NCBI RefSeq assembly: GCF_000337775.1
Contig: NZ_AOLQ01000002.1
Location: 1-49,842 of the forward strand
Length of the DNA: 49,842 nucleotides
Source: Haloarcula vallismortis ATCC 29715
GTDB lineage: Archaea > Halobacteriota > Halobacteria > Halobacteriales > Haloarculaceae
Reading direction: 5' to 3'
The notes under the pieces were generated by a model, which was not told the origin of the DNA, made no database searches, and was given only the letters and a program-made list of their open reading frames with translations. The translations under genes and the position numbers were made by a program. Positions within the stretch are counted from its first letter, which is position 1; every line of letters starts with the position of its first letter. Shown in pieces: positions 1 through 49,842 of this stretch.

Positions 1-10
1 CTGCGCGAGG

Positions 11-418
11 TCATTCGTTTCCGAGTTCCGAAAGCCGAGCCTGAATTTCCTCAGCATTTGCTTCAGAGAGCGCCTCAACACCGAACTGGACGAGTAGCGG
101 GTAGAAGTGGCGGTTCTTCTTGAACTCGTCCTGGCCCGCCTTGCGGAGTTTCAGCTGGGACTCGAGGTAGGTATCCTCCATCTCGTCGAGTACATCGTCG
201 GGAATGTAGATCGTCCGCCCATTCCACTCGTCCTTGATGTTCGTCTTCGTTTTGCTCGTTTCGTTCGTTTCACTCGTTGAAGTCGATTCGGTCGTTTCGG
301 TCGATGAACTGGTTTCCACCGTTTCACTCATCTCGCTCGTTTCGCTGGAATCAGCCTCGTCGTCCTCCTCTTCGTAGTTGCCCTCGATACCGGAAGCATC
401 GCCCCAGCCGTCGCTCAT
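11..418 (-). CDS. ParA partner protein, ribbon-helix-helix-like C-terminus
   Basis: A 135-aa protein whose start overlaps the parA stop by 4 bp (ATGA), so it is the second gene of the parA operon. Residues 1-60 are low-complexity Ser/Thr/Glu repeats. Residues 65-135 look folded and begin with RTIYIPDDVLDEMEDTYLE, which resembles the strand-helix opening of a ribbon-helix-helix DNA-binding protein. Position and architecture fit the centromere-binding partner of a ParA system (the role of ParB/ParG/Omega); this is inference, because no ParB domain is visible. The low-complexity part is encoded by the same 9-bp CGTT iterons found upstream of parA, so the gene contains part of the probable centromere. 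It ends 10 bases inside the window edge. Confidence 0.7.
   Translation of the reverse strand: MSDGWGDASGIEGNYEEEDDEADSSETSEMSETVETSSSTETTESTSTSETNETSKTKTNIKDEWNGRTIYIPDDVLDEMEDTYLESQLKLRKAGQDEFKKNRHFYPLLVQFGVEALSEANAEEIQARLSELGNE
248..341. repeat. CGTT iteron array inside the parA-partner gene
   Basis: CGTT occurs at 248, 257, 262, 266, 275, 293, 320 and 338. The first five follow the spacing 9-5-4-9 and the rest are multiples of 9, with degenerate CGAT/GGTT/CATC at the intermediate 9-bp steps (284, 302, 311, 329). The same 9-5-4-9 unit occurs twice upstream of parA (1249-1279 and 1394-1424). This is a probable ParA-partner binding site (parS-like); the protein-binding role is inferred. Confidence 0.6.
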
Positions 419-1233
419 GCTTCCACCTCCTCAGGTGTGACCTTCTCAAACGTCTCGTCGAACAGGTCGGCGATCTCGTTGAACAAATCGCGTGCATCCT
501 CGACGCGCTGGTTCTCCTTGCCGAAGCCGAAGACGGACACCCCCTCGCCAATCGACTGAGAGAGGTCGGTCCGCTTCGGGATCTCGAACACCGGGAGGGA
601 GTACGCCGACTTGATCTCCTCGATGGTGTCGCGGTGCTCGGCGTTCTGCTCGACACGGTTACAGACAATCGCAAGCCGATTGATGTCTCCGTACGCCTGT
701 TCGAGGGAGCTCAGCTGCTTTGCGAAAATCTGGAGGCTGTTGGCGTTGAGCTTCTCGGGAATGACGGGGATGACGACGTTGCCGGTCGCGACGAGGGCGT
801 TGTCGGTGAGGACGTTCAGGGATGGCGGCGTGTCGACGATGATGTAGTCGTAGTCCTTCTCGAGTTCGTCGAGCGTCATCTCCAACCGCTCGCGACTCTT
901 CGGCGCCTCAAGCAGCGTCTGGATGTTCTTGTTGTTCGCGAGCTTCTCGCTGGCGGGAAGGATGTCGAACTCCTCGTGCTCGACGATGATGTCGTTCACC
1001 GACTCCATCTGATCGAAGTCGAGGACGTCGAACAGCGTTGTACGGTCGGTGTCGTAGTACAGATCGTTGTAGCCAAGCGAGCAGGTGAGCCCGCCGTGGT
1101 AGTCGATATCGACCAGGAGGACGTCGTGGCCTCGGGCAGAGAGTGCGCCGCCAGTATGAATGACGTCGGTAGTCTTCCCTGCGCCGCCCTTCTGATTCGC
1201 CACCGTGATTCGTGCGGTATTGGTGTCGGTCAT
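415..1233 (-). CDS. parA: ParA/Soj-family partition ATPase
   Basis: A 272-aa deviant-Walker P-loop ATPase. The deviant Walker A KGGAGKTT is at residues 15-22, VLLVDIDYHG (switch/Walker A') follows at about 38-47, and the Walker B region DYIIVDTPPSL is at about 128-138. Family knowledge: ParA forms ATP-dependent, DNA-bound gradients on the nucleoid that position plasmid or chromosome origins, with a small partner bound to centromere repeats. The downstream partner gene overlaps by 4 bp and an iteron array lies directly upstream, giving a complete parA-partner-centromere cassette. The ATG start at 1231-1233 places the P-loop at the usual distance from the N-terminus. It presumably segregates this replicon. 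Confidence 0.92.
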   Translation of the reverse strand: MTDTNTARITVANQKGGAGKTTDVIHTGGALSARGHDVLLVDIDYHGGLTCSLGYNDLYYDTDRTTLFDVLDFDQMESVNDIIVEHEEFDILPASEKLANNKNIQTLLEAPKSRERLEMTLDELEKDYDYIIVDTPPSLNVLTDNALVATGNVVIPVIPEKLNANSLQIFAKQLSSLEQAYGDINRLAIVCNRVEQNAEHRDTIEEIKSAYSLPVFEIPKRTDLSQSIGEGVSVFGFGKENQRVEDARDLFNEIADLFDETFEKVTPEEVEA

Positions 1234-1239
1234 TATCTT

Positions 1240-1442
1240 CGTTTCTCTCGTTGTGTTCGTTTCGTTCGTTTTGGTCGTTTAGTTCGGTGCGTTCAGTGAG
1301 GGTGTTTCACTCGGTGAGAGGATTACTACGATGTTAAAACCAACTGTTCGTTCCGCTCATTGAGATAAACACACTCGTTGCCATCAACTAATTCGTTCTA
1401 TTCGTTACGTTCGTTTTACTCGTTCTGCTCATTTTATTCGTT
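1240..1442. repeat. CGTT iterons upstream of parA (probable parS and operator)
   Basis: CGTT starts at 1240, 1249, 1258, 1263, 1267, 1276, 1290, then 1349, 1376, 1394, 1403, 1408, 1412, 1421 and 1439. Most steps are 9 bp or multiples of it, with CATT variants at 1358 and 1430 in register. Two copies of the complex unit with spacing 9-5-4-9 are present (1249-1279 and 1394-1424). The array covers the parA promoter region, so it may serve both as centromere and as autoregulatory operator, as in many plasmid par loci (inference). Confidence 0.65.
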
Positions 1443-1449
1443 GAGTAAC

Positions 1450-1682
1450 AGGGATTTTTCGAATCGTTCGGCCTCCCCACAGGATTCGACCGACAGCCGC
1501 AAGGAAATCAGGACGGGGTGCCAAAGACCGGCCTCTATCCTTCCCTCGACATCGATTATGTCTAGGTGTACCCGGTCATTCCAGCACCATCGAGTACATG
1601 AGCAATAACTACGCCCAGTTCCAGTCGCCGCTAGCGAGGCTTAAACGGATATACGACGACTTTAGCTTTAGTGAGGGGATGA
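1450..1682. other. Intergenic region without a supported gene
   Basis: Between the parA iterons and the next gene I see no convincing coding frame. Short plus-strand frames (1378-1608 and 1598-1783) have composition unlike haloarchaeal proteins and overlap the iterons or the antisense zinc-protein gene. Confidence 0.4.
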
Positions 1683-1994
1683 TTAGAAGTCTAAAGAGAA
1701 TTCCTCACTATCATCGGAGGGGAAGAGGAGATCAAATGCAGGATGCTTGTAGAGAATCTCGCGGCACTCACGACATCGTGTGAATAGGGATTGCTCAGCA
1801 TCCCAAAAATCAGAACGCATTACGACAGCAGAATCACGTGGTCCGTAATGCCCGCCAGATACTGAAAAATGATTGAACTCAAGCCCTCCACACTCCGGAC
1901 AGGGATCATTCATACTTTCCCAGTCATCCCGCTTAACGCCGGAAATTGTCTGTTCGTTCTCTTCTTGATCAATAACTCGTATCGAGAGTCTCAT
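1683..1994 (-). CDS. Small zinc-ribbon protein, unknown function
   Basis: A 103-aa hypothetical protein with two CxxC knuckles, CPECGG at about residues 32-37 and CRECRE at about 74-79, forming a likely treble-clef or zinc-ribbon site. The rest is acidic with no recognisable catalytic motif. It lies downstream of the winged-helix gene at 2040-2387 in the same direction, 45 bp apart, so the two may be co-transcribed. A 6-bp inverted repeat (2002-2007 with 2018-2023) sits in the gap. The GC content here is visibly lower than in parA or polB, suggesting accessory DNA. No function assigned. Confidence 0.6.
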   Translation of the reverse strand: MRLSIRVIDQEENEQTISGVKRDDWESMNDPCPECGGLEFNHFSVSGGHYGPRDSAVVMRSDFWDAEQSLFTRCRECREILYKHPAFDLLFPSDDSEEFSLDF

Positions 1995-2039
1995 TGGATC
2001 TCGCCTCCGCCCATAGTGAGGCGAAATAAAATGGCCGTA

Positions 2040-2387
2040 TCAGTCGATCATTCGAGCAACCACAATCAGGATCAAATACTCCTCAATACGAGGAGTGACT
2101 GTTACGACTTTAGCGCGATCGTCGTAATCAATAATATCGTATTTGGCGAGCTTTGGCAGGTGGTTCTGAATCAACCCATTATATACTGACTCATAATCTT
2201 GGGAAGTGACTTCTCGTGGTGAAGTGCCATTTTCGACGCTTCCAATCACCCTAGCCAGATGTCGGACATCAATATCCTGTTCGTACCCGAATAGGAATAA
2301 GTAATTTAATAAAAGGACTCGCCGTTCATTTCCGAGTATTCCAAGGACATTCGCAACGCTACTGGGGTAATGAGCAGTAGACGTCAT
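2040..2387 (-). CDS. Haloarchaeal winged-helix protein (DUF7344-like)
   Basis: A 115-aa protein opening with a helix typical of archaeal winged-helix regulators (VANVLGILGNERRVLLLNYL, about residues 11-30), then a segment ending in LPKLAKYDIIDYDDRAKVVTV, where the recognition helix and the beta wing fall. This pattern matches the many small plasmid-encoded winged-helix proteins of Halobacteria that I recall as DUF7344; the family name is from memory. A TATATA box at 2417-2422 lies about 30 bp upstream of the ATG, consistent with a leaderless or short-leader transcript. Probable transcription regulator; target unknown. Confidence 0.65.
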   Translation of the reverse strand: MTSTAHYPSSVANVLGILGNERRVLLLNYLFLFGYEQDIDVRHLARVIGSVENGTSPREVTSQDYESVYNGLIQNHLPKLAKYDIIDYDDRAKVVTVTPRIEEYLILIVVARMID

Positions 2388-2644
2388 ACAAGATCTCCTC
2401 GAATTCCTCTCGGCGGTATATACCGATTCTGACCATCGGATTTTTGCAGGTTGTCGGTTTGAATGTACATGCTGTCTGTCTCAGGCAGCGCGGGCGCGGT
2501 GTCTACAGCACCGCCCTCGTTTCTGAGGGGCCGCGCTTCATACCTTCAACACTCTCCCAGACCCTTAATTCTAACGTAGTAATATACTCTGTTAGACTAT
2601 TGGGGAAGGATACGACTATACGAACAGATGCGTATTCGCCACAC

Positions 2645-2887
2645 ATGACTAATGAGGAATACGCTCCGAGTGAAAACGAGGAAGAAATCCTGAATGTTTT
2701 GAAGGAAGGGCAGGGTTCATCTCAACCCTGGGGACGAGCAAACCCATTATTCCTACGGGAACAGACCGGCCTAAACAAGCAGCAGGTGAATTATGCACTT
2801 AGGCAACTCATCGCTGCTGGATGGGTAACTAAGGTCACGGAGGGGCTTTATGAATTCGTTGACGATCCCCGAAATGGTAACACCTGA
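2645..2887 (+). CDS. Small winged-helix (MarR-like) DNA-binding protein
   Basis: An 80-aa protein from the ATG at 2645. The open frame continues upstream to 2444, but that extension has no protein-like composition, so the internal ATG is preferred. The fold is read from EEEILNVLKE (helix 1), PLFLREQTGLNKQQVNYALRQL (helices 2-3, residues ~34-55) and GWVTKVTEGLYEFV (beta wing, ~59-72). No sensor domain follows, so it would act as a bare DNA binder. It converges on the leftward ATPase-dpdA operon, whose stop lies 12 bp downstream. Confidence 0.6.
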   Translation: MTNEEYAPSENEEEILNVLKEGQGSSQPWGRANPLFLREQTGLNKQQVNYALRQLIAAGWVTKVTEGLYEFVDDPRNGNT

Positions 2888-2898
2888 ATTATTGATTA

Positions 2899-4056
2899 TC
2901 AGACCGTCTCTTCCACCCAAGCAGCTGTGATTTTATTTTCCTTTGATTCTGCAGCATCATCGAGGATACGACTACACATAGATAGGACCTGTCGGATATT
3001 ACCCTGTGATGTTTGGAGAATCAAATCCAACGCCTCCTCAGAGAATGGCTCTATCCCTTCATTATCAGCAGAAGACACTCTCTCTTGATCTAGATAATCA
3101 CGCACCAACTCATAGAGGTTCTCACTTGTGAGGGGTTTCAGAGCAACTTCTTCCCCAATTCGCTCACTGAACGCGTGGTACTCACTCATCACGTCTTGCC
3201 ATACCTCGGGAGCACAACCAAACAGCATGCATAGTCCCGAACTGTTCTGATCCATCAGGTGCCGAATGCTGTTGAGTGTTGCCTGTTCATCCTTTGGTGA
3301 GAGTCGCGCGATGCTCTCGAACTCGTCGACGAAGACGAAAATACCCGTATAGCCGAGTTCGAGGAGCATATTTTTGAGTGCAGTGAAGGCCCGAACACCC
3401 ATCGTGTCGTCGTCGAGTGCGCTGTGAATTTCCATCTCCTTGCGCTGCTCGTAACGAATCCCCTCTGCGGTAAGCCACTGCCACGCGTAGAGATTCGTGT
3501 CCTCGTACACCATGTGGATAATGGCACGCGCAAAGTCGGCGAATTTCGTCACATCGCTGAGGCGGCGAATCGCCTCGGGGACAATTTCCGAGAGCAGCAC
3601 ATCGCCTTCGTCAATCAGCGATTCCATCCCACTGGCACCGATCGGGTTTGTGTCGGTGACATCTCTCGCCACAGATGCAAGAAACTCGTACGCGAGCTCT
3701 TGGAGTCGGTTGAAACCCAGGTCGTAGACAAACTCGTGGTAGATGTCGAGGAATCCTTCACCAGGCTGGGCGACATATCCCACGACGACGTCGTCGCGAC
3801 CACGGAGTAGCGAGCGCGTGTATTTGAGCGTGTGAGACTTCCCATTCCCATACTTTCCAGTGACTACCAGATGTTTCGACTTCCCGGTAGACAACATCGA
3901 CGAAACCGTCGAGCTGATCTTGTCCGAAACGTGCTGCTGCCCACAGTAAATCTCGGGGTCTTCAGCTGGAACTGGACTGTATGGGAAGGGGTTCGCGTTT
4001 AGGTCGTACTGTGAGTAGTCTTGCTGTTCGTCGGTGATCGTGAATGCGTCGGACAT
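2899..4056 (-). CDS. AAA+ ATPase (ORC/BREX-type) of the dpdA operon
   Basis: A 385-aa P-loop ATPase. Walker A is GKYGNGKS (residues 67-74) and Walker B is VFVDEFE (241-247). The N-terminal NPFPYSPVP and YCGQ signature and the single AAA core resemble ATPases from defence loci (DUF2791/BrxD-like and ORC-CDC6-like); the exact family is not certain. It is the third gene of a tight operon: dpdA (5983-4949), the 298-aa protein (4952-4056, 4-bp overlap) and this gene (1-bp overlap). In bacteria DpdA often works with DpdB, which hydrolyses ATP. No ParB-like DpdB is visible here, so this ATPase may supply that energy-dependent step (inference). Confidence 0.8.
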   Translation of the reverse strand: MSDAFTITDEQQDYSQYDLNANPFPYSPVPAEDPEIYCGQQHVSDKISSTVSSMLSTGKSKHLVVTGKYGNGKSHTLKYTRSLLRGRDDVVVGYVAQPGEGFLDIYHEFVYDLGFNRLQELAYEFLASVARDVTDTNPIGASGMESLIDEGDVLLSEIVPEAIRRLSDVTKFADFARAIIHMVYEDTNLYAWQWLTAEGIRYEQRKEMEIHSALDDDTMGVRAFTALKNMLLELGYTGIFVFVDEFESIARLSPKDEQATLNSIRHLMDQNSSGLCMLFGCAPEVWQDVMSEYHAFSERIGEEVALKPLTSENLYELVRDYLDQERVSSADNEGIEPFSEEALDLILQTSQGNIRQVLSMCSRILDDAAESKENKITAAWVEETV

Positions 4057-4952
4057 TATGTAGCCTCCTGCGAGTATTCGATGTCGCGGTCATGCACCGC
4101 GAGGTAGTAGTATTTCTTACCGAACTGTTCAACGCCGGCCATAACCTGCTGAGTGGACTGGGATGTGCTAACTAAACCGTCCTCTTCAGAGAGCGCAATA
4201 CGCTTGATGCCGAGTGCGGAATCCTTCGCAGCCGTATCCATTGGTGCTCCCGACAGCTCGAGCTTACCGACGTTCTGTCGGCAGAGCTCGAGCAGCGCTG
4301 CGTCGAAATCATCGCGAGTGCAGCCGAGTCGTTCACAGGTCTCCTCACGGAGACGTGGAATCGACAGGTAGCGCTGTCGAAGGTCAACACCTGCTCTCTC
4401 TTCAAGATCGTCGTACACGTCCAAAAGCAGGTAGTGGAAGTTGGCAGATATCGCCGCCTGGTCTACCAAGTAGTAGTTACCTGTGAACGCGTTCCGTTGG
4501 ACTCGGCCCAACCGCTCAGCCCAATCCCCAAGGACCTCCACACTCGTTTGGTTATATGAATATGAGCTGAACTCTTGTGCCTCTTCCAATTGAGTTAAGA
4601 GTGTGTCTAAACCAGCGTTTTCGACGTTTTCGAGAACCTCGATGAATGTGCCGTAGTGGGGACTACGTGTCTCCAAGATCGTACTTACTTGGCTCCAGTC
4701 CTCGTCGCGAATTGCACTAAGGAATGACAAACCGACATCAGTCGTCGTATAGACTGGTTCCTCGCCAGAATCATCTTCGTCGAGCAAGGAGATACGCTTT
4801 GCTTCAAGGATTGTTTCACGTGCACGGCGGTGACTTACCTCCAATTCGTCCTCAAGATCTACAGTTAACTTGCTAACTGCTTCACAGGCATGAGTCAGTT
4901 CAGCCATCCGGCTGAGAGTGACTGGCCTTACAGTTGGTCTCTCATCGCTCAT
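4056..4952 (-). CDS. Winged-helix-like protein between dpdA and its ATPase
   Basis: A 298-aa protein without a known catalytic motif. Residues 14-75 read as a winged-helix domain: two helices with a turn-helix (SHRRARETILEAKRISLL) and a following strand that ends in a TTTDVG.SFLSAI segment typical of archaeal winged-helix proteins. The remaining 220 residues are mostly helical. It overlaps dpdA by 4 bp and the ATPase gene by 1 bp, implying translational coupling and a shared complex. The restriction-side operon has an analogous pair (winged-helix protein at 29923-30846 next to a large ATPase), so both may be DNA-recognition subunits loaded by an ATPase. Function inferred from context only. 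Confidence 0.65.
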   Translation of the reverse strand: MSDERPTVRPVTLSRMAELTHACEAVSKLTVDLEDELEVSHRRARETILEAKRISLLDEDDSGEEPVYTTTDVGLSFLSAIRDEDWSQVSTILETRSPHYGTFIEVLENVENAGLDTLLTQLEEAQEFSSYSYNQTSVEVLGDWAERLGRVQRNAFTGNYYLVDQAAISANFHYLLLDVYDDLEERAGVDLRQRYLSIPRLREETCERLGCTRDDFDAALLELCRQNVGKLELSGAPMDTAAKDSALGIKRIALSEEDGLVSTSQSTQQVMAGVEQFGKKYYYLAVHDRDIEYSQEAT

Positions 4953-5983
4953 GTGAGCCTCCTCATCTGTTGCTTCGCGGTTTCGTATGCCCGCTTAGTG
5001 ACCTCGTTGCCGCTGAAGCGCAAGTCGAGGTACTCCTCAATATCTCGACTAGATTCGGCGACATACCGGAAGCGTCGCAGCTCGGTCGCAAGTGCCCAGA
5101 GATTATGCTGGGTCAGGGCAGTTCGGTCTTCGCGAATCTCGTCGAGTGCTTTTTGTCCACACACTGGGCAGGGACAGGGGAGCCTGTCTAGTTCCTCGAT
5201 ATTCCGTAGTTCTTCTCCCCCGAATCCCGGAATTAGGTAGTTCCGGTTGCCTGCACTACGAATGAAGGCCGAAGAGTCGAAACTATCGACCCCCAAGTAG
5301 AGCAGCAGTGGTTGATAGACGAGACCTCCGAGACCATACACGTGGAGGTGCTTGTCTGTCGCGTTTCGTGCAGATAGTATCAGTTTTGTTACTTTTTTAT
5401 AGTCGGTTCGTATTGGAACCATACTTCCGAGGGCATAGCCATCGAATTCACCATTCTTCTCTAAGTATTGTATGTTATTCCGGATTGTCTCTGGATCGTA
5501 ACCATGGACACTCGCGAAGAGAAGGCCCTCCCCATCGTGATGGTCGCTCGCTTTGAGTGCGTACTCGATGCTTTGGTCGATTCGCCGTTGGTTTTCTGCT
5601 GCCCGATTCTCCCTTGAGAGAGGAATGTCGACTGTACCGAGGATGTCCGCGTCCAATTGTCTCTGGGTATCAAGCGTTTTTGCTGGGGTAGTGTCCACTT
5701 CTTCGTTGGCGAAATCGAACCCACCACTATCAGCGAAAACGATGGTGTCCTCGGGGACGTCCATTTCCTCTCGTAATGTTACACCATTCGATATTCTCTG
5801 CCACATTGGGTCTCGGTTGCGAATTGATCTCGCGTTGATCATCGCTGCCGAGAACTCTGGGATCGTGCCGACGTACGTCGGTGTATTGTCACTCGACCGC
5901 TTCCCGATGTTTCTGACGGGGAAGAGAACAGGGGTATCTAATTCCCCTCGGGGGAGGTCGAGTTTCCTGCGTCGATACAACAT
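4949..5983 (-). CDS. dpdA: DpdA-type DNA-guanine transglycosylase (TGT superfamily)
   Basis: A 344-aa TGT-fold protein expected to exchange guanine in DNA for a 7-deazaguanine (preQ0). All core TGT features are visible: base-recognition Asp in DSGGF (D85, residues 85-89), GYALGS at about 182-187, the HVYGLGG segment (214-220), the nucleophile Asp in GVDSFDSS (D236), and a zinc site C270-x-C272-x2-C275 with H293. It is shorter than tRNA-specific archaeal TGT (ArcTGT) and has no PUA or other C-terminal tRNA-binding domain, as in DNA-acting DpdA. The preQ0 genes lie about 4 kb away. First gene of a three-gene operon; a TATTTA element about 30 bp upstream fits a leaderless start. A tRNA role is less likely but not excluded by sequence alone. 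Confidence 0.88.
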   Translation of the reverse strand: MLYRRRKLDLPRGELDTPVLFPVRNIGKRSSDNTPTYVGTIPEFSAAMINARSIRNRDPMWQRISNGVTLREEMDVPEDTIVFADSGGFDFANEEVDTTPAKTLDTQRQLDADILGTVDIPLSRENRAAENQRRIDQSIEYALKASDHHDGEGLLFASVHGYDPETIRNNIQYLEKNGEFDGYALGSMVPIRTDYKKVTKLILSARNATDKHLHVYGLGGLVYQPLLLYLGVDSFDSSAFIRSAGNRNYLIPGFGGEELRNIEELDRLPCPCPVCGQKALDEIREDRTALTQHNLWALATELRRFRYVAESSRDIEEYLDLRFSGNEVTKRAYETAKQQMRRLT

Positions 5984-6122
5984 GCCTCCCGCTCGGGTAG
6001 GCTGTCCTCTTATTTAGTGAATGGGGCAATATGGACCGTTCAATAATATATCATTTATCCTAGAGTGGGGGATGGTTCTTAGGAGCGGAAGAACACGTAC
6101 GATGCCACTTGGTAGTGGAGGA

Positions 6123-9026
6123 TCACTCTGACTCGAATTCCGCTTGTGGTGGTACTTCCTCTAATCGCCGACATAGTTCTTCGATAGTTTCCGGGCGAAG
6201 AGTATCGACAGTATCGATGTATCGAGCGAAATTCTTCATATAGTGACCCTTGAGTCCAACAACGATCGTGCTATGTTCTTTTGCGTCCTCTGTCCGCGCG
6301 GGGATGGATTCGATATTGTCAAATTGGTCTTCGACAAGTTCGCGGTTGAAGACCACACCAATCCGGTCGGAACGTACCTCCTGAACCATCTCGTCGATGT
6401 TGATACTGGTATAATAATCCTTCCCAAGGGTAAAGAAGACAACATCATAATCGGCCTCTTGAAGGAGGTGTCGTAGGTCTTTTTGAATGTCGAGTTTCGC
6501 AGATCGCTCTCTTATGTCGCTAACATTCATTGAGCTGAATGTTACCTCGTAGGGTGGGAGATACTCGTCTTCTGCGACAAGGCCAAATCCTGCACTTACG
6601 AAGTAACGGTCGACGTCGTGACCTTGTCGCAGAAGCCATCTAACTGCACTCTTGACGTGGTTTTGCTGGCGTCCCGTGTACAGGTCGCGTGCTGCAATAC
6701 CTGGCACATTATCCCGAGCGAGGAGGTCTTCACGAGAGAATTGGAGAGTTTCCTCTTCACCGAAAATCGGCGCGTCGTCTGGTATCTCCTTCGATCCTGA
6801 ACATTGGTCGATGACAAGGATGTCCAATCCGTTTTCGGTATCAATCTCAGGTGGATGAGGCACGAAGTCGTCACTGGCTGCATAGTTTTGCCCGCAGACC
6901 TCGAGTATTTCATCTCGCAAGTCTCGAGGGTTGCTATTGGTGTGTACCTCGCAACCGTTTTCTCGAGCAGCCGCTACGGCTTCTTCGTCAAGTTCACCAT
7001 CCAATGTGTGTACGAAGAGGTGCTGGTACCTCGCTGCTTGTTCGCCGACGTTTGCTGCCATACGATCTGGGGCGAACGAGACGAGCGACGGGGTTTCTTC
7101 CCACCACTCACTCACGCCGTTCGCATCTAGTACACCAATCTCTGCGACCGGAAGGTCATGTGTCTGAGTCCAGAACGAGGAGTGTTTGTCGCGCAGATAG
7201 TCTTCAACAGTTTCGTAGCCACTGTAGGCTGCATCCCCCTGGGTCGCGACGAGGATCTTCGGAAGGTCTTCCTCGAATTCATCGTAGAAGCGTCGTGTGT
7301 TGTGGAACCCTCGTCTCCGATTCCGATCGTTCCCCCGGAAGATGCAAACCTCGACACCGTACTCTCTACAGATTGGACAGTCACATTTCTCCCACGGACG
7401 ACTTCGAAGGGTGTCTTGATACTCTTGGAGCAGGTCGTCGTCACCGATCCAAGTAGCGTAATCCCGGACAATCGCCCAGACTCGATCATAGTCACTGACA
7501 ACGTACGGCTCGTTCAAAACGGTCTTCGCGTGTGGGAACTCCTCAAATACGTCTACCGCTGTGCTCAGTAGTTCGTCGTACTCCTCGAACGGAACTGGAG
7601 CAGTCAGGGTATCTTCCCGCAGGAGTTTGACTAACTTACTACGGAGATTATCACTGAAGCTCGCCTGAAGCTCGCGGCCATACTCGAAATCCTCTCGGAA
7701 CGCTCTTTCTATGTCCTGTAGGAGCGACTCATCATACTGATCATCGTGGCGGTGTTCCAGGAGATATTCTCTCGTCGCTGGAAGCACCTTCTCAGCCTGT
7801 TCGTACCAACTCTCGAGAGCATTACGAATCGAATCTCCTGTATCGTATGCCCGGAGTGCCACCAATGTTTCACGACCGCGTAGGGACGTTTCAACAGCTT
7901 CGTCGAGATCGTCCCGGCTCGATGGATAGCGAACTCGAATGGCATCGTAGCGTTCGTCGTTATCAAGACGATAATTCTGTCCACCGGTCCACGCCGAACG
8001 AAGCATACTCGCGCTGTCGAAACTAGTCATCCCCGACCGACCAATCGTCTCGAACGCCTCAGTCTTCGCGAAGCCGAAGACGTGAGAGTCGATGCGGGTG
8101 TTATGTTCTCGTTCGAACTGCTTGATCGTCTTCCCGACGCTCTTGACGATTCCACGAACGTCGTGAACTGGGCTACCTGCGACTCCCCCGATTCCGAGGT
8201 AGTCATAACCCATACCAAGCACTTCCTCGGTGGCTTTACTGTATGAATCAGGGTTCCATCCCTGGATAGCGACCATCAGTCGGAACGGATAGTCACGACG
8301 CTGGTAGAGGTCATACATCTCTCGGGCGTTCCGCAGCGTCAGGTCGTAGCGGAACTCGGCGTCGTGTTCGCGATAGACCGCACGTGAATCCTGTTCGAGA
8401 CGGGACAGAACGGTATCAATGTCTCCCCGAAAGTCCTCAGCGATGAACGGCTCAACTTCTATATCGGGATCAGTACGAATCGTCGGCTCGTACTCGTCGA
8501 CATATGAGGGCCATTCCTCTGGCCATTCCTCGATCATAACGTCAACGACATCGGTGATGGGATCGGGGATGTCGCCTTTGTTGAGTTCTCCGTCGAATGC
8601 ACGTTCGTCAAGATAAAGCCGTCCCTTGTCCTTTCCTGACCCTAGAACGAGGTGGTCGATAGTGACACCGACAGTAACGTCCAGCGTCTCGTAGAAGTCG
8701 AGCATATCCTCGTTCCCGTACGGTGGGAAAGGGAGCGACTTGTACCCCCAAGCCCCGCAGTCACTAATCGTCGGTAACCAATTCGGGATAGAAAGTACGG
8801 GGTCATCGTAGACACCGTACTGGGCTAGTCGCTCGGCTTTGCGGTTTGTCTCTTCGACCTGTTCGCGAGATATGAGAACCCCGTCTACTGGTGTGGTTTC
8901 GGGCTCGAAAATGTCCCAGATATAGTCCAGATCGCGCTCTTGGCGATTCAAGGTAGAGAGTTCGTCGTGTTCGAAATCGTAGTGGGAGTCGACTGCGTCG
9001 TCCCACTCAGGTACGTAGAACCGCAC
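6123..9026 (-). CDS. Large second TGT-like (DpdA2-like) protein with C-terminal DUF6884/YaaA-like domain
   Basis: A 967-aa fusion. Residues ~80-360 follow the TGT barrel order: ISDCGAWGY (D89, in place of DSGGF), VAIQGW (252-257), LGIGGVAGS (277-285), SHVFGFA (314-320) and TSFDSAS (nucleophile-position D337). A zinc-like cluster C548, C550, C553 with C561 or H575 occupies the position of the TGT zinc site after an unusually long helical insert. Residues ~735-880 form a second domain with CSGSK (742-746), ARDLYTG (779-785), SAGFGL (811-816) and PPYEVTFSSM, resembling DUF6884/YaaA-type domains and distantly the ArcS C-terminal domain. GTG start; TTTATAG about 40 bp upstream. It may act on DNA preQ0 after or alongside DpdA (inference). 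Confidence 0.75.
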   Translation of the reverse strand: MRFYVPEWDDAVDSHYDFEHDELSTLNRQERDLDYIWDIFEPETTPVDGVLISREQVEETNRKAERLAQYGVYDDPVLSIPNWLPTISDCGAWGYKSLPFPPYGNEDMLDFYETLDVTVGVTIDHLVLGSGKDKGRLYLDERAFDGELNKGDIPDPITDVVDVMIEEWPEEWPSYVDEYEPTIRTDPDIEVEPFIAEDFRGDIDTVLSRLEQDSRAVYREHDAEFRYDLTLRNAREMYDLYQRRDYPFRLMVAIQGWNPDSYSKATEEVLGMGYDYLGIGGVAGSPVHDVRGIVKSVGKTIKQFEREHNTRIDSHVFGFAKTEAFETIGRSGMTSFDSASMLRSAWTGGQNYRLDNDERYDAIRVRYPSSRDDLDEAVETSLRGRETLVALRAYDTGDSIRNALESWYEQAEKVLPATREYLLEHRHDDQYDESLLQDIERAFREDFEYGRELQASFSDNLRSKLVKLLREDTLTAPVPFEEYDELLSTAVDVFEEFPHAKTVLNEPYVVSDYDRVWAIVRDYATWIGDDDLLQEYQDTLRSRPWEKCDCPICREYGVEVCIFRGNDRNRRRGFHNTRRFYDEFEEDLPKILVATQGDAAYSGYETVEDYLRDKHSSFWTQTHDLPVAEIGVLDANGVSEWWEETPSLVSFAPDRMAANVGEQAARYQHLFVHTLDGELDEEAVAAARENGCEVHTNSNPRDLRDEILEVCGQNYAASDDFVPHPPEIDTENGLDILVIDQCSGSKEIPDDAPIFGEEETLQFSREDLLARDNVPGIAARDLYTGRQQNHVKSAVRWLLRQGHDVDRYFVSAGFGLVAEDEYLPPYEVTFSSMNVSDIRERSAKLDIQKDLRHLLQEADYDVVFFTLGKDYYTSINIDEMVQEVRSDRIGVVFNRELVEDQFDNIESIPARTEDAKEHSTIVVGLKGHYMKNFARYIDTVDTLRPETIEELCRRLEEVPPQAEFESE

Positions 9027-9106
9027 GTTAGATAGTCACCAGTAGTAGCGATGGGAGGGCATCCTATAAATCCGTTTGAAGTCCCTCACTCTGTAACTGG
9101 CACTAA

Positions 9107-9778
9107 CTAACCGAAGTCAGATAGTGTAGGGCCAGTATGGATCTGTATCGAATCCCATTGGTCAGGATACTCTGCCTCAACTTGCTCAAAAACACCGTCG
9201 CCGATCTCGGTCAGAACGTAACTACTTGACCGAATCTTCGCGAGTTCCAGGTGGACTAACCACTTGTAGTGTACTTTAGCACGTGGTACCCACGAACTGT
9301 CACTATCGACATCGGGGTAGAGATGGTCGATTCGCTCACCGAACCTCTGTGCCGCTGGTGTGTCTTGAGTTGTCGGAACGGTTTCAACTGTGAGCTGATG
9401 GAGAACTGCCAGCATTGGCAAACGGTGCTCATAAAAAATAACCATCCAGAGAAGGGCCTGTTCGGTACACGATAGCGAATCTTTCACTCCGATGCCTAAC
9501 TTTGCTCCAGAATGACTCTGTTGCAGTGCAGGTTCATACGCTTCGGTAAGCCATCGCCCTCTTTCAGTTAGTTCGCCCTCATCCAGAAGGTCAAGCAGTT
9601 CCAAGAGTCGAGTCACGTGCTGAACTTTTCTTGACCCCACGACACCTCTGTTAAAAGCTAATGTCCGCAGATCGGCATTCGGCTCACGCCGTCGCAACTC
9701 AAGCAACTCGCAAGCTAGCGGAAGGTCGTCCCAATCCGGCTGAACCGTCTCTAGGTGCCTGGCTGACGACGTTTCCAC
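9107..9778 (-). CDS. Winged-helix-like protein divergent from the preQ0 operon
   Basis: A 223-aa protein starting at a GTG, with an AATATAAT TATA box about 30 bp upstream. Residues 20-75 read as a winged-helix or degenerate HTH (VGSRKVQHVTRLLELLDLL followed by ELTERGRWLTEAY). A second similar segment lies at 120-205 and ends in SSYVLTEIGDGVFEQVE. It is divergently transcribed from queD with 108 bp between starts. It could be the island's regulator of preQ0 production, or a structural subunit similar to the other winged-helix-like proteins here. No enzyme motif seen. Confidence 0.6.
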   Translation of the reverse strand: METSSARHLETVQPDWDDLPLACELLELRRREPNADLRTLAFNRGVVGSRKVQHVTRLLELLDLLDEGELTERGRWLTEAYEPALQQSHSGAKLGIGVKDSLSCTEQALLWMVIFYEHRLPMLAVLHQLTVETVPTTQDTPAAQRFGERIDHLYPDVDSDSSWVPRAKVHYKWLVHLELAKIRSSSYVLTEIGDGVFEQVEAEYPDQWDSIQIHTGPTLSDFG

Positions 9779-9886
9779 AACTATTGGCTCTAATTTGCCA
9801 ATCGCAATATAATTTCCTCACGTGATTAGGGACATAGTGAGTATGCTACCGATAATACTTAGTGAATACTAGGAGAACCTCTTGGT
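9779..9886. promoter_or_regulatory. Divergent promoter region for the regulator gene and queDE-folE-queC
   Basis: A 108-bp AT-rich spacer. AATATAAT at about 9806-9813 serves the leftward gene and TAATACT at about 9853-9859 lies about 30 bp upstream of the queD GTG. An AGGAG at 9871-9875 precedes the GTG at 9887 by 11 nt and supports that start. Confidence 0.5.
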
Positions 9887-10342
9887 GTGCATCTTGAACA
9901 AGAATCGGTCTCCGATCTTACTGAGTCTGGTGAGAGGACACTATTCGTAGGAAAGGACAACCCGATCCGAATCAGCACCGGGCACCGCCTCCTCCACCAC
10001 GATGGGAAATGTAGTCGTCCACATGGACACAACTACGAAATCTCGGTGGAGGTCACTGGTTCTCTCACCCAAGATGGCTGGGTCGTAGACAAAGGAGATA
10101 TTACCTCAGTAATAGATGACTGGGACCACCGCTTCCTCCTCGAGAAGGACGACCCCCTCATCGACGCCTTCGAGCAGAGCGGCGACGGTGATTCACTCGT
10201 CGTTCTCGAACACCCACCGACCGCGGAAGTGATGGGGGTCGTCTTGGAACGAAAACTCCTCGAGACACTTCCAGAGTCAGTCTCAGACATCTCAGTAGCG
10301 GTGCGGGAGACATCGGAGCTCTGTGCGGGGGCGACACACTGA
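9887..10342 (+). CDS. queD: 6-carboxytetrahydropterin synthase QueD
   Basis: A 151-aa PTPS-family enzyme converting dihydroneopterin triphosphate to 6-carboxy-tetrahydropterin, step two of preQ0 synthesis. Visible features: zinc ligands in TGHRLLHHDGKC and HGHNY (about residues 32-48), the catalytic Cys just before the HGH motif, DHRFLL (about 80-85), and PPTAEVMG matching the PTxEN region. GTG start preceded by AGGAG. It is the first gene of a tight operon (TGATG overlap with queE). Haloarchaea also need preQ0 for archaeosine in tRNA, but here the gene sits inside a DNA-modification island, so this copy most likely feeds DpdA. Confidence 0.92.
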   Translation: MHLEQESVSDLTESGERTLFVGKDNPIRISTGHRLLHHDGKCSRPHGHNYEISVEVTGSLTQDGWVVDKGDITSVIDDWDHRFLLEKDDPLIDAFEQSGDGDSLVVLEHPPTAEVMGVVLERKLLETLPESVSDISVAVRETSELCAGATH

Positions 10343-11115
10343 TGCCAGTCAGTTCGACAGCTGATGAGCAGCCAGCGGACGATGTCGATGGCGCAGCACT
10401 GCCGGTCAACGAGCTTTTCTACTCGCTCCAGGGCGAAGGGAAGCTCACCGGGACGCCTTCGGTGTTCGTCCGCACCAGCGGATGTAATCTCCGGTGTTGG
10501 TTCTGTGACTCTTACCACACCTCTTGGGAGCCCACCCACGCCACAATGAGCGTCGACGACATCGTCGAGGAAGTCCAGTCACACGACGATGCCGACCACG
10601 TCGTCCTAACTGGTGGTGAACCGCTTATCCACGATGACGCGGTCACGCTCCTCGAGCAGCTCGACGATCTCGGCTACCACACTACCGTTGAAACCAACGG
10701 TACCATCCACCGTGACGCCCCCATCGATCTGGCAAGCATCAGCCCGAAACTCGCCTCCAGCACACCCAGCCCTGAGAAAGACCCTAAGGGCGATGGCGAG
10801 TGGGCAGACCGTCATGAAGAACGGCGCATCGACCTCGATGCACTCGGCGCACTCGTCGACGACTACAACGCACAACTCAAGTTTGTCGTCACTGGCCCCG
10901 ATGACCTGCCCGAGATCGAATCCCTCCTCGCTGACGTCCGATCGACGGCGGCGAGTCGCATCCCGGATTCCGACGTGCTGCTGATGCCCGAGGGGACGAC
11001 TCGAGACGAACTTGATGCCCGACGGAATGAGGTCGCTGAACTCGCGATGGAGTACGGCTACCGGTACACGCCCCGCTTGCACGTAGACCTCTGGAACGAC
11101 GCCCCCGAAACGTAA
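10342..11115 (+). CDS. queE: 7-carboxy-7-deazaguanine synthase QueE (radical SAM)
   Basis: A 257-aa radical-SAM enzyme making the 7-carboxy-7-deazaguanine ring from 6-carboxytetrahydropterin. The CxxxCxxC cluster motif is CNLRCWFC at about residues 49-56, preceded by the QueE-typical FYSLQGEGKLTG substrate loop (about 26-37) and followed by TGGEPL (about 90-95) and TVETNGT. A ~20-aa disordered N-terminal extension precedes the catalytic domain. It overlaps the queD stop by 1 bp (TGATG) and folE begins one base after its stop, so the genes are translationally linked. Confidence 0.93.
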   Translation: MPVSSTADEQPADDVDGAALPVNELFYSLQGEGKLTGTPSVFVRTSGCNLRCWFCDSYHTSWEPTHATMSVDDIVEEVQSHDDADHVVLTGGEPLIHDDAVTLLEQLDDLGYHTTVETNGTIHRDAPIDLASISPKLASSTPSPEKDPKGDGEWADRHEERRIDLDALGALVDDYNAQLKFVVTGPDDLPEIESLLADVRSTAASRIPDSDVLLMPEGTTRDELDARRNEVAELAMEYGYRYTPRLHVDLWNDAPET

Positions 11116-11116
11116 C

Positions 11117-11725
11117 ATGACGAGTACGCACTCTCAATTCGCGACTGGCGAGGTAGAATCAGACATCGACTACGAGAAGGCACAGCGGGGCGTTCGCCTC
11201 CTGTTAGAGGCCGTCGGCGAGGACCCGGACAGTAACGCACTGACTGAGACCTGGCAGCGCCGCGTACCGGACGCCTTCGCGACACTCACCGAAGGCCAAC
11301 GGGAGGCCGCGAAGCCGACGATGCGGACCTTCGACGCCGAGACGACAGATCTCGTTGTCAAAACCGCAATTCCCGTGTATTCGCTGTGTGAGCACCACTT
11401 GTTGCCGTTCTTTGGAACAGTTCATTTGGCGTATCGGCCGACAGACGAGGTGGTAGGGCTCTCGAAGCTGACTCGGTACGTCCGCTGGCAGTCACGAAAA
11501 CTCACAATGCAGGAACAACTGACGAACGACATCGCGTCGGGACTCAAAGAAGAACTAGACGCAGCTACCGTCTTTGTCGAAATGAACGCAACGCACCTCT
11601 GTGAGGCGATGCGCGGCGTCGAGACGAGAAGCACGACCACCACCAGGGCAACTGCCGGAGAACCGACTGAGGCAGAACGTGAGCGGTTCCAAGCAGCGGT
11701 CAACCGTACGGAGGGTCAGGTATGA
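11117..11725 (+). CDS. folE: GTP cyclohydrolase I (FolE, type IA)
   Basis: A 202-aa GTP cyclohydrolase I of the bacterial/eukaryotic type, making dihydroneopterin triphosphate from GTP, the first step of preQ0 synthesis. Zinc and active-site signatures are LCEHHLLPFFG at about residues 93-103 and HLCEAMRGVE near 158-167, with GLSKLTRYVRW between. The C-terminus carries a short Thr/Arg-rich tail. From family knowledge archaea normally use MptA/FolE2 for this step, so type IA FolE in an archaeon points to acquisition with the island. Its stop overlaps the queC start (ATGA). Confidence 0.92.
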   Translation: MTSTHSQFATGEVESDIDYEKAQRGVRLLLEAVGEDPDSNALTETWQRRVPDAFATLTEGQREAAKPTMRTFDAETTDLVVKTAIPVYSLCEHHLLPFFGTVHLAYRPTDEVVGLSKLTRYVRWQSRKLTMQEQLTNDIASGLKEELDAATVFVEMNATHLCEAMRGVETRSTTTTRATAGEPTEAERERFQAAVNRTEGQV

Positions 11726-12417
11726 GCGAGCAACGGGCGGTAATCCTGGCGTCTGGGGGAATGGATAGTGCGACCGCGGCGGCTGTCGCGCAGGATGCTG
11801 GCTACGAGTTGTACATGCTGCACACGTCCTACGGCCAGCAGACCGAGAGTAAGGAGTACGAATGTGCGCAGGCCCAGGCCGAGGCCTTCGACGCCGCAGA
11901 CTTCCTCCACTTGACGACGGACCACCTCTCGAAGATCGGTGCGTCGAGTCTCACTGACGACGAGATGGACGTCGAGGAGGCAGACTTGGAGAGTGACGAG
12001 ATTCCGAGCTCCTACGTACCGTTCCGGAACGCGAACCTGCTGTCGATGGCGACGTCGTATGCAGAAGCCAACGATTGTGAGGCCGTGTTTATCGGTGCGC
12101 ACAGCGAGGACTTCTCGGGGTATCCGGACTGCCGACCGGAGTTCTTCGAGGCGTTCCAGCAGGTCGTCGACGTCGGTACGAAACCGGAGACGGAGATCAG
12201 CGTCGAAGCGCCGTTCGTCGAGTTGTCGAAAACAGACATCGCCGAACGCGGTCTCGAACTCGACGTCCCCTATGAACACACCTGGAGCTGCTACCGGGAA
12301 GAAGCACCAGCGTGTGGCACGTGTGACGCGTGTGCGTTCCGTCTCCAGGCGTTCCAAAATCTCGGCGAGCGCGATCCAATCAAATACGCCGATCGCCCCG
12401 ATTATACCGAATCATAG
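11722..12417 (+). CDS. queC: 7-cyano-7-deazaguanine synthase QueC
   Basis: A 231-aa ATP-dependent enzyme converting 7-carboxy-7-deazaguanine to preQ0. Its PP-loop is ASGGMDSATAA (about residues 10-20), IGAHSEDFSGYPDCRPEF (about 115-132) is the substrate region, and the C-terminal zinc ligands are in CYREEAPACGTCDAC (about 193-207). Full length, with no glutamine-amidotransferase fusion, so it should stop at preQ0 rather than make the archaeosine side chain. Last gene of queD-queE-folE-queC, which completes the whole GTP-to-preQ0 pathway inside this island. Confidence 0.94.
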   Translation: MSEQRAVILASGGMDSATAAAVAQDAGYELYMLHTSYGQQTESKEYECAQAQAEAFDAADFLHLTTDHLSKIGASSLTDDEMDVEEADLESDEIPSSYVPFRNANLLSMATSYAEANDCEAVFIGAHSEDFSGYPDCRPEFFEAFQQVVDVGTKPETEISVEAPFVELSKTDIAERGLELDVPYEHTWSCYREEAPACGTCDACAFRLQAFQNLGERDPIKYADRPDYTES

Positions 12418-12575
12418 ACGCCGCTGAACCGATTTACCCACGATTAAGACGGATCTGGCTCTAATTCTTCTCGACGGAGGGTGGCTCACGAAGAGTAGGA
12501 CCGGTGCTGGAGACACCGATTCCAAGATACCTGATACAGAAAGCTATTTGTCGATTATACAACTGTTCTAGTTAG

Positions 12576-12590
12576 TAAATATCTATAGTG
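12576..12590 (+). promoter_or_regulatory. TATA-like element of the candidate RNA gene
   Basis: TAAATATC at 12576-12583 (with CTATAG just after) would place an archaeal transcription start near 12605-12611, directly at the 5' side of the first stem of the structured region. Inferred from spacing only. Confidence 0.4.
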
Positions 12591-12604
12591 GTTTCCCCCA
12601 TTCG

Positions 12605-12717
12605 TCTAGTTGGACGACGAAGCGCCGCGTAGTGGGATGCGCGGCGGTGGAAGTGCCCGTCGTCCCACCTGGAATGCTTGGGAGTTGCCAGTTCCATCGG
12701 TGGCACTACTCCCTTTT
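12605..12717 (+). ncRNA. Candidate structured small RNA
   Basis: Three strong helices occur within 110 nt. Helix 1: GGACGACG (12612-12619) pairs with CGTCGTCC (12658-12665). Helix 2, nested inside it: CGCCGCG (12623-12629) with CGCGGCG (12640-12646), 10-nt loop. Helix 3: GGGAGT (12680-12685) with ACTCCC (12708-12713), continued by GCCA (12687-12690) with TGGC (12701-12704), followed at once by TTTT. The last helix plus T-run looks like a terminator, and a TATA-like element lies about 26 nt upstream of the predicted 5' end. It matches no RNA family I recognise; it is not a tRNA, SRP or RNase P RNA. It could instead be a structured 3' end of the que operon or leader of the next gene. Confidence 0.45.
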
Positions 12718-12762
12718 CTGAAGGGGCGCACATTGATTACCGTAGCCGAATGAAGGAGACCC

Positions 12763-13038
12763 ATGGCCAGAATCACGCAATCGACCCGACTAAGCCGGGT
12801 TCAGCACATCGTCGGTAGCGGAACGGGGGTGCTCGACTTCGCAGTAGATGGGGAGGACGACTACTACACGTGGGACGGCAATGAAGACGCTGATTGGGAG
12901 GTTGAGGATGTGGCTTCCATTCAGAATATCGACGAAGATCGGTACATTATGTATCCAGAAGGGGAATTCTTCGTTTGCGAAATCGAATCACAGGGCGAAG
13001 AGAAGAACACCGGGCCAGTTCACTGTTGGTGTGAGTAG
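12763..13038 (+). CDS. Small acidic protein of unknown function
   Basis: A 91-aa ORF with a GGAG ribosome-binding site 8 nt upstream of the ATG. Composition is typically haloarchaeal (rich in Asp/Glu), residues 20-75 look like a small beta-rich domain (VLDFAVDGEDDYYTWDG, RYIMYPEGEFFVCEIES), and it ends in a Cys-containing HCWCE. It lies between the RNA candidate and the convergent PLD gene, whose stop is 12 bp away. It could be translated from the structured transcript upstream. No family recognised. Confidence 0.5.
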   Translation: MARITQSTRLSRVQHIVGSGTGVLDFAVDGEDDYYTWDGNEDADWEVEDVASIQNIDEDRYIMYPEGEFFVCEIESQGEEKNTGPVHCWCE

Positions 13039-13049
13039 ACGGTGAATCC

Positions 13050-15029
13050 TCAACTGTAGTAGGTTGGTACAAGTTGATGATTCGGCACCTCTTGTAGGCG
13101 TTCAGTGGATAGTTCATCGGATTCAGCGAGATCCCACACAATATCGAAGAACTCGACGGCAGCATCAACGAACTGTATTCGTTCTGTATACACTCCGCAC
13201 TCGGGGTTCCAATCGTAGCTGTTCTCCATGAAGTTCGCCGAACCGAGTAATGCTGCGCCTTCTTCTGGTCTCCCGATGGTCTGAACCTTCCCGTGGATGC
13301 CGAATTCACCAAGGTCACGGAAATCCATGTCTGGAGTTACCCGCTGGTGCTGTTTGAAGCGCGAATAGCTACGTATCGTGACCTGCTCGCGATGTTGCTT
13401 AATTTCGCTGAGCAGGTTCTGCTGTAGACGCCGCCACTCCCAGGGTTCTTTCGTGTGGCGGGTCAGCAATCGTAATTCGAATCCCTGTTGCAGGAGGCGC
13501 CGTATCTGGGAGACGTATTCGTTGAACGTGTCGTCGTCAAACGGAGTCATAATCCGGAGGACCTTGTCGTCGAGATCGCGTTCGAGCCCGAGGCTGAACA
13601 GGCGGTCGGTCATCGCCGTGTACGACCGCATCCCAGCAGGTCGATTTTCGTGCCAGCGCCGTAACCTCGCTCGTTCCCGTCCAAGACCACGAGAATCCCC
13701 CACGTAGTCGTCCATCTTCTTCTCGCCGAGAGCGTCAGGATCAACGAGGGTAAATGTGAAGTACGCTGGCGCAACGTCACCGTCGGAAAGAGAGTCGTAA
13801 TCTTGAGCAATAATGGCGTCAGTAGCAATTGGTGACAATGTCGTCACTGACGCTCGGGACAGAACCTTGATTCGCCGCTGGACTGCTGCGCACCGATCGA
13901 TGAGATGTGTGGTGTACTCCTCTTGGAGACTGCTGCCGTCAACCTGGGCCGGAACAGTGGCAAATTCGATGACCTCGTTGCCACTGATTTCGCAATCGAC
14001 GCCGGGAACTTCGGACAGGACCTGATAGAGTTCATAAGGCGTCGCATCGAGCCGATCGGTCACGAAGCCCAAATCGAAGGTCGAGAACCTCGAGTGGGCA
14101 GAGACAGTGGCGATGATGTTGATGAGAACGTCTCGACCAGCCTCGCTGATTTCAGTGTCACCACGAACATCGGAAACACTGACCTGCCTTCCAACGTCGA
14201 CCTGTGACAGTTCGGTTTCTACTGGTGCGGCCAGTAGGGAACGCACTGTCTCAAATTGACGTTCGTACTCGTCGTGTTGCGCCTCGATTGCGTCTTCAAC
14301 CTCACTGGTGTCGTGAAGGAGTACAGCGTTATCTGCGAGCGAGGCAGCGACTGATTCCAATGAGAATGAATCGTTCGATAGTTCTCCAACCAATCGCTCC
14401 GTGATGGCCTTAAGACAGTCACCATCTTCGATACCTGAAAGCTGTGGGAGAACGTGTAGATAGCCCTCAGCGATGGCAGCTTCGGTCGGTACTTCTCTCT
14501 GTGCTTCAAGCACTGGTTCGATGCGCTCGAAGTTCGGTTCTACACTATCTGGGTAGGTCGTCACGAAGCCGGCAGACCCGAGAAGCGGCCCGAGGATTGT
14601 TTCCTCCCAGTCACCCGCTAGCAGACTGTCGAACTCTCGGCGAGGTAGAACTTCCTCTTCAATCCCGAGACTCGATCGTAGGACTCTCTCGGCTGTTCGA
14701 GAGCTTGCAACGATAATTGCCTGAATGAGCGGGCGTGGTTCGTCTACTGAAAGGACTAAGGCACCAGCCAGAGTCGGACGGTCTCCCTCAATAAGGCCCA
14801 GTTCGTCGAGTATCCAGTTGTGTATCTCTGTGACCTGCTTCGGTTCTCGTTCATCATTCGTCCGCAGCATTTCCGCGCGAATATGTGGCGACAGACGTTC
14901 TTCGAGACCGTCCTTGGTTACACTCGCCGATAGTGCCGCGTAGATACTCTCCGGAGAGACTCCCCAGAGTCGTTCCGGGGAGCGAGTTCGAAGAGCTCGT
15001 GCCGTATCGATTACGTTATTTTCAGTCAT
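13050..15029 (-). CDS. PLD-family (DpdK/DrmC-like) putative nuclease
   Basis: A 659-aa protein ending in a phospholipase-D-type domain. The start at 15029 is chosen because it overlaps the helicase stop by 8 bp (ATGACTGA); a longer frame to 15188 is low-complexity Arg/Ser/Thr antisense. Residues ~480-655 carry MTPFDDDTF, a strand-helix repeat, then HGK (579-581) and GSANFMEN (596-603), the H-x-K and GS-x-N parts of an HKD half-site. The Asp usually five residues after the Lys is Gly here. Only one HKD half is seen, so a dimer would be needed. The N-terminal ~420 residues are helical and unassigned. PLD proteins are the nuclease-like subunit of Dpd (DpdK) and DISARM (DrmC); last gene of the leftward operon. 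Confidence 0.8.
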   Translation of the reverse strand: MTENNVIDTARALRTRSPERLWGVSPESIYAALSASVTKDGLEERLSPHIRAEMLRTNDEREPKQVTEIHNWILDELGLIEGDRPTLAGALVLSVDEPRPLIQAIIVASSRTAERVLRSSLGIEEEVLPRREFDSLLAGDWEETILGPLLGSAGFVTTYPDSVEPNFERIEPVLEAQREVPTEAAIAEGYLHVLPQLSGIEDGDCLKAITERLVGELSNDSFSLESVAASLADNAVLLHDTSEVEDAIEAQHDEYERQFETVRSLLAAPVETELSQVDVGRQVSVSDVRGDTEISEAGRDVLINIIATVSAHSRFSTFDLGFVTDRLDATPYELYQVLSEVPGVDCEISGNEVIEFATVPAQVDGSSLQEEYTTHLIDRCAAVQRRIKVLSRASVTTLSPIATDAIIAQDYDSLSDGDVAPAYFTFTLVDPDALGEKKMDDYVGDSRGLGRERARLRRWHENRPAGMRSYTAMTDRLFSLGLERDLDDKVLRIMTPFDDDTFNEYVSQIRRLLQQGFELRLLTRHTKEPWEWRRLQQNLLSEIKQHREQVTIRSYSRFKQHQRVTPDMDFRDLGEFGIHGKVQTIGRPEEGAALLGSANFMENSYDWNPECGVYTERIQFVDAAVEFFDIVWDLAESDELSTERLQEVPNHQLVPTYYS

Positions 15030-18000
15030 CGTTCCTCGCTTCCAGATAGAGATCGTGCGAAAGCAGTTCGAGCAGTTCGTCCTTGTCGAACGAGTCGGGA
15101 TCGTTCTGCTCAGAACAGCCGTACTGATAGAGACAGAACGGGCACCCGTCCTCACAGTTACACTCCGACTCCTTGGGAGAGAACGCATCGTGCATTATCT
15201 CGACCGCTCTCTCGAACTTCTGACCGTCATCCTGTGTGAGGAGTACGGTGATTCCACTTCCCCCCTCGTCCGAGTCGTACACTAAGGTGCCTTCCTCTTC
15301 GATCGATTCAGGAACTTGGCGAACGCTTACCCCGCCGATGTATTGGAGTGCCACTCGGAGTCCGTGAGCAAACCCGTGCTCAAGTTCCTCGCTGTCGAAC
15401 CGAACACGAGCGGCCTTGGTGTCAAACTTGGTGGCGGGACGCACTGCGATACTTTCGTCCACGGGATGTTCCACGTTGTTCGTACAGACTGCGGACTCCC
15501 CCACGTTGGCAATCATGCCGTTGCATCCTTCAATACCACAGACCTCGAATACGTTCGGTAAAGGATCTGAACCACCGTTCTTGTACGTCGCCCAGTATTT
15601 GCTCGTCGAGGCGGCGATCGTCGCGTCACCGTACTCGAACTGTCCGTGTACGTTCCCGCTTTCGTCGACGATGTCGTATGATATCGTAGGTTCGAACGAG
15701 TCACCTGCATCGGTTTCGACCGGCGCATAAGTGCTCTGGACTTCCTCGTCAGCTTGGTACACACTCGACGGCTCAAGCTCACGAGCGTTGGGCGTTATTC
15801 CCAACGGCAAATCATGCTGGAACGCAGTCACGCGTTCAGGCACTTTCGTCACTAGTCGCTTTAGCCGGGAACCGCACGACTCGCAGTGAGACGTATCAGT
15901 GTCGTACTCCGCAGCACATGTCGGGCAGATAGCCGCGTCCTGGAATTGTTCGCTGATACGAGCGGTTTCTAGTGGCTCCCACTCCGTGCGCGTCACGACG
16001 TACGTCTCTCCGCTGTGGAGGTACGCTGCACCCGGGTGAAGCTCGGAGAGTGCGATACGACGGTCCCGAGAACCGTCACTGACGTTTTCGAACTCCTCGC
16101 CGACGAGTTGATAATCGACCGAATCACCCACAGACCGCAAACCGAACGCCGTCGGACTCTCGCGGTTGAGGTACTGGCCGAAGTCCATGTCCTCAAGTCT
16201 TCGCAGATAGTCGTCTAGTTGATCAGCGCGCCGACGAAGTTGCTGCTTCTGTTCGCGGAGTGTGCGTTTTTCTTCCCGGTCTCGAGTGCGTCGTTCTTTA
16301 CTCCGGACATCAGCGACCTCTTCGTCGAGTTCCTCCAAATCAGCGTCAATCGCGTCTCGTTGAGCGTTGTAGAGGTCGATAATCGACGCTTCGATGCCAC
16401 GATGGTCGTCAGTTCCCCGTAGTGCTCCTTCGACGGCGTCGTCGTACTCGTCTAAGATCGATTCAACTGAACCGCTACATCTGTCCCTCTGACATTCACC
16501 TTTGTATCCGTCTTCGTGTTTACGGCCACAGCTCGAGCAAACACCGAAGGAAACCAGATCCTCCAGCCACTGTTCAATCTCGTCTTGATTCTCGTTGATG
16601 ACCGAACGCAGCACTTCCAGTGGGGCGTCGTCGCTCTGATTCTGTACTTGGAAGTTCGACGACGACAGAACGCTAGTAAACCGCAGTAGATCGTTGGGCT
16701 TGGATTCGGACCGTGGAGACGGAGCGTCTTTACAGACAACAAATTCGTCGAGCCCACTCTGGTCTCGTCGCCAAGGGACCCACTGTGTCGTCGCTACCCA
16801 GTCGAGAATCCCCCACGTGAGGGACTGGTGGAGAACCTCACGGTTCACTTCATTGAGTGGGACTTGCTGTGGGTCAGACGCGATGAGTTCCTCGGGATGC
16901 TCGTGATAGTAGTAATCGATCGGGTTTCGCTGACTGACGGAGTGCACGAGTGAACTCCCAGACTCCCGCCCGGCACGTCCGATGCGTTGGAGGTAGGAGT
17001 TCGCATTCGGGGGCGTACCGTAGAGGAGCAACGTGTTGAGGTCACCGATGTCGACGCCGAGTTCCATCGCCGGTCCCGAGGACAGGAAGTGAGGGAATCG
17101 CCCCTGCCTGAACTGGTATTCCAACTCTCGCCGTTCGTCTCGGTCCGTCTCACCATAGTACGCCCTCGCGAGGAGCATCATAGGATCGGACGTGGTAATC
17201 TGCTGGGCCGTCAGAGAGAAGTGAGGATGCGAGAACGTCGAACGGTCCTCTGGCTTCGAATCGAATTTGACGATGTCGTCAGGAACGTCGGCCAGCGTTG
17301 ACTCGAGGCTCGTGACGAAGTCCTCTTGACTTGGACTATAGTACGTTGGCGTCGCTTCATCGACGACTGCACATTCAATTGTGTCCTCCTCGACCATCAC
17401 GTACCGGCTACCGTCTTCTTCGACCCGACGTACCAGACCCCGGTTGATCAGTGAATCGAGGTGGCTGTGACCGTCCTCGACTTCGTCGATGAGGTGAGGT
17501 TCGTACCGGTGGTTCTGTCCAATACACTCAGCGAGGAGTTCCAGTTCTCCTGGTTCGAGATCGGCGGTGTCGGCATTTAGACGGACGTCGACGATCCCCT
17601 CGTCAGTGAGTTGCTTACTCCGGTAGCGTTCGCTGTACTGTCCAGCGAAGATTCTGGACAACAGTTCTTCCGTCAGATACTCGTCGACTGACTGGTCGTA
17701 GTTAGTGAGGAATTCGAACGCATTCGGTGGGTTGTTGGTTTCCCCTTCGAGGTCCTCCTCGTACTGCTTTGCCTCAGCTACGCCACAGTCGACGATGTCC
17801 GCGAGGGTCCCCCATCCGGAAGCGTCGGCCTCATTCCTAACGCTCCTGACGAATAACTGGTCGAAGAAGAACGCCTCTTCGGGTTCACGGAAGTTGCGCT
17901 CCAGTTCTTTCATGTCGGACTGGCTATCCGCGAACGAGAGCATCTTGGATTCGGTGAAGGATTCCGGGTTGTCTCGGTCAGCGAGCGACCGCAGCAGGTA

Positions 18001-20478
18001 CCGTCCTGTCGTCACCGCTGCGTTAGCCGGGCCCCGCAGCATCGCGTCGTATCTGCCGCTCTTAGAGTAGGTTTCCCGTTGGTCCTGATGATAACAGGGG
18101 AGACCACCGGGGAACTGGCTCGACTCCCGAATCCGGCCGTCGTCATCGACCATCCGGAAGTTGCTGTATCCTTTTGCCCGCGTCACGATTTCTGGATCGT
18201 CACAACTGCAGTCCTGTCGACCACCAGGGAGGAACTCGTGCTCGCAGGACGTGCACTCGTCGACCATCTGGATGTCGAACAACGCGGTCCGGACGAACCG
18301 CCGATTTCCGCAGGTGCAGGTGTTCGGGGATCGGCCAAAGTACACTTCGTCACAATCCGGGTCGCCGCAGGTCCATCCAAGCAAACGCTTCGGTGTGAGA
18401 TTGCCATCACAGTCTTCGGCCGTGCACTCCTGTACGTCGGGGTCTTCGTATATCTCCCCACACTCAGTACAGTACTGGACGCTGTCGTCTGTCAGGGGTT
18501 CCAACGCCTCAGTGTCACAGGAATGGCAGGTCGGCTCCCGTGCCTCCTCGACTGTGACTTCCTCGCCACAGTCTGGGTTCGAGCAGATGTGGGTTTCCAT
18601 CGAGTCGTCGAGTACCATCGAGGAACCACACGTCGAACAGTCCTGCTGGTGGTCGATCTTCTGGCGCTCACCACATTCGGAACATTCGTAGAACGGCCGC
18701 CAGTAGACGCGGACCATCTCGGGCGTTTCGCCGTCGGGCGTTTCGCACTGGCACTCGCGTCGCGAGAAGTAATCGAACCGTCCCTCTTCTGAGGTCACAG
18801 TATGTGGCTCGAGCCGTTCGCAGTTCGGACAGAACCACGACTCGAGTGACTCCTCACCGCACTGGTTACACAGTGAGAGTTTCGTCACGTAGTGGTGCCC
18901 GCATTCGGCACAAGACGACTGCGGGGTATCGTAGACCGTCCCACAGTTGATACAGGAGTAGTAGCCGTCGAGGGGCCAACTGAACAGATGGGCACGGCGC
19001 TCCAGAATTCCGGACACGTCACCGATCGTCATGAAATTCGACACCACCGTGTCCGCCTGTTCCTCGGTTAGATCGGCTGATTCGACGAGCCGATCGCGTA
19101 GGCCGTCAGGTCGAAGCGGTTTCTCCCGAAGAGCTGAGTAGATGCCGCGAACGAACTCCAGCACTTCGCTGTCGCCTTCTACGAGGTGTTCGTAGAGGTC
19201 GCTCTCTACGTCCACCCCCTCGCTGGAATCGTGGATACCTGCTGCTTTTAGAACGAGTTTCGCAGTCTCAGTCTCTCCGGCACGCAACTCGTCGCTTGCC
19301 AGTTCGGTGGTAGTGAATTCGTCAGGGACGTAGCTGGGGAAGGGAGCGTCGATTGTGCGTCCTTCTTCCTCAACCACCTCGATGTCGGGGTCGACAAACG
19401 GGTTGATGCGCTGGAAGACGGAGAGCTTGTTCTCGACGGTGGCACTCGCACCAATGATGGTGAGATCGTCGTCACCCTCGCTGTCGTAGTCGTTGAGTTC
19501 CTGTCGCTCCCGGATGTACCGCCGCATCAGCGTCGAAGTGAACGAACCGAAAAGCTCGGAATACTCGTGAATCTCGTCGAAGACGAAGTATTTCGGCTCG
19601 GCGACGAACCGTTGCTGCGCTTCGTCCGCATTAACGTTGAACAGCCGGTAGTTGATCGTATCCGGGTTCGTCAGCAGGATGTCAGCTGGACTCTCGACGA
19701 TGGCATCCCTAGTGACTTTGATGAAGTCGAATGTGAGATCCTCATCGTGTTCTGCCATCGGTTCGACGACGAACGAGTCGTCCGAGCGACGCCGAACAGT
19801 CAACGAAGAGTCACACTCTCCACACGGACAGTCGAAATACTGGAACGTCGTCTGGAGGTACGCTAGTTCGTCGGGATCGCGGCGTTTCGTGTCCCCGTCG
19901 TAGATCCCCACAGTAATCTGGTCGTCCGCCGATCGGTCTCGATTGAGCGTGAACAGGTAGTCGATGAGGCGCTTCAGCTGGTCTTGTGCCAGAGCTTTTG
20001 TCGGGTACGTGAGAACGCATTTGACGCTGTCCGGCGGATGCGCGTCGTGCTGGCCTGCTTTCGCCTCACAGATGAACTGGAGAATCGGAATCAGCCAACC
20101 CTCTGTCTTCCCCCTCCCGGTCGCCGCGGTCAACAACGTATGGTGGTCTTCGCGGACTGCCTCAATCGAGTCCTCCTGGAATTCGAAGAGATTTCGGAAT
20201 CCAGCCTCACTGAACGTTTCCGTGACATCCGAATACAGGTCGTGGTTGTCCGCGAAGGTCTCCCACGGCGTGTCACTCATTCGGGGAAGGTCAAGCACCT
20301 GGAGGTAGGGCCCCTTCGTTCGGATGAATTCGGGAAGGTCATCCTCTAGGGACTCTCCAGCCCCCTCGTGGTAGCGGGAAACAAGACTCTTGACCGCCGG
20401 CGAGGGTTGCGAGCCGGCATAGTGTTCGGCGTACGATTCACGCATCGTGTCGGCGAGTTCTAGTGGGTCGAATTCCAT
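15022..20478 (-). CDS. Giant DEAD/DEAH helicase with zinc ribbons and DUF1998/MZB C-terminus (copy 1)
   Basis: An 1818-aa superfamily-2 helicase. Walker A AATGRGKTE is at residues 118-126, a CPCGEC zinc insert at 217-222, Walker B DEIH at 301-304, motif III GASAT follows, and motif VI QRIGRAGR lies well downstream after ~700 residues rich in CxxC ribbons (at least eight pairs). The C-terminal part has HGLRVALQYIGG, the DSDEGGSG motif and a terminal C-x-C-x3-GC-x2-C-x5-C cluster, the DUF1998/MZB zinc module of MrfA/Hrq1-type helicases and of DISARM DrmB. It would translocate on DNA during restriction. Paralogous along its length to the next gene upstream, 25 bp away; DpdJ is the closest bacterial analogue I can name. 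Confidence 0.85.
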   Translation of the reverse strand: MEFDPLELADTMRESYAEHYAGSQPSPAVKSLVSRYHEGAGESLEDDLPEFIRTKGPYLQVLDLPRMSDTPWETFADNHDLYSDVTETFSEAGFRNLFEFQEDSIEAVREDHHTLLTAATGRGKTEGWLIPILQFICEAKAGQHDAHPPDSVKCVLTYPTKALAQDQLKRLIDYLFTLNRDRSADDQITVGIYDGDTKRRDPDELAYLQTTFQYFDCPCGECDSSLTVRRRSDDSFVVEPMAEHDEDLTFDFIKVTRDAIVESPADILLTNPDTINYRLFNVNADEAQQRFVAEPKYFVFDEIHEYSELFGSFTSTLMRRYIRERQELNDYDSEGDDDLTIIGASATVENKLSVFQRINPFVDPDIEVVEEEGRTIDAPFPSYVPDEFTTTELASDELRAGETETAKLVLKAAGIHDSSEGVDVESDLYEHLVEGDSEVLEFVRGIYSALREKPLRPDGLRDRLVESADLTEEQADTVVSNFMTIGDVSGILERRAHLFSWPLDGYYSCINCGTVYDTPQSSCAECGHHYVTKLSLCNQCGEESLESWFCPNCERLEPHTVTSEEGRFDYFSRRECQCETPDGETPEMVRVYWRPFYECSECGERQKIDHQQDCSTCGSSMVLDDSMETHICSNPDCGEEVTVEEAREPTCHSCDTEALEPLTDDSVQYCTECGEIYEDPDVQECTAEDCDGNLTPKRLLGWTCGDPDCDEVYFGRSPNTCTCGNRRFVRTALFDIQMVDECTSCEHEFLPGGRQDCSCDDPEIVTRAKGYSNFRMVDDDGRIRESSQFPGGLPCYHQDQRETYSKSGRYDAMLRGPANAAVTTGRYLLRSLADRDNPESFTESKMLSFADSQSDMKELERNFREPEEAFFFDQLFVRSVRNEADASGWGTLADIVDCGVAEAKQYEEDLEGETNNPPNAFEFLTNYDQSVDEYLTEELLSRIFAGQYSERYRSKQLTDEGIVDVRLNADTADLEPGELELLAECIGQNHRYEPHLIDEVEDGHSHLDSLINRGLVRRVEEDGSRYVMVEEDTIECAVVDEATPTYYSPSQEDFVTSLESTLADVPDDIVKFDSKPEDRSTFSHPHFSLTAQQITTSDPMMLLARAYYGETDRDERRELEYQFRQGRFPHFLSSGPAMELGVDIGDLNTLLLYGTPPNANSYLQRIGRAGRESGSSLVHSVSQRNPIDYYYHEHPEELIASDPQQVPLNEVNREVLHQSLTWGILDWVATTQWVPWRRDQSGLDEFVVCKDAPSPRSESKPNDLLRFTSVLSSSNFQVQNQSDDAPLEVLRSVINENQDEIEQWLEDLVSFGVCSSCGRKHEDGYKGECQRDRCSGSVESILDEYDDAVEGALRGTDDHRGIEASIIDLYNAQRDAIDADLEELDEEVADVRSKERRTRDREEKRTLREQKQQLRRRADQLDDYLRRLEDMDFGQYLNRESPTAFGLRSVGDSVDYQLVGEEFENVSDGSRDRRIALSELHPGAAYLHSGETYVVTRTEWEPLETARISEQFQDAAICPTCAAEYDTDTSHCESCGSRLKRLVTKVPERVTAFQHDLPLGITPNARELEPSSVYQADEEVQSTYAPVETDAGDSFEPTISYDIVDESGNVHGQFEYGDATIAASTSKYWATYKNGGSDPLPNVFEVCGIEGCNGMIANVGESAVCTNNVEHPVDESIAVRPATKFDTKAARVRFDSEELEHGFAHGLRVALQYIGGVSVRQVPESIEEEGTLVYDSDEGGSGITVLLTQDDGQKFERAVEIMHDAFSPKESECNCEDGCPFCLYQYGCSEQNDPDSFDKDELLELLSHDLYLEARNDD

Positions 20479-20503
20479 CGGTGGGGATTTCTGTGGGATG
20501 TAG

Positions 20504-23500
20504 TTAGTCAGTCAACTGTTCGTTCGCGTCCCGATTGTCGAGTGGATGAATCGACAAATCCTGTCCGTCCAAGTTGACCTGGAGACGGTCGCGGTCGAAG
20601 GACCGCTGGTCGTTCCGGACGTCGCACCCGTACTGGTACAGACAGGACGGACAGCCATTCTCACAGTCGCAATCGAACTGGTCATCCATAAGACCGACTG
20701 CTCGCGCGAAGGCGCGGAAGTTGCCGTCGGATTGCTCGAAGAGGAGTCGTGCGACATCTGATCCACCCTCTTGTGACTCGAAGATGTCGACGTGATCTTC
20801 CCCAACGTACTCGGAGAGCTCACGGATGTTGACGCCGCCGAGGTACTGGAGAGCGACCCGGAGACCGTGCGCGAGCGTGTGGGACAGTTCGCGGTCCTCC
20901 AGTTCGATGCGCACACCCTGCGTCTCGTATTGGTACCCGAGTCTGACGAATTCAGAGTCCGCTCCTCTCCCTCCGGGGAAATGATCGGGGTCTGCACTAC
21001 ACCGACGTGTCTCATCGTCGTCCTCATAGATTACACCGTGGCAGTTCTCCTCGCCGCAGACTTCGAAATGTGACTCTTGTGCGTCGACCTCGCCCGATTT
21101 GTACTTCGTGCGATATCCATCTGTGTACAAGAGGACTGAGTAATCACCGTATTCGAGCGTTCCAAGTACGTCTCCTTCGTCTGTTCGTAGCTCGTACGTC
21201 TGTCTGGTATCGAACGAGAGGATCGAGGTCTCGCGTTCGGCGTAGGTGTTCTGCACTGCCTGATTGGGTTCGTTGTGCAGGTAACGCGCCTCGTCGCCCT
21301 CAGAAGTCAGTTGGAGGTTGTCGTGATATGCGTCGACAGAATCGAGAACTGCGAGTTGGCGTCGTTTCAACGGTACATCGTTCTCACAGTCACAGTCGGT
21401 CGCATCAAACTCGTGAGTCGAATGGCACGCCGGGCAGACAAGTTCATCCGCGAGGTGGTCGTCGATGTCCGCATCGGTGACGGATTCTCGTAGGTCAGAA
21501 CCCGCCTTTTCGTCGAAACGAATCCGGGCGACAGTGTAGGTCTCACCATTGTCGAGGTACGCCGCACCCGGGTGGAGCTCGGACAGCGCCATCCGCATCG
21601 CCCTACCACTTGATTGGTCACCGACGTTGCGTCGGTCATACCCTTCATCGACCAGCGTTAGACCAGCCGTGGTTGCGACACTTCGCATCGAGAAATCGTA
21701 CTTGCTCTCGCGGGACTCCCGGAGGAAATCGAAGTAACTCTCCTGGCCCAAGTCGGAAAGGTGCTCTTTGAGTACTTCTATGCGTTCCTGGAGCCCGCGG
21801 CGCTCACGCATGATGCGACCGCGCTCGTCCGCACTCGCACGTTGCTGGTCGCGCCGTAGCTCGCGGTCTCGTTCGGAGAGCGACATGCGTTCGCTCTCCA
21901 ACGACTCCTGATACTCCTGATAGTGCGTGATGTACCGGTCGTCGAAGTTCGAGATCGCGTCCTCGACGAGGTCTCCGAACTGCTCTCCGGCGTGTCGGAT
22001 TCGGCCGTCGCAGTCCTCCCGCTCACAGGTAGTTCGGTCGTCGTCGGCCGCGTACCGGCGTTCGCAGTCCTCGCAATACTGGTACTCAAGCAGCGACTCG
22101 AGGTAGTCCCTGATCTCTGACTCGTGATCGGATACCACTTCGCTCAGTACCGCAAGTTGTGAATCGTCGCTCCCCAGCGATAGCGTATCGGCGGCGAGCG
22201 ACATAACGTGAGTCAACTTGCTCGCGTCCTCTCGTTCACTCTCCTCGAGTGTACTGCGCTGGTGATAGGTATCGCCACCGTCGATCGAGCGCGAACGACC
22301 GTGGCGGCTGACGTTCCACGGAATCGAGAAGTTGGACGCTACGAAGTCGAAGACAGCCCACGAAAGCGAAACCCGCAGTACCTCTTCGTTATGCTCGTTG
22401 AGAGGTACCGGCGTCGGTTCAGCCGAAATAAGGTCCTCTGGATGGTCGTAGTAGTAGTAATCGATCGGATTGCGCTGGCTCACGGAATGCACCAGCGACG
22501 AGTGAGAGCTGCGTCCGGCACGCCCCACACGCTGGAGATACGCGTTCATGTTAGGGGGCGTCCCGTACAGTAACAACGCGTCGAGCGAGCCGATGTCGAC
22601 GCCGAGTTCCATCGTCGGCCCAGAGGAGAGGTGGTGCGGATAGTTCTCTTCGCGGAAGAGGAACTCGAGTTCACGGCGCTTTCGCTTCTCTGTCGTTCCA
22701 AGATACTCCTCTGAAACCAAAATACGGGTCTGTGAGTATTCTACCCGGTGAGCACGCTGTGTGAAGCGCGGATGCGACACGGAAGCGAGTTCCGACAAGG
22801 TCGCGTTAGACTGAACTGCCGATTGACTGTCGAGGCCGAATTGGTGCTCGAGTGTCGTGTAGTACCGCTCTGTTTCGGGATCGAAAGCGATGCTGTCCCC
22901 AACACCAGCAACGGTGACTTCGAGCGCAGACGGGTCGAACGAGACGTACTCGTCGGAGTGGCCGTACGTGAGAATACCCCGTTCGACGAGATCGGCAACC
23001 ACCTCGGTGGCTTCTCTACTCGGTCTGGGACTTTCGAAGTTCGCCACACGGTAATCGTTCCCCTCGTTAACGAGTTCGCGGACAATTGCCCGTTCGTCAC
23101 CAGAAAGGGCATCCAGCCCGGGGGCGAACCGTACGTCGAGTAGACCGACTTCCGAGAGGGGCTCGTCACGTTCCCCGAGACGCTGACTGTAAGTGTACGG
23201 TAGTGCACGCCGCGTGAGCCGGTCGTACAGTGCATCATCGTCGTCCCACCGCTTACGAGGTTGGTCCTTGAGACGCGATTTCAGATCGAATTCGACGTTC
23301 CTTGCCACTCGTGGCGGTTCCAGCGACTCGTTGAGGCTATCGATGGACTCGTCGGCGTACTCGAGGACATCGTCGAATGATACCCACGAGGACGAATCGT
23401 CGTTCACTGCGCCACGGACGAGCAGTTGGTCCAGTAGCGTCTCGGTCTCGGGCTCGGAGAAGTCCCTGCTGAGCTCCTTCATGTCGCGGTGGGAGTCAGC

Positions 23501-26032
23501 GAACGAGAGGAGTTTGGCAGCTTGTTGTCCCTCGTCGTCAGCGACCGCACGCATCAGGTATTGTGATGTCGTCGCCGCCAGGTTGTTCGGGCTGCGCATC
23601 AGCTCGTCGAACCGACTTCCGATTTCGTAGCGAGCGTATGAGTGTGGACACGGAACAGCCGAGCCCTGGGAACTCATCGAGTGCACTCTACCGTGTTCGT
23701 CGAGCGTTTTGTAGGCCTGATGAGAGCCCGTTCTCTCGTGGATGTCGGGATCGTCACAACCACATCCTTCTTCCCCGACGAACGCGGTGTCACACGACCG
23801 GCAGTGCTGGTCGTACTGGATCTCGAATAACCCTCGCTTCACGAACGACGACGACCCACACTGACACTGGTCGGGGGTATCTCGGAAGTGAATCCGATCA
23901 CAGTTGTCGTTCGTACAGACCCACGGTAGGTGCCGAGTCGTTTCGAGTGGGGAATTACACTCTCGGCAAAGCTCTGGGGCATCTTCAGGACGTTCGTACG
24001 TAGCGCCGCATTCAGTGCAATCGAATCGTCCTTCGACGCTAGCGACTTCGAACACAGAGCCTTCACATTGCTCACAGGTGAGTTCGACTCTTTGGGTGCT
24101 GCCACACTGTGGATTGATGCAGGTCGCCGTCTCGGGGTCCGTCCGGACAGTACGGGATCCGCAGTCGGAGCACTGGTCGATGGTGGTCCGTTCTGCCCGA
24201 TGGGTACACTCCTGGCACTCCAAGAATGGCTGGAACGTGGCACGAACCATCTGCACGGGGTCGTCTCGAGCGCCCTCACATCGAGTACAGACGTGGTCCT
24301 CGTCCTGCCCGACTGATCCGTGTTCGGTGGGCGTGTACGGTTCCAACTGATCGCACTCGGGACAGTACCAGGCAACGAGATGTTCGTCGCTACAGTGTCG
24401 ACAGTATGTGGAACGAGTGACGAACTCGAATCCGCATTCCCGACAGGTATCCTGTGGCGAGCGATAGACGGCTTCGCACGCTGCACACGCGTAGAACCCG
24501 TCGATCGGCCAGGAGAACATGTGACTGCGGTTTTCCAAGATTCCGGAGAACTCCCCGAGTGTGCGGACGTTCTCCACCAGCGTATCGACACCTGTCTCAT
24601 CGAGGTCGAAGGTCTCGGCCAACTGGTCGTGCAGTTCCGAGCGTGTCAGCGGATCGTCGTAGAGCAGTTGGTGGACATACTGTACAACTTGCACGCCGTG
24701 ATTATCGTGAGCGCCGGTCAAATGGTCGAATAAGGCACCGGCGACCAGTGTCTCCCGACGGTCCCGGTCGTAGCTCGATGCCTCCTCGAGCGTGTAATCG
24801 AACGTGTCCAGCCCCGGAACAGCGTCGTCCGGTGTTCCCGTCGCACGCAGAATGCGGTCGACGGACAGACTGTGCGACGTAAGCTCTTCCGGGACGGCCG
24901 ATGGCACCGTCACGTCGAGCTCACGCGGCGACTCACTCACCTGTGTGACGTCCACGGCGCCGCTGACTTTCTGGAAGAGTTCGACGTCATTCTCGACGGT
25001 CGCGCTGCTCGCGATGAGTTGCAAGTCGTCGACATCTCGGTTCTCTCGCAGCGCCTGTACGCGCTTCATCAACGTCGACGTGTAACTTCCGAACAGCCCG
25101 TCGTACGTATGAACTTCATCGAAAACGAGGAACTCGGGTTCGTAAATGAACCGCTGGTGCTCGTCCTCTGCGTTGGTATTGATGAGCCGGTAGTTGATAG
25201 TGTCGGGATTCGTAAGGAGGATGTCGACGCCGTTTTCCAGGATGTCGTACCGAGTCAGTCGGAGGAAGTCCAGCGGTACGTCGTTCGGTTCGTCGTCTTC
25301 ACACTGAGCTTTCTCCGGGATGAGCTTGAACCGGGCACCGGTGTTTCTGACGCGGACACCACCACCGCAGTCCTGACACTTGTCGAGTTCGGGGTTGTAC
25401 CCGGGACACTCGAAGTGCTTGAACGTGGAGTTGAGGTACCCCTCTGCACCGGACTCGCTCACGTCGCGGGGCGTGTCACCGTCGTAGATACCGACTGAGA
25501 TGCGTTGTGACGACTTCAGCTGCTTGTTGATGCGGTAGAGATACTGGAGGAGACGTTTCAACTGGTCTTGGGCAAGCGCCTTAGTCGGGTAGATGAGCGT
25601 TGCCTTGACGCTCGTGTCGTCTCCCTCATCCTCTTCGCGGCGTTTTACTTCCAGGATCCGGTTGAGAATCGGAATCAGCCAGGCCTCAGTCTTCCCCCGC
25701 CCCGTCGCGGCGGTAATCACCGTGTCGTCACCGTCGAGTATCGACTCGATACTCCGCTCCTGAAAGTCGTAGAGCCTCTCAAAGCCGATCTCCGAGAACG
25801 CCTGTCTGATATGGGGTTCGAGGCGTGCCGACCTGGCGAAGGTATCCCACGAGCGGTCACTCCAGTTCGGGATGTCGAGCGCTTGCAGGAACGGCCCACG
25901 CATCCCTGTGACGTCGCTCTCACCGTGGGCTAATCGATGCGCTACGCTGCGAGCGGCACGTCCCCCGCGACCGATGAAGTAGTCGCGGTAGGCCCCTTGC
26001 ATCTGTTCCGCGCGGGCAGCGGGGTCCTTCAT
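20504..26032 (-). CDS. Giant DEAD/DEAH helicase with zinc ribbons and DUF1998/MZB C-terminus (copy 2)
   Basis: An 1842-aa paralogue of the helicase at 15022-20478, with the same domain order. Walker A AATGRGKTE is at residues 108-116, DEVH at 305-308, SSATVEN follows as motif III, QRVGRAGR is motif VI, and LVHSVSQRNPIDYYYYDHPE is shared almost word for word with copy 1. A coiled-coil insert rich in Glu/Arg (SERDREL, DERGRIMRERR) follows, then HGLRVALQYLGG, SQEGGSD and the terminal zinc cluster CENGCPSC. Two full-length tandem copies with intact motifs suggest a heterodimeric motor rather than a redundant duplicate. It is 2 bp from the coiled-coil gene upstream. Confidence 0.85.
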   Translation of the reverse strand: MKDPAARAEQMQGAYRDYFIGRGGRAARSVAHRLAHGESDVTGMRGPFLQALDIPNWSDRSWDTFARSARLEPHIRQAFSEIGFERLYDFQERSIESILDGDDTVITAATGRGKTEAWLIPILNRILEVKRREEDEGDDTSVKATLIYPTKALAQDQLKRLLQYLYRINKQLKSSQRISVGIYDGDTPRDVSESGAEGYLNSTFKHFECPGYNPELDKCQDCGGGVRVRNTGARFKLIPEKAQCEDDEPNDVPLDFLRLTRYDILENGVDILLTNPDTINYRLINTNAEDEHQRFIYEPEFLVFDEVHTYDGLFGSYTSTLMKRVQALRENRDVDDLQLIASSATVENDVELFQKVSGAVDVTQVSESPRELDVTVPSAVPEELTSHSLSVDRILRATGTPDDAVPGLDTFDYTLEEASSYDRDRRETLVAGALFDHLTGAHDNHGVQVVQYVHQLLYDDPLTRSELHDQLAETFDLDETGVDTLVENVRTLGEFSGILENRSHMFSWPIDGFYACAACEAVYRSPQDTCRECGFEFVTRSTYCRHCSDEHLVAWYCPECDQLEPYTPTEHGSVGQDEDHVCTRCEGARDDPVQMVRATFQPFLECQECTHRAERTTIDQCSDCGSRTVRTDPETATCINPQCGSTQRVELTCEQCEGSVFEVASVEGRFDCTECGATYERPEDAPELCRECNSPLETTRHLPWVCTNDNCDRIHFRDTPDQCQCGSSSFVKRGLFEIQYDQHCRSCDTAFVGEEGCGCDDPDIHERTGSHQAYKTLDEHGRVHSMSSQGSAVPCPHSYARYEIGSRFDELMRSPNNLAATTSQYLMRAVADDEGQQAAKLLSFADSHRDMKELSRDFSEPETETLLDQLLVRGAVNDDSSSWVSFDDVLEYADESIDSLNESLEPPRVARNVEFDLKSRLKDQPRKRWDDDDALYDRLTRRALPYTYSQRLGERDEPLSEVGLLDVRFAPGLDALSGDERAIVRELVNEGNDYRVANFESPRPSREATEVVADLVERGILTYGHSDEYVSFDPSALEVTVAGVGDSIAFDPETERYYTTLEHQFGLDSQSAVQSNATLSELASVSHPRFTQRAHRVEYSQTRILVSEEYLGTTEKRKRRELEFLFREENYPHHLSSGPTMELGVDIGSLDALLLYGTPPNMNAYLQRVGRAGRSSHSSLVHSVSQRNPIDYYYYDHPEDLISAEPTPVPLNEHNEEVLRVSLSWAVFDFVASNFSIPWNVSRHGRSRSIDGGDTYHQRSTLEESEREDASKLTHVMSLAADTLSLGSDDSQLAVLSEVVSDHESEIRDYLESLLEYQYCEDCERRYAADDDRTTCEREDCDGRIRHAGEQFGDLVEDAISNFDDRYITHYQEYQESLESERMSLSERDRELRRDQQRASADERGRIMRERRGLQERIEVLKEHLSDLGQESYFDFLRESRESKYDFSMRSVATTAGLTLVDEGYDRRNVGDQSSGRAMRMALSELHPGAAYLDNGETYTVARIRFDEKAGSDLRESVTDADIDDHLADELVCPACHSTHEFDATDCDCENDVPLKRRQLAVLDSVDAYHDNLQLTSEGDEARYLHNEPNQAVQNTYAERETSILSFDTRQTYELRTDEGDVLGTLEYGDYSVLLYTDGYRTKYKSGEVDAQESHFEVCGEENCHGVIYEDDDETRRCSADPDHFPGGRGADSEFVRLGYQYETQGVRIELEDRELSHTLAHGLRVALQYLGGVNIRELSEYVGEDHVDIFESQEGGSDVARLLFEQSDGNFRAFARAVGLMDDQFDCDCENGCPSCLYQYGCDVRNDQRSFDRDRLQVNLDGQDLSIHPLDNRDANEQLTD

Positions 26033-26034
26033 TG

Positions 26035-26859
26035 TCAGAGACTGAGTTCTACGGCCGACTCAAGTTCGTCGACGCGCTTCATCTCCTCAAGGGTCTCTAT
26101 GGAGACATCGGCCAGCGTGAGCTGCTGGGACTTGCTGAGTGTCTTCACGTCCTCGATGGTCGAATCCGACAGGCCGTGTTTCTCTTTGAAGTCGTCGAAG
26201 CTCTGGAGCGATTGGTGTTTCTCCCAACTATCCGTAGCGTTCTCCCACTCGGATACGAACTTGGAGGCGCTCCCGCTGGAATCCATCAGATCCCGGGTGA
26301 GGAGGCGGTGCATGTGATTGAGCGTACGCGAGAAGTCCGAATTCTGGCCGCCGAGGATTTTTTGAAGTTCTTCAGCGGCGCTGACTCGCGTACTCCAAGT
26401 GTCTCGCTTACTCTTCAGTTTACTCTGAATAGTCTCACTGACGTTTTCGACCTGCTCCTTTGCGGAGCGAATCTGACTGAGATGAGTCTCGACCTCGGAC
26501 GTGAGTTCGACTTTCGGTTCAGTCTCATCCTCGTCGAGAGAGATCTCGTCGTTCGACATCTCACTGCTCTTGACGTTGCCCAGCAGATCGTCCTGAGTAA
26601 CGTCGGCCACGTTCTCGGCCGTCTGAACGGCACTACCGAGCATCGTTGGTGCTGAACCATCGAACGCATCCTCGAGAACCGTCTTGTAGTACCGTAGGTC
26701 TCGAAGCGCTTCTTCGAGGTTGTCGAGTTCACTGTTGATCTCGCTGATATTATGGCGAGCAATCGACACGTGATACTGGGTGTTCTGTGCTTGCTTGTGC
26801 TTTCGAGCCTTGTCCTCGAGTGCGTCGACAGCGGTGGGTAGTGATTGTGTTCCGGACAT
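26035..26859 (-). CDS. Coiled-coil protein of the restriction operon
   Basis: A 274-aa, charged and mainly helical protein. Residues 35-65 and 115-160 have heptad-like patterns (ISEINSELDNLEEALRDL; VETHLSQIRSAKEQVENV), and a short C-terminal domain (about 205-274) contains FKEKHGLSDSTIEDVKTLSKSQ, helix-hairpin-like. No catalytic motif. It is separated by 2 bp from the downstream helicase and 1 bp from the upstream ATPase, so it is almost certainly co-translated and probably bridges ATPase and helicase in one complex (inference). No bacterial dpd homologue recognised. Confidence 0.7.
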   Translation of the reverse strand: MSGTQSLPTAVDALEDKARKHKQAQNTQYHVSIARHNISEINSELDNLEEALRDLRYYKTVLEDAFDGSAPTMLGSAVQTAENVADVTQDDLLGNVKSSEMSNDEISLDEDETEPKVELTSEVETHLSQIRSAKEQVENVSETIQSKLKSKRDTWSTRVSAAEELQKILGGQNSDFSRTLNHMHRLLTRDLMDSSGSASKFVSEWENATDSWEKHQSLQSFDDFKEKHGLSDSTIEDVKTLSKSQQLTLADVSIETLEEMKRVDELESAVELSL

Positions 26860-26860
26860 C

Positions 26861-29800
26861 TCACAGGTCCTCCGTCACGGAGAGAATTTTCTGGCGCTTC
26901 TGCTCGTAGTCGCTGTACTCGCTGAGCTGTTTGATACGGTGTTCAAGATCCGCACCGGTCGCATGGTCTTTTTCCTGGAGGTCCTCGATGAGCGAGTCGA
27001 ACGCCTCGTAAATGTCCCAAGCGTCCTGTTCGTGCTGACTACGGGCGAAGTCATGGAGTCGGGCAATGAGCGTCATGCCCGTTGTGTCCTCCATGTTCTG
27101 GAATTGCTCGACGTCGTCGATGAACGCCGATAGCTTCACTTCCTCAGGCGATTCTGTTAGCGTCTCGTAGGCGTTTTCGTAACTCGGTTTAATCGGTACG
27201 TCCACCGCTCCAGCGCATTCATACAGGGTCTCGAACCACTCGGCCAGGTCGTCGACGGTATGGCTGCTATCGTACCAGCGCTCCACCGGTTCGAGTGCCT
27301 CCTGAATGTGGGATGCGTCCTCCTCGACGGTGAGGCGATCGAGTTCGGCAGCGTAGTCGGAAATCCGGTCGAGCAGGCTCGACAGCTTCGTGTTCGCCTT
27401 GTTGCGTGTCGTGCCGACCTTGTACGCGTCCGCGAGGTCAGCAGTGTCGATCATGAGCGCTGCGTCGACATGCGCTTGCGGGTCATTCGAAATTTCACGC
27501 CGTGCTTCAGAAAGACGCTCGTAGTCCACGACGTTCTTTTTGAGGAGGAAAAGCCCCTCGATCAGGTCACTGATGTCGCTGGACGACATTGTCAGGTCGC
27601 TGAACGCCTGTCCAAACGCACTATCTCTATCAAAGTGCTCGGAAACTGGTTTCCCGTACGGCTGATTACTGTTGTACTCCTCAAAAACGAGTTCAGGTGG
27701 AATCCCCCCGTCTTCGAACTCGACGCCACGTGCCGAGTTGATCAGGAAGCACTGGGCAAGCACCAGCGTCTTCTCGATGTCGAGTTCCGACGGAAGACAG
27801 TTCTCGATCTCCTCGCGCATCTCGTATTTGAACTGAGCGACGTTCGTATCAGCCCACGCGCGAAGCTGGTCGAAATTTGCCGTCTGAGGATCATATACCT
27901 CATAGAGACCAAATTTAAGGATGGTAGTGTAGAGGTCAGCATTATCAGAGCCCCACTCAAGTTCGATGTCAATACTCGCCTGCCGCTGCTGATCTCCTTG
28001 AATTGAAACTGGGATGCTGTCCCCCCGAGCGAAGTAGATACCCCCTACGGAACGAGTTGAAGCATTTGGATTGCTGAGACGTGTGGGTTCGTGCCAACGT
28101 TCGAGTGTGGCAACAGCTCCGTCATGGAGTGTATCAGAGCTTGGGTATGATTCGCCACTGGTTACCCAATCTTGGAATTCTTGAATTTTTCGCTGTCGCT
28201 CTCGTTGTTCATCGGTCAACTCATCCTGCTTTTTATCCTCTTCAGAGTCCTGCTCATCATCGTCTGATTTTCCTTCTTCAGATACGTCTTCATCCTCGTT
28301 TTTATCATCTTCTTCCGGTTTTTCATCGACTTGGTGATCTGGTACAGGAGGTTTCTCCCGTGGGTTGAGACCACTCCATTGACCCTTCTCAAATATTGCG
28401 TACTCATTCTTAACAGAGATATTGTCTGATTCTGAGAAGGGAATGCCGAACGTGTCAAGAACCTCTGTTTTAACACCGATACCGTTGTCTAGTTCTACTC
28501 CATACCAACGACTAATATCACGATATATTTGATCATAGGTCGCGTCAATCTCCAACATCGGAGTATCGACGAACGAGTTCGATTTCATCGCCTCATAAGG
28601 CGGCCAACTCGACTTCAGGCAGTGTTTGACTACCCGCAAGAGTAACAACCTCGGTGTCTTTCGGCTACTCCCCTCGTCGTTCAGTTGTCTGAATGCGACA
28701 TGGATGAACCGCTCGTTGAACGGATAGAGGTTGTCAAACGCTTCTTCGACCTCTTCGGGTGCACTTTCAATGTCGGAATTTCGCTTGATTGCGTCAAGAT
28801 ACGACCGGGCGAGGGCAACCGACGCGTCATCGTCAAGGAAGAACGCCTCGCCCTTTTCATCGGTCAACGTGAGTTTCCCCTCTGAACGCCCCTCCATGTA
28901 CTCAGCGGCGTTTTGTCGGGCCAATGCATCATTGATGTTATCCTGCTCCCAACCAATCGTCCAACCGAGAACAATATCGTAGCTACTGCTACTGAGTTCG
29001 AAGATATGGTCCAAGAGTTGTTCTTTCAGGACACTAAATGTTGTTAGGTCCTCGCAGATTAGGGTTGGACGGACATCTTTGTCTTGGTAAAGTTCAGAAT
29101 ATTCCTGAAGTTGCTCCTTGAAATCGCCTACTAAGTTCTTAGAAAGGTATTCATGGGCTTGCTTCTTCAACGCGGGGAAGATAATCTCTTTATTATCTCG
29201 CAACTTCTTTCCGGAGCTAAGAGAGAGATGAAGTTCTCTATAGTCACTTCTAGTGATAAGATTGAACTCGGGATTCTCATCACGGGAGGATAGGGCCTCT
29301 TGATAGTCGCTGATGTTCTCTGCGAAGATGTCCCGGAGATCAGTACCGTCATCGCGCTCTGCCGTGAGCTCCTCCAATTCCTCATCTGAAAGGAGTTCGG
29401 TTGACCAGTACCCACGGAGAAGACCGACAATTGGGTTCGCCAAGTCGTAGGGGTCGCTTCCCTCTATGTTCCTAACATCAGGATCAACATCAAGTGGTTC
29501 GGTGAGTACATCGAGAATCTGGTCCATCTGGGTTTGGCTTCGGGAAACATGAAGCGCCACACGGTCTTCCATTCCCTCATCGCCCTCACCGTAGCCGTTG
29601 ATCTGGTACTTAACCCACTCACAGAGCTGTGACTTGCCTGATCCCGGTTCGCCTCGTAGGATGAAGATGCGGTTCGGGTCCTCAAGATGGGACGCTGTAA
29701 TAGCGTTGAGCACGTCCTCCTGAGTAACAAATTCGTCCGAAATTCCGAGTGGCGTCAAGAAATCCGCTTGGATTCTGTCGATGTCGACGTGTGTCTCTCT

Positions 29801-29923
29801 GAACTGTTCTGGCGTCTTCTTTTTCGTGTGCGCCTCTGACGTGATGAAGTGATCGACTTGCTGGTCATCCCAGTAACTGGGCATCTCGTTGCCCGTCGTG
29901 GACTTCGAAGTCTGTTGGCTCAT
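26861..29923 (-). CDS. Large P-loop ATPase (DpdH-like)
   Basis: A 1020-aa protein. Walker A GEPGSGKS is at residues 91-98 after a ~85-residue lead, and PTLICEDLT (286-294) is a likely Walker B strand. The STAND/AAA-like half runs to about residue 530, followed by a very acidic linker of Asp/Glu/Lys (about 545-590). A helical C-terminal half (600-1020) has no recognised motif, so the protein may be an ancient fusion. Size, position beside a winged-helix protein and operon with helicase/PLD genes match DpdH of bacterial dpd clusters; sequence homology could not be tested. It overlaps the upstream gene by 1 bp. Confidence 0.75.
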   Translation of the reverse strand: MSQQTSKSTTGNEMPSYWDDQQVDHFITSEAHTKKKTPEQFRETHVDIDRIQADFLTPLGISDEFVTQEDVLNAITASHLEDPNRIFILRGEPGSGKSQLCEWVKYQINGYGEGDEGMEDRVALHVSRSQTQMDQILDVLTEPLDVDPDVRNIEGSDPYDLANPIVGLLRGYWSTELLSDEELEELTAERDDGTDLRDIFAENISDYQEALSSRDENPEFNLITRSDYRELHLSLSSGKKLRDNKEIIFPALKKQAHEYLSKNLVGDFKEQLQEYSELYQDKDVRPTLICEDLTTFSVLKEQLLDHIFELSSSSYDIVLGWTIGWEQDNINDALARQNAAEYMEGRSEGKLTLTDEKGEAFFLDDDASVALARSYLDAIKRNSDIESAPEEVEEAFDNLYPFNERFIHVAFRQLNDEGSSRKTPRLLLLRVVKHCLKSSWPPYEAMKSNSFVDTPMLEIDATYDQIYRDISRWYGVELDNGIGVKTEVLDTFGIPFSESDNISVKNEYAIFEKGQWSGLNPREKPPVPDHQVDEKPEEDDKNEDEDVSEEGKSDDDEQDSEEDKKQDELTDEQRERQRKIQEFQDWVTSGESYPSSDTLHDGAVATLERWHEPTRLSNPNASTRSVGGIYFARGDSIPVSIQGDQQRQASIDIELEWGSDNADLYTTILKFGLYEVYDPQTANFDQLRAWADTNVAQFKYEMREEIENCLPSELDIEKTLVLAQCFLINSARGVEFEDGGIPPELVFEEYNSNQPYGKPVSEHFDRDSAFGQAFSDLTMSSSDISDLIEGLFLLKKNVVDYERLSEARREISNDPQAHVDAALMIDTADLADAYKVGTTRNKANTKLSSLLDRISDYAAELDRLTVEEDASHIQEALEPVERWYDSSHTVDDLAEWFETLYECAGAVDVPIKPSYENAYETLTESPEEVKLSAFIDDVEQFQNMEDTTGMTLIARLHDFARSQHEQDAWDIYEAFDSLIEDLQEKDHATGADLEHRIKQLSEYSDYEQKRQKILSVTEDL

Positions 29924-30846
29924 TAGTGGGTGAGGAGTTGGTCGAGGGGGTACTGGTAAGCCGTCTCGTTCGGTTTGGAGTGAACCGATACGTACGTCAC
30001 GTCCTGCCGATTGCCGCGGCTGTCGTCGTTGAGGTTTTCGGGTGGAAGCTTCACTTCGTTCTGTGAATCTCCCGGTGCTGAGAGGTCGACGACGCCATCT
30101 TCGGCCATGTTCCGAAGTACGTCGGCGATAGCGGGGTGGATCTTAGGGGTTCCCGTCCTAGCTTCGTAGATGGTGAACAGGTTGTCGTTAATCCAGTTGA
30201 GCATCTGCTGAGCCTCGCCGTCGTCGACAGTGAGGTCGTCGTAGTCAGGGTCCTCAGTCGAGGTGGTCGGAGCGAGCGCAAGGGCGTCGTACATCAACGC
30301 ACGGCAGGGGCTCAAAACGAGGCCGTCTTCGGTCTCGGTGATGAGGCCCAGCTGCTCAGTCAGCGTCACCCACATATCGATTTTTTCGTCCGTCCAAGAG
30401 AAGTCGTAGTCAGTCTCCCGCTTCAGGATCGTCCGAATGTTGTCCCGGCCAGCTTCTACTGTCCTACTTCCCTCACTCAAGAGCGCTCGGTGGATATCTG
30501 CGAAATGACTCTGACGACTGCCCTGCTGGTTGCAGTGATACAGCAAGCGCGGCTCGAAAGGCAATCCATCGAAGTGGCGATCGTTGATTCGTTCAACTGT
30601 GTCGAGCACATCCCCTGTCGGACTCTCCACGAGGTCGACAGCGTTCAGGAAGCGCAGCGAGTCTTCGACGTGGTTCGTTTTGAGCCCGCTGCCGGACGGG
30701 CGACTGAACTTACTCGCGACTTCTGAGGCGCTCGTCGTTCCCTGAAGTGAAGCCCAGATGTGCTTGAGTTCCGGTGCTCGCACCGAGATAAACCCGGTGA
30801 GTAATTTTTTCGGCTTGTGACTCGCCGGTGTGTACGTCGTGCTCAT
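29923..30846 (-). CDS. Winged-helix protein (DpdG-like by position)
   Basis: A 307-aa protein. Residues 30-75 form a likely winged helix (TSASEVASKFSRPSG, then VEDSLRFLNAVDLV), and a second helical/winged segment spans 105-180 (DNIRTILKRE, WVTLTEQLGLITETEDG). It overlaps the ATPase gene by 1 bp and the upstream gene by 4 bp. Known bacterial dpd clusters place DpdG directly beside the DpdH ATPase; size and position agree, so a DNA-recognition or gating role is plausible. The same ATPase-plus-winged-helix pairing occurs next to dpdA at 2899-4952. Confidence 0.65.
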   Translation of the reverse strand: MSTTYTPASHKPKKLLTGFISVRAPELKHIWASLQGTTSASEVASKFSRPSGSGLKTNHVEDSLRFLNAVDLVESPTGDVLDTVERINDRHFDGLPFEPRLLYHCNQQGSRQSHFADIHRALLSEGSRTVEAGRDNIRTILKRETDYDFSWTDEKIDMWVTLTEQLGLITETEDGLVLSPCRALMYDALALAPTTSTEDPDYDDLTVDDGEAQQMLNWINDNLFTIYEARTGTPKIHPAIADVLRNMAEDGVVDLSAPGDSQNEVKLPPENLNDDSRGNRQDVTYVSVHSKPNETAYQYPLDQLLTH

Positions 30847-31709
30847 GTGTCCTTTTGATGACGGTAGCGGTAGTTATCGAGCCGGTCCTCCTCGAAATCC
30901 ACCCGCTCGATCATGTCGAGCATGCTGTTGGCGACCTTCTGAGTCGGCCCGCGCTCGGTCCAAGACCGAAGTGCTTCGCGAATACGTTCCGAGTAATCCT
31001 CAAGGACTTGGTCAACGTCCTCGCGGATGAGGTAGTAGAGGGGATCCCATGCAGGACTGTCTGCGGGAATGCGCGTGTAATCGAACAGGTCTGGGATGGA
31101 ACCAGCCTCAATACCGGCGCGCTTGTGGTGCGCTGACACTTGGTGGAAGTACAGGTTCTGTGTCGTTGACAAGGGGAGAGCGGAGTCAAGGTTGTATTGG
31201 AGGTACCGTTTCAGCAGCCCCTTGTAATCCGCGACCGAGCACTCGAATTCGTCGATGAACGACTTACCGGGTTTCTTCGTGAGTCGTGGCATCTTCGGGG
31301 TGCTCGTATCGGTGACCAGTACGTACGTCGTATCGGTTGGCCGCGCTCGAAGTAGCCGCCGAACGACATCCTGCTCATCGAAGGTACTGTCCTCATCCTG
31401 GAGTTCACCAGTCAGCATTTCCTGACTGACGTAGTGAACCAGCGGGAATTCGACATCATCGACACCGTTCTCTCGTAGCGTTTCGTTCGCTACGAGGTCA
31501 TATTCAACGAGTCGTAGTCCGTTGTCGTAGATGCCGGGATGGGCGATGTTCCGGAGGCCAAACTGCGCGAGGAACGGCAGTGACCTGAGTTGTGCGCGGG
31601 CCTGGGAACCAGTCTTTGCGAGTTGTGGGTCTCGGATGACGAGAAATGAATCTCGTGTTCCGATGAAGTCCGCTAGTGCTGGCGTCTCTGAGTCGGGTGG
31701 GTCCATCAT
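30843..31709 (-). CDS. First gene of the restriction operon, unknown function
   Basis: A 288-aa protein of no recognised family (two adjacent ATGs at 31707 and 31704). It has an alternating strand/helix N-terminal half (DSFLVIRDPQ, LRSLPFLAQFGL, LVEYDLVA, TYVLVTDTSTP) and a helical C-terminal half with an HQVSAHHKR segment. Restriction-operon position and a 4-bp overlap with the winged-helix gene tie it to the same complex. DpdI of bacterial clusters occupies a comparable place, but I see no signature that proves it. Confidence 0.6.
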   Translation of the reverse strand: MMDPPDSETPALADFIGTRDSFLVIRDPQLAKTGSQARAQLRSLPFLAQFGLRNIAHPGIYDNGLRLVEYDLVANETLRENGVDDVEFPLVHYVSQEMLTGELQDEDSTFDEQDVVRRLLRARPTDTTYVLVTDTSTPKMPRLTKKPGKSFIDEFECSVADYKGLLKRYLQYNLDSALPLSTTQNLYFHQVSAHHKRAGIEAGSIPDLFDYTRIPADSPAWDPLYYLIREDVDQVLEDYSERIREALRSWTERGPTQKVANSMLDMIERVDFEEDRLDNYRYRHQKDT

Positions 31710-32150
31710 TCACCTGGGGTGCTTGGGTTTTTTGCGGCGTCTGTGTGGGATGGGGTGACGCCTTTCCTTCGCATCAATTACCCATAGCCGTAGCTACGGG
31801 ATACAGGCCCGTCCGGCCTGCTCGTGATATTTGCTTCCGTGAACCAGTCATGCCCCCGATACCATAAATATGTCGGATAGATTATAATTATAGAGATGTC
31901 TCTCCTTGTGCCGGTGGTAACCATAAACCGGCACATAGTGTGCGAACGACCACCAGTTGCTAGCCCGACATCAAATAATTATCGTCGATGAAACAGTTCT
32001 CCATCGATTGCATTAATCTGGGACAGTGAAGAGGTCCGTCCGAGGAACTGCTGAGTGAGACGCATTTTGGACTCCGTTTTCAACCTAATCTGATGACTAC
32101 TGTTGCACTATTTCAGAACAGTAACAGGGTCTCGGCAGAATATTACATAT
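31710..32150. promoter_or_regulatory. Control region between the restriction operon and the CARF regulator
   Basis: 441 bp without a credible gene. It contains three inverted repeats: the 12-bp palindrome CCGTAGCTACGG (31788-31799), CAGGCC/GGCCTG with a 5-nt loop (31804-31820), and GTGCCGGT/ACCGGCAC with arms at 31908-31915 and 31927-31934. An AT-rich TATA-like stretch ATTATAATTATAG lies at about 31881-31893. These could be operators for the divergent regulator gene and a long structured leader for the leftward operon. Confidence 0.4.
31908..31934. promoter_or_regulatory. Perfect 8-bp inverted repeat, probable operator
   Basis: GTGCCGGT and ACCGGCAC are perfectly complementary arms with an 11-bp spacer, just upstream of the AT-rich promoter-like stretch in the leftward sense. 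Arm length and spacing suit a dimeric winged-helix regulator such as the adjacent Csa3-like protein (inference). Confidence 0.4.
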
Positions 32151-32816
32151 ATGAGAACGTACCTCGCGCCGCTAGGATTCGACAGTCGACGTGTCGTTCG
32201 ACCGGTATTAAGCGAAGGTTTAGACGAGTCGGATCGGGTTGTACTCCTCCAACCCGCGAAAAGTTCCGATCAAAGCGAGGACGCATTCGAAGAAGTGGCA
32301 GATGTGTTGACACAGGTGGTCTCAGACCTCAAGTTGGAGTCGGAGCAACTTCCATATACAGATTTTGTAGAAACGACGCTTCTCTGTACAGACCTTATAC
32401 AAGCGGCGGAAGGTGAAACGATAGTCGTCCTCGGTGGTGGTGCGCGAGAGATCCTACTTCCACTAACGGTTGCCACGTTCTCCAACGAGAACTATATTGA
32501 TACCATACTCCAAGTCGGTGATATTGACAGTAGTGTGCGTCGGATCCCTCAATTGAACCTTCGGGGGAATATCTCCAATGCTGAGACAACGCTACTCGCG
32601 GATCTAACAGCCCTAGATACACCGTTGTCTATCAGTGAAATTGCTACCGAGCTCGAGAAGTCCAAAAGTACTGTTGCTCGCCACGTTGACAGTCTAGAAT
32701 CGGAAGGATTCGTCCAAACAACTAAAGAAGGTCGAACGAAGACTGTAGAACAGACAGATAGCGGACGGATTTTTCTGAGTGGTGTTGAATTTAATAATCA
32801 TATACACCGGGGGTAG
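32151..32816 (+). CDS. Csa3-like CARF-domain winged-helix regulator
   Basis: A 221-aa protein from the ATG at 32151 (an upstream in-frame ATG at 32103 adds 16 unlikely residues). The N-terminus MRTYLAPLGFD and the following LSEGLDESDRVVLLQP, plus VVLGGGAREI at about 102-111, match the CARF ligand-binding fold of Csa3 proteins. Residues ~150-215 are a MarR-type winged helix (LSISEIATELEKSKSTVARHV). Csa3 proteins normally sense cyclic oligoadenylate or regulate CRISPR loci, but no cas gene or CRISPR array is present here. It is divergent from the restriction operon and may control it. A TATA-like TACATAT abuts the ATG, so the precise 5' end is unclear. Confidence 0.75.
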   Translation: MRTYLAPLGFDSRRVVRPVLSEGLDESDRVVLLQPAKSSDQSEDAFEEVADVLTQVVSDLKLESEQLPYTDFVETTLLCTDLIQAAEGETIVVLGGGAREILLPLTVATFSNENYIDTILQVGDIDSSVRRIPQLNLRGNISNAETTLLADLTALDTPLSISEIATELEKSKSTVARHVDSLESEGFVQTTKEGRTKTVEQTDSGRIFLSGVEFNNHIHRG

Positions 32817-33044
32817 CACTACACCCGATCTACGCTCCTCTTAGACATCCTGACCAGGGGACGACAGAGTGCCGTTTTTAACCTTCGACGAACAGGCGGT
32901 GCAAAGCTGGTGTGTTCCCGGAAGTAGTGGACTCTGAGAACAGAAATCAAATGACTCCGCTCGGTTGAACCGGGCCTTGAAAGCCATAATTGCGCCTTTC
33001 CGGAAACAACCCGGTCAGGCTTTTGTAACCTGACCCGAAATCAG

Positions 33045-33059
33045 TCTGTCAGAGACAGA
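33045..33059. promoter_or_regulatory. Palindrome overlapping the orc1/cdc6 start
   Basis: TCTGTC-AGA-GACAGA is a perfect 6-bp inverted repeat whose last base is the A of the ATG. A second repeat, GTCAGG...CCTGAC, lies about 15-30 bp upstream. These may be an autoregulatory or origin-binding site; inference. Confidence 0.35.
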
Positions 33060-34087
33060 TGATTCGCGATGCTCGCGTACTCCGGGCCGGGTTCGTCCCT
33101 CAGGAAGTTGAGCATCGCGACGCCGAGGTCAACCACCTCTCCAGCGTCCTCGAACCCATCACGAACGGAGAACCAGCCGATACAGCCATCGTCACCGGAC
33201 CCAGCGGGACAGGGAAGACGTGTATTTCGAAATTCGTCACGGAACGACTTCGAGAAGAGGTCCTCGACGTCGAGGCCACCTACGTCAACTGCTGGCGCAA
33301 CTACACCCGATTCCGGACGCTCTACCAGATCCTCGACGACCTCGGCGCCACCATCGACATCCACCGGCAGTCGACACCGCACGACGAACTCGTCGACCGC
33401 CTCCAGCAACACGACGGCCCGCGAACGGTCATCATCCTCGACGAGGTCGACCAACTCGAAGACCCCAGCGTCATCTACGACCTCCACAGCCTCCCGCAGT
33501 TCGCGATCATCTGCATCGCAAACAAAGAAGAGGAGCTGTTCAGCCGCGTCGACGACCGACTCGTGAGTCGGCTCCGTTCGAGCGAACATGTCCGGATGGG
33601 CAAGTACCACGACGAGCAGCTGTACGACATCCTGAGTGCGCGGGCAAAGTGGGGACTCGAGGAAGACGTCATCACCGACAACCAACTCTACCGCATCGCC
33701 GACGCGGCCGCCGGCGACGCACGCCTCGCAATCGGCATCCTCCGAACGGCCGCCGGCAAGGCAGATCGCGAGAACCACGAACGCATCACCGACGACATCC
33801 TCCTGGACGCCGCCGAGGATGCTCGAGCCCAAATCAAGCAGAAGAGCCTCGACTCGCTCACGCCGCACCAGCGCGTCGTCTACGACATCGTTCGTGAGCA
33901 CGGCCCACTCGGACCGAGCGAGATCCACGAGCGCTATTCCGAGGACGTCGATGATCCACGGACCAAACGGACTGTTCGGACGTACCTCTCGAAGATGGAG
34001 CAGTACAACCTCCTCGAGGCGGAAGGGACGAGTCGGGATCGAGAGTACTCGCTCGTCGATTCAGCAGCTGCGTCGCCGATGCAGTAA
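33059..34087 (+). CDS. Orc1/Cdc6 replication initiator (short form)
   Basis: A 342-aa AAA+ initiator. Walker A GPSGTGKT is at residues 47-54, Walker B IILDEVDQ at about 125-132, a sensor-1-like FAIICIANKEE at about 149-159, and a C-terminal winged helix about 265-342 (LGPSEIHERYSEDVDDPRTKRTVRTYLSKMEQYNLL). Orc1/Cdc6 proteins bind origin boxes and load MCM. It lacks the long N-terminus of the second copy at 40875, and I see no convincing origin boxes beside it, so it may act elsewhere or control plasmid functions. High GC, typical chromosome-like codon usage. Confidence 0.9.
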   Translation: MIRDARVLRAGFVPQEVEHRDAEVNHLSSVLEPITNGEPADTAIVTGPSGTGKTCISKFVTERLREEVLDVEATYVNCWRNYTRFRTLYQILDDLGATIDIHRQSTPHDELVDRLQQHDGPRTVIILDEVDQLEDPSVIYDLHSLPQFAIICIANKEEELFSRVDDRLVSRLRSSEHVRMGKYHDEQLYDILSARAKWGLEEDVITDNQLYRIADAAAGDARLAIGILRTAAGKADRENHERITDDILLDAAEDARAQIKQKSLDSLTPHQRVVYDIVREHGPLGPSEIHERYSEDVDDPRTKRTVRTYLSKMEQYNLLEAEGTSRDREYSLVDSAAASPMQ

Positions 34088-34102
34088 CCGTTACGCCGTC
34101 AA

Positions 34103-34792
34103 CTATCCCGAACTGAACTCGCCGAGGCCCGATTGCTCGTGGTCCAGCGGCTCGATGACCTGGGGATCGTCGTTGCCGGGGTTGTTGACCCGCGTCGAGA
34201 TTTCGTAGACGTCCAGATCGTCCTTCGGATACGGCTGGCACAGTTCCTTGCGGGTGGCCGGATCTGCGGCGAGCCAGTCAGATTCCGCGTCCTGCGGGAG
34301 GACGACCGGCATCCGGTCGTGGATTGAGTTCATCAAGTCGTTCGGCTCCGTCGTGAGAATCGTGACGCACGAGATCGTCTCGTCGTCGCCCTCCCAGACA
34401 TCCCAGAGCCCAGCCATCGCGAATGCGGGGTCGTCCTCCCGGTGAATCCGGTAGGGGTGTTTCGACCCGCCGTTCGGCGATTTCCACTCGTAGAACCCTG
34501 ACGAGGGGACAAGGCAGGGACGTGATTCCCACGCCCGCTCGAAGACGCGTTTCTCGTCGGCCGTCTCGGAACGAGCGTTGATGATGCCCTCCTCGGGCTC
34601 ATCCGTCCAGAACGGAATCAGCCCCCAGTGGTAGGCGTCGATCTCGTCGGAAGCCTCGTTCGTGATGATGTAGAGGTCCTCACCAGGCGCGATATTGTAT
34701 CGTGGTGTATACCCGCCGTCAGCGACGACTACCGCATCAAAGCGGGCCTCAAGGTCGGTCTGATTGATGAAGAGCGAGTTTCGGCCACACAT
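34103..34792 (-). CDS. SRAP-domain protein (HMCES/YedK family)
   Basis: A 229-aa protein starting at MCGR: the ATG at 34792 is chosen because the catalytic Cys must be residue 2, while the open frame extends 10 codons further. Family motifs: Cys2, NIAPG (about 34-38), HWGLIPFW, INARSET (about 71-77), CLVPSSGFYEWK (about 88-99) and HDRMPVVL (about 156-163). SRAP proteins form a covalent thiazolidine adduct with abasic sites in single-stranded DNA. Convergent with orc1/cdc6 (15 bp apart). One copy of the 41-bp inverted-repeat operator lies 66-106 bp upstream. Confidence 0.92.
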   Translation of the reverse strand: MCGRNSLFINQTDLEARFDAVVVADGGYTPRYNIAPGEDLYIITNEASDEIDAYHWGLIPFWTDEPEEGIINARSETADEKRVFERAWESRPCLVPSSGFYEWKSPNGGSKHPYRIHREDDPAFAMAGLWDVWEGDDETISCVTILTTEPNDLMNSIHDRMPVVLPQDAESDWLAADPATRKELCQPYPKDDLDVYEISTRVNNPGNDDPQVIEPLDHEQSGLGEFSSG

Positions 34793-34857
34793 ACCGAGGA
34801 GTTCGGAGGGAAGCATCTTCAACGTGGTCGCGTGGAGCCTTGTCAGCGCCGATGTTC

Positions 34858-34898
34858 TTAACCAACAAACGGCCCAGAAAATCCGGTGTGTTGGTTAA
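34858..34898. promoter_or_regulatory. 41-bp inverted-repeat site, copy 1
   Basis: TTAACCAACA (34858-34867) and its reverse complement TGTTGGTTAA (34889-34898), starts 31 bp apart. The same arms with the same spacing occur at 43754 and 46745, while the 21-bp centres are unrelated. It lies upstream of the SRAP gene and overlaps the start of a short truncated ORF on the plus strand. Confidence 0.65.
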
Positions 34899-35050
34899 CT
34901 GAGCAGCAGCGCCTAATTCTGGAATCGTTCTCGGAAATAGTCAATCGTCCGCAGAAACACGACGACCGAGGGCGGGCTACCATCTATCTCGTGGCTTTCC
35001 TGGAACGCGGAAGCGCCACGCCGCGGCTTATCGGGAACGTAGACAACTAG
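34886..35050 (+). pseudogene. Truncated small HTH-like ORF, left copy of a duplicated segment
   Basis: From a GTG at 34886, a 54-residue frame reads TEQQRLILESFSEIV, then a basic stretch, then ATIYLVAFLERGSATPRLIG and stops at TAG 35048. It has the look of a winged-helix N-terminus. The DNA from 34916 aligns almost gaplessly with 36709 onward (for example ATTCTGGAA, TTCTCGGAAA, GCGGAAGCG and CACGCCGCGGCTTATC in the same order). The right copy carries a frameshift and stop. The TnpB element begins 25 bp downstream, so this is probably the remnant of a gene disrupted by insertion. Confidence 0.45.
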
Positions 35051-35125
35051 TACACTCGCCCAGATCGCGCCCATTGACATCCTCCCATCCTTAGTGGAAT
35101 GGGATTCCTCCGGTGGGGATATTGG

Positions 35126-36442
35126 CTATGCCGCACCCACGGAGGCAAGTTTCCCCGTGCGGGTACTCCGGTTTGTGCGCTCCTCGTTGGGACTGGCCCT
35201 CTCGGGAGAGCGTGATAACTCCGACCAGATATGGTCGTCCCACTTGAGGCGCACAGGCCGTGCCATCGACCCGACGTCCAGATTTACGCCAGCCTGTCGT
35301 TCGAGGAATGTCCGTGACGCGTCGAGGTCGGCGTGCCCCTCGTAGCCACACGAACAGCGGAACACGTCGCCGTCCCGCTCCGTCTTCTCTCGTTCGCCAC
35401 ACACTGGACACTCCGCCGTCGTGTATGCTTCTGAGCGGACTTCGACCGTGATACCGTACTCCTCGGCGGTCGTGGCGAGACGATCGATGAACGAGCGATA
35501 CGCCCAGAACTGGTGGGTTTTCTCGTTCACTTTCGCGCTCCAGTAGTCCACCAGCACGTCCGTAAGGTCGCCGACGTACACCGTATCGACACCTTCGTCG
35601 TATAGTCGCTCGATCAAATTCCGCACGAGAGCGTCTTGGGCGTGGTCGCGGCGGCGCGTTCGCTTGCGGTACAGGGATCGAATCCGCTGACTGCTGTTTC
35701 GGCCCTCTTGGAGTTTCGATTGGAGCCTCGCGATTTCTTCGGTGGTTTCACCGAAGCGGGCGAACAGGTCGCGTCCCTCGTAGAGATACTGCTGGCCGGT
35801 GGTGGTGGTACAAGCGACGAGGTTGTTCGCGCCTACATCCAGAGCAGCCGATTCGTCGGCTAGTGGTGAATCCTGTCGAGAATCCGGGACAGTGACAGGC
35901 TGAATGGCTCTGAACGTGTCGTCGATCTCGTCGAAGTACAGTTCCAATCGCCCCTGTTCGCCGTCCCACTTGGGAGCGCCGCAGATTTCGAGCCGCAGGC
36001 GGTCGTAGTAGCCAAGTCCGTACTCATCTTTCAGGTCTTGGCCGACCGGGATTTCCAGGCGACTCCGTTCACCAGTTTCGATGGTGTAGGAGTCATTACG
36101 GATGTACGTCCGCAACTCTCTACCGGCCTCCTCGTTGCCCCAGTAACCGGGAGGGGCTGTGTCCTCACCATCTTCGCAGGCGGCGAAGAACGACCGCCAC
36201 GCCTCGCTGTTCTTACGAATGACTTGTTGGGCAGTAGCGGACCCGAGGACACCGACGTATTGTTTGCGGTAGTCGGCAGTATCCCATACGGAGTCGCCGT
36301 CGAAGAAGTTCTGGCGGCGCTCGTAGTTCAGTTCGTTCCACAGGCTGGCGGAGGCGTCCAACAGCTCGCGGAGCAGCTGCTCATCCTGCTCGGAGAGCGG
36401 TCGCACCGCGAACGTATTGGTTCGCCTCACGACAACAGACAT
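35126..36442 (-). CDS. tnpB: TnpB (OrfB) RNA-guided nuclease-family protein
   Basis: A 438-aa protein from the ATG at 36442; the frame is open to 36511 without support. The N-terminal OrfB helical region is followed by a RuvC-like core: [10 protein letters not shown] (first catalytic Asp), [10 protein letters not shown] (second region), a zinc ribbon CPVCG...CSCGY, and DLDASRTFL with the last Asp. In most TnpB proteins the second region reads VxEDL with a catalytic Glu; here Gly stands before DL, so nuclease activity is uncertain. Family knowledge: TnpB uses an RNA from the element's right end to cut DNA. The omega RNA would overlap its 3' end (35075-35200). Confidence 0.88.
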
Positions 36443-36480
36443 TTGTGCCTGATTGTCTAAATGTCTTTTGGACACAAACG

Positions 36481-36624
36481 ATGCGACCGAACATCGACAT
36501 CTCGCACACACTGAATGGGCGGGTGAAAGACTACGCCGAACAAGAGGACAAGGACCTCGAAGAAGCCTATCAAGAGATTATCGAAGCCGGTCTAGAGGCG
36601 GTGGAACATCCAGACAAGCCGTAG
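36481..36624 (+). CDS. 47-aa ribbon-helix-helix-like companion of TnpB
   Basis: A small ORF divergent from tnpB (38 bp between starts), starting [20 protein letters not shown] and continuing as one long acidic helix to HPDKP. A short strand followed by two helices suits an RHH dimer. Its place beside tnpB suggests control of tnpB expression. Similar small genes often sit next to haloarchaeal tnpB; that is recollection, not a search. Confidence 0.55.
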
Positions 36625-36708
36625 CACCTGGATTGTCGGTCCGTGCTGTCGCTCAGACCCAGCCTGAAAGGATGGGGCCTCTCGCTACGAACCATCCGAA
36701 CCAAGGTC

Positions 36709-36870
36709 ATTCTGGAAGTCTTCTCGGAAACCTTCGGACGATCGCCAAAATCCAGCGCTTGACTCCGATTTACCGCATTACTCAGTCATTCCTTGAAAAT
36801 GCGGAAGCGACACGCCGCGGCTTATCTGGTACGTGGCCATCTACTGGAGTATGCCCGACCGCTCCACATC
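36709..36870. repeat. Right copy of the ~150-bp segment flanking the TnpB element
   Basis: Diverged direct repeat of 34916-35070. Shared blocks in order include ATTCTGGAA, TTCTCGGAAA, TTTACCGC-like and ACCATCTATC-like middles, GCGGAAGCG, and CACGCCGCGGCTTATC. Over the first 100 bp the copies differ by only one base in length. In this copy the reading frame has a one-base shift and a stop, so it is not coding here and may hold the promoter region of the next gene. Confidence 0.5.
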
Positions 36871-37801
36871 GACGTCGAACCGATTGGCGGTAGACCAGCC
36901 AACACGGAGCGCTGACCGCAACCAGAATCTGGCTAATCAAGCCGATCCCGCGACGGACGGAATGCTGCTACCCTCCCTTGAGGACGGTATCACACTCCTC
37001 GATGTCGACGGTGATCGGGGTGTTCCGATCCTTCAGTCATTGGTACTCGATCATCTCCTCTTGCACGACGGGCCCGCTTTCTGGATTGACGCAAACGGCC
37101 ATGCGACGACGACCACGCTGACGCAGATCGCCCCTAGTCAACGGTTGCTCAACCGAATTCACGTCGCTCGCGGATTTACCGCCTACCAGCACTACGGCGC
37201 CGTCTATGATCTTCCGACGGCAGTGAACAAGTCGATCCAGATGTCTACCACTGACGCCGGGGCGGCCGGTCGAGGGGAACCAAGTCGTGACGAGGACACG
37301 TCGCCCCACACCCCCGCCCTCATCGTCGCGCCGGCCGTCGACGCCCAGTACCGCGCCGACGATACCCTCAGCGAGACCCACGCGAAAACCCTCCAGGCTC
37401 GAACTCTCGCCCGGTTGGCGACCTACGCCGATGGGTACGACATCCCGGTGCTCGTTACGCGAAACGAACGAAACGAATTCACCGAGTCAGTCGCGAGGGT
37501 CGCCGACCACCACCTAGAGTGCGAGCAGACGCGGATGGGCCCACGGGTCGTCGGCGAGGGCTTCGAGACGCTCGTCTATCCCGTCGACGACGGCGCGTAC
37601 TACCAAACGACGTTCGCGTACTGGCGACAGCTGCTCGCGGCACGCGCCACGCAGGTCGGCGTGGAGCCGACGACGCCGGCGCCGTCGACGCCGACCCCGG
37701 AAGGTGTCGGGACGGGCGTCACCGCTGACGGTGAGACGGTGGCGGCCACCGCAGATCCCTTGCTCGATGCGTGGACCGCAACCGGGGCAGGAGGACGATA
37801 G
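36833..37801 (+). CDS. RecA/RadA-like protein with degenerate P-loop, polB operon
   Basis: A 322-aa protein (GTG at 36833; the ATG at 36851 gives MPDRST and is equally possible). Residues ~45-260 follow the RecA fold: GITLLDVDGDRGVPILQSLVLD where a Walker A should be but without GKT/S, LIVAPAVDAQ as the Walker B-like strand, and YDIPVLVTRNE, which matches the RadA strand that ends in a polar switch residue. The tail is Pro/Thr-rich and disordered. Such proteins commonly precede PolB in haloarchaeal plasmids. It is first in a three-gene operon, 2 bp from the next start, and probably a non-ATPase recombinase paralogue. Confidence 0.7.
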   Translation: MAIYWSMPDRSTSTSNRLAVDQPTRSADRNQNLANQADPATDGMLLPSLEDGITLLDVDGDRGVPILQSLVLDHLLLHDGPAFWIDANGHATTTTLTQIAPSQRLLNRIHVARGFTAYQHYGAVYDLPTAVNKSIQMSTTDAGAAGRGEPSRDEDTSPHTPALIVAPAVDAQYRADDTLSETHAKTLQARTLARLATYADGYDIPVLVTRNERNEFTESVARVADHHLECEQTRMGPRVVGEGFETLVYPVDDGAYYQTTFAYWRQLLAARATQVGVEPTTPAPSTPTPEGVGTGVTADGETVAATADPLLDAWTATGAGGR

Positions 37802-37803
37802 CG

Positions 37804-38109
37804 ATGGGGCGTACGAACCCAACCTACCGAGATGCGCTGCGGGCAATCGAAGAGCGCTGGGCTGAGTTCCGCCGGGCACTGCGGCGTCGCGACCAGCCGC
37901 ACTTCGACCGGCTGTTCGAGTACGCCCGCGAGCACGCCGACGCGAGCGGGCTGTTGAACCACCAGAATCCGCTGCTGCCGGCGCTGCTCAGCATCGATCT
38001 CGAACAGGAGTCCCGCCTCGACGACCACGAAGAGCGCCTCGAGGAGCTCGAAGCCGCGGTCGCAGCACGCGATGACCAAGAGAGCGCCCCAACGGACGCG
38101 AACCCGTGA
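37804..38109 (+). CDS. Small helical protein of the polB operon
   Basis: A 101-aa protein starting at the ATG at 37804, 2 bp after the RecA-like gene, and overlapping the GTG of polB by 4 bp. It is mostly helical and rich in Arg/Glu: a helix near residues 10-40 (YRDALRAIEERWAEFRRALRR), then a loop, then a C-terminal coiled-coil-like EERLEELEAAVAAR. No family recognised; likely an accessory of the adjacent polymerase. Confidence 0.7.
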   Translation: MGRTNPTYRDALRAIEERWAEFRRALRRRDQPHFDRLFEYAREHADASGLLNHQNPLLPALLSIDLEQESRLDDHEERLEELEAAVAARDDQESAPTDANP

Positions 38110-40262
38110 CGATGCCGTTCAGTATCGACTTTCTGGACGACGGCCGCGTCCTGGAGTGGGAGGCAACCGCCGACGGCGCCGTCGCGACCGAGCGCGATGA
38201 CTACACCCCACGCTTCTACGTCGCCGCTCGCGACCCTGATGCCGACCTCGACCTCACGATACTCCAGTCAGTGTACGACCAGCACCCGGACGTCGTCGCG
38301 ACCGAGATGGTTACGCGACGCCCCGGCTTTCGACGAGACGAGGAGGCCGTTCTCGCCGTCGACGTCGCCCACATCAATCGCGTCACCCCACTCGCCCGGC
38401 AGGCACGCCAGCTGTCGGCCTATCCAGTCGGGGATATCGCCTGCTTCAACATCGACTTGTCGCGAGAGTTCCGGTACTGTCTGGAGACCGGCGTCGATCC
38501 GACGCCGGCAAGCGAGCTATCGACGCTCCGGCTCAGCGTCCCGGTGACCGAAACGAGCAACGACGTCTATGGGGAGCTGTCCGTCACCGGCGACACCGTC
38601 ACCGGCTCGCCGACGGATATCCTGACCGCCGTCCAAGGGGCACTCGAAGCCCACGATCCGGACGTCCTAGTCTGCTCAACCAGCGAGATCGTCCCGACCC
38701 TGTACGAGATGGCGACGGACGCCGGCGTCGACGACTTCTCGCTGAGTCGGTGGCCGGACGTCGACTACCAGCAGCTCGCGAACCAGTCGACGTACTCGAG
38801 CTACGGCCGCGTCGGTCACTCCCCGGCGCGGTACAACGTGCCCGGCCGGGCGATCATCGACGAGTCGAACACGTTCTTCTACGGGGAGACGAACCTCGAC
38901 GGCGTCCTCGACCTCGTGTCGCGCTCGAAAAAGCCCGTCCAGGAGCTCGCGTGGGCGTCGATCGGGAACGTCCTCACGGCGATCCAGATCTGCGAGGCCC
39001 ACGACCGCGGCGTCCTCGTCCCGTGGAACTCCTGGCGCCACGAGTTCTACAAGCCGATGGGGACGCTCCACGACGCCGACCGTGGCGGCTTCATCTTCGC
39101 GCCCGAGGTCGGCGTCCACGAGAACGTCCACGAACTCGACTTCTCCTCGTTGTATCCGAACATCATCTGCACCCGGAACGTCTCGCCGGACGTCATCCGG
39201 TGTGACTGCCACAGCGACCGCGACGACGTCCCCGGCCTCGGGTACTCGATCTGTGACGACCGGGGCTACCTCGTCGACGTACTGCAGCCGATCATCGACG
39301 CGCGCGACGAGATCAAGGCGGCCATCCGTCGCGAGAAGGAACAGGACGACCCCGACGAGGACCGACTGGCAGAGCTCGAGGGGCGGTCGGGAGCGCTAAA
39401 GTGGATTCTCGTCGCCTGCTTCGGGTATCAGGGTTTCAGCAACGCGAAGTTCGGGCGGATCGAGTGCCACGAGGCGATCAACGCGTTTGCTCGCGAGATT
39501 CTGCTGACGGCAAAACAACGCTTGGAGGCCGGTGGCTGGCGCGTCGTCCACGGTATCGTCGACTCCATCTGGGTGACGCCCGATCCCGACGTCAACGACG
39601 ATGACCGCGAGGACCTCGAGGAGCTTGCGACAGAGATCACGGAGACTGTCGAGATTCGGCTCGAACACGAAGCCCACTACGACTGGGTCGCGTTTGTCCC
39701 GCAGCGCGAGAGCGACGCCGGCGCGTTGACGAAGTACTTCGGGAAGGTCGCCGGCGACGACGACTTCAAGATACGCGGTATCGAAGCTCGGCAACGCTCA
39801 ACCCCACCGTTCATCGAGGACGTCCAACGAAGCTGTCTCGAACGGCTCGATGCGACTCGATCTCGGGACGCGGTCCTCGACTGTCTCCAGGACGCCATCA
39901 AGCGCCTCCACGCTGGAAGGATTCCTGTCGAGCAGCTCGTCGAACGGAATCGTGTCTCCAAGCCGCTGGAGGGCTACACGCAGAACACACAGAACGTGGC
40001 GGCGCTGAAGCGGGCTCGCGACCAGGACCTCGCCGTCCACCCAGGACAAGACATCGAGTACGTAGTTGTCGACGACGGGAAGACCTCGCGGGAACGGGTC
40101 GCGTTGGCTCACGAGGAGATCGACTCGTACGATGCGTCGTACTATGAGACTCAGCTCATCCGGGCGACAGAGAGTGTCCTCTCTCCGCTTGGGTGGGATC
40201 GCACGGACATTCAACAAGAACTCTCAGGGGCACGTGAACCAGAGCTAACCGATTTCCAGTAA
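38106..40262 (+). CDS. polB: Family-B DNA polymerase (plasmid PolB)
   Basis: A 718-aa polymerase. The start is either GTG 38106 (GTGA overlap with the upstream gene) or ATG 38112 two codons later. Motif A is DFSSLYPNII at about residues 350-359. Motif B is KWILVACFGYQGFSN, with the residues around the usual NxxYG altered. Motif C reads HGIVDSIWV: the second, essential Asp is kept but the first (of DTD) is Ile. The exonuclease region FNIDLSREF lacks the common DxE arrangement. Shorter than chromosomal archaeal PolB. It may replicate or repair the plasmid; reduced proofreading is inferred. Confidence 0.88.
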   Translation: MTMPFSIDFLDDGRVLEWEATADGAVATERDDYTPRFYVAARDPDADLDLTILQSVYDQHPDVVATEMVTRRPGFRRDEEAVLAVDVAHINRVTPLARQARQLSAYPVGDIACFNIDLSREFRYCLETGVDPTPASELSTLRLSVPVTETSNDVYGELSVTGDTVTGSPTDILTAVQGALEAHDPDVLVCSTSEIVPTLYEMATDAGVDDFSLSRWPDVDYQQLANQSTYSSYGRVGHSPARYNVPGRAIIDESNTFFYGETNLDGVLDLVSRSKKPVQELAWASIGNVLTAIQICEAHDRGVLVPWNSWRHEFYKPMGTLHDADRGGFIFAPEVGVHENVHELDFSSLYPNIICTRNVSPDVIRCDCHSDRDDVPGLGYSICDDRGYLVDVLQPIIDARDEIKAAIRREKEQDDPDEDRLAELEGRSGALKWILVACFGYQGFSNAKFGRIECHEAINAFAREILLTAKQRLEAGGWRVVHGIVDSIWVTPDPDVNDDDREDLEELATEITETVEIRLEHEAHYDWVAFVPQRESDAGALTKYFGKVAGDDDFKIRGIEARQRSTPPFIEDVQRSCLERLDATRSRDAVLDCLQDAIKRLHAGRIPVEQLVERNRVSKPLEGYTQNTQNVAALKRARDQDLAVHPGQDIEYVVVDDGKTSRERVALAHEEIDSYDASYYETQLIRATESVLSPLGWDRTDIQQELSGAREPELTDFQ

Positions 40263-40307
40263 CCGAGTAGTGGATGGTTTCAATAGAGAACCGCGGTTAC
40301 ACTCCCT

Positions 40308-40843
40308 CCCCCCGTCATCGATGTGTAAAACCATGAGAGGAGGGAGGGGGGTGACGAGAGGAGAACGGCGAAAACCGGCGATGATACCACAGACACGAAG
40401 AAGAGTGACTCAGCCTCCGAGATTATATTCTCGTAACCACTGCATATTGTCTGACGAAGTTTTATATACAGTGCGCTGTAACTGAAACCGCACTAGGTTA
40501 AAATGCGAAGGTTAGGAGAAGCGAAGCTTCGACTAACCGAGCAAGGATGTCTTCACTATATTCGTCGTCTACATCCGTGATCTCTCCTGAAATCGACCGT
40601 CTCGTGGCGTCAAACCCGACTTTCGTGATTCGTCCTCGTGAGTTTTCCCCTTCCACGCTCTGCTGTTTACACATCGATGACGGGGGGTGAGGGTCACGAG
40701 ACTCTGTGTCGCCATCTCATCTCCAGTCCGTTAGAAGGTTGGTGGGAGGCTACTCCGTGTTCTCTGACCCACCGGCACCAGTTCAGGCTTCTCTCGACCT
40801 GTGTCCCGCTCCTATCTTGACTTTACACATCGAACACGGGGGG
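40308..40843. other. Probable replication origin, left cluster of origin boxes
   Basis: Three 22-bp boxes downstream of orc1/cdc6: 40308-40329 (CCCCCCGTCATCGATGTGTA and two more A), and in opposite orientation 40666-40687 and 40822-40843 (TTTACACATCGATGACGGGG-type, ending in six G). The inverted pair flanks an AT-rich stretch at about 40420-40495 (GATTATATTC, GTTTTATATACAG), a candidate unwinding element, with the G-runs pointing outward. Haloarchaeal origin recognition boxes likewise end in a G-run. No other gene is credible in 40263-40874. Confidence 0.65.
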
Positions 40844-40874
40844 TGTGTTCTACATCGGATGCTCGATCGGATTC

Positions 40875-42329
40875 TCACCCCTCGTGGAATTCTTTCAGTT
40901 GAGCATTCACGACTGAACTGAGGAGTTCTTCCTGCTGGGCTATTCCTTCTAGGCGTGTATCATCGACAATCCGAGTCATCATCGCTTCAGGATCGCCCGT
41001 GAATGTGAATTCCATATACATCCCGCCGCCTCGTCCGCGGCTTTTCCGGGATGTCGAAATCAACCCGTACGTGGAAAGTTCTTTGACATATTTGACGTAC
41101 GTCTCACGGGTCATCTGGTCCGCATCGAGTTCGTTCGTCACCCACTGATAGACTTTGAACCCAACCGGGCTCGGGACGGAGCTCCCCGTCCGGTTCGAGT
41201 GATGCGCAACAGCTGCAGTTGCGTATAGTGAAATCTTCTTTTGTGTCGTAAGTCCCTCAACGAGCTTCAGCGAACGGTCTTTGTCGATCTCCTCCTGAGA
41301 TTCCCGGACGTGGTCCTCCGTGACCACTTCATCTCCCCGCTCGTCTGCGAGGTCACCGGCACCGCGGAACAGGTCGATCGCCTTCCGTGCGTCACCGTGA
41401 CTCTGTGCAGCGAACGCCGCCACGAGCGGAATCACGTCGTCCTCGAGAGCATCTTGACGGAACGCATCGCGTCGATTTTCGAGAATTTCGCGCAGCTGGG
41501 TCGCGTCGTAGTCAGGGAAGTAGACGTCACGTGGATTGAATGAGCTCTCGGCACGCCCGTCGATGTCTTCCATAAATTTTGGATCGTTCGTCAGCGCTGC
41601 GACGGACACGCGACCTTCGATCTCGTTCGTGTTACTTGCTCGCGATAGCTGATAGAGAAGCTTCGAGTATGCGGGTTCGTCGTTTTCGCGCCGGCCGACC
41701 AAGAGGTCGATCTCGTCGAGAATGAAGATAACCGAATCGTAGTGCTCGTTGATAAGTTCGTACAGACGTCGGTACTTGCGCTTCGTTGATACGCCGGTCT
41801 CTGGAACACCGACTTCCGTACCAACGTCCTGGGCGACAGTTTGGACGAGTTCGTAGACGGCCTGATCGAGCGTATTGATTGGTTGGCAATTGATATCGAC
41901 AACGCCGAACCGTTCGCCTTTGGATTGACAGAGCTCGATTATCTGTTGCGTGACGGCTCCGATGATGAGTGACTTTCCGGTCCCTGCGGGACCGTACAAC
42001 AGCATATTCGGCGGTCGATTTCCTTGGAGCGTCGGCTTCAGAAATGAGACGACGGACTCGAGCTGGTCGTCACGGCCGACGATTCGCTCCTCATCGATAA
42101 TCGTGTCCGGCTCGACGAGGTCACGGTTGACGAAAACCGATGCTTCCCCCTCATCATCGAGCATATCACGGATCGACCGTTGAGCGCTCTCTTCGGTCGA
42201 TTCCTGATGTTGGCTTGAGTCTCCGGCAGCATCCTCACGGGCGGATTCTAGCTGCTGACCATCCGATGTAGAACTAGTTCCTTCATCAAGGGTGGATTGG
42301 TCCGCCCCTTCTTGATCACTACCGGCCAT
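40875..42329 (-). CDS. Orc1/Cdc6 replication initiator (long form)
   Basis: A 484-aa AAA+ initiator. The ATG at 42329 is chosen: a TTTTTAA element is centred about 26 bp upstream, as in leaderless haloarchaeal genes; a GTG at 42344 is the alternative. An acidic Ser/Gln-rich N-terminal tail of ~60 residues precedes the core. Walker A GPAGTGKS is at residues 113-120, Walker B FILDEIDLL about 205, HGDARKAIDL near 315 is sensor-2-like, and a C-terminal winged helix spans about 380-480. It is bordered on both sides by eight origin-box-like repeats, so it most probably binds them to start replication of this element. Confidence 0.93.
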   Translation of the reverse strand: MAGSDQEGADQSTLDEGTSSTSDGQQLESAREDAAGDSSQHQESTEESAQRSIRDMLDDEGEASVFVNRDLVEPDTIIDEERIVGRDDQLESVVSFLKPTLQGNRPPNMLLYGPAGTGKSLIIGAVTQQIIELCQSKGERFGVVDINCQPINTLDQAVYELVQTVAQDVGTEVGVPETGVSTKRKYRRLYELINEHYDSVIFILDEIDLLVGRRENDEPAYSKLLYQLSRASNTNEIEGRVSVAALTNDPKFMEDIDGRAESSFNPRDVYFPDYDATQLREILENRRDAFRQDALEDDVIPLVAAFAAQSHGDARKAIDLFRGAGDLADERGDEVVTEDHVRESQEEIDKDRSLKLVEGLTTQKKISLYATAAVAHHSNRTGSSVPSPVGFKVYQWVTNELDADQMTRETYVKYVKELSTYGLISTSRKSRGRGGGMYMEFTFTGDPEAMMTRIVDDTRLEGIAQQEELLSSVVNAQLKEFHEG

Positions 42330-42469
42330 ATGACTGCTGTACACCGGAGCATTAAAAAGATTAACCCCCGTCGATGTTTATTCGCCCGCTGTATCCAATT
42401 TCACTCCTGAATTCGAGGGTTTCACGGCACGTTAGTAGGAACCGACACCGAAGTACATCCGATGGAGGA

Positions 42470-42707
42470 CCCCCCGTCATCGATGTGTAACGCAGAATCG
42501 GCGGCCATCAGGTGAATTTGCGTATCTGTGTTCGGAACTAGCTGTTCCCCCTCCCCGTCATCGAAGTGCAAGCCGCCCGTCTGACACCCCCCGTCATCGA
42601 TGTGTAAACACAAGGTCGAACATTCCCCCCCGTCATCGATGTGAAAATCGGTTCAGTATCTGGCTCATGCCGTATGGCACGCGGATTTTCACTTCGAACA
42701 TGGGGGG
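42470..42707. other. Probable replication origin, promoter-side cluster of origin boxes
   Basis: Five boxes: four with C6 on the plus strand at 42470-42491, 42551-42572 (degenerate), 42587-42608 and 42626-42647, and one inverted at 42686-42707. The last two face each other with perfect arms GTGAAAATC and GATTTTCAC. A shortened copy (CCCCCGTCGATGTTTA, 42365-42380) sits just upstream of the orc1/cdc6 promoter. No coding frame is credible between 42345 and 42711. Together with the left cluster this defines the likely origin. Confidence 0.65.
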
Positions 42708-42711
42708 TCCA

Positions 42712-43359
42712 TCAGATTAGCTTCGGACGGAGCGGGATACCTTCCCACCGGGTGTGACAAGGCTCGCAGAGCGAGACTAAATTCGATGAATCGTGAGCTG
42801 CTTCGACCTCATCCTCGTCGAACTCAGAGAACGGCCGGATATGATGCACTCGTGGGGTATATCCGAGATCGTCTTCGCTACGGCCACACCCCTGGCAGGT
42901 TCGATTATCTCGCTCTAAGACCTGCTCACGCCGTTCTTTCCAAAGCGGTCCGTAGTTCGGGGTTGATTTCCAGTCGTAGGTAGCTGTCTCCCGCTGCCAG
43001 TCCCACTTGCATTTACGACTACAGAAATGCCGGTCCGCTGATTCGATATCGTACTGGATTCGTTTGATGCTCTCCCCACAGTACGTACACTCAGTTTGCG
43101 GCCGATTTTCTATCTGCCACCGTCCCTTGCACTCTTTGCTACAGAAGGTGTTTGTCTGGTCCTCTCTGAGTGATGCTTCATACCGTCTGTATTCAGTCCC
43201 GCAGTAGTCACATTCGAGAACGAGTCTGCTATCTTCTCCTTCGCTACGCCAGTTCCCATAGCACTCCCGATCACAGAAATGGTGTTCTGCACTTTCCACC
43301 TCTGATGGGGGCTTTGTAATTGACTTCCCACAGAAGTCGCACTCGATCTCGACGGGCAT
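42712..43359 (-). CDS. HNH endonuclease with three tandem zinc fingers
   Basis: A 215-aa protein. Residues 1-125 are three repeats of a C-x2-C...F-C-x3-C finger (CDFCGK...FCDREC, CDYCGT...FCSKEC, CTYCGE...FCSRKC), each about 37 residues. The C-terminal HNH domain has CQGCGR, VHHIRPF and NLVSLCEPCHTRW. HNH proteins cleave DNA, often in mobile or restriction contexts. The gene begins against the origin boxes and its promoter side lies at 43360-43413. Family members with tandem fingers are common in haloarchaea; the target is unknown. Confidence 0.85.
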   Translation of the reverse strand: MPVEIECDFCGKSITKPPSEVESAEHHFCDRECYGNWRSEGEDSRLVLECDYCGTEYRRYEASLREDQTNTFCSKECKGRWQIENRPQTECTYCGESIKRIQYDIESADRHFCSRKCKWDWQRETATYDWKSTPNYGPLWKERREQVLERDNRTCQGCGRSEDDLGYTPRVHHIRPFSEFDEDEVEAAHDSSNLVSLCEPCHTRWEGIPLRPKLI

Positions 43360-43413
43360 GGTTCGGCCTTTCGCCGACCATTAGCAACCGTCATCACTGA
43401 TGAATGTCCGGAG

Positions 43414-43737
43414 CTACTCGTCCGGGTTGACTGGACCCTTATATTGAGAACGGATCTTTTCACCATCTCTCCACTGCCAGTAGTAGTAGCGGTTGTCGTT
43501 GATCTCCTTGATCGTGATCGTGGCCTTCGACGGGACGTCGTCTGGAAGATCGTCTGGCCGCTCGTCGATTTCGTCGTCCTCCGACTCCTCCTCGAGCCGG
43601 GCCTCGCGAGCTTTGTGTTCTGCCAGTTCCTCAGCGTAGCGTGCGACGTGCTGGAGCTGGTCCGGCGAGTAGCCGTTGAGGGTGTTGACGATATCTGTCG
43701 GGAGTTCCGCCGGCGGCGTCGGTGGCTCGTAGGACAT
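43414..43737 (-). CDS. DUF6788-like small protein
   Basis: A 107-aa protein with an N-terminal helical part (LPTDIVNTLNGYSPDQLQHVARYAEELAEHK, read in segments), an acidic linker, and a C-terminal beta segment (RYYYWQWRDGEKIRSQYKGPV). The YWQWR...G..S.Y.G pattern is that of small haloarchaeal proteins I recall as DUF6788, found beside replication or recombination genes. Function unknown. The second copy of the 41-bp inverted-repeat site lies 17-57 bp upstream of its ATG. Confidence 0.65.
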   Translation of the reverse strand: MSYEPPTPPAELPTDIVNTLNGYSPDQLQHVARYAEELAEHKAREARLEEESEDDEIDERPDDLPDDVPSKATITIKEINDNRYYYWQWRDGEKIRSQYKGPVNPDE

Positions 43738-43753
43738 CAGCGGTCACTTCGTG

Positions 43754-43794
43754 TTAACCAACAGAGCGCGTATCGGCATAGATTTGTTGGTTAA
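43754..43794. promoter_or_regulatory. 41-bp inverted-repeat site, copy 2
   Basis: TTAACCAACA (43754-43763) and TGTTGGTTAA (43785-43794), starts 31 bp apart, the same spacing as the copies at 34858 and 46745. It lies just upstream of the DUF6788-like gene and within the gap to the convergently oriented winged-helix gene's 3' end. Confidence 0.65.
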
Positions 43795-43860
43795 TCAGAT
43801 ACCGTCTCGTCACGGGCTGAAGAGTACGAATAGCAAACTATTCAGGAATAGACCGAGCCG

Positions 43861-44274
43861 TTAGACGTCATCCGGGCGGGGGGCGTTCTCGTACTTGACC
43901 ATCTTCTCGGGCTTGTCGGAGATGGTCTCGTAGATCTGCTGGAGGGTCTCCTCTGCAGCGAGCAGGTTGTGCTCCTCGAGGAACTCCCACCCCTCCTCCG
44001 TGAGTCCATAGAACTTCCAAGGGTAGCCCTGCCGGCGCTGGTTGTCGTCTAGGGCGACCTCCTCGACGATGCCGGCGTCGATCAGCTTCTGGATGTGCTT
44101 GTAGACGGTCGCATCGCTCACACTGGGATTGAGCTCCTCGAGTTCGTACATCGATGGGAGCTGTTGGGGGTGAGCGAGAATATCGCTGATAAGCGAAAAC
44201 CGTGTATGCTGTGTAATGAAGTGGATGACTTCCCGTGGTGTCGTGTCGTCACCGACACCCGAACCAGCCTCCAT
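43861..44274 (-). CDS. Winged-helix regulator (PadR/ArsR-like)
   Basis: A 137-aa protein with helix 1 TRFSLISDILAHPQQLPSM, recognition helix SDATVYKHIQKLIDAGIV (about residues 52-69), and a beta wing ending YPWKFYGLTEEG. A long helix with dimer potential ends the protein. The closing YENAPRP is shared with the 162-aa regulator at 45295-45783, so the two are paralogues. A binding site is unknown; the nearby 41-bp inverted repeat at 43754 is a candidate. Confidence 0.8.
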   Translation of the reverse strand: MEAGSGVGDDTTPREVIHFITQHTRFSLISDILAHPQQLPSMYELEELNPSVSDATVYKHIQKLIDAGIVEEVALDDNQRRQGYPWKFYGLTEEGWEFLEEHNLLAAEETLQQIYETISDKPEKMVKYENAPRPDDV

Positions 44275-44378
44275 AACGATGTATTCGACCTGGCGTAGTA
44301 AAGTAGTTTACCTGAGAGTAAACTGCCGAGCCGACTCACTATGATGATTGTACCGCCAAGCGAGTATGACAGGAGAAT

Positions 44379-45179
44379 TCACTGTTCCCCCCTCGCTTCC
44401 CACTCCGGACGGGGTGTCGGTGACGGGAGTTCGTCAACCACAGTTCGAAGTTCGTCCTCTGTCGTCCACGGGAAGCACCGATCGTGGAGTTCGAATTTGC
44501 GGAACTTGTTGAGATGGACCCAGCTGTACGTTACTGGATCTTCGCCCTCATCTGCCCGGTCGTCGATCACATCCCACACCTCCTGTTCGTCGATGTCGAG
44601 ACCGCTCTCTTGGGCGCGATCAACGAGCGACTCGACGTTTGCTTGGACTTCATCCACCGACAAATCGTCTGTGAACGCTATCTCAAGGGCGGCCTGAATG
44701 ACGTGCTGTTTCGAGTCAAGGTTCTCGTCAGTCACCCACGCGTAATCACGTGGGAACACGTACGACTTGTCGAAATACGGGGGGTCATCGATCTCACCCA
44801 ATTCAGGCGCCTCCCCACCACTCTCCTTCTCGAAGACCCCAACAATGTAGTCGCTGTATGTCGCGAGCAACGAAAACATGATATCGAACGTATTGAGCCG
44901 GTCAGTCGGAAGTTCGAGGAGATCTCCCATGATGAACGGATAGGCACCGAGCTGCTTCGTGAGTTCGTTCTGGACGGCGCGAAGCCGGCGGATATAGGGG
45001 TCGCGATAGCTCCCCAAGATAAAATACGATGTCCGCTGACTCCAGAGATACGGCAATTCACGCTGGGTGAACCGCCATATTTCCCGTTTCTCTGCAGGCT
45101 CAAGTTCGATGTCCCCGACGGCCTCGTGAACAACGGTCATAATCTCCCCAGCGTCCGGCGGCGGGCTTGGGTCGGTCAT
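44379..45179 (-). CDS. Plasmid protein of unknown function
   Basis: A 266-aa protein (ATG at 45179, MTDPSPPPD; the frame extends 5 codons upstream). An SYFILGSYRDPYIRRLRAVQ segment near residues 50-70 looks like a Rossmann-type strand followed by a helix, loosely like nucleotide-handling (TIR or deoxyribosyltransferase-like) domains, but no catalytic residue set can be named. The rest is acidic with many Asp/Glu/Tyr. It lies between two paralogous regulators and is divergent from the second one (115 bp between starts). Function unassigned. Confidence 0.6.
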   Translation of the reverse strand: MTDPSPPPDAGEIMTVVHEAVGDIELEPAEKREIWRFTQRELPYLWSQRTSYFILGSYRDPYIRRLRAVQNELTKQLGAYPFIMGDLLELPTDRLNTFDIMFSLLATYSDYIVGVFEKESGGEAPELGEIDDPPYFDKSYVFPRDYAWVTDENLDSKQHVIQAALEIAFTDDLSVDEVQANVESLVDRAQESGLDIDEQEVWDVIDDRADEGEDPVTYSWVHLNKFRKFELHDRCFPWTTEDELRTVVDELPSPTPRPEWEARGEQ

Positions 45180-45239
45180 TAGCTGCCGATTCAAACCACA
45201 CCATCTTATCCCTTCTGAATCACTTTGGTTTTTTCTGGA

Positions 45240-45249
45240 TTAACCAACT
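45240..45249. promoter_or_regulatory. Half-site of the TTAACCAAC operator
   Basis: TTAACCAACT at 45240-45249, one base off the 10-bp arm, upstream of the regulator gene at 45295. No matching arm occurs at the 31-bp spacing, so only a half-site is supported. Confidence 0.3.
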
Positions 45250-45294
45250 TGGGTGACCCTAACTGTTATGGCGTCCTACCTCGTACCAGCACGT

Positions 45295-45783
45295 ATGAGC
45301 GAAACCGACACTGGTGCGGCCGATGCAGGTCCGTTCGCGGAACAGCAGCGGCTGTTCAAGCTGCTGTCCCAGGATACGCGCCATCTCATCATCCAGGAGC
45401 TGCTGGGCCATCCCGCCCATCTAATGTCGCTCGCCGAACTCGAGTATATGACCGGGAAGAGCCAGGCGGCCATCAAAGACCAGTTGGAGACGTTGATCGA
45501 CGCCGGGCTCCTCGCACGCTACACGTACGATCCAAGCGAGGGGAAACGTGATCTCCCCTCCCAGTTCTACGGATTCACAGAGCGGGGGGTCGAGGTCCTC
45601 CACGACTACAAGTATCTCCGTGGGCTTCCGGTCGCACGTGCCCTCTACGAAAACACGCGGAAGACCGAGAAAATCGAGCGCCACGAATCGGCCCCTCGCC
45701 CGGAGCTTCCGGATGCCGTCGCGGAAGCCCTCGAGTTCGACGAGCCCGATCTCGACGCCGTCGATGGTGGCACAAACCCATAG
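45295..45783 (+). CDS. Winged-helix regulator, paralogue of the 43861 gene
   Basis: A 162-aa protein (ATG at 45295; the frame is open from 45253). Winged helix: LFKLLSQDTRHLIIQELLGHP, then LAELEYMTGKSQAAIKDQLETLIDAGLL and a wing ending SQFYGFTERG. The C-terminal helix and RHESAPRPEL match the 43861 protein. The extra acidic C-terminal tail is typical of haloarchaea. It converges on the AbiEi-like gene (62 bp between stops). A half-site of the TTAACCAAC motif lies about 50 bp upstream of its start. Confidence 0.8.
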   Translation: MSETDTGAADAGPFAEQQRLFKLLSQDTRHLIIQELLGHPAHLMSLAELEYMTGKSQAAIKDQLETLIDAGLLARYTYDPSEGKRDLPSQFYGFTERGVEVLHDYKYLRGLPVARALYENTRKTEKIERHESAPRPELPDAVAEALEFDEPDLDAVDGGTNP

Positions 45784-45845
45784 TTCGTCGTCGAACAGCA
45801 CCGTTCTCGACGCTGCAGAGAGGGTACACCGCCTTCGTACCTAGG

Positions 45846-46676
45846 TCAGGACTCCTTGGGCTCCAGCATGGCTGGCTCGACGTTGATCCGGAGGCGATAC
45901 GTACTGTCGGTCGACCCGGTGTCGGGCCGCGTCGGATCCAGCAGCGAGTAGCCACTCGTGAACGACGCAACGAGTTCTTCGCGGGCGGGGAGGTCGATGC
46001 CGAGCTGGTCGGCGAGGTAGACAATCCGCTTGGTCGCAGCGCCGTTGTCGAGGCGTTCGAGGTACTCGCCGACAGTGTCCCAGTCGCAACCCCGTTCGTC
46101 GGCAGTACGCATCGCGGTCGCGAGTTCCCGAAGGCCACCACAGAACTCGGGGTGGTCCGCACAGTCGACCAGCGTCTTCTCTATGTCGCTGACCTGCACG
46201 GTCGTGCCCTCGATCGATGTCGGCTCAAAGCCGAAGAATTTCCGCTCGGTGATTGTCGTGACGCGGTACGGGACGCCGTGGATCTCCCGGCTTTGCGCTC
46301 GGGTCGGCGTAACGACGTACACCGTCCGGGGGACCTGTTCGGTCAGCCCGTAGTGACTGAGGGCGCTGTAGTAGCCGATGTACATCGGCTCGGCGACGTG
46401 GGCAGCGATGAGGTACTCGTGGGTTGTGTATACGGCGTCCTCGCCGGCAGAGAGGGGAATGATGAGATACGTGCCCGGGAAGAGCCGGTCGAGCCAGCCC
46501 TTCTCGGTGAGCCGGGAGGCGATCTCGCGGGCGGTGTTTGGGGGAACCTCCAGCGTCGTCTCGATATCGTCAACGGAGATGATCTGGTGCCCCGCGCCAG
46601 CGAGTTGTGCAAGGAGTCGACTTTCTCGAGTCGAGAGACCCTGGCGTATATTTTGCGATTGTTCTATGATACTCAT
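45846..46676 (-). CDS. AbiEi-family type IV antitoxin-like protein, no toxin visible
   Basis: A 276-aa protein of the AbiEi type. The N-terminal winged helix is about residues 15-70 (TRESRLLAQL, VPPNTAREIASRLTEKGWL, GTYLIIPL). The antitoxin domain has YIGYYSALSHYGLTEQVPR (about 98-116), then FFGFEPT, IEKTLVDCADHP (about 164-175) and CGGLREL. AbiEi usually represses a bicistron with the nucleotidyltransferase toxin AbiEii directly downstream; here the downstream neighbour is a convergent regulator, so the toxin is missing or lies elsewhere. TATATT about 26 bp upstream of the ATG supports a leaderless transcript. Confidence 0.85.
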   Translation of the reverse strand: MSIIEQSQNIRQGLSTRESRLLAQLAGAGHQIISVDDIETTLEVPPNTAREIASRLTEKGWLDRLFPGTYLIIPLSAGEDAVYTTHEYLIAAHVAEPMYIGYYSALSHYGLTEQVPRTVYVVTPTRAQSREIHGVPYRVTTITERKFFGFEPTSIEGTTVQVSDIEKTLVDCADHPEFCGGLRELATAMRTADERGCDWDTVGEYLERLDNGAATKRIVYLADQLGIDLPAREELVASFTSGYSLLDPTRPDTGSTDSTYRLRINVEPAMLEPKES

Positions 46677-46744
46677 ACCTGCGTTTCTTACATAGAATAT
46701 AGTCTCAGACCTGCTTTAGCCTTGCCTCATTCTTCTTAGCTCCC

Positions 46745-46785
46745 TTAACCAACACAAAATCATCCAATAGGTATGTGTTGGTTAA
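46745..46785. promoter_or_regulatory. 41-bp inverted-repeat site, copy 3
   Basis: TTAACCAACA (46745-46754) and TGTTGGTTAA (46776-46785), starts 31 bp apart. It lies between the divergent AbiEi-like gene (start 46676) and the 479-aa gene (start 47001). The 324-bp gap holds no supported gene. Confidence 0.65.
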
Positions 46786-47000
46786 GAACCGTGGAGACTG
46801 TGGATAAACAAATCGGATGTGGCTGATTCTGTCGGCAGTATCTTCCAACCCCGTCTTCTGGCTGGTCCAACTATTGAATAGACCTTGGTTCGAGTTCGAA
46901 TTAGTCGTTCGATACAAATCCCGATCGTATTCAAAAACAAGGTAGAGGGGCTTGTTGACGTGCCCACAGCGTTGACTTGCTGGCACGACGAGACACAGGT

Positions 47001-48440
47001 ATGAACCCACGCGATATCATCCGTCGAGACCATGATTCACGTGACGGTGAGGACCCGCTGCGCGTACTGGTGGATACCGCGTCACTGAACGAGCAGCTCG
47101 CCGATGGTAACGATGCCGCCCAGCGGGTACTCGACTATGCAGCGAACCGCGAGTTCGAATTCATTCGGTCGCCAGACACGCCACGGCATGAGGAGCTTGA
47201 GTGTATCCCACCGTATACATTTGAGACGGCAGAGAACGGGGCTCGAGTTGTCCGGAGCGATGATGATGGGCAGCAAAGAACCACGTCATTCTCGTATCTG
47301 TTCGGATATCAGGAACGGGCGATTCGGCGGACTACAGCACGAGTCTTCTCCGATGACGTCGACGCGTATGCGACCGAAGTAGAGGACGTCACCGAACGAG
47401 AGCTGGCGACAGTCCGGCAGGTGTTCGTCCACGCCGCGCTCAACCATCGTGATGAGGGACACCTGTTCATCACGAACCGAACGGTCCTCCTCACCAACCG
47501 ACGGTGGTTCGAGGCGCACTTCCCCGGTGGGCAGTTGAATATCATGAGCCTCGGCGAGGCAGTCGAGTATCTCGGGCTCTATATCCGGTATCGGGAGCAG
47601 TTCTACGCTAGTCCGAACCTCACCGTCGGAATGTTCGGCTGGTACTGGCATCTCTTCCGGGCGTTGGTTCCGCGGTATCACGTGGAGGCCGACGCGGTTG
47701 ACGACTATCTACGGGGATTTAGCATCCGATTTCAGAACTTGCTTATCGCCGTCGATGAGATCGGCTATCAGTATTTCCAGGAACCAGATAACCGGACGCA
47801 GCTCAACGTCCAGTACCATTTCGACAATGCGATCTCCCTGATCACCGGCGTTTTCGATACACTTGCCCTCAAGACCGCGGAGAAGTATGCTATCGACGAC
47901 ATTCGAAAAGAGTTCATCTCGCTCTCGAACAACCGGGGACGGGACTTTCTGAATGAAGTACGGGAGGTAAACACCGATCTTCGTGATCACATCGCGGCCC
48001 ACATGGCGTACATCAATCTGATCTATGTTCTCCGACCGCTTGTAGTCCATCGCGGAGGATATCAGGACAGTCTCCTCGAGGATGCTGATCAGGGTTGGAC
48101 AGCGGGAGTCATCCCGCTTGACCGGTTCAATGAGGCAGATCGAGATGCCTTCGAGCGGTACTACCGCGAGATAGATGACGATCCCTTACCCTATGATCCG
48201 CTCACTGAGTGGGGATTGTATCAGGCAGACTGGGCTGATGCGGGCTACATCGAACCATACCACTTCATGAAGGCCGCAGTGAAGACGCTAATCCAGTTTG
48301 CTAATGCGTACCTCCAGTTGCTCGGCTATCCGGACTTCATCGAGCAACGCAGAGAGGACGATGAAGGAGCGACGTTCATCGATACCTGTGATCGAATCCG
48401 TCAAACCGGCTTGACCGGCTTCTATCAGGTGTTCCCGTAG
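47001..48440 (+). CDS. Unknown 479-aa protein with a PIN-like N-terminus
   Basis: ATG at 47001 (MNPRDIIRRD); the frame opens 24 bp earlier. Residues 20-45 (RVLVDTASLNEQL) look like the first strand and Asp of a PIN fold, and around 150-195 an LFITNRTVLLTN strand followed by a MSLGEAVEYLGLYI helix gives the usual PIN ending. The other PIN acidic residues are not certain. The C-terminal ~280 residues are helical, rich in Phe/Tyr/Trp, and unassigned. It is divergent from the AbiEi-like gene with copy 3 of the operator between them. A defence or toxin role is possible but unproven. Confidence 0.65.
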   Translation: MNPRDIIRRDHDSRDGEDPLRVLVDTASLNEQLADGNDAAQRVLDYAANREFEFIRSPDTPRHEELECIPPYTFETAENGARVVRSDDDGQQRTTSFSYLFGYQERAIRRTTARVFSDDVDAYATEVEDVTERELATVRQVFVHAALNHRDEGHLFITNRTVLLTNRRWFEAHFPGGQLNIMSLGEAVEYLGLYIRYREQFYASPNLTVGMFGWYWHLFRALVPRYHVEADAVDDYLRGFSIRFQNLLIAVDEIGYQYFQEPDNRTQLNVQYHFDNAISLITGVFDTLALKTAEKYAIDDIRKEFISLSNNRGRDFLNEVREVNTDLRDHIAAHMAYINLIYVLRPLVVHRGGYQDSLLEDADQGWTAGVIPLDRFNEADRDAFERYYREIDDDPLPYDPLTEWGLYQADWADAGYIEPYHFMKAAVKTLIQFANAYLQLLGYPDFIEQRREDDEGATFIDTCDRIRQTGLTGFYQVFP

Positions 48441-48491
48441 CTATCTCCGACAGTCAAGGGAACTGGCTGAAAGAGACTGTAATAGGCGTCT

Positions 48492-49115
48492 TCAGCTCTT
48501 CCTGAACGGTGTGGGAATCCCGCCCGCAGTAAAGCGAGCGACTGCTCCGCAGCTGGGACACTCATCGACGAACGCACAGACTTGAAGCGAGGTTTCTAAC
48601 TCACGAACGCTCCCGCACACGGAACACTCGTACGCGGTGCGATACCGGACTGATGGACGGTGCTGTTGCCGTCGTGTGCGAGAGGTCGCTGTCGGTGTCG
48701 CCCTGCCGTGAGACGCTGCTGTCGGGGATCGCTCCTGGTTCGTCATGGACTGCTCGTGATCGGGCTGCCAAGCTGAATCGGGATACGTGTCGTAGCTGCG
48801 ATCTGGCTCGTTGACGCCTGTATCGAGGGGAGCAGGCTCGCCTGGGTCGCGTGCGTCATCTGATCGGGATTCATCGACTAGGCTCCCGTCGACGTGGGAC
48901 GTGTCTCGGTGACCCGGTGGACTCATCTGTGCCCACGCTCCGAGTTCGACGGCCCCCGCCTCTTCGTAGAGCGCACCGTCGATAGCGGCCGCCAGTTCGG
49001 CGAGTGGCTCGGAGATCTCGGACTCCCCATGTTTCTCAACTGCATTTTCGAACAGCCATTCGCGGAGCGTCGCTGCAGTCTCTCTATCGACAGTATATGA
49101 TGGAACCGCTTTCAT
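48492..49115 (-). CDS. Haloarchaeal protein with C-terminal zinc ribbon
   Basis: A 207-aa protein with a helical N-terminal 60 residues (ETAATLREWLFENAVEKHG, LAELAAAIDGALYEEAGAVE), a long disordered polar linker (70-165), and a C-terminal ribbon ECSVCGSVRELE...DECPSCGAVARF (about 168-198). It resembles many uncharacterised haloarchaeal plasmid proteins. It may bind nucleic acid through the ribbon. Its 5' end overlaps a small opposite-strand ORF by 19 bp. Confidence 0.6.
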   Translation of the reverse strand: MKAVPSYTVDRETAATLREWLFENAVEKHGESEISEPLAELAAAIDGALYEEAGAVELGAWAQMSPPGHRDTSHVDGSLVDESRSDDARDPGEPAPLDTGVNEPDRSYDTYPDSAWQPDHEQSMTNQERSPTAASHGRATPTATSRTRRQQHRPSVRYRTAYECSVCGSVRELETSLQVCAFVDECPSCGAVARFTAGGIPTPFRKS

Positions 49116-49267
49116 TTGTTTCTCACTCCACTCCTCGTGGGTACGACAAACCTACAGAATTCATAGACTCCGTTGAGAGGGGCTCTTACGAGTGTATCGG
49201 CCTTTTAGACACGAGTCGAACCTTAGCAGTTCAGAATTGGGAGCTGTTTGGGCACGGAATCACCTAA
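49097..49267 (+). CDS. Small ORF ahead of the nuclease-like gene
   Basis: A 56-aa frame (ATG 49097 or 49100) reading PTEFIDSVERGSYECIGLL and TLAVQNWELFGHG, with a balanced protein-like composition. It overlaps the divergent 207-aa gene by 19 bp and ends 40 bp before the next gene. No family recognised; it may be a real small protein or a chance frame. Confidence 0.4.
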   Translation: MMEPLSFVSHSTPRGYDKPTEFIDSVERGSYECIGLLDTSRTLAVQNWELFGHGIT

Positions 49268-49307
49268 TACAAAGCGGCTGGTAGAAGGACGGAGAAAGTA
49301 GAGACCG

Positions 49308-49842
49308 ATGGTTACGTACGATTTGTCGAGGATGGATGTGGGTTTGATTGCAGAGATGATTGCAGGGCGATACGGGGGTTTCCCAGAGCCGCTTGAGGAG
49401 GCGATTACTACACACGTGATGGGCCAGACTGAGGGGAAGGAGTATAGCAGAGACGACATCCGGATTCATTCGAAAAGTCGGAATCTAACGGAGGAAGTCC
49501 ATCTCGGGATATTGGAGGGTGTTACGTTGCCGGAAGATGGTGACTGGGGGTATTCGCAAGGCTGGATACCTGACGATATTCTCATGGTGCAGGCACTGAC
49601 CCCAGTGGAGGGCACGCCCGCCCCGTCGCATTCGCGTGAGGTGGTAGACCCGACGACGGATCTGTTGGCGTACTATGCGGTGGAGGTGAAAGCGGTATCG
49701 AGTGGGAATCGGGTTAGGCTGACAGAAAATCAGCAGGAGAGTTTGGCGACTGTAAGCAAGGAAGTGGAACGAGTCCATCCGGTTATTGTAATAGTAGACG
49801 TAGCTGGCCTCCCGGACTCGGCGGAGGTTGAGGTTGATATCC
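49308..49842 (+). CDS. PD-(D/E)xK nuclease-like protein, partial (cut by window edge)
   Basis: An open frame from ATG 49308 to the window end, 178 codons without a stop, so the C-terminus lies outside. The N-terminus (MVTYDLSRMDVGLIAEMIAG) is helical. Further on, a DPTTDLLAYYAVEVKA stretch, then RLTENQQESL and PVIVIVDV, reads as a restriction-endonuclease-like fold: Asp, then E-x-K at VEVKA, then a helix with Gln. The leucine-rich frame and GGTG-poor codons differ from neighbours such as polB. VRR-NUC or Holliday-resolvase-like enzymes are alternatives. Confidence 0.6.
   Translation, partial: MVTYDLSRMDVGLIAEMIAGRYGGFPEPLEEAITTHVMGQTEGKEYSRDDIRIHSKSRNLTEEVHLGILEGVTLPEDGDWGYSQGWIPDDILMVQALTPVEGTPAPSHSREVVDPTTDLLAYYAVEVKAVSSGNRVRLTENQQESLATVSKEVERVHPVIVIVDVAGLPDSAEVEVDI

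Follow-up and report, generated by a model that had tools for sequence, protein, structure and literature searches.

Results

Gene content of the locus

The window, by which we mean the whole stretch of DNA analysed (49,842 nucleotides), is one entire contig from the 3.9-Mb genome of a halophilic archaeon. The contig is plasmid-like, as judged from the four genes in the first entry below, and no exact terminal overlap between its ends was found. The features of the window discussed below are these.

415-1233 (-), 33059-34087 (+), 38106-40262 (+) and 40875-42344 (-): genes for a ParA-type ATPase, a pair of Orc1/Cdc6 proteins and a DNA polymerase of family B
2899-4056 (-): BrxC/BrxD-like ATPase, 385 aa, in the operon of the second TGT
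4056-4952 (-): 298-aa protein, same operon as the second TGT
4949-5983 (-): second TGT, 344 aa, resembling the catalytic part of archaeosine TGT
6123-9026 (-): DpdA (DNA-guanine transglycosylase) with a fused DUF6884 domain resembling DpdC, 967 aa
9887-10342 (+): queD (PTPS family)
10342-11115 (+): queE-like radical SAM protein
11117-11725 (+): folE (GTP cyclohydrolase I)
11722-12417 (+): queC
13050-15032 (-): PLD-family nuclease, ~660 aa, with one HxK...GSxN motif
15022-20478 (-): H2, paralogue of H1, YprA/DUF1998 helicase, 1818 aa
20504-26032 (-): H1, ARMADA-like YprA/DUF1998 helicase, 1842 aa
26035-26859 (-): coiled-coil protein, 274 aa, between the DpdH-like ATPase and H1
26861-29923 (-): P-loop ATPase, 1020 aa, distant relative of DpdH
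29923-30846 (-): 307-aa protein, a conserved gene of the operon
30843-31709 (-): 288-aa protein encoded at the head of the operon, with at best a weak and doubtful resemblance to a P-loop fold
31736-31799 (-): operon leader with two hairpins
32103-32816 (+): Csa3-family CARF-wHTH regulator, divergent from the operon, likely start at ATG ~32151
35126-36511 (-): TnpB-family RNA-guided nuclease, 461 aa

Seven minus-strand genes form one operon, transcribed in the order 288-aa protein, 307-aa protein, DpdH-like ATPase, 274-aa protein, H1, H2 and PLD nuclease. A second operon (5983-2899) comprises the 344-aa TGT, the 298-aa protein and the BrxC/D-like ATPase, and the window also encodes the set FolE, QueD, QueE and QueC. 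The assignment of the 1020-aa ATPase to DpdH is weak, with 43.9 bits from model NF041065, whose cut-off is 450. A family search with the 288-, 307- and 274-aa genes and their relatives returned nothing convincing, and the best fold matches of a model of the 288-aa protein (pLDDT 74) were AAA/P-loop chains at Z ~7, which is within background. The open reading frame of the PLD nuclease is real, with a listed start (15188) that falls within H2; the true start is likely the ATG at ~15032, which yields a protein of ~660 aa that matches the orthologues.

H1 and H2 are full-length sister helicases

The initial annotation described two tandem DUF1998 helicases of about 1,800 residues with intact motifs, and the two reading frames bear this out in nearly every respect. 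Both proteins carry the Walker A sequence AATGRGKT (H1 residue 108, H2 residue 118), motif III SAT (343 and 345) and motif VI QR[VI]GRAGR (1167 and 1164), but motif II is not the DEAH that had been reported, reading DEVH in H1 and DEIH in H2. The block HSVSQRNPIDYYY, said to be shared, is present in both (H1 1182, H2 1179), and there are 15 CxxC pairs in H1 and 14 in H2. The proposed DUF1998/MZB C terminus stands as far as its cysteine cluster is concerned, since CxCx3CPxC occurs in both proteins (CDCENGCPSC in H1, CNCEDGCPFC in H2); a Pfam MZB match was obtained only for H2, just under the cut-off, and the H1 cluster is thus called from sequence with no Pfam MZB match. The two helicases are 40% identical and therefore do not represent a recent copy, in agreement with their description as a pair of full-length paralogues.

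Across 19 loci that carry both genes, the helicase motifs are retained in each paralogue. Alignment of these loci revealed 354 columns with the same conservation in both paralogues, 49 of them cysteines. At 57 columns the two proteins are fixed for different residues. Conserved Cys residues 209, 219 and 222 form a zinc module in RecA1, and four more (1320, 1323, 1336 and 1341) precede a coiled-coil-type Pfam match (1354-1429), together occupying the region between RecA2 and the OB fold.

A model of 1200 residues of H1, in which the mean pLDDT is 70 and the RecA2 end is unreliable, places RecA1 closest to Lhr and MrfA (6znp), with a Z score of 25. In BRIGADE, ARMADA and Druantia a BrxA-like helical domain is expected after RecA1, and the model predicts four helices there, at approximately residues 423-496. 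It shows, in the expected order, helices followed by a zinc region rich in strands and then more helices; at the places of the BrxA-like and MarR-like inserts the helical segments are unassigned. BrxA- and MarR-type chains were absent from the whole-model fold search, the list of which is filled by RecA1 matches. The closest named relative of H1 is from Haloparvum sedimenti (97% identity across the first 1115 residues, where the match ends at a contig end), followed by that from Halorubrum sp. SD626R (92%).

The pair is old and has been inherited together

Among 84,980 species genomes scanned, 17 loci were recovered, all without exception from haloarchaea, and the six full-length matches among plasmids (6/6) are likewise haloarchaeal. 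No full-length relative of the helicase was found among 50,697 phage records, and a viral origin was rejected on this basis. Within a sample of 145 genomes of the order, H1 is followed directly by H2 in nine.

In a tree built by maximum likelihood from 54 helicase cores, H2 forms a single clade (19 rows, support 100/100), as does H1 (25 rows, 100/99), and the DpdJ-branch, ARMADA-type and Druantia helicases fall outside both. Both H1 and H2 are closer to ARMADA/Druantia and separate from the DpdJ branch, although long outgroup branches weaken their exact placement. Pairwise distances among H1 proteins track those among H2 proteins (Mantel r 0.994) at an equal mean rate. These separate clades and matched distances indicate that the duplication is ancient, predating the spread of the system, and that both copies have since been inherited together. 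A recent duplication confined to one strain, named in the initial annotation as an outcome that would undermine the idea of a pair, is ruled out by the tree and the 40% identity and is at odds with the 19 paired loci; an inactivated copy, the other such outcome, is ruled out by the retention of motifs across loci.

The neighbourhood survey that had been proposed revealed that the pair is adjacent wherever both genes occur and that dpdA is always present, with one broken exception (genome G131). There, H1 is split by a large rearrangement (G131:C2, ~1314668 and ~2323988) such that its first 62 codons lie ~1 Mb away. Where no contig end interrupts an H1+H2 locus, the order from the 288-aa gene through to the PLD gene is kept; the one departure is Haloarcula sinaiiensis (L039), whose H1+H2 operon lacks the PLD gene. 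In a few loci the search did not pick up the 274-aa gene, which evolves fast, or missed half of the ATPase.

One relative has a simpler arrangement. Locus L041 (genome G072, 3727-15186) encodes a DpdH-like ATPase, a 256-aa protein, one 1867-aa helicase and a PLD protein. This helicase is 34-36% identical to H1 or H2 and branches, on a long branch, just outside the two (95/89). From this placement, the locus possibly represents the state before duplication.

The modification module accompanies H1

The 967-aa protein aligned with the solved DNA-guanine transglycosylase 7ui4 (E 3e-41), including the DCGA and DS blocks, and scored 277 bits with the NCBIfam equivalog NF041059, above its cut-off of 200. 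Its C terminus is DUF6884/DpdC-like. The second TGT, which is present in the same genomes as the DpdA fusion, matched residues 26-324 of the 582 in archaeosine TGT 1iq8 (1.8e-19). This is the catalytic part, and nothing matching the rest of 1iq8 was found in the protein, which makes a DNA target plausible.

We considered the possibility that the helicase operon is an ARMADA/Druantia-like defence system in its own right and only happens to adjoin a DNA-modification module. The best PADLOC matches were DruE models, and four genomes (G001, G008, G023 and G085) carry the DpdA fusion, or its split form, without H1. Nevertheless, the fusion or split form was present in 13 of 13 H1 genomes, compared with 17 of all 145 genomes (chance 2e-15, an optimistic value because the loci are related), and it lies ~8-30 kb from H1 in 12 of those 13. 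A further 17 of 17 carrier genomes or records were also positive for DpdA, and loci with H1 only retain the same modification module. We consequently regard an independent system as improbable. The module may also pair with other restriction modules, given the four genomes with DpdA but no H1.

On two plasmids, L037 and L038, no que synthesis genes are found nearby, and a queuosine-precursor transporter gene adjoins the modification module (39557-40216 and 6144-6803, respectively). Some bacterial Dpd islands likewise carry such a transporter (PMC11888242).

The second motor appears to be exchangeable

H1 occurs without H2 at L025/L043 (one locus), L026, L032, L040 and L045, and a broken H1 copy is found in L046. 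Four of the genomes with H1 but not H2 (L025/G078, L026, L040 and G020) encode a DpdJ-branch helicase, these proteins being 57-95% identical to that of L040, where a PD-(D/E)XK protein adjoins the helicase. A DpdJ-branch helicase is also present in L039, the locus that lacks the PLD gene. Overall, the DpdJ-branch cassette was found in none of 13 genomes or records with H1, H2 and PLD and in five of seven others (p 0.0014, which is optimistic because the loci are related). This pattern suggests that the pair H2 plus PLD and the pair DpdJ-branch helicase plus PD-(D/E)XK protein substitute for each other beside a constant H1, and such cassette replacement fits types I and II of BRIGADE as set out in the main text of PMC12458937. 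In addition, three loci (L042, L052 and L055) carry a YprA helicase of 1.57-1.59 kaa followed by genes for proteins of 302-305, 277-286 and 961-969 aa, with DpdJ-branch helicases near some of them. This haloarchaeal set is possibly the main BRIGADE type I.

These observations bear on whether H1 and H2 need each other. The two helicases could act separately and redundantly, on different targets or at different stages, within a type II BRIGADE system that contains no two-motor machine. The 57 positions fixed differently between H1 and H2 would be in keeping with this, as would the several loci that have H1 without H2. Set against it are the lockstep divergence and strict adjacency of the two genes in 19 loci, and the finding that a missing H2 is usually replaced by another motor-nuclease cassette. 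We view separate action as possible but on the unlikely side.

The locus as a probable type II BRIGADE system

The initial annotation saw a Dpd/DISARM-like core and suggested that a machine with two motors had been described for neither system. The main text of a preprint (Bell et al., September 2025, PMC12458937) had already given a name, BRIGADE, to Dpd-like systems that combine a 7-deazaguanine cluster with a nuclease of the PLD or PD-(D/E)XK type and, in most cases, two YprA helicases, so the claim of novelty does not hold. According to that text, BRIGADE is found exclusively in halophilic archaea, and in type II both helicases are ARMADA-like. The window encodes a predicted cluster for 7-deazaguanine synthesis and insertion, a PLD nuclease within the operon and two YprA-family helicases, and its relatives (17 named loci and six plasmid matches) are haloarchaeal. 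Both helicases are ARMADA-like and neither belongs to the Dpd branch, a placement qualified by long outgroup branches; the zinc module in RecA1 and the coiled-coil extension with a zinc module after RecA2 are both present. Like type II, the window has no nuclease fused to its helicases. The type II helicases are described as 'nearly identical', which would be a difference if the phrase refers to sequence identity: H1 and H2 share 40% identity, along with the same domain layout and 354 conserved columns. By sequence comparison, we assign the locus as a well-preserved member of BRIGADE type II. Type I also shares an H1-like helicase, a DpdH-like ATPase, a coiled-coil gene and the modification module with the window, but in the locus examined its second motor is a DpdJ-branch helicase and its nuclease is of the PD-(D/E)XK type.

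Of the two comparisons originally drawn, the relationship to Dpd survives, along with the PLD protein and the two full-length YprA motors. The window has in common with the Dpd system of the Salmonella Montevideo type a DpdA, a DUF6884/DpdC-like function, a DpdH-like ATPase, a PLD protein and que genes, and it might on these grounds be taken for a canonical Dpd system with a duplicated DpdJ helicase. Yet H1 and H2 group together outside the DpdJ branch, the NCBIfam DpdJ model, whose cut-off is 800, yields only 74 and 112 bits, and no match to DpdB, DpdD, DpdE, DpdF, DpdG or DpdI was found among the genes scanned; the DpdC-like domain is, moreover, fused to DpdA in the window. Canonical Dpd was therefore rejected as very improbable.

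The comparison with DISARM fares worse. Helicase, DUF1998 and PLD are the three core DISARM functions, and the PLD protein gives a weak DrmC match. However, in the window DUF1998 is fused into both helicases with no separate DrmB, DrmA models score below DruE and DpdJ, the type of modification differs, and no methyltransferase was detected among the window genes scanned (small ORFs being covered in part). A DISARM variant is scarcely credible, and membership was ruled out on the fused DUF1998 and the lack of a methyltransferase among the scanned genes. ARMADA and Druantia (DruE) resemble the window in helicase clade and zinc-rich architecture, but the window helicases have no fused C-terminal nuclease and their partners are a PLD protein and a base-modification module.

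The nuclease, the Csa3 regulator and the leader

The PLD protein matched Pfam PF13091 at 7.5e-6 (26.3 bits against a cut-off of 27). Each chain has a single HxK...GSxN motif, in which HxK and GSAN are kept in orthologues and the Asp of HxKx4D is missing. With one active-site motif per chain, the nuclease probably dimerizes. PLD and H2 tend to occur and to be missing together, which suggests that the nuclease is linked to H2 and not to H1.

Divergent from the operon lies a 237-aa Csa3 reading frame that scores above the cut-offs of TIGR01884 and Pfam Csa3_N. The same divergent arrangement is seen at 17 of 17 other loci with H1, H2 and PLD, and Csa3 is found at none of five H1-only loci and not at L039 (p 7e-6, again optimistic because the loci are related). 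In the 145-genome sample, Csa3 exceeds the cut-off in 26 genomes, including all nine paired genomes, in which it lies ~6-7 kb upstream of H1 and thus adjoins the first gene of the operon (9/9). A shorter match below the cut-off is located just upstream of the single-helicase operon of G072. In every Csa3 sequence recovered, the glycine-rich motif GGGAR[ED] is unchanged. Csa3 probably controls the operon.

Cas10 is the usual source of CARF ligands. It was detected in two of the 145 genomes, neither of which is a BRIGADE carrier, with a model that also matched an E. coli control and so is not fully specific. Within the limits of that model, Cas10 was rejected as the partner of Csa3, as no sampled carrier has it.

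Between csa3 and the operon, a leader with two hairpins (31736-31762, which is the second and has an ATCCCAC loop, and ~31782-31799) is shared by ten loci of the subgroup to which the window belongs. Among these ten loci, five of 11 predicted pairs have changed on both sides with pairing kept, and the ATCCCAC loop is invariant. The hairpin pattern occurs once in the whole genome, and the hairpins were not seen in the other subgroup of loci. A known riboswitch was ruled out, the Rfam match being at chance level.

Discussion

We propose, with a probability of about 0.72, that the locus encodes a BRIGADE type II defence system that works in the manner of restriction-modification, in which host DNA would be marked with 7-deazaguanine and H1, H2 and the PLD nuclease would attack DNA that is unmarked. 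The que genes would make preQ0, and the DpdA-DUF6884 fusion would insert 7-deazaguanine into host DNA, perhaps assisted by the second TGT and the BrxC/D-like ATPase. The restriction operon, probably under the control of Csa3, would attack DNA without the mark: the DpdH-like ATPase and the coiled-coil protein may recruit or gate two YprA-type 3'-to-5' translocases, and the PLD nuclease, as a probable dimer, would cut. H1 would be the constant motor, and H2 with PLD an effector arm that can be swapped for a cassette of DpdJ-branch helicase and PD-(D/E)XK protein.

Related helicases offer a guide to how such motors might operate. MrfA is described as a 3'-to-5' DNA helicase whose canopy of OB, CON and DUF1998 domains ratchets on single strands, and DrmAB of DISARM as loading on single-stranded ends and being restrained by DNA methylation (PMC12458937, PMC9142583). 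DruE of Druantia III is described as preferring 3'-tailed DNA, and extended single strands can span its protomers (PMC13192584). By analogy, H1 and H2 could load where single strands are exposed in DNA that is entering or being replicated, be restrained by 7-deazaguanine and bring in the PLD nuclease.

Relative to the main text of PMC12458937, which is silent on Csa3, DpdH, leader hairpins and a single-helicase relative, the present analysis adds the Csa3 regulator, the leader with its hairpins, the exchange of cassettes and a relative that possibly reflects the state before duplication. A more far-reaching proposal combines an obligate complex of H1 and H2, in which H1 is the platform and H2 with PLD the swappable arm, with a CARF regulator and a structured leader RNA that switch the whole operon in organisms lacking type III CRISPR; a nucleotide second messenger of some other origin would then control a defence system based on DNA modification. 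We consider this full scheme doubtful.

The window, itself a plasmid-like contig, offers a compact and complete example of BRIGADE. Relatives occur in Haloferax and Halorubrum that can be cultured, and the need for two sister motors therefore becomes testable. With such carriers, the use of 7-deazaguanine as a self mark in archaeal DNA and CARF sensing without Cas10 could be tested as well. The interchangeable second motor would serve as a natural experiment on how machines of this kind are assembled from parts.
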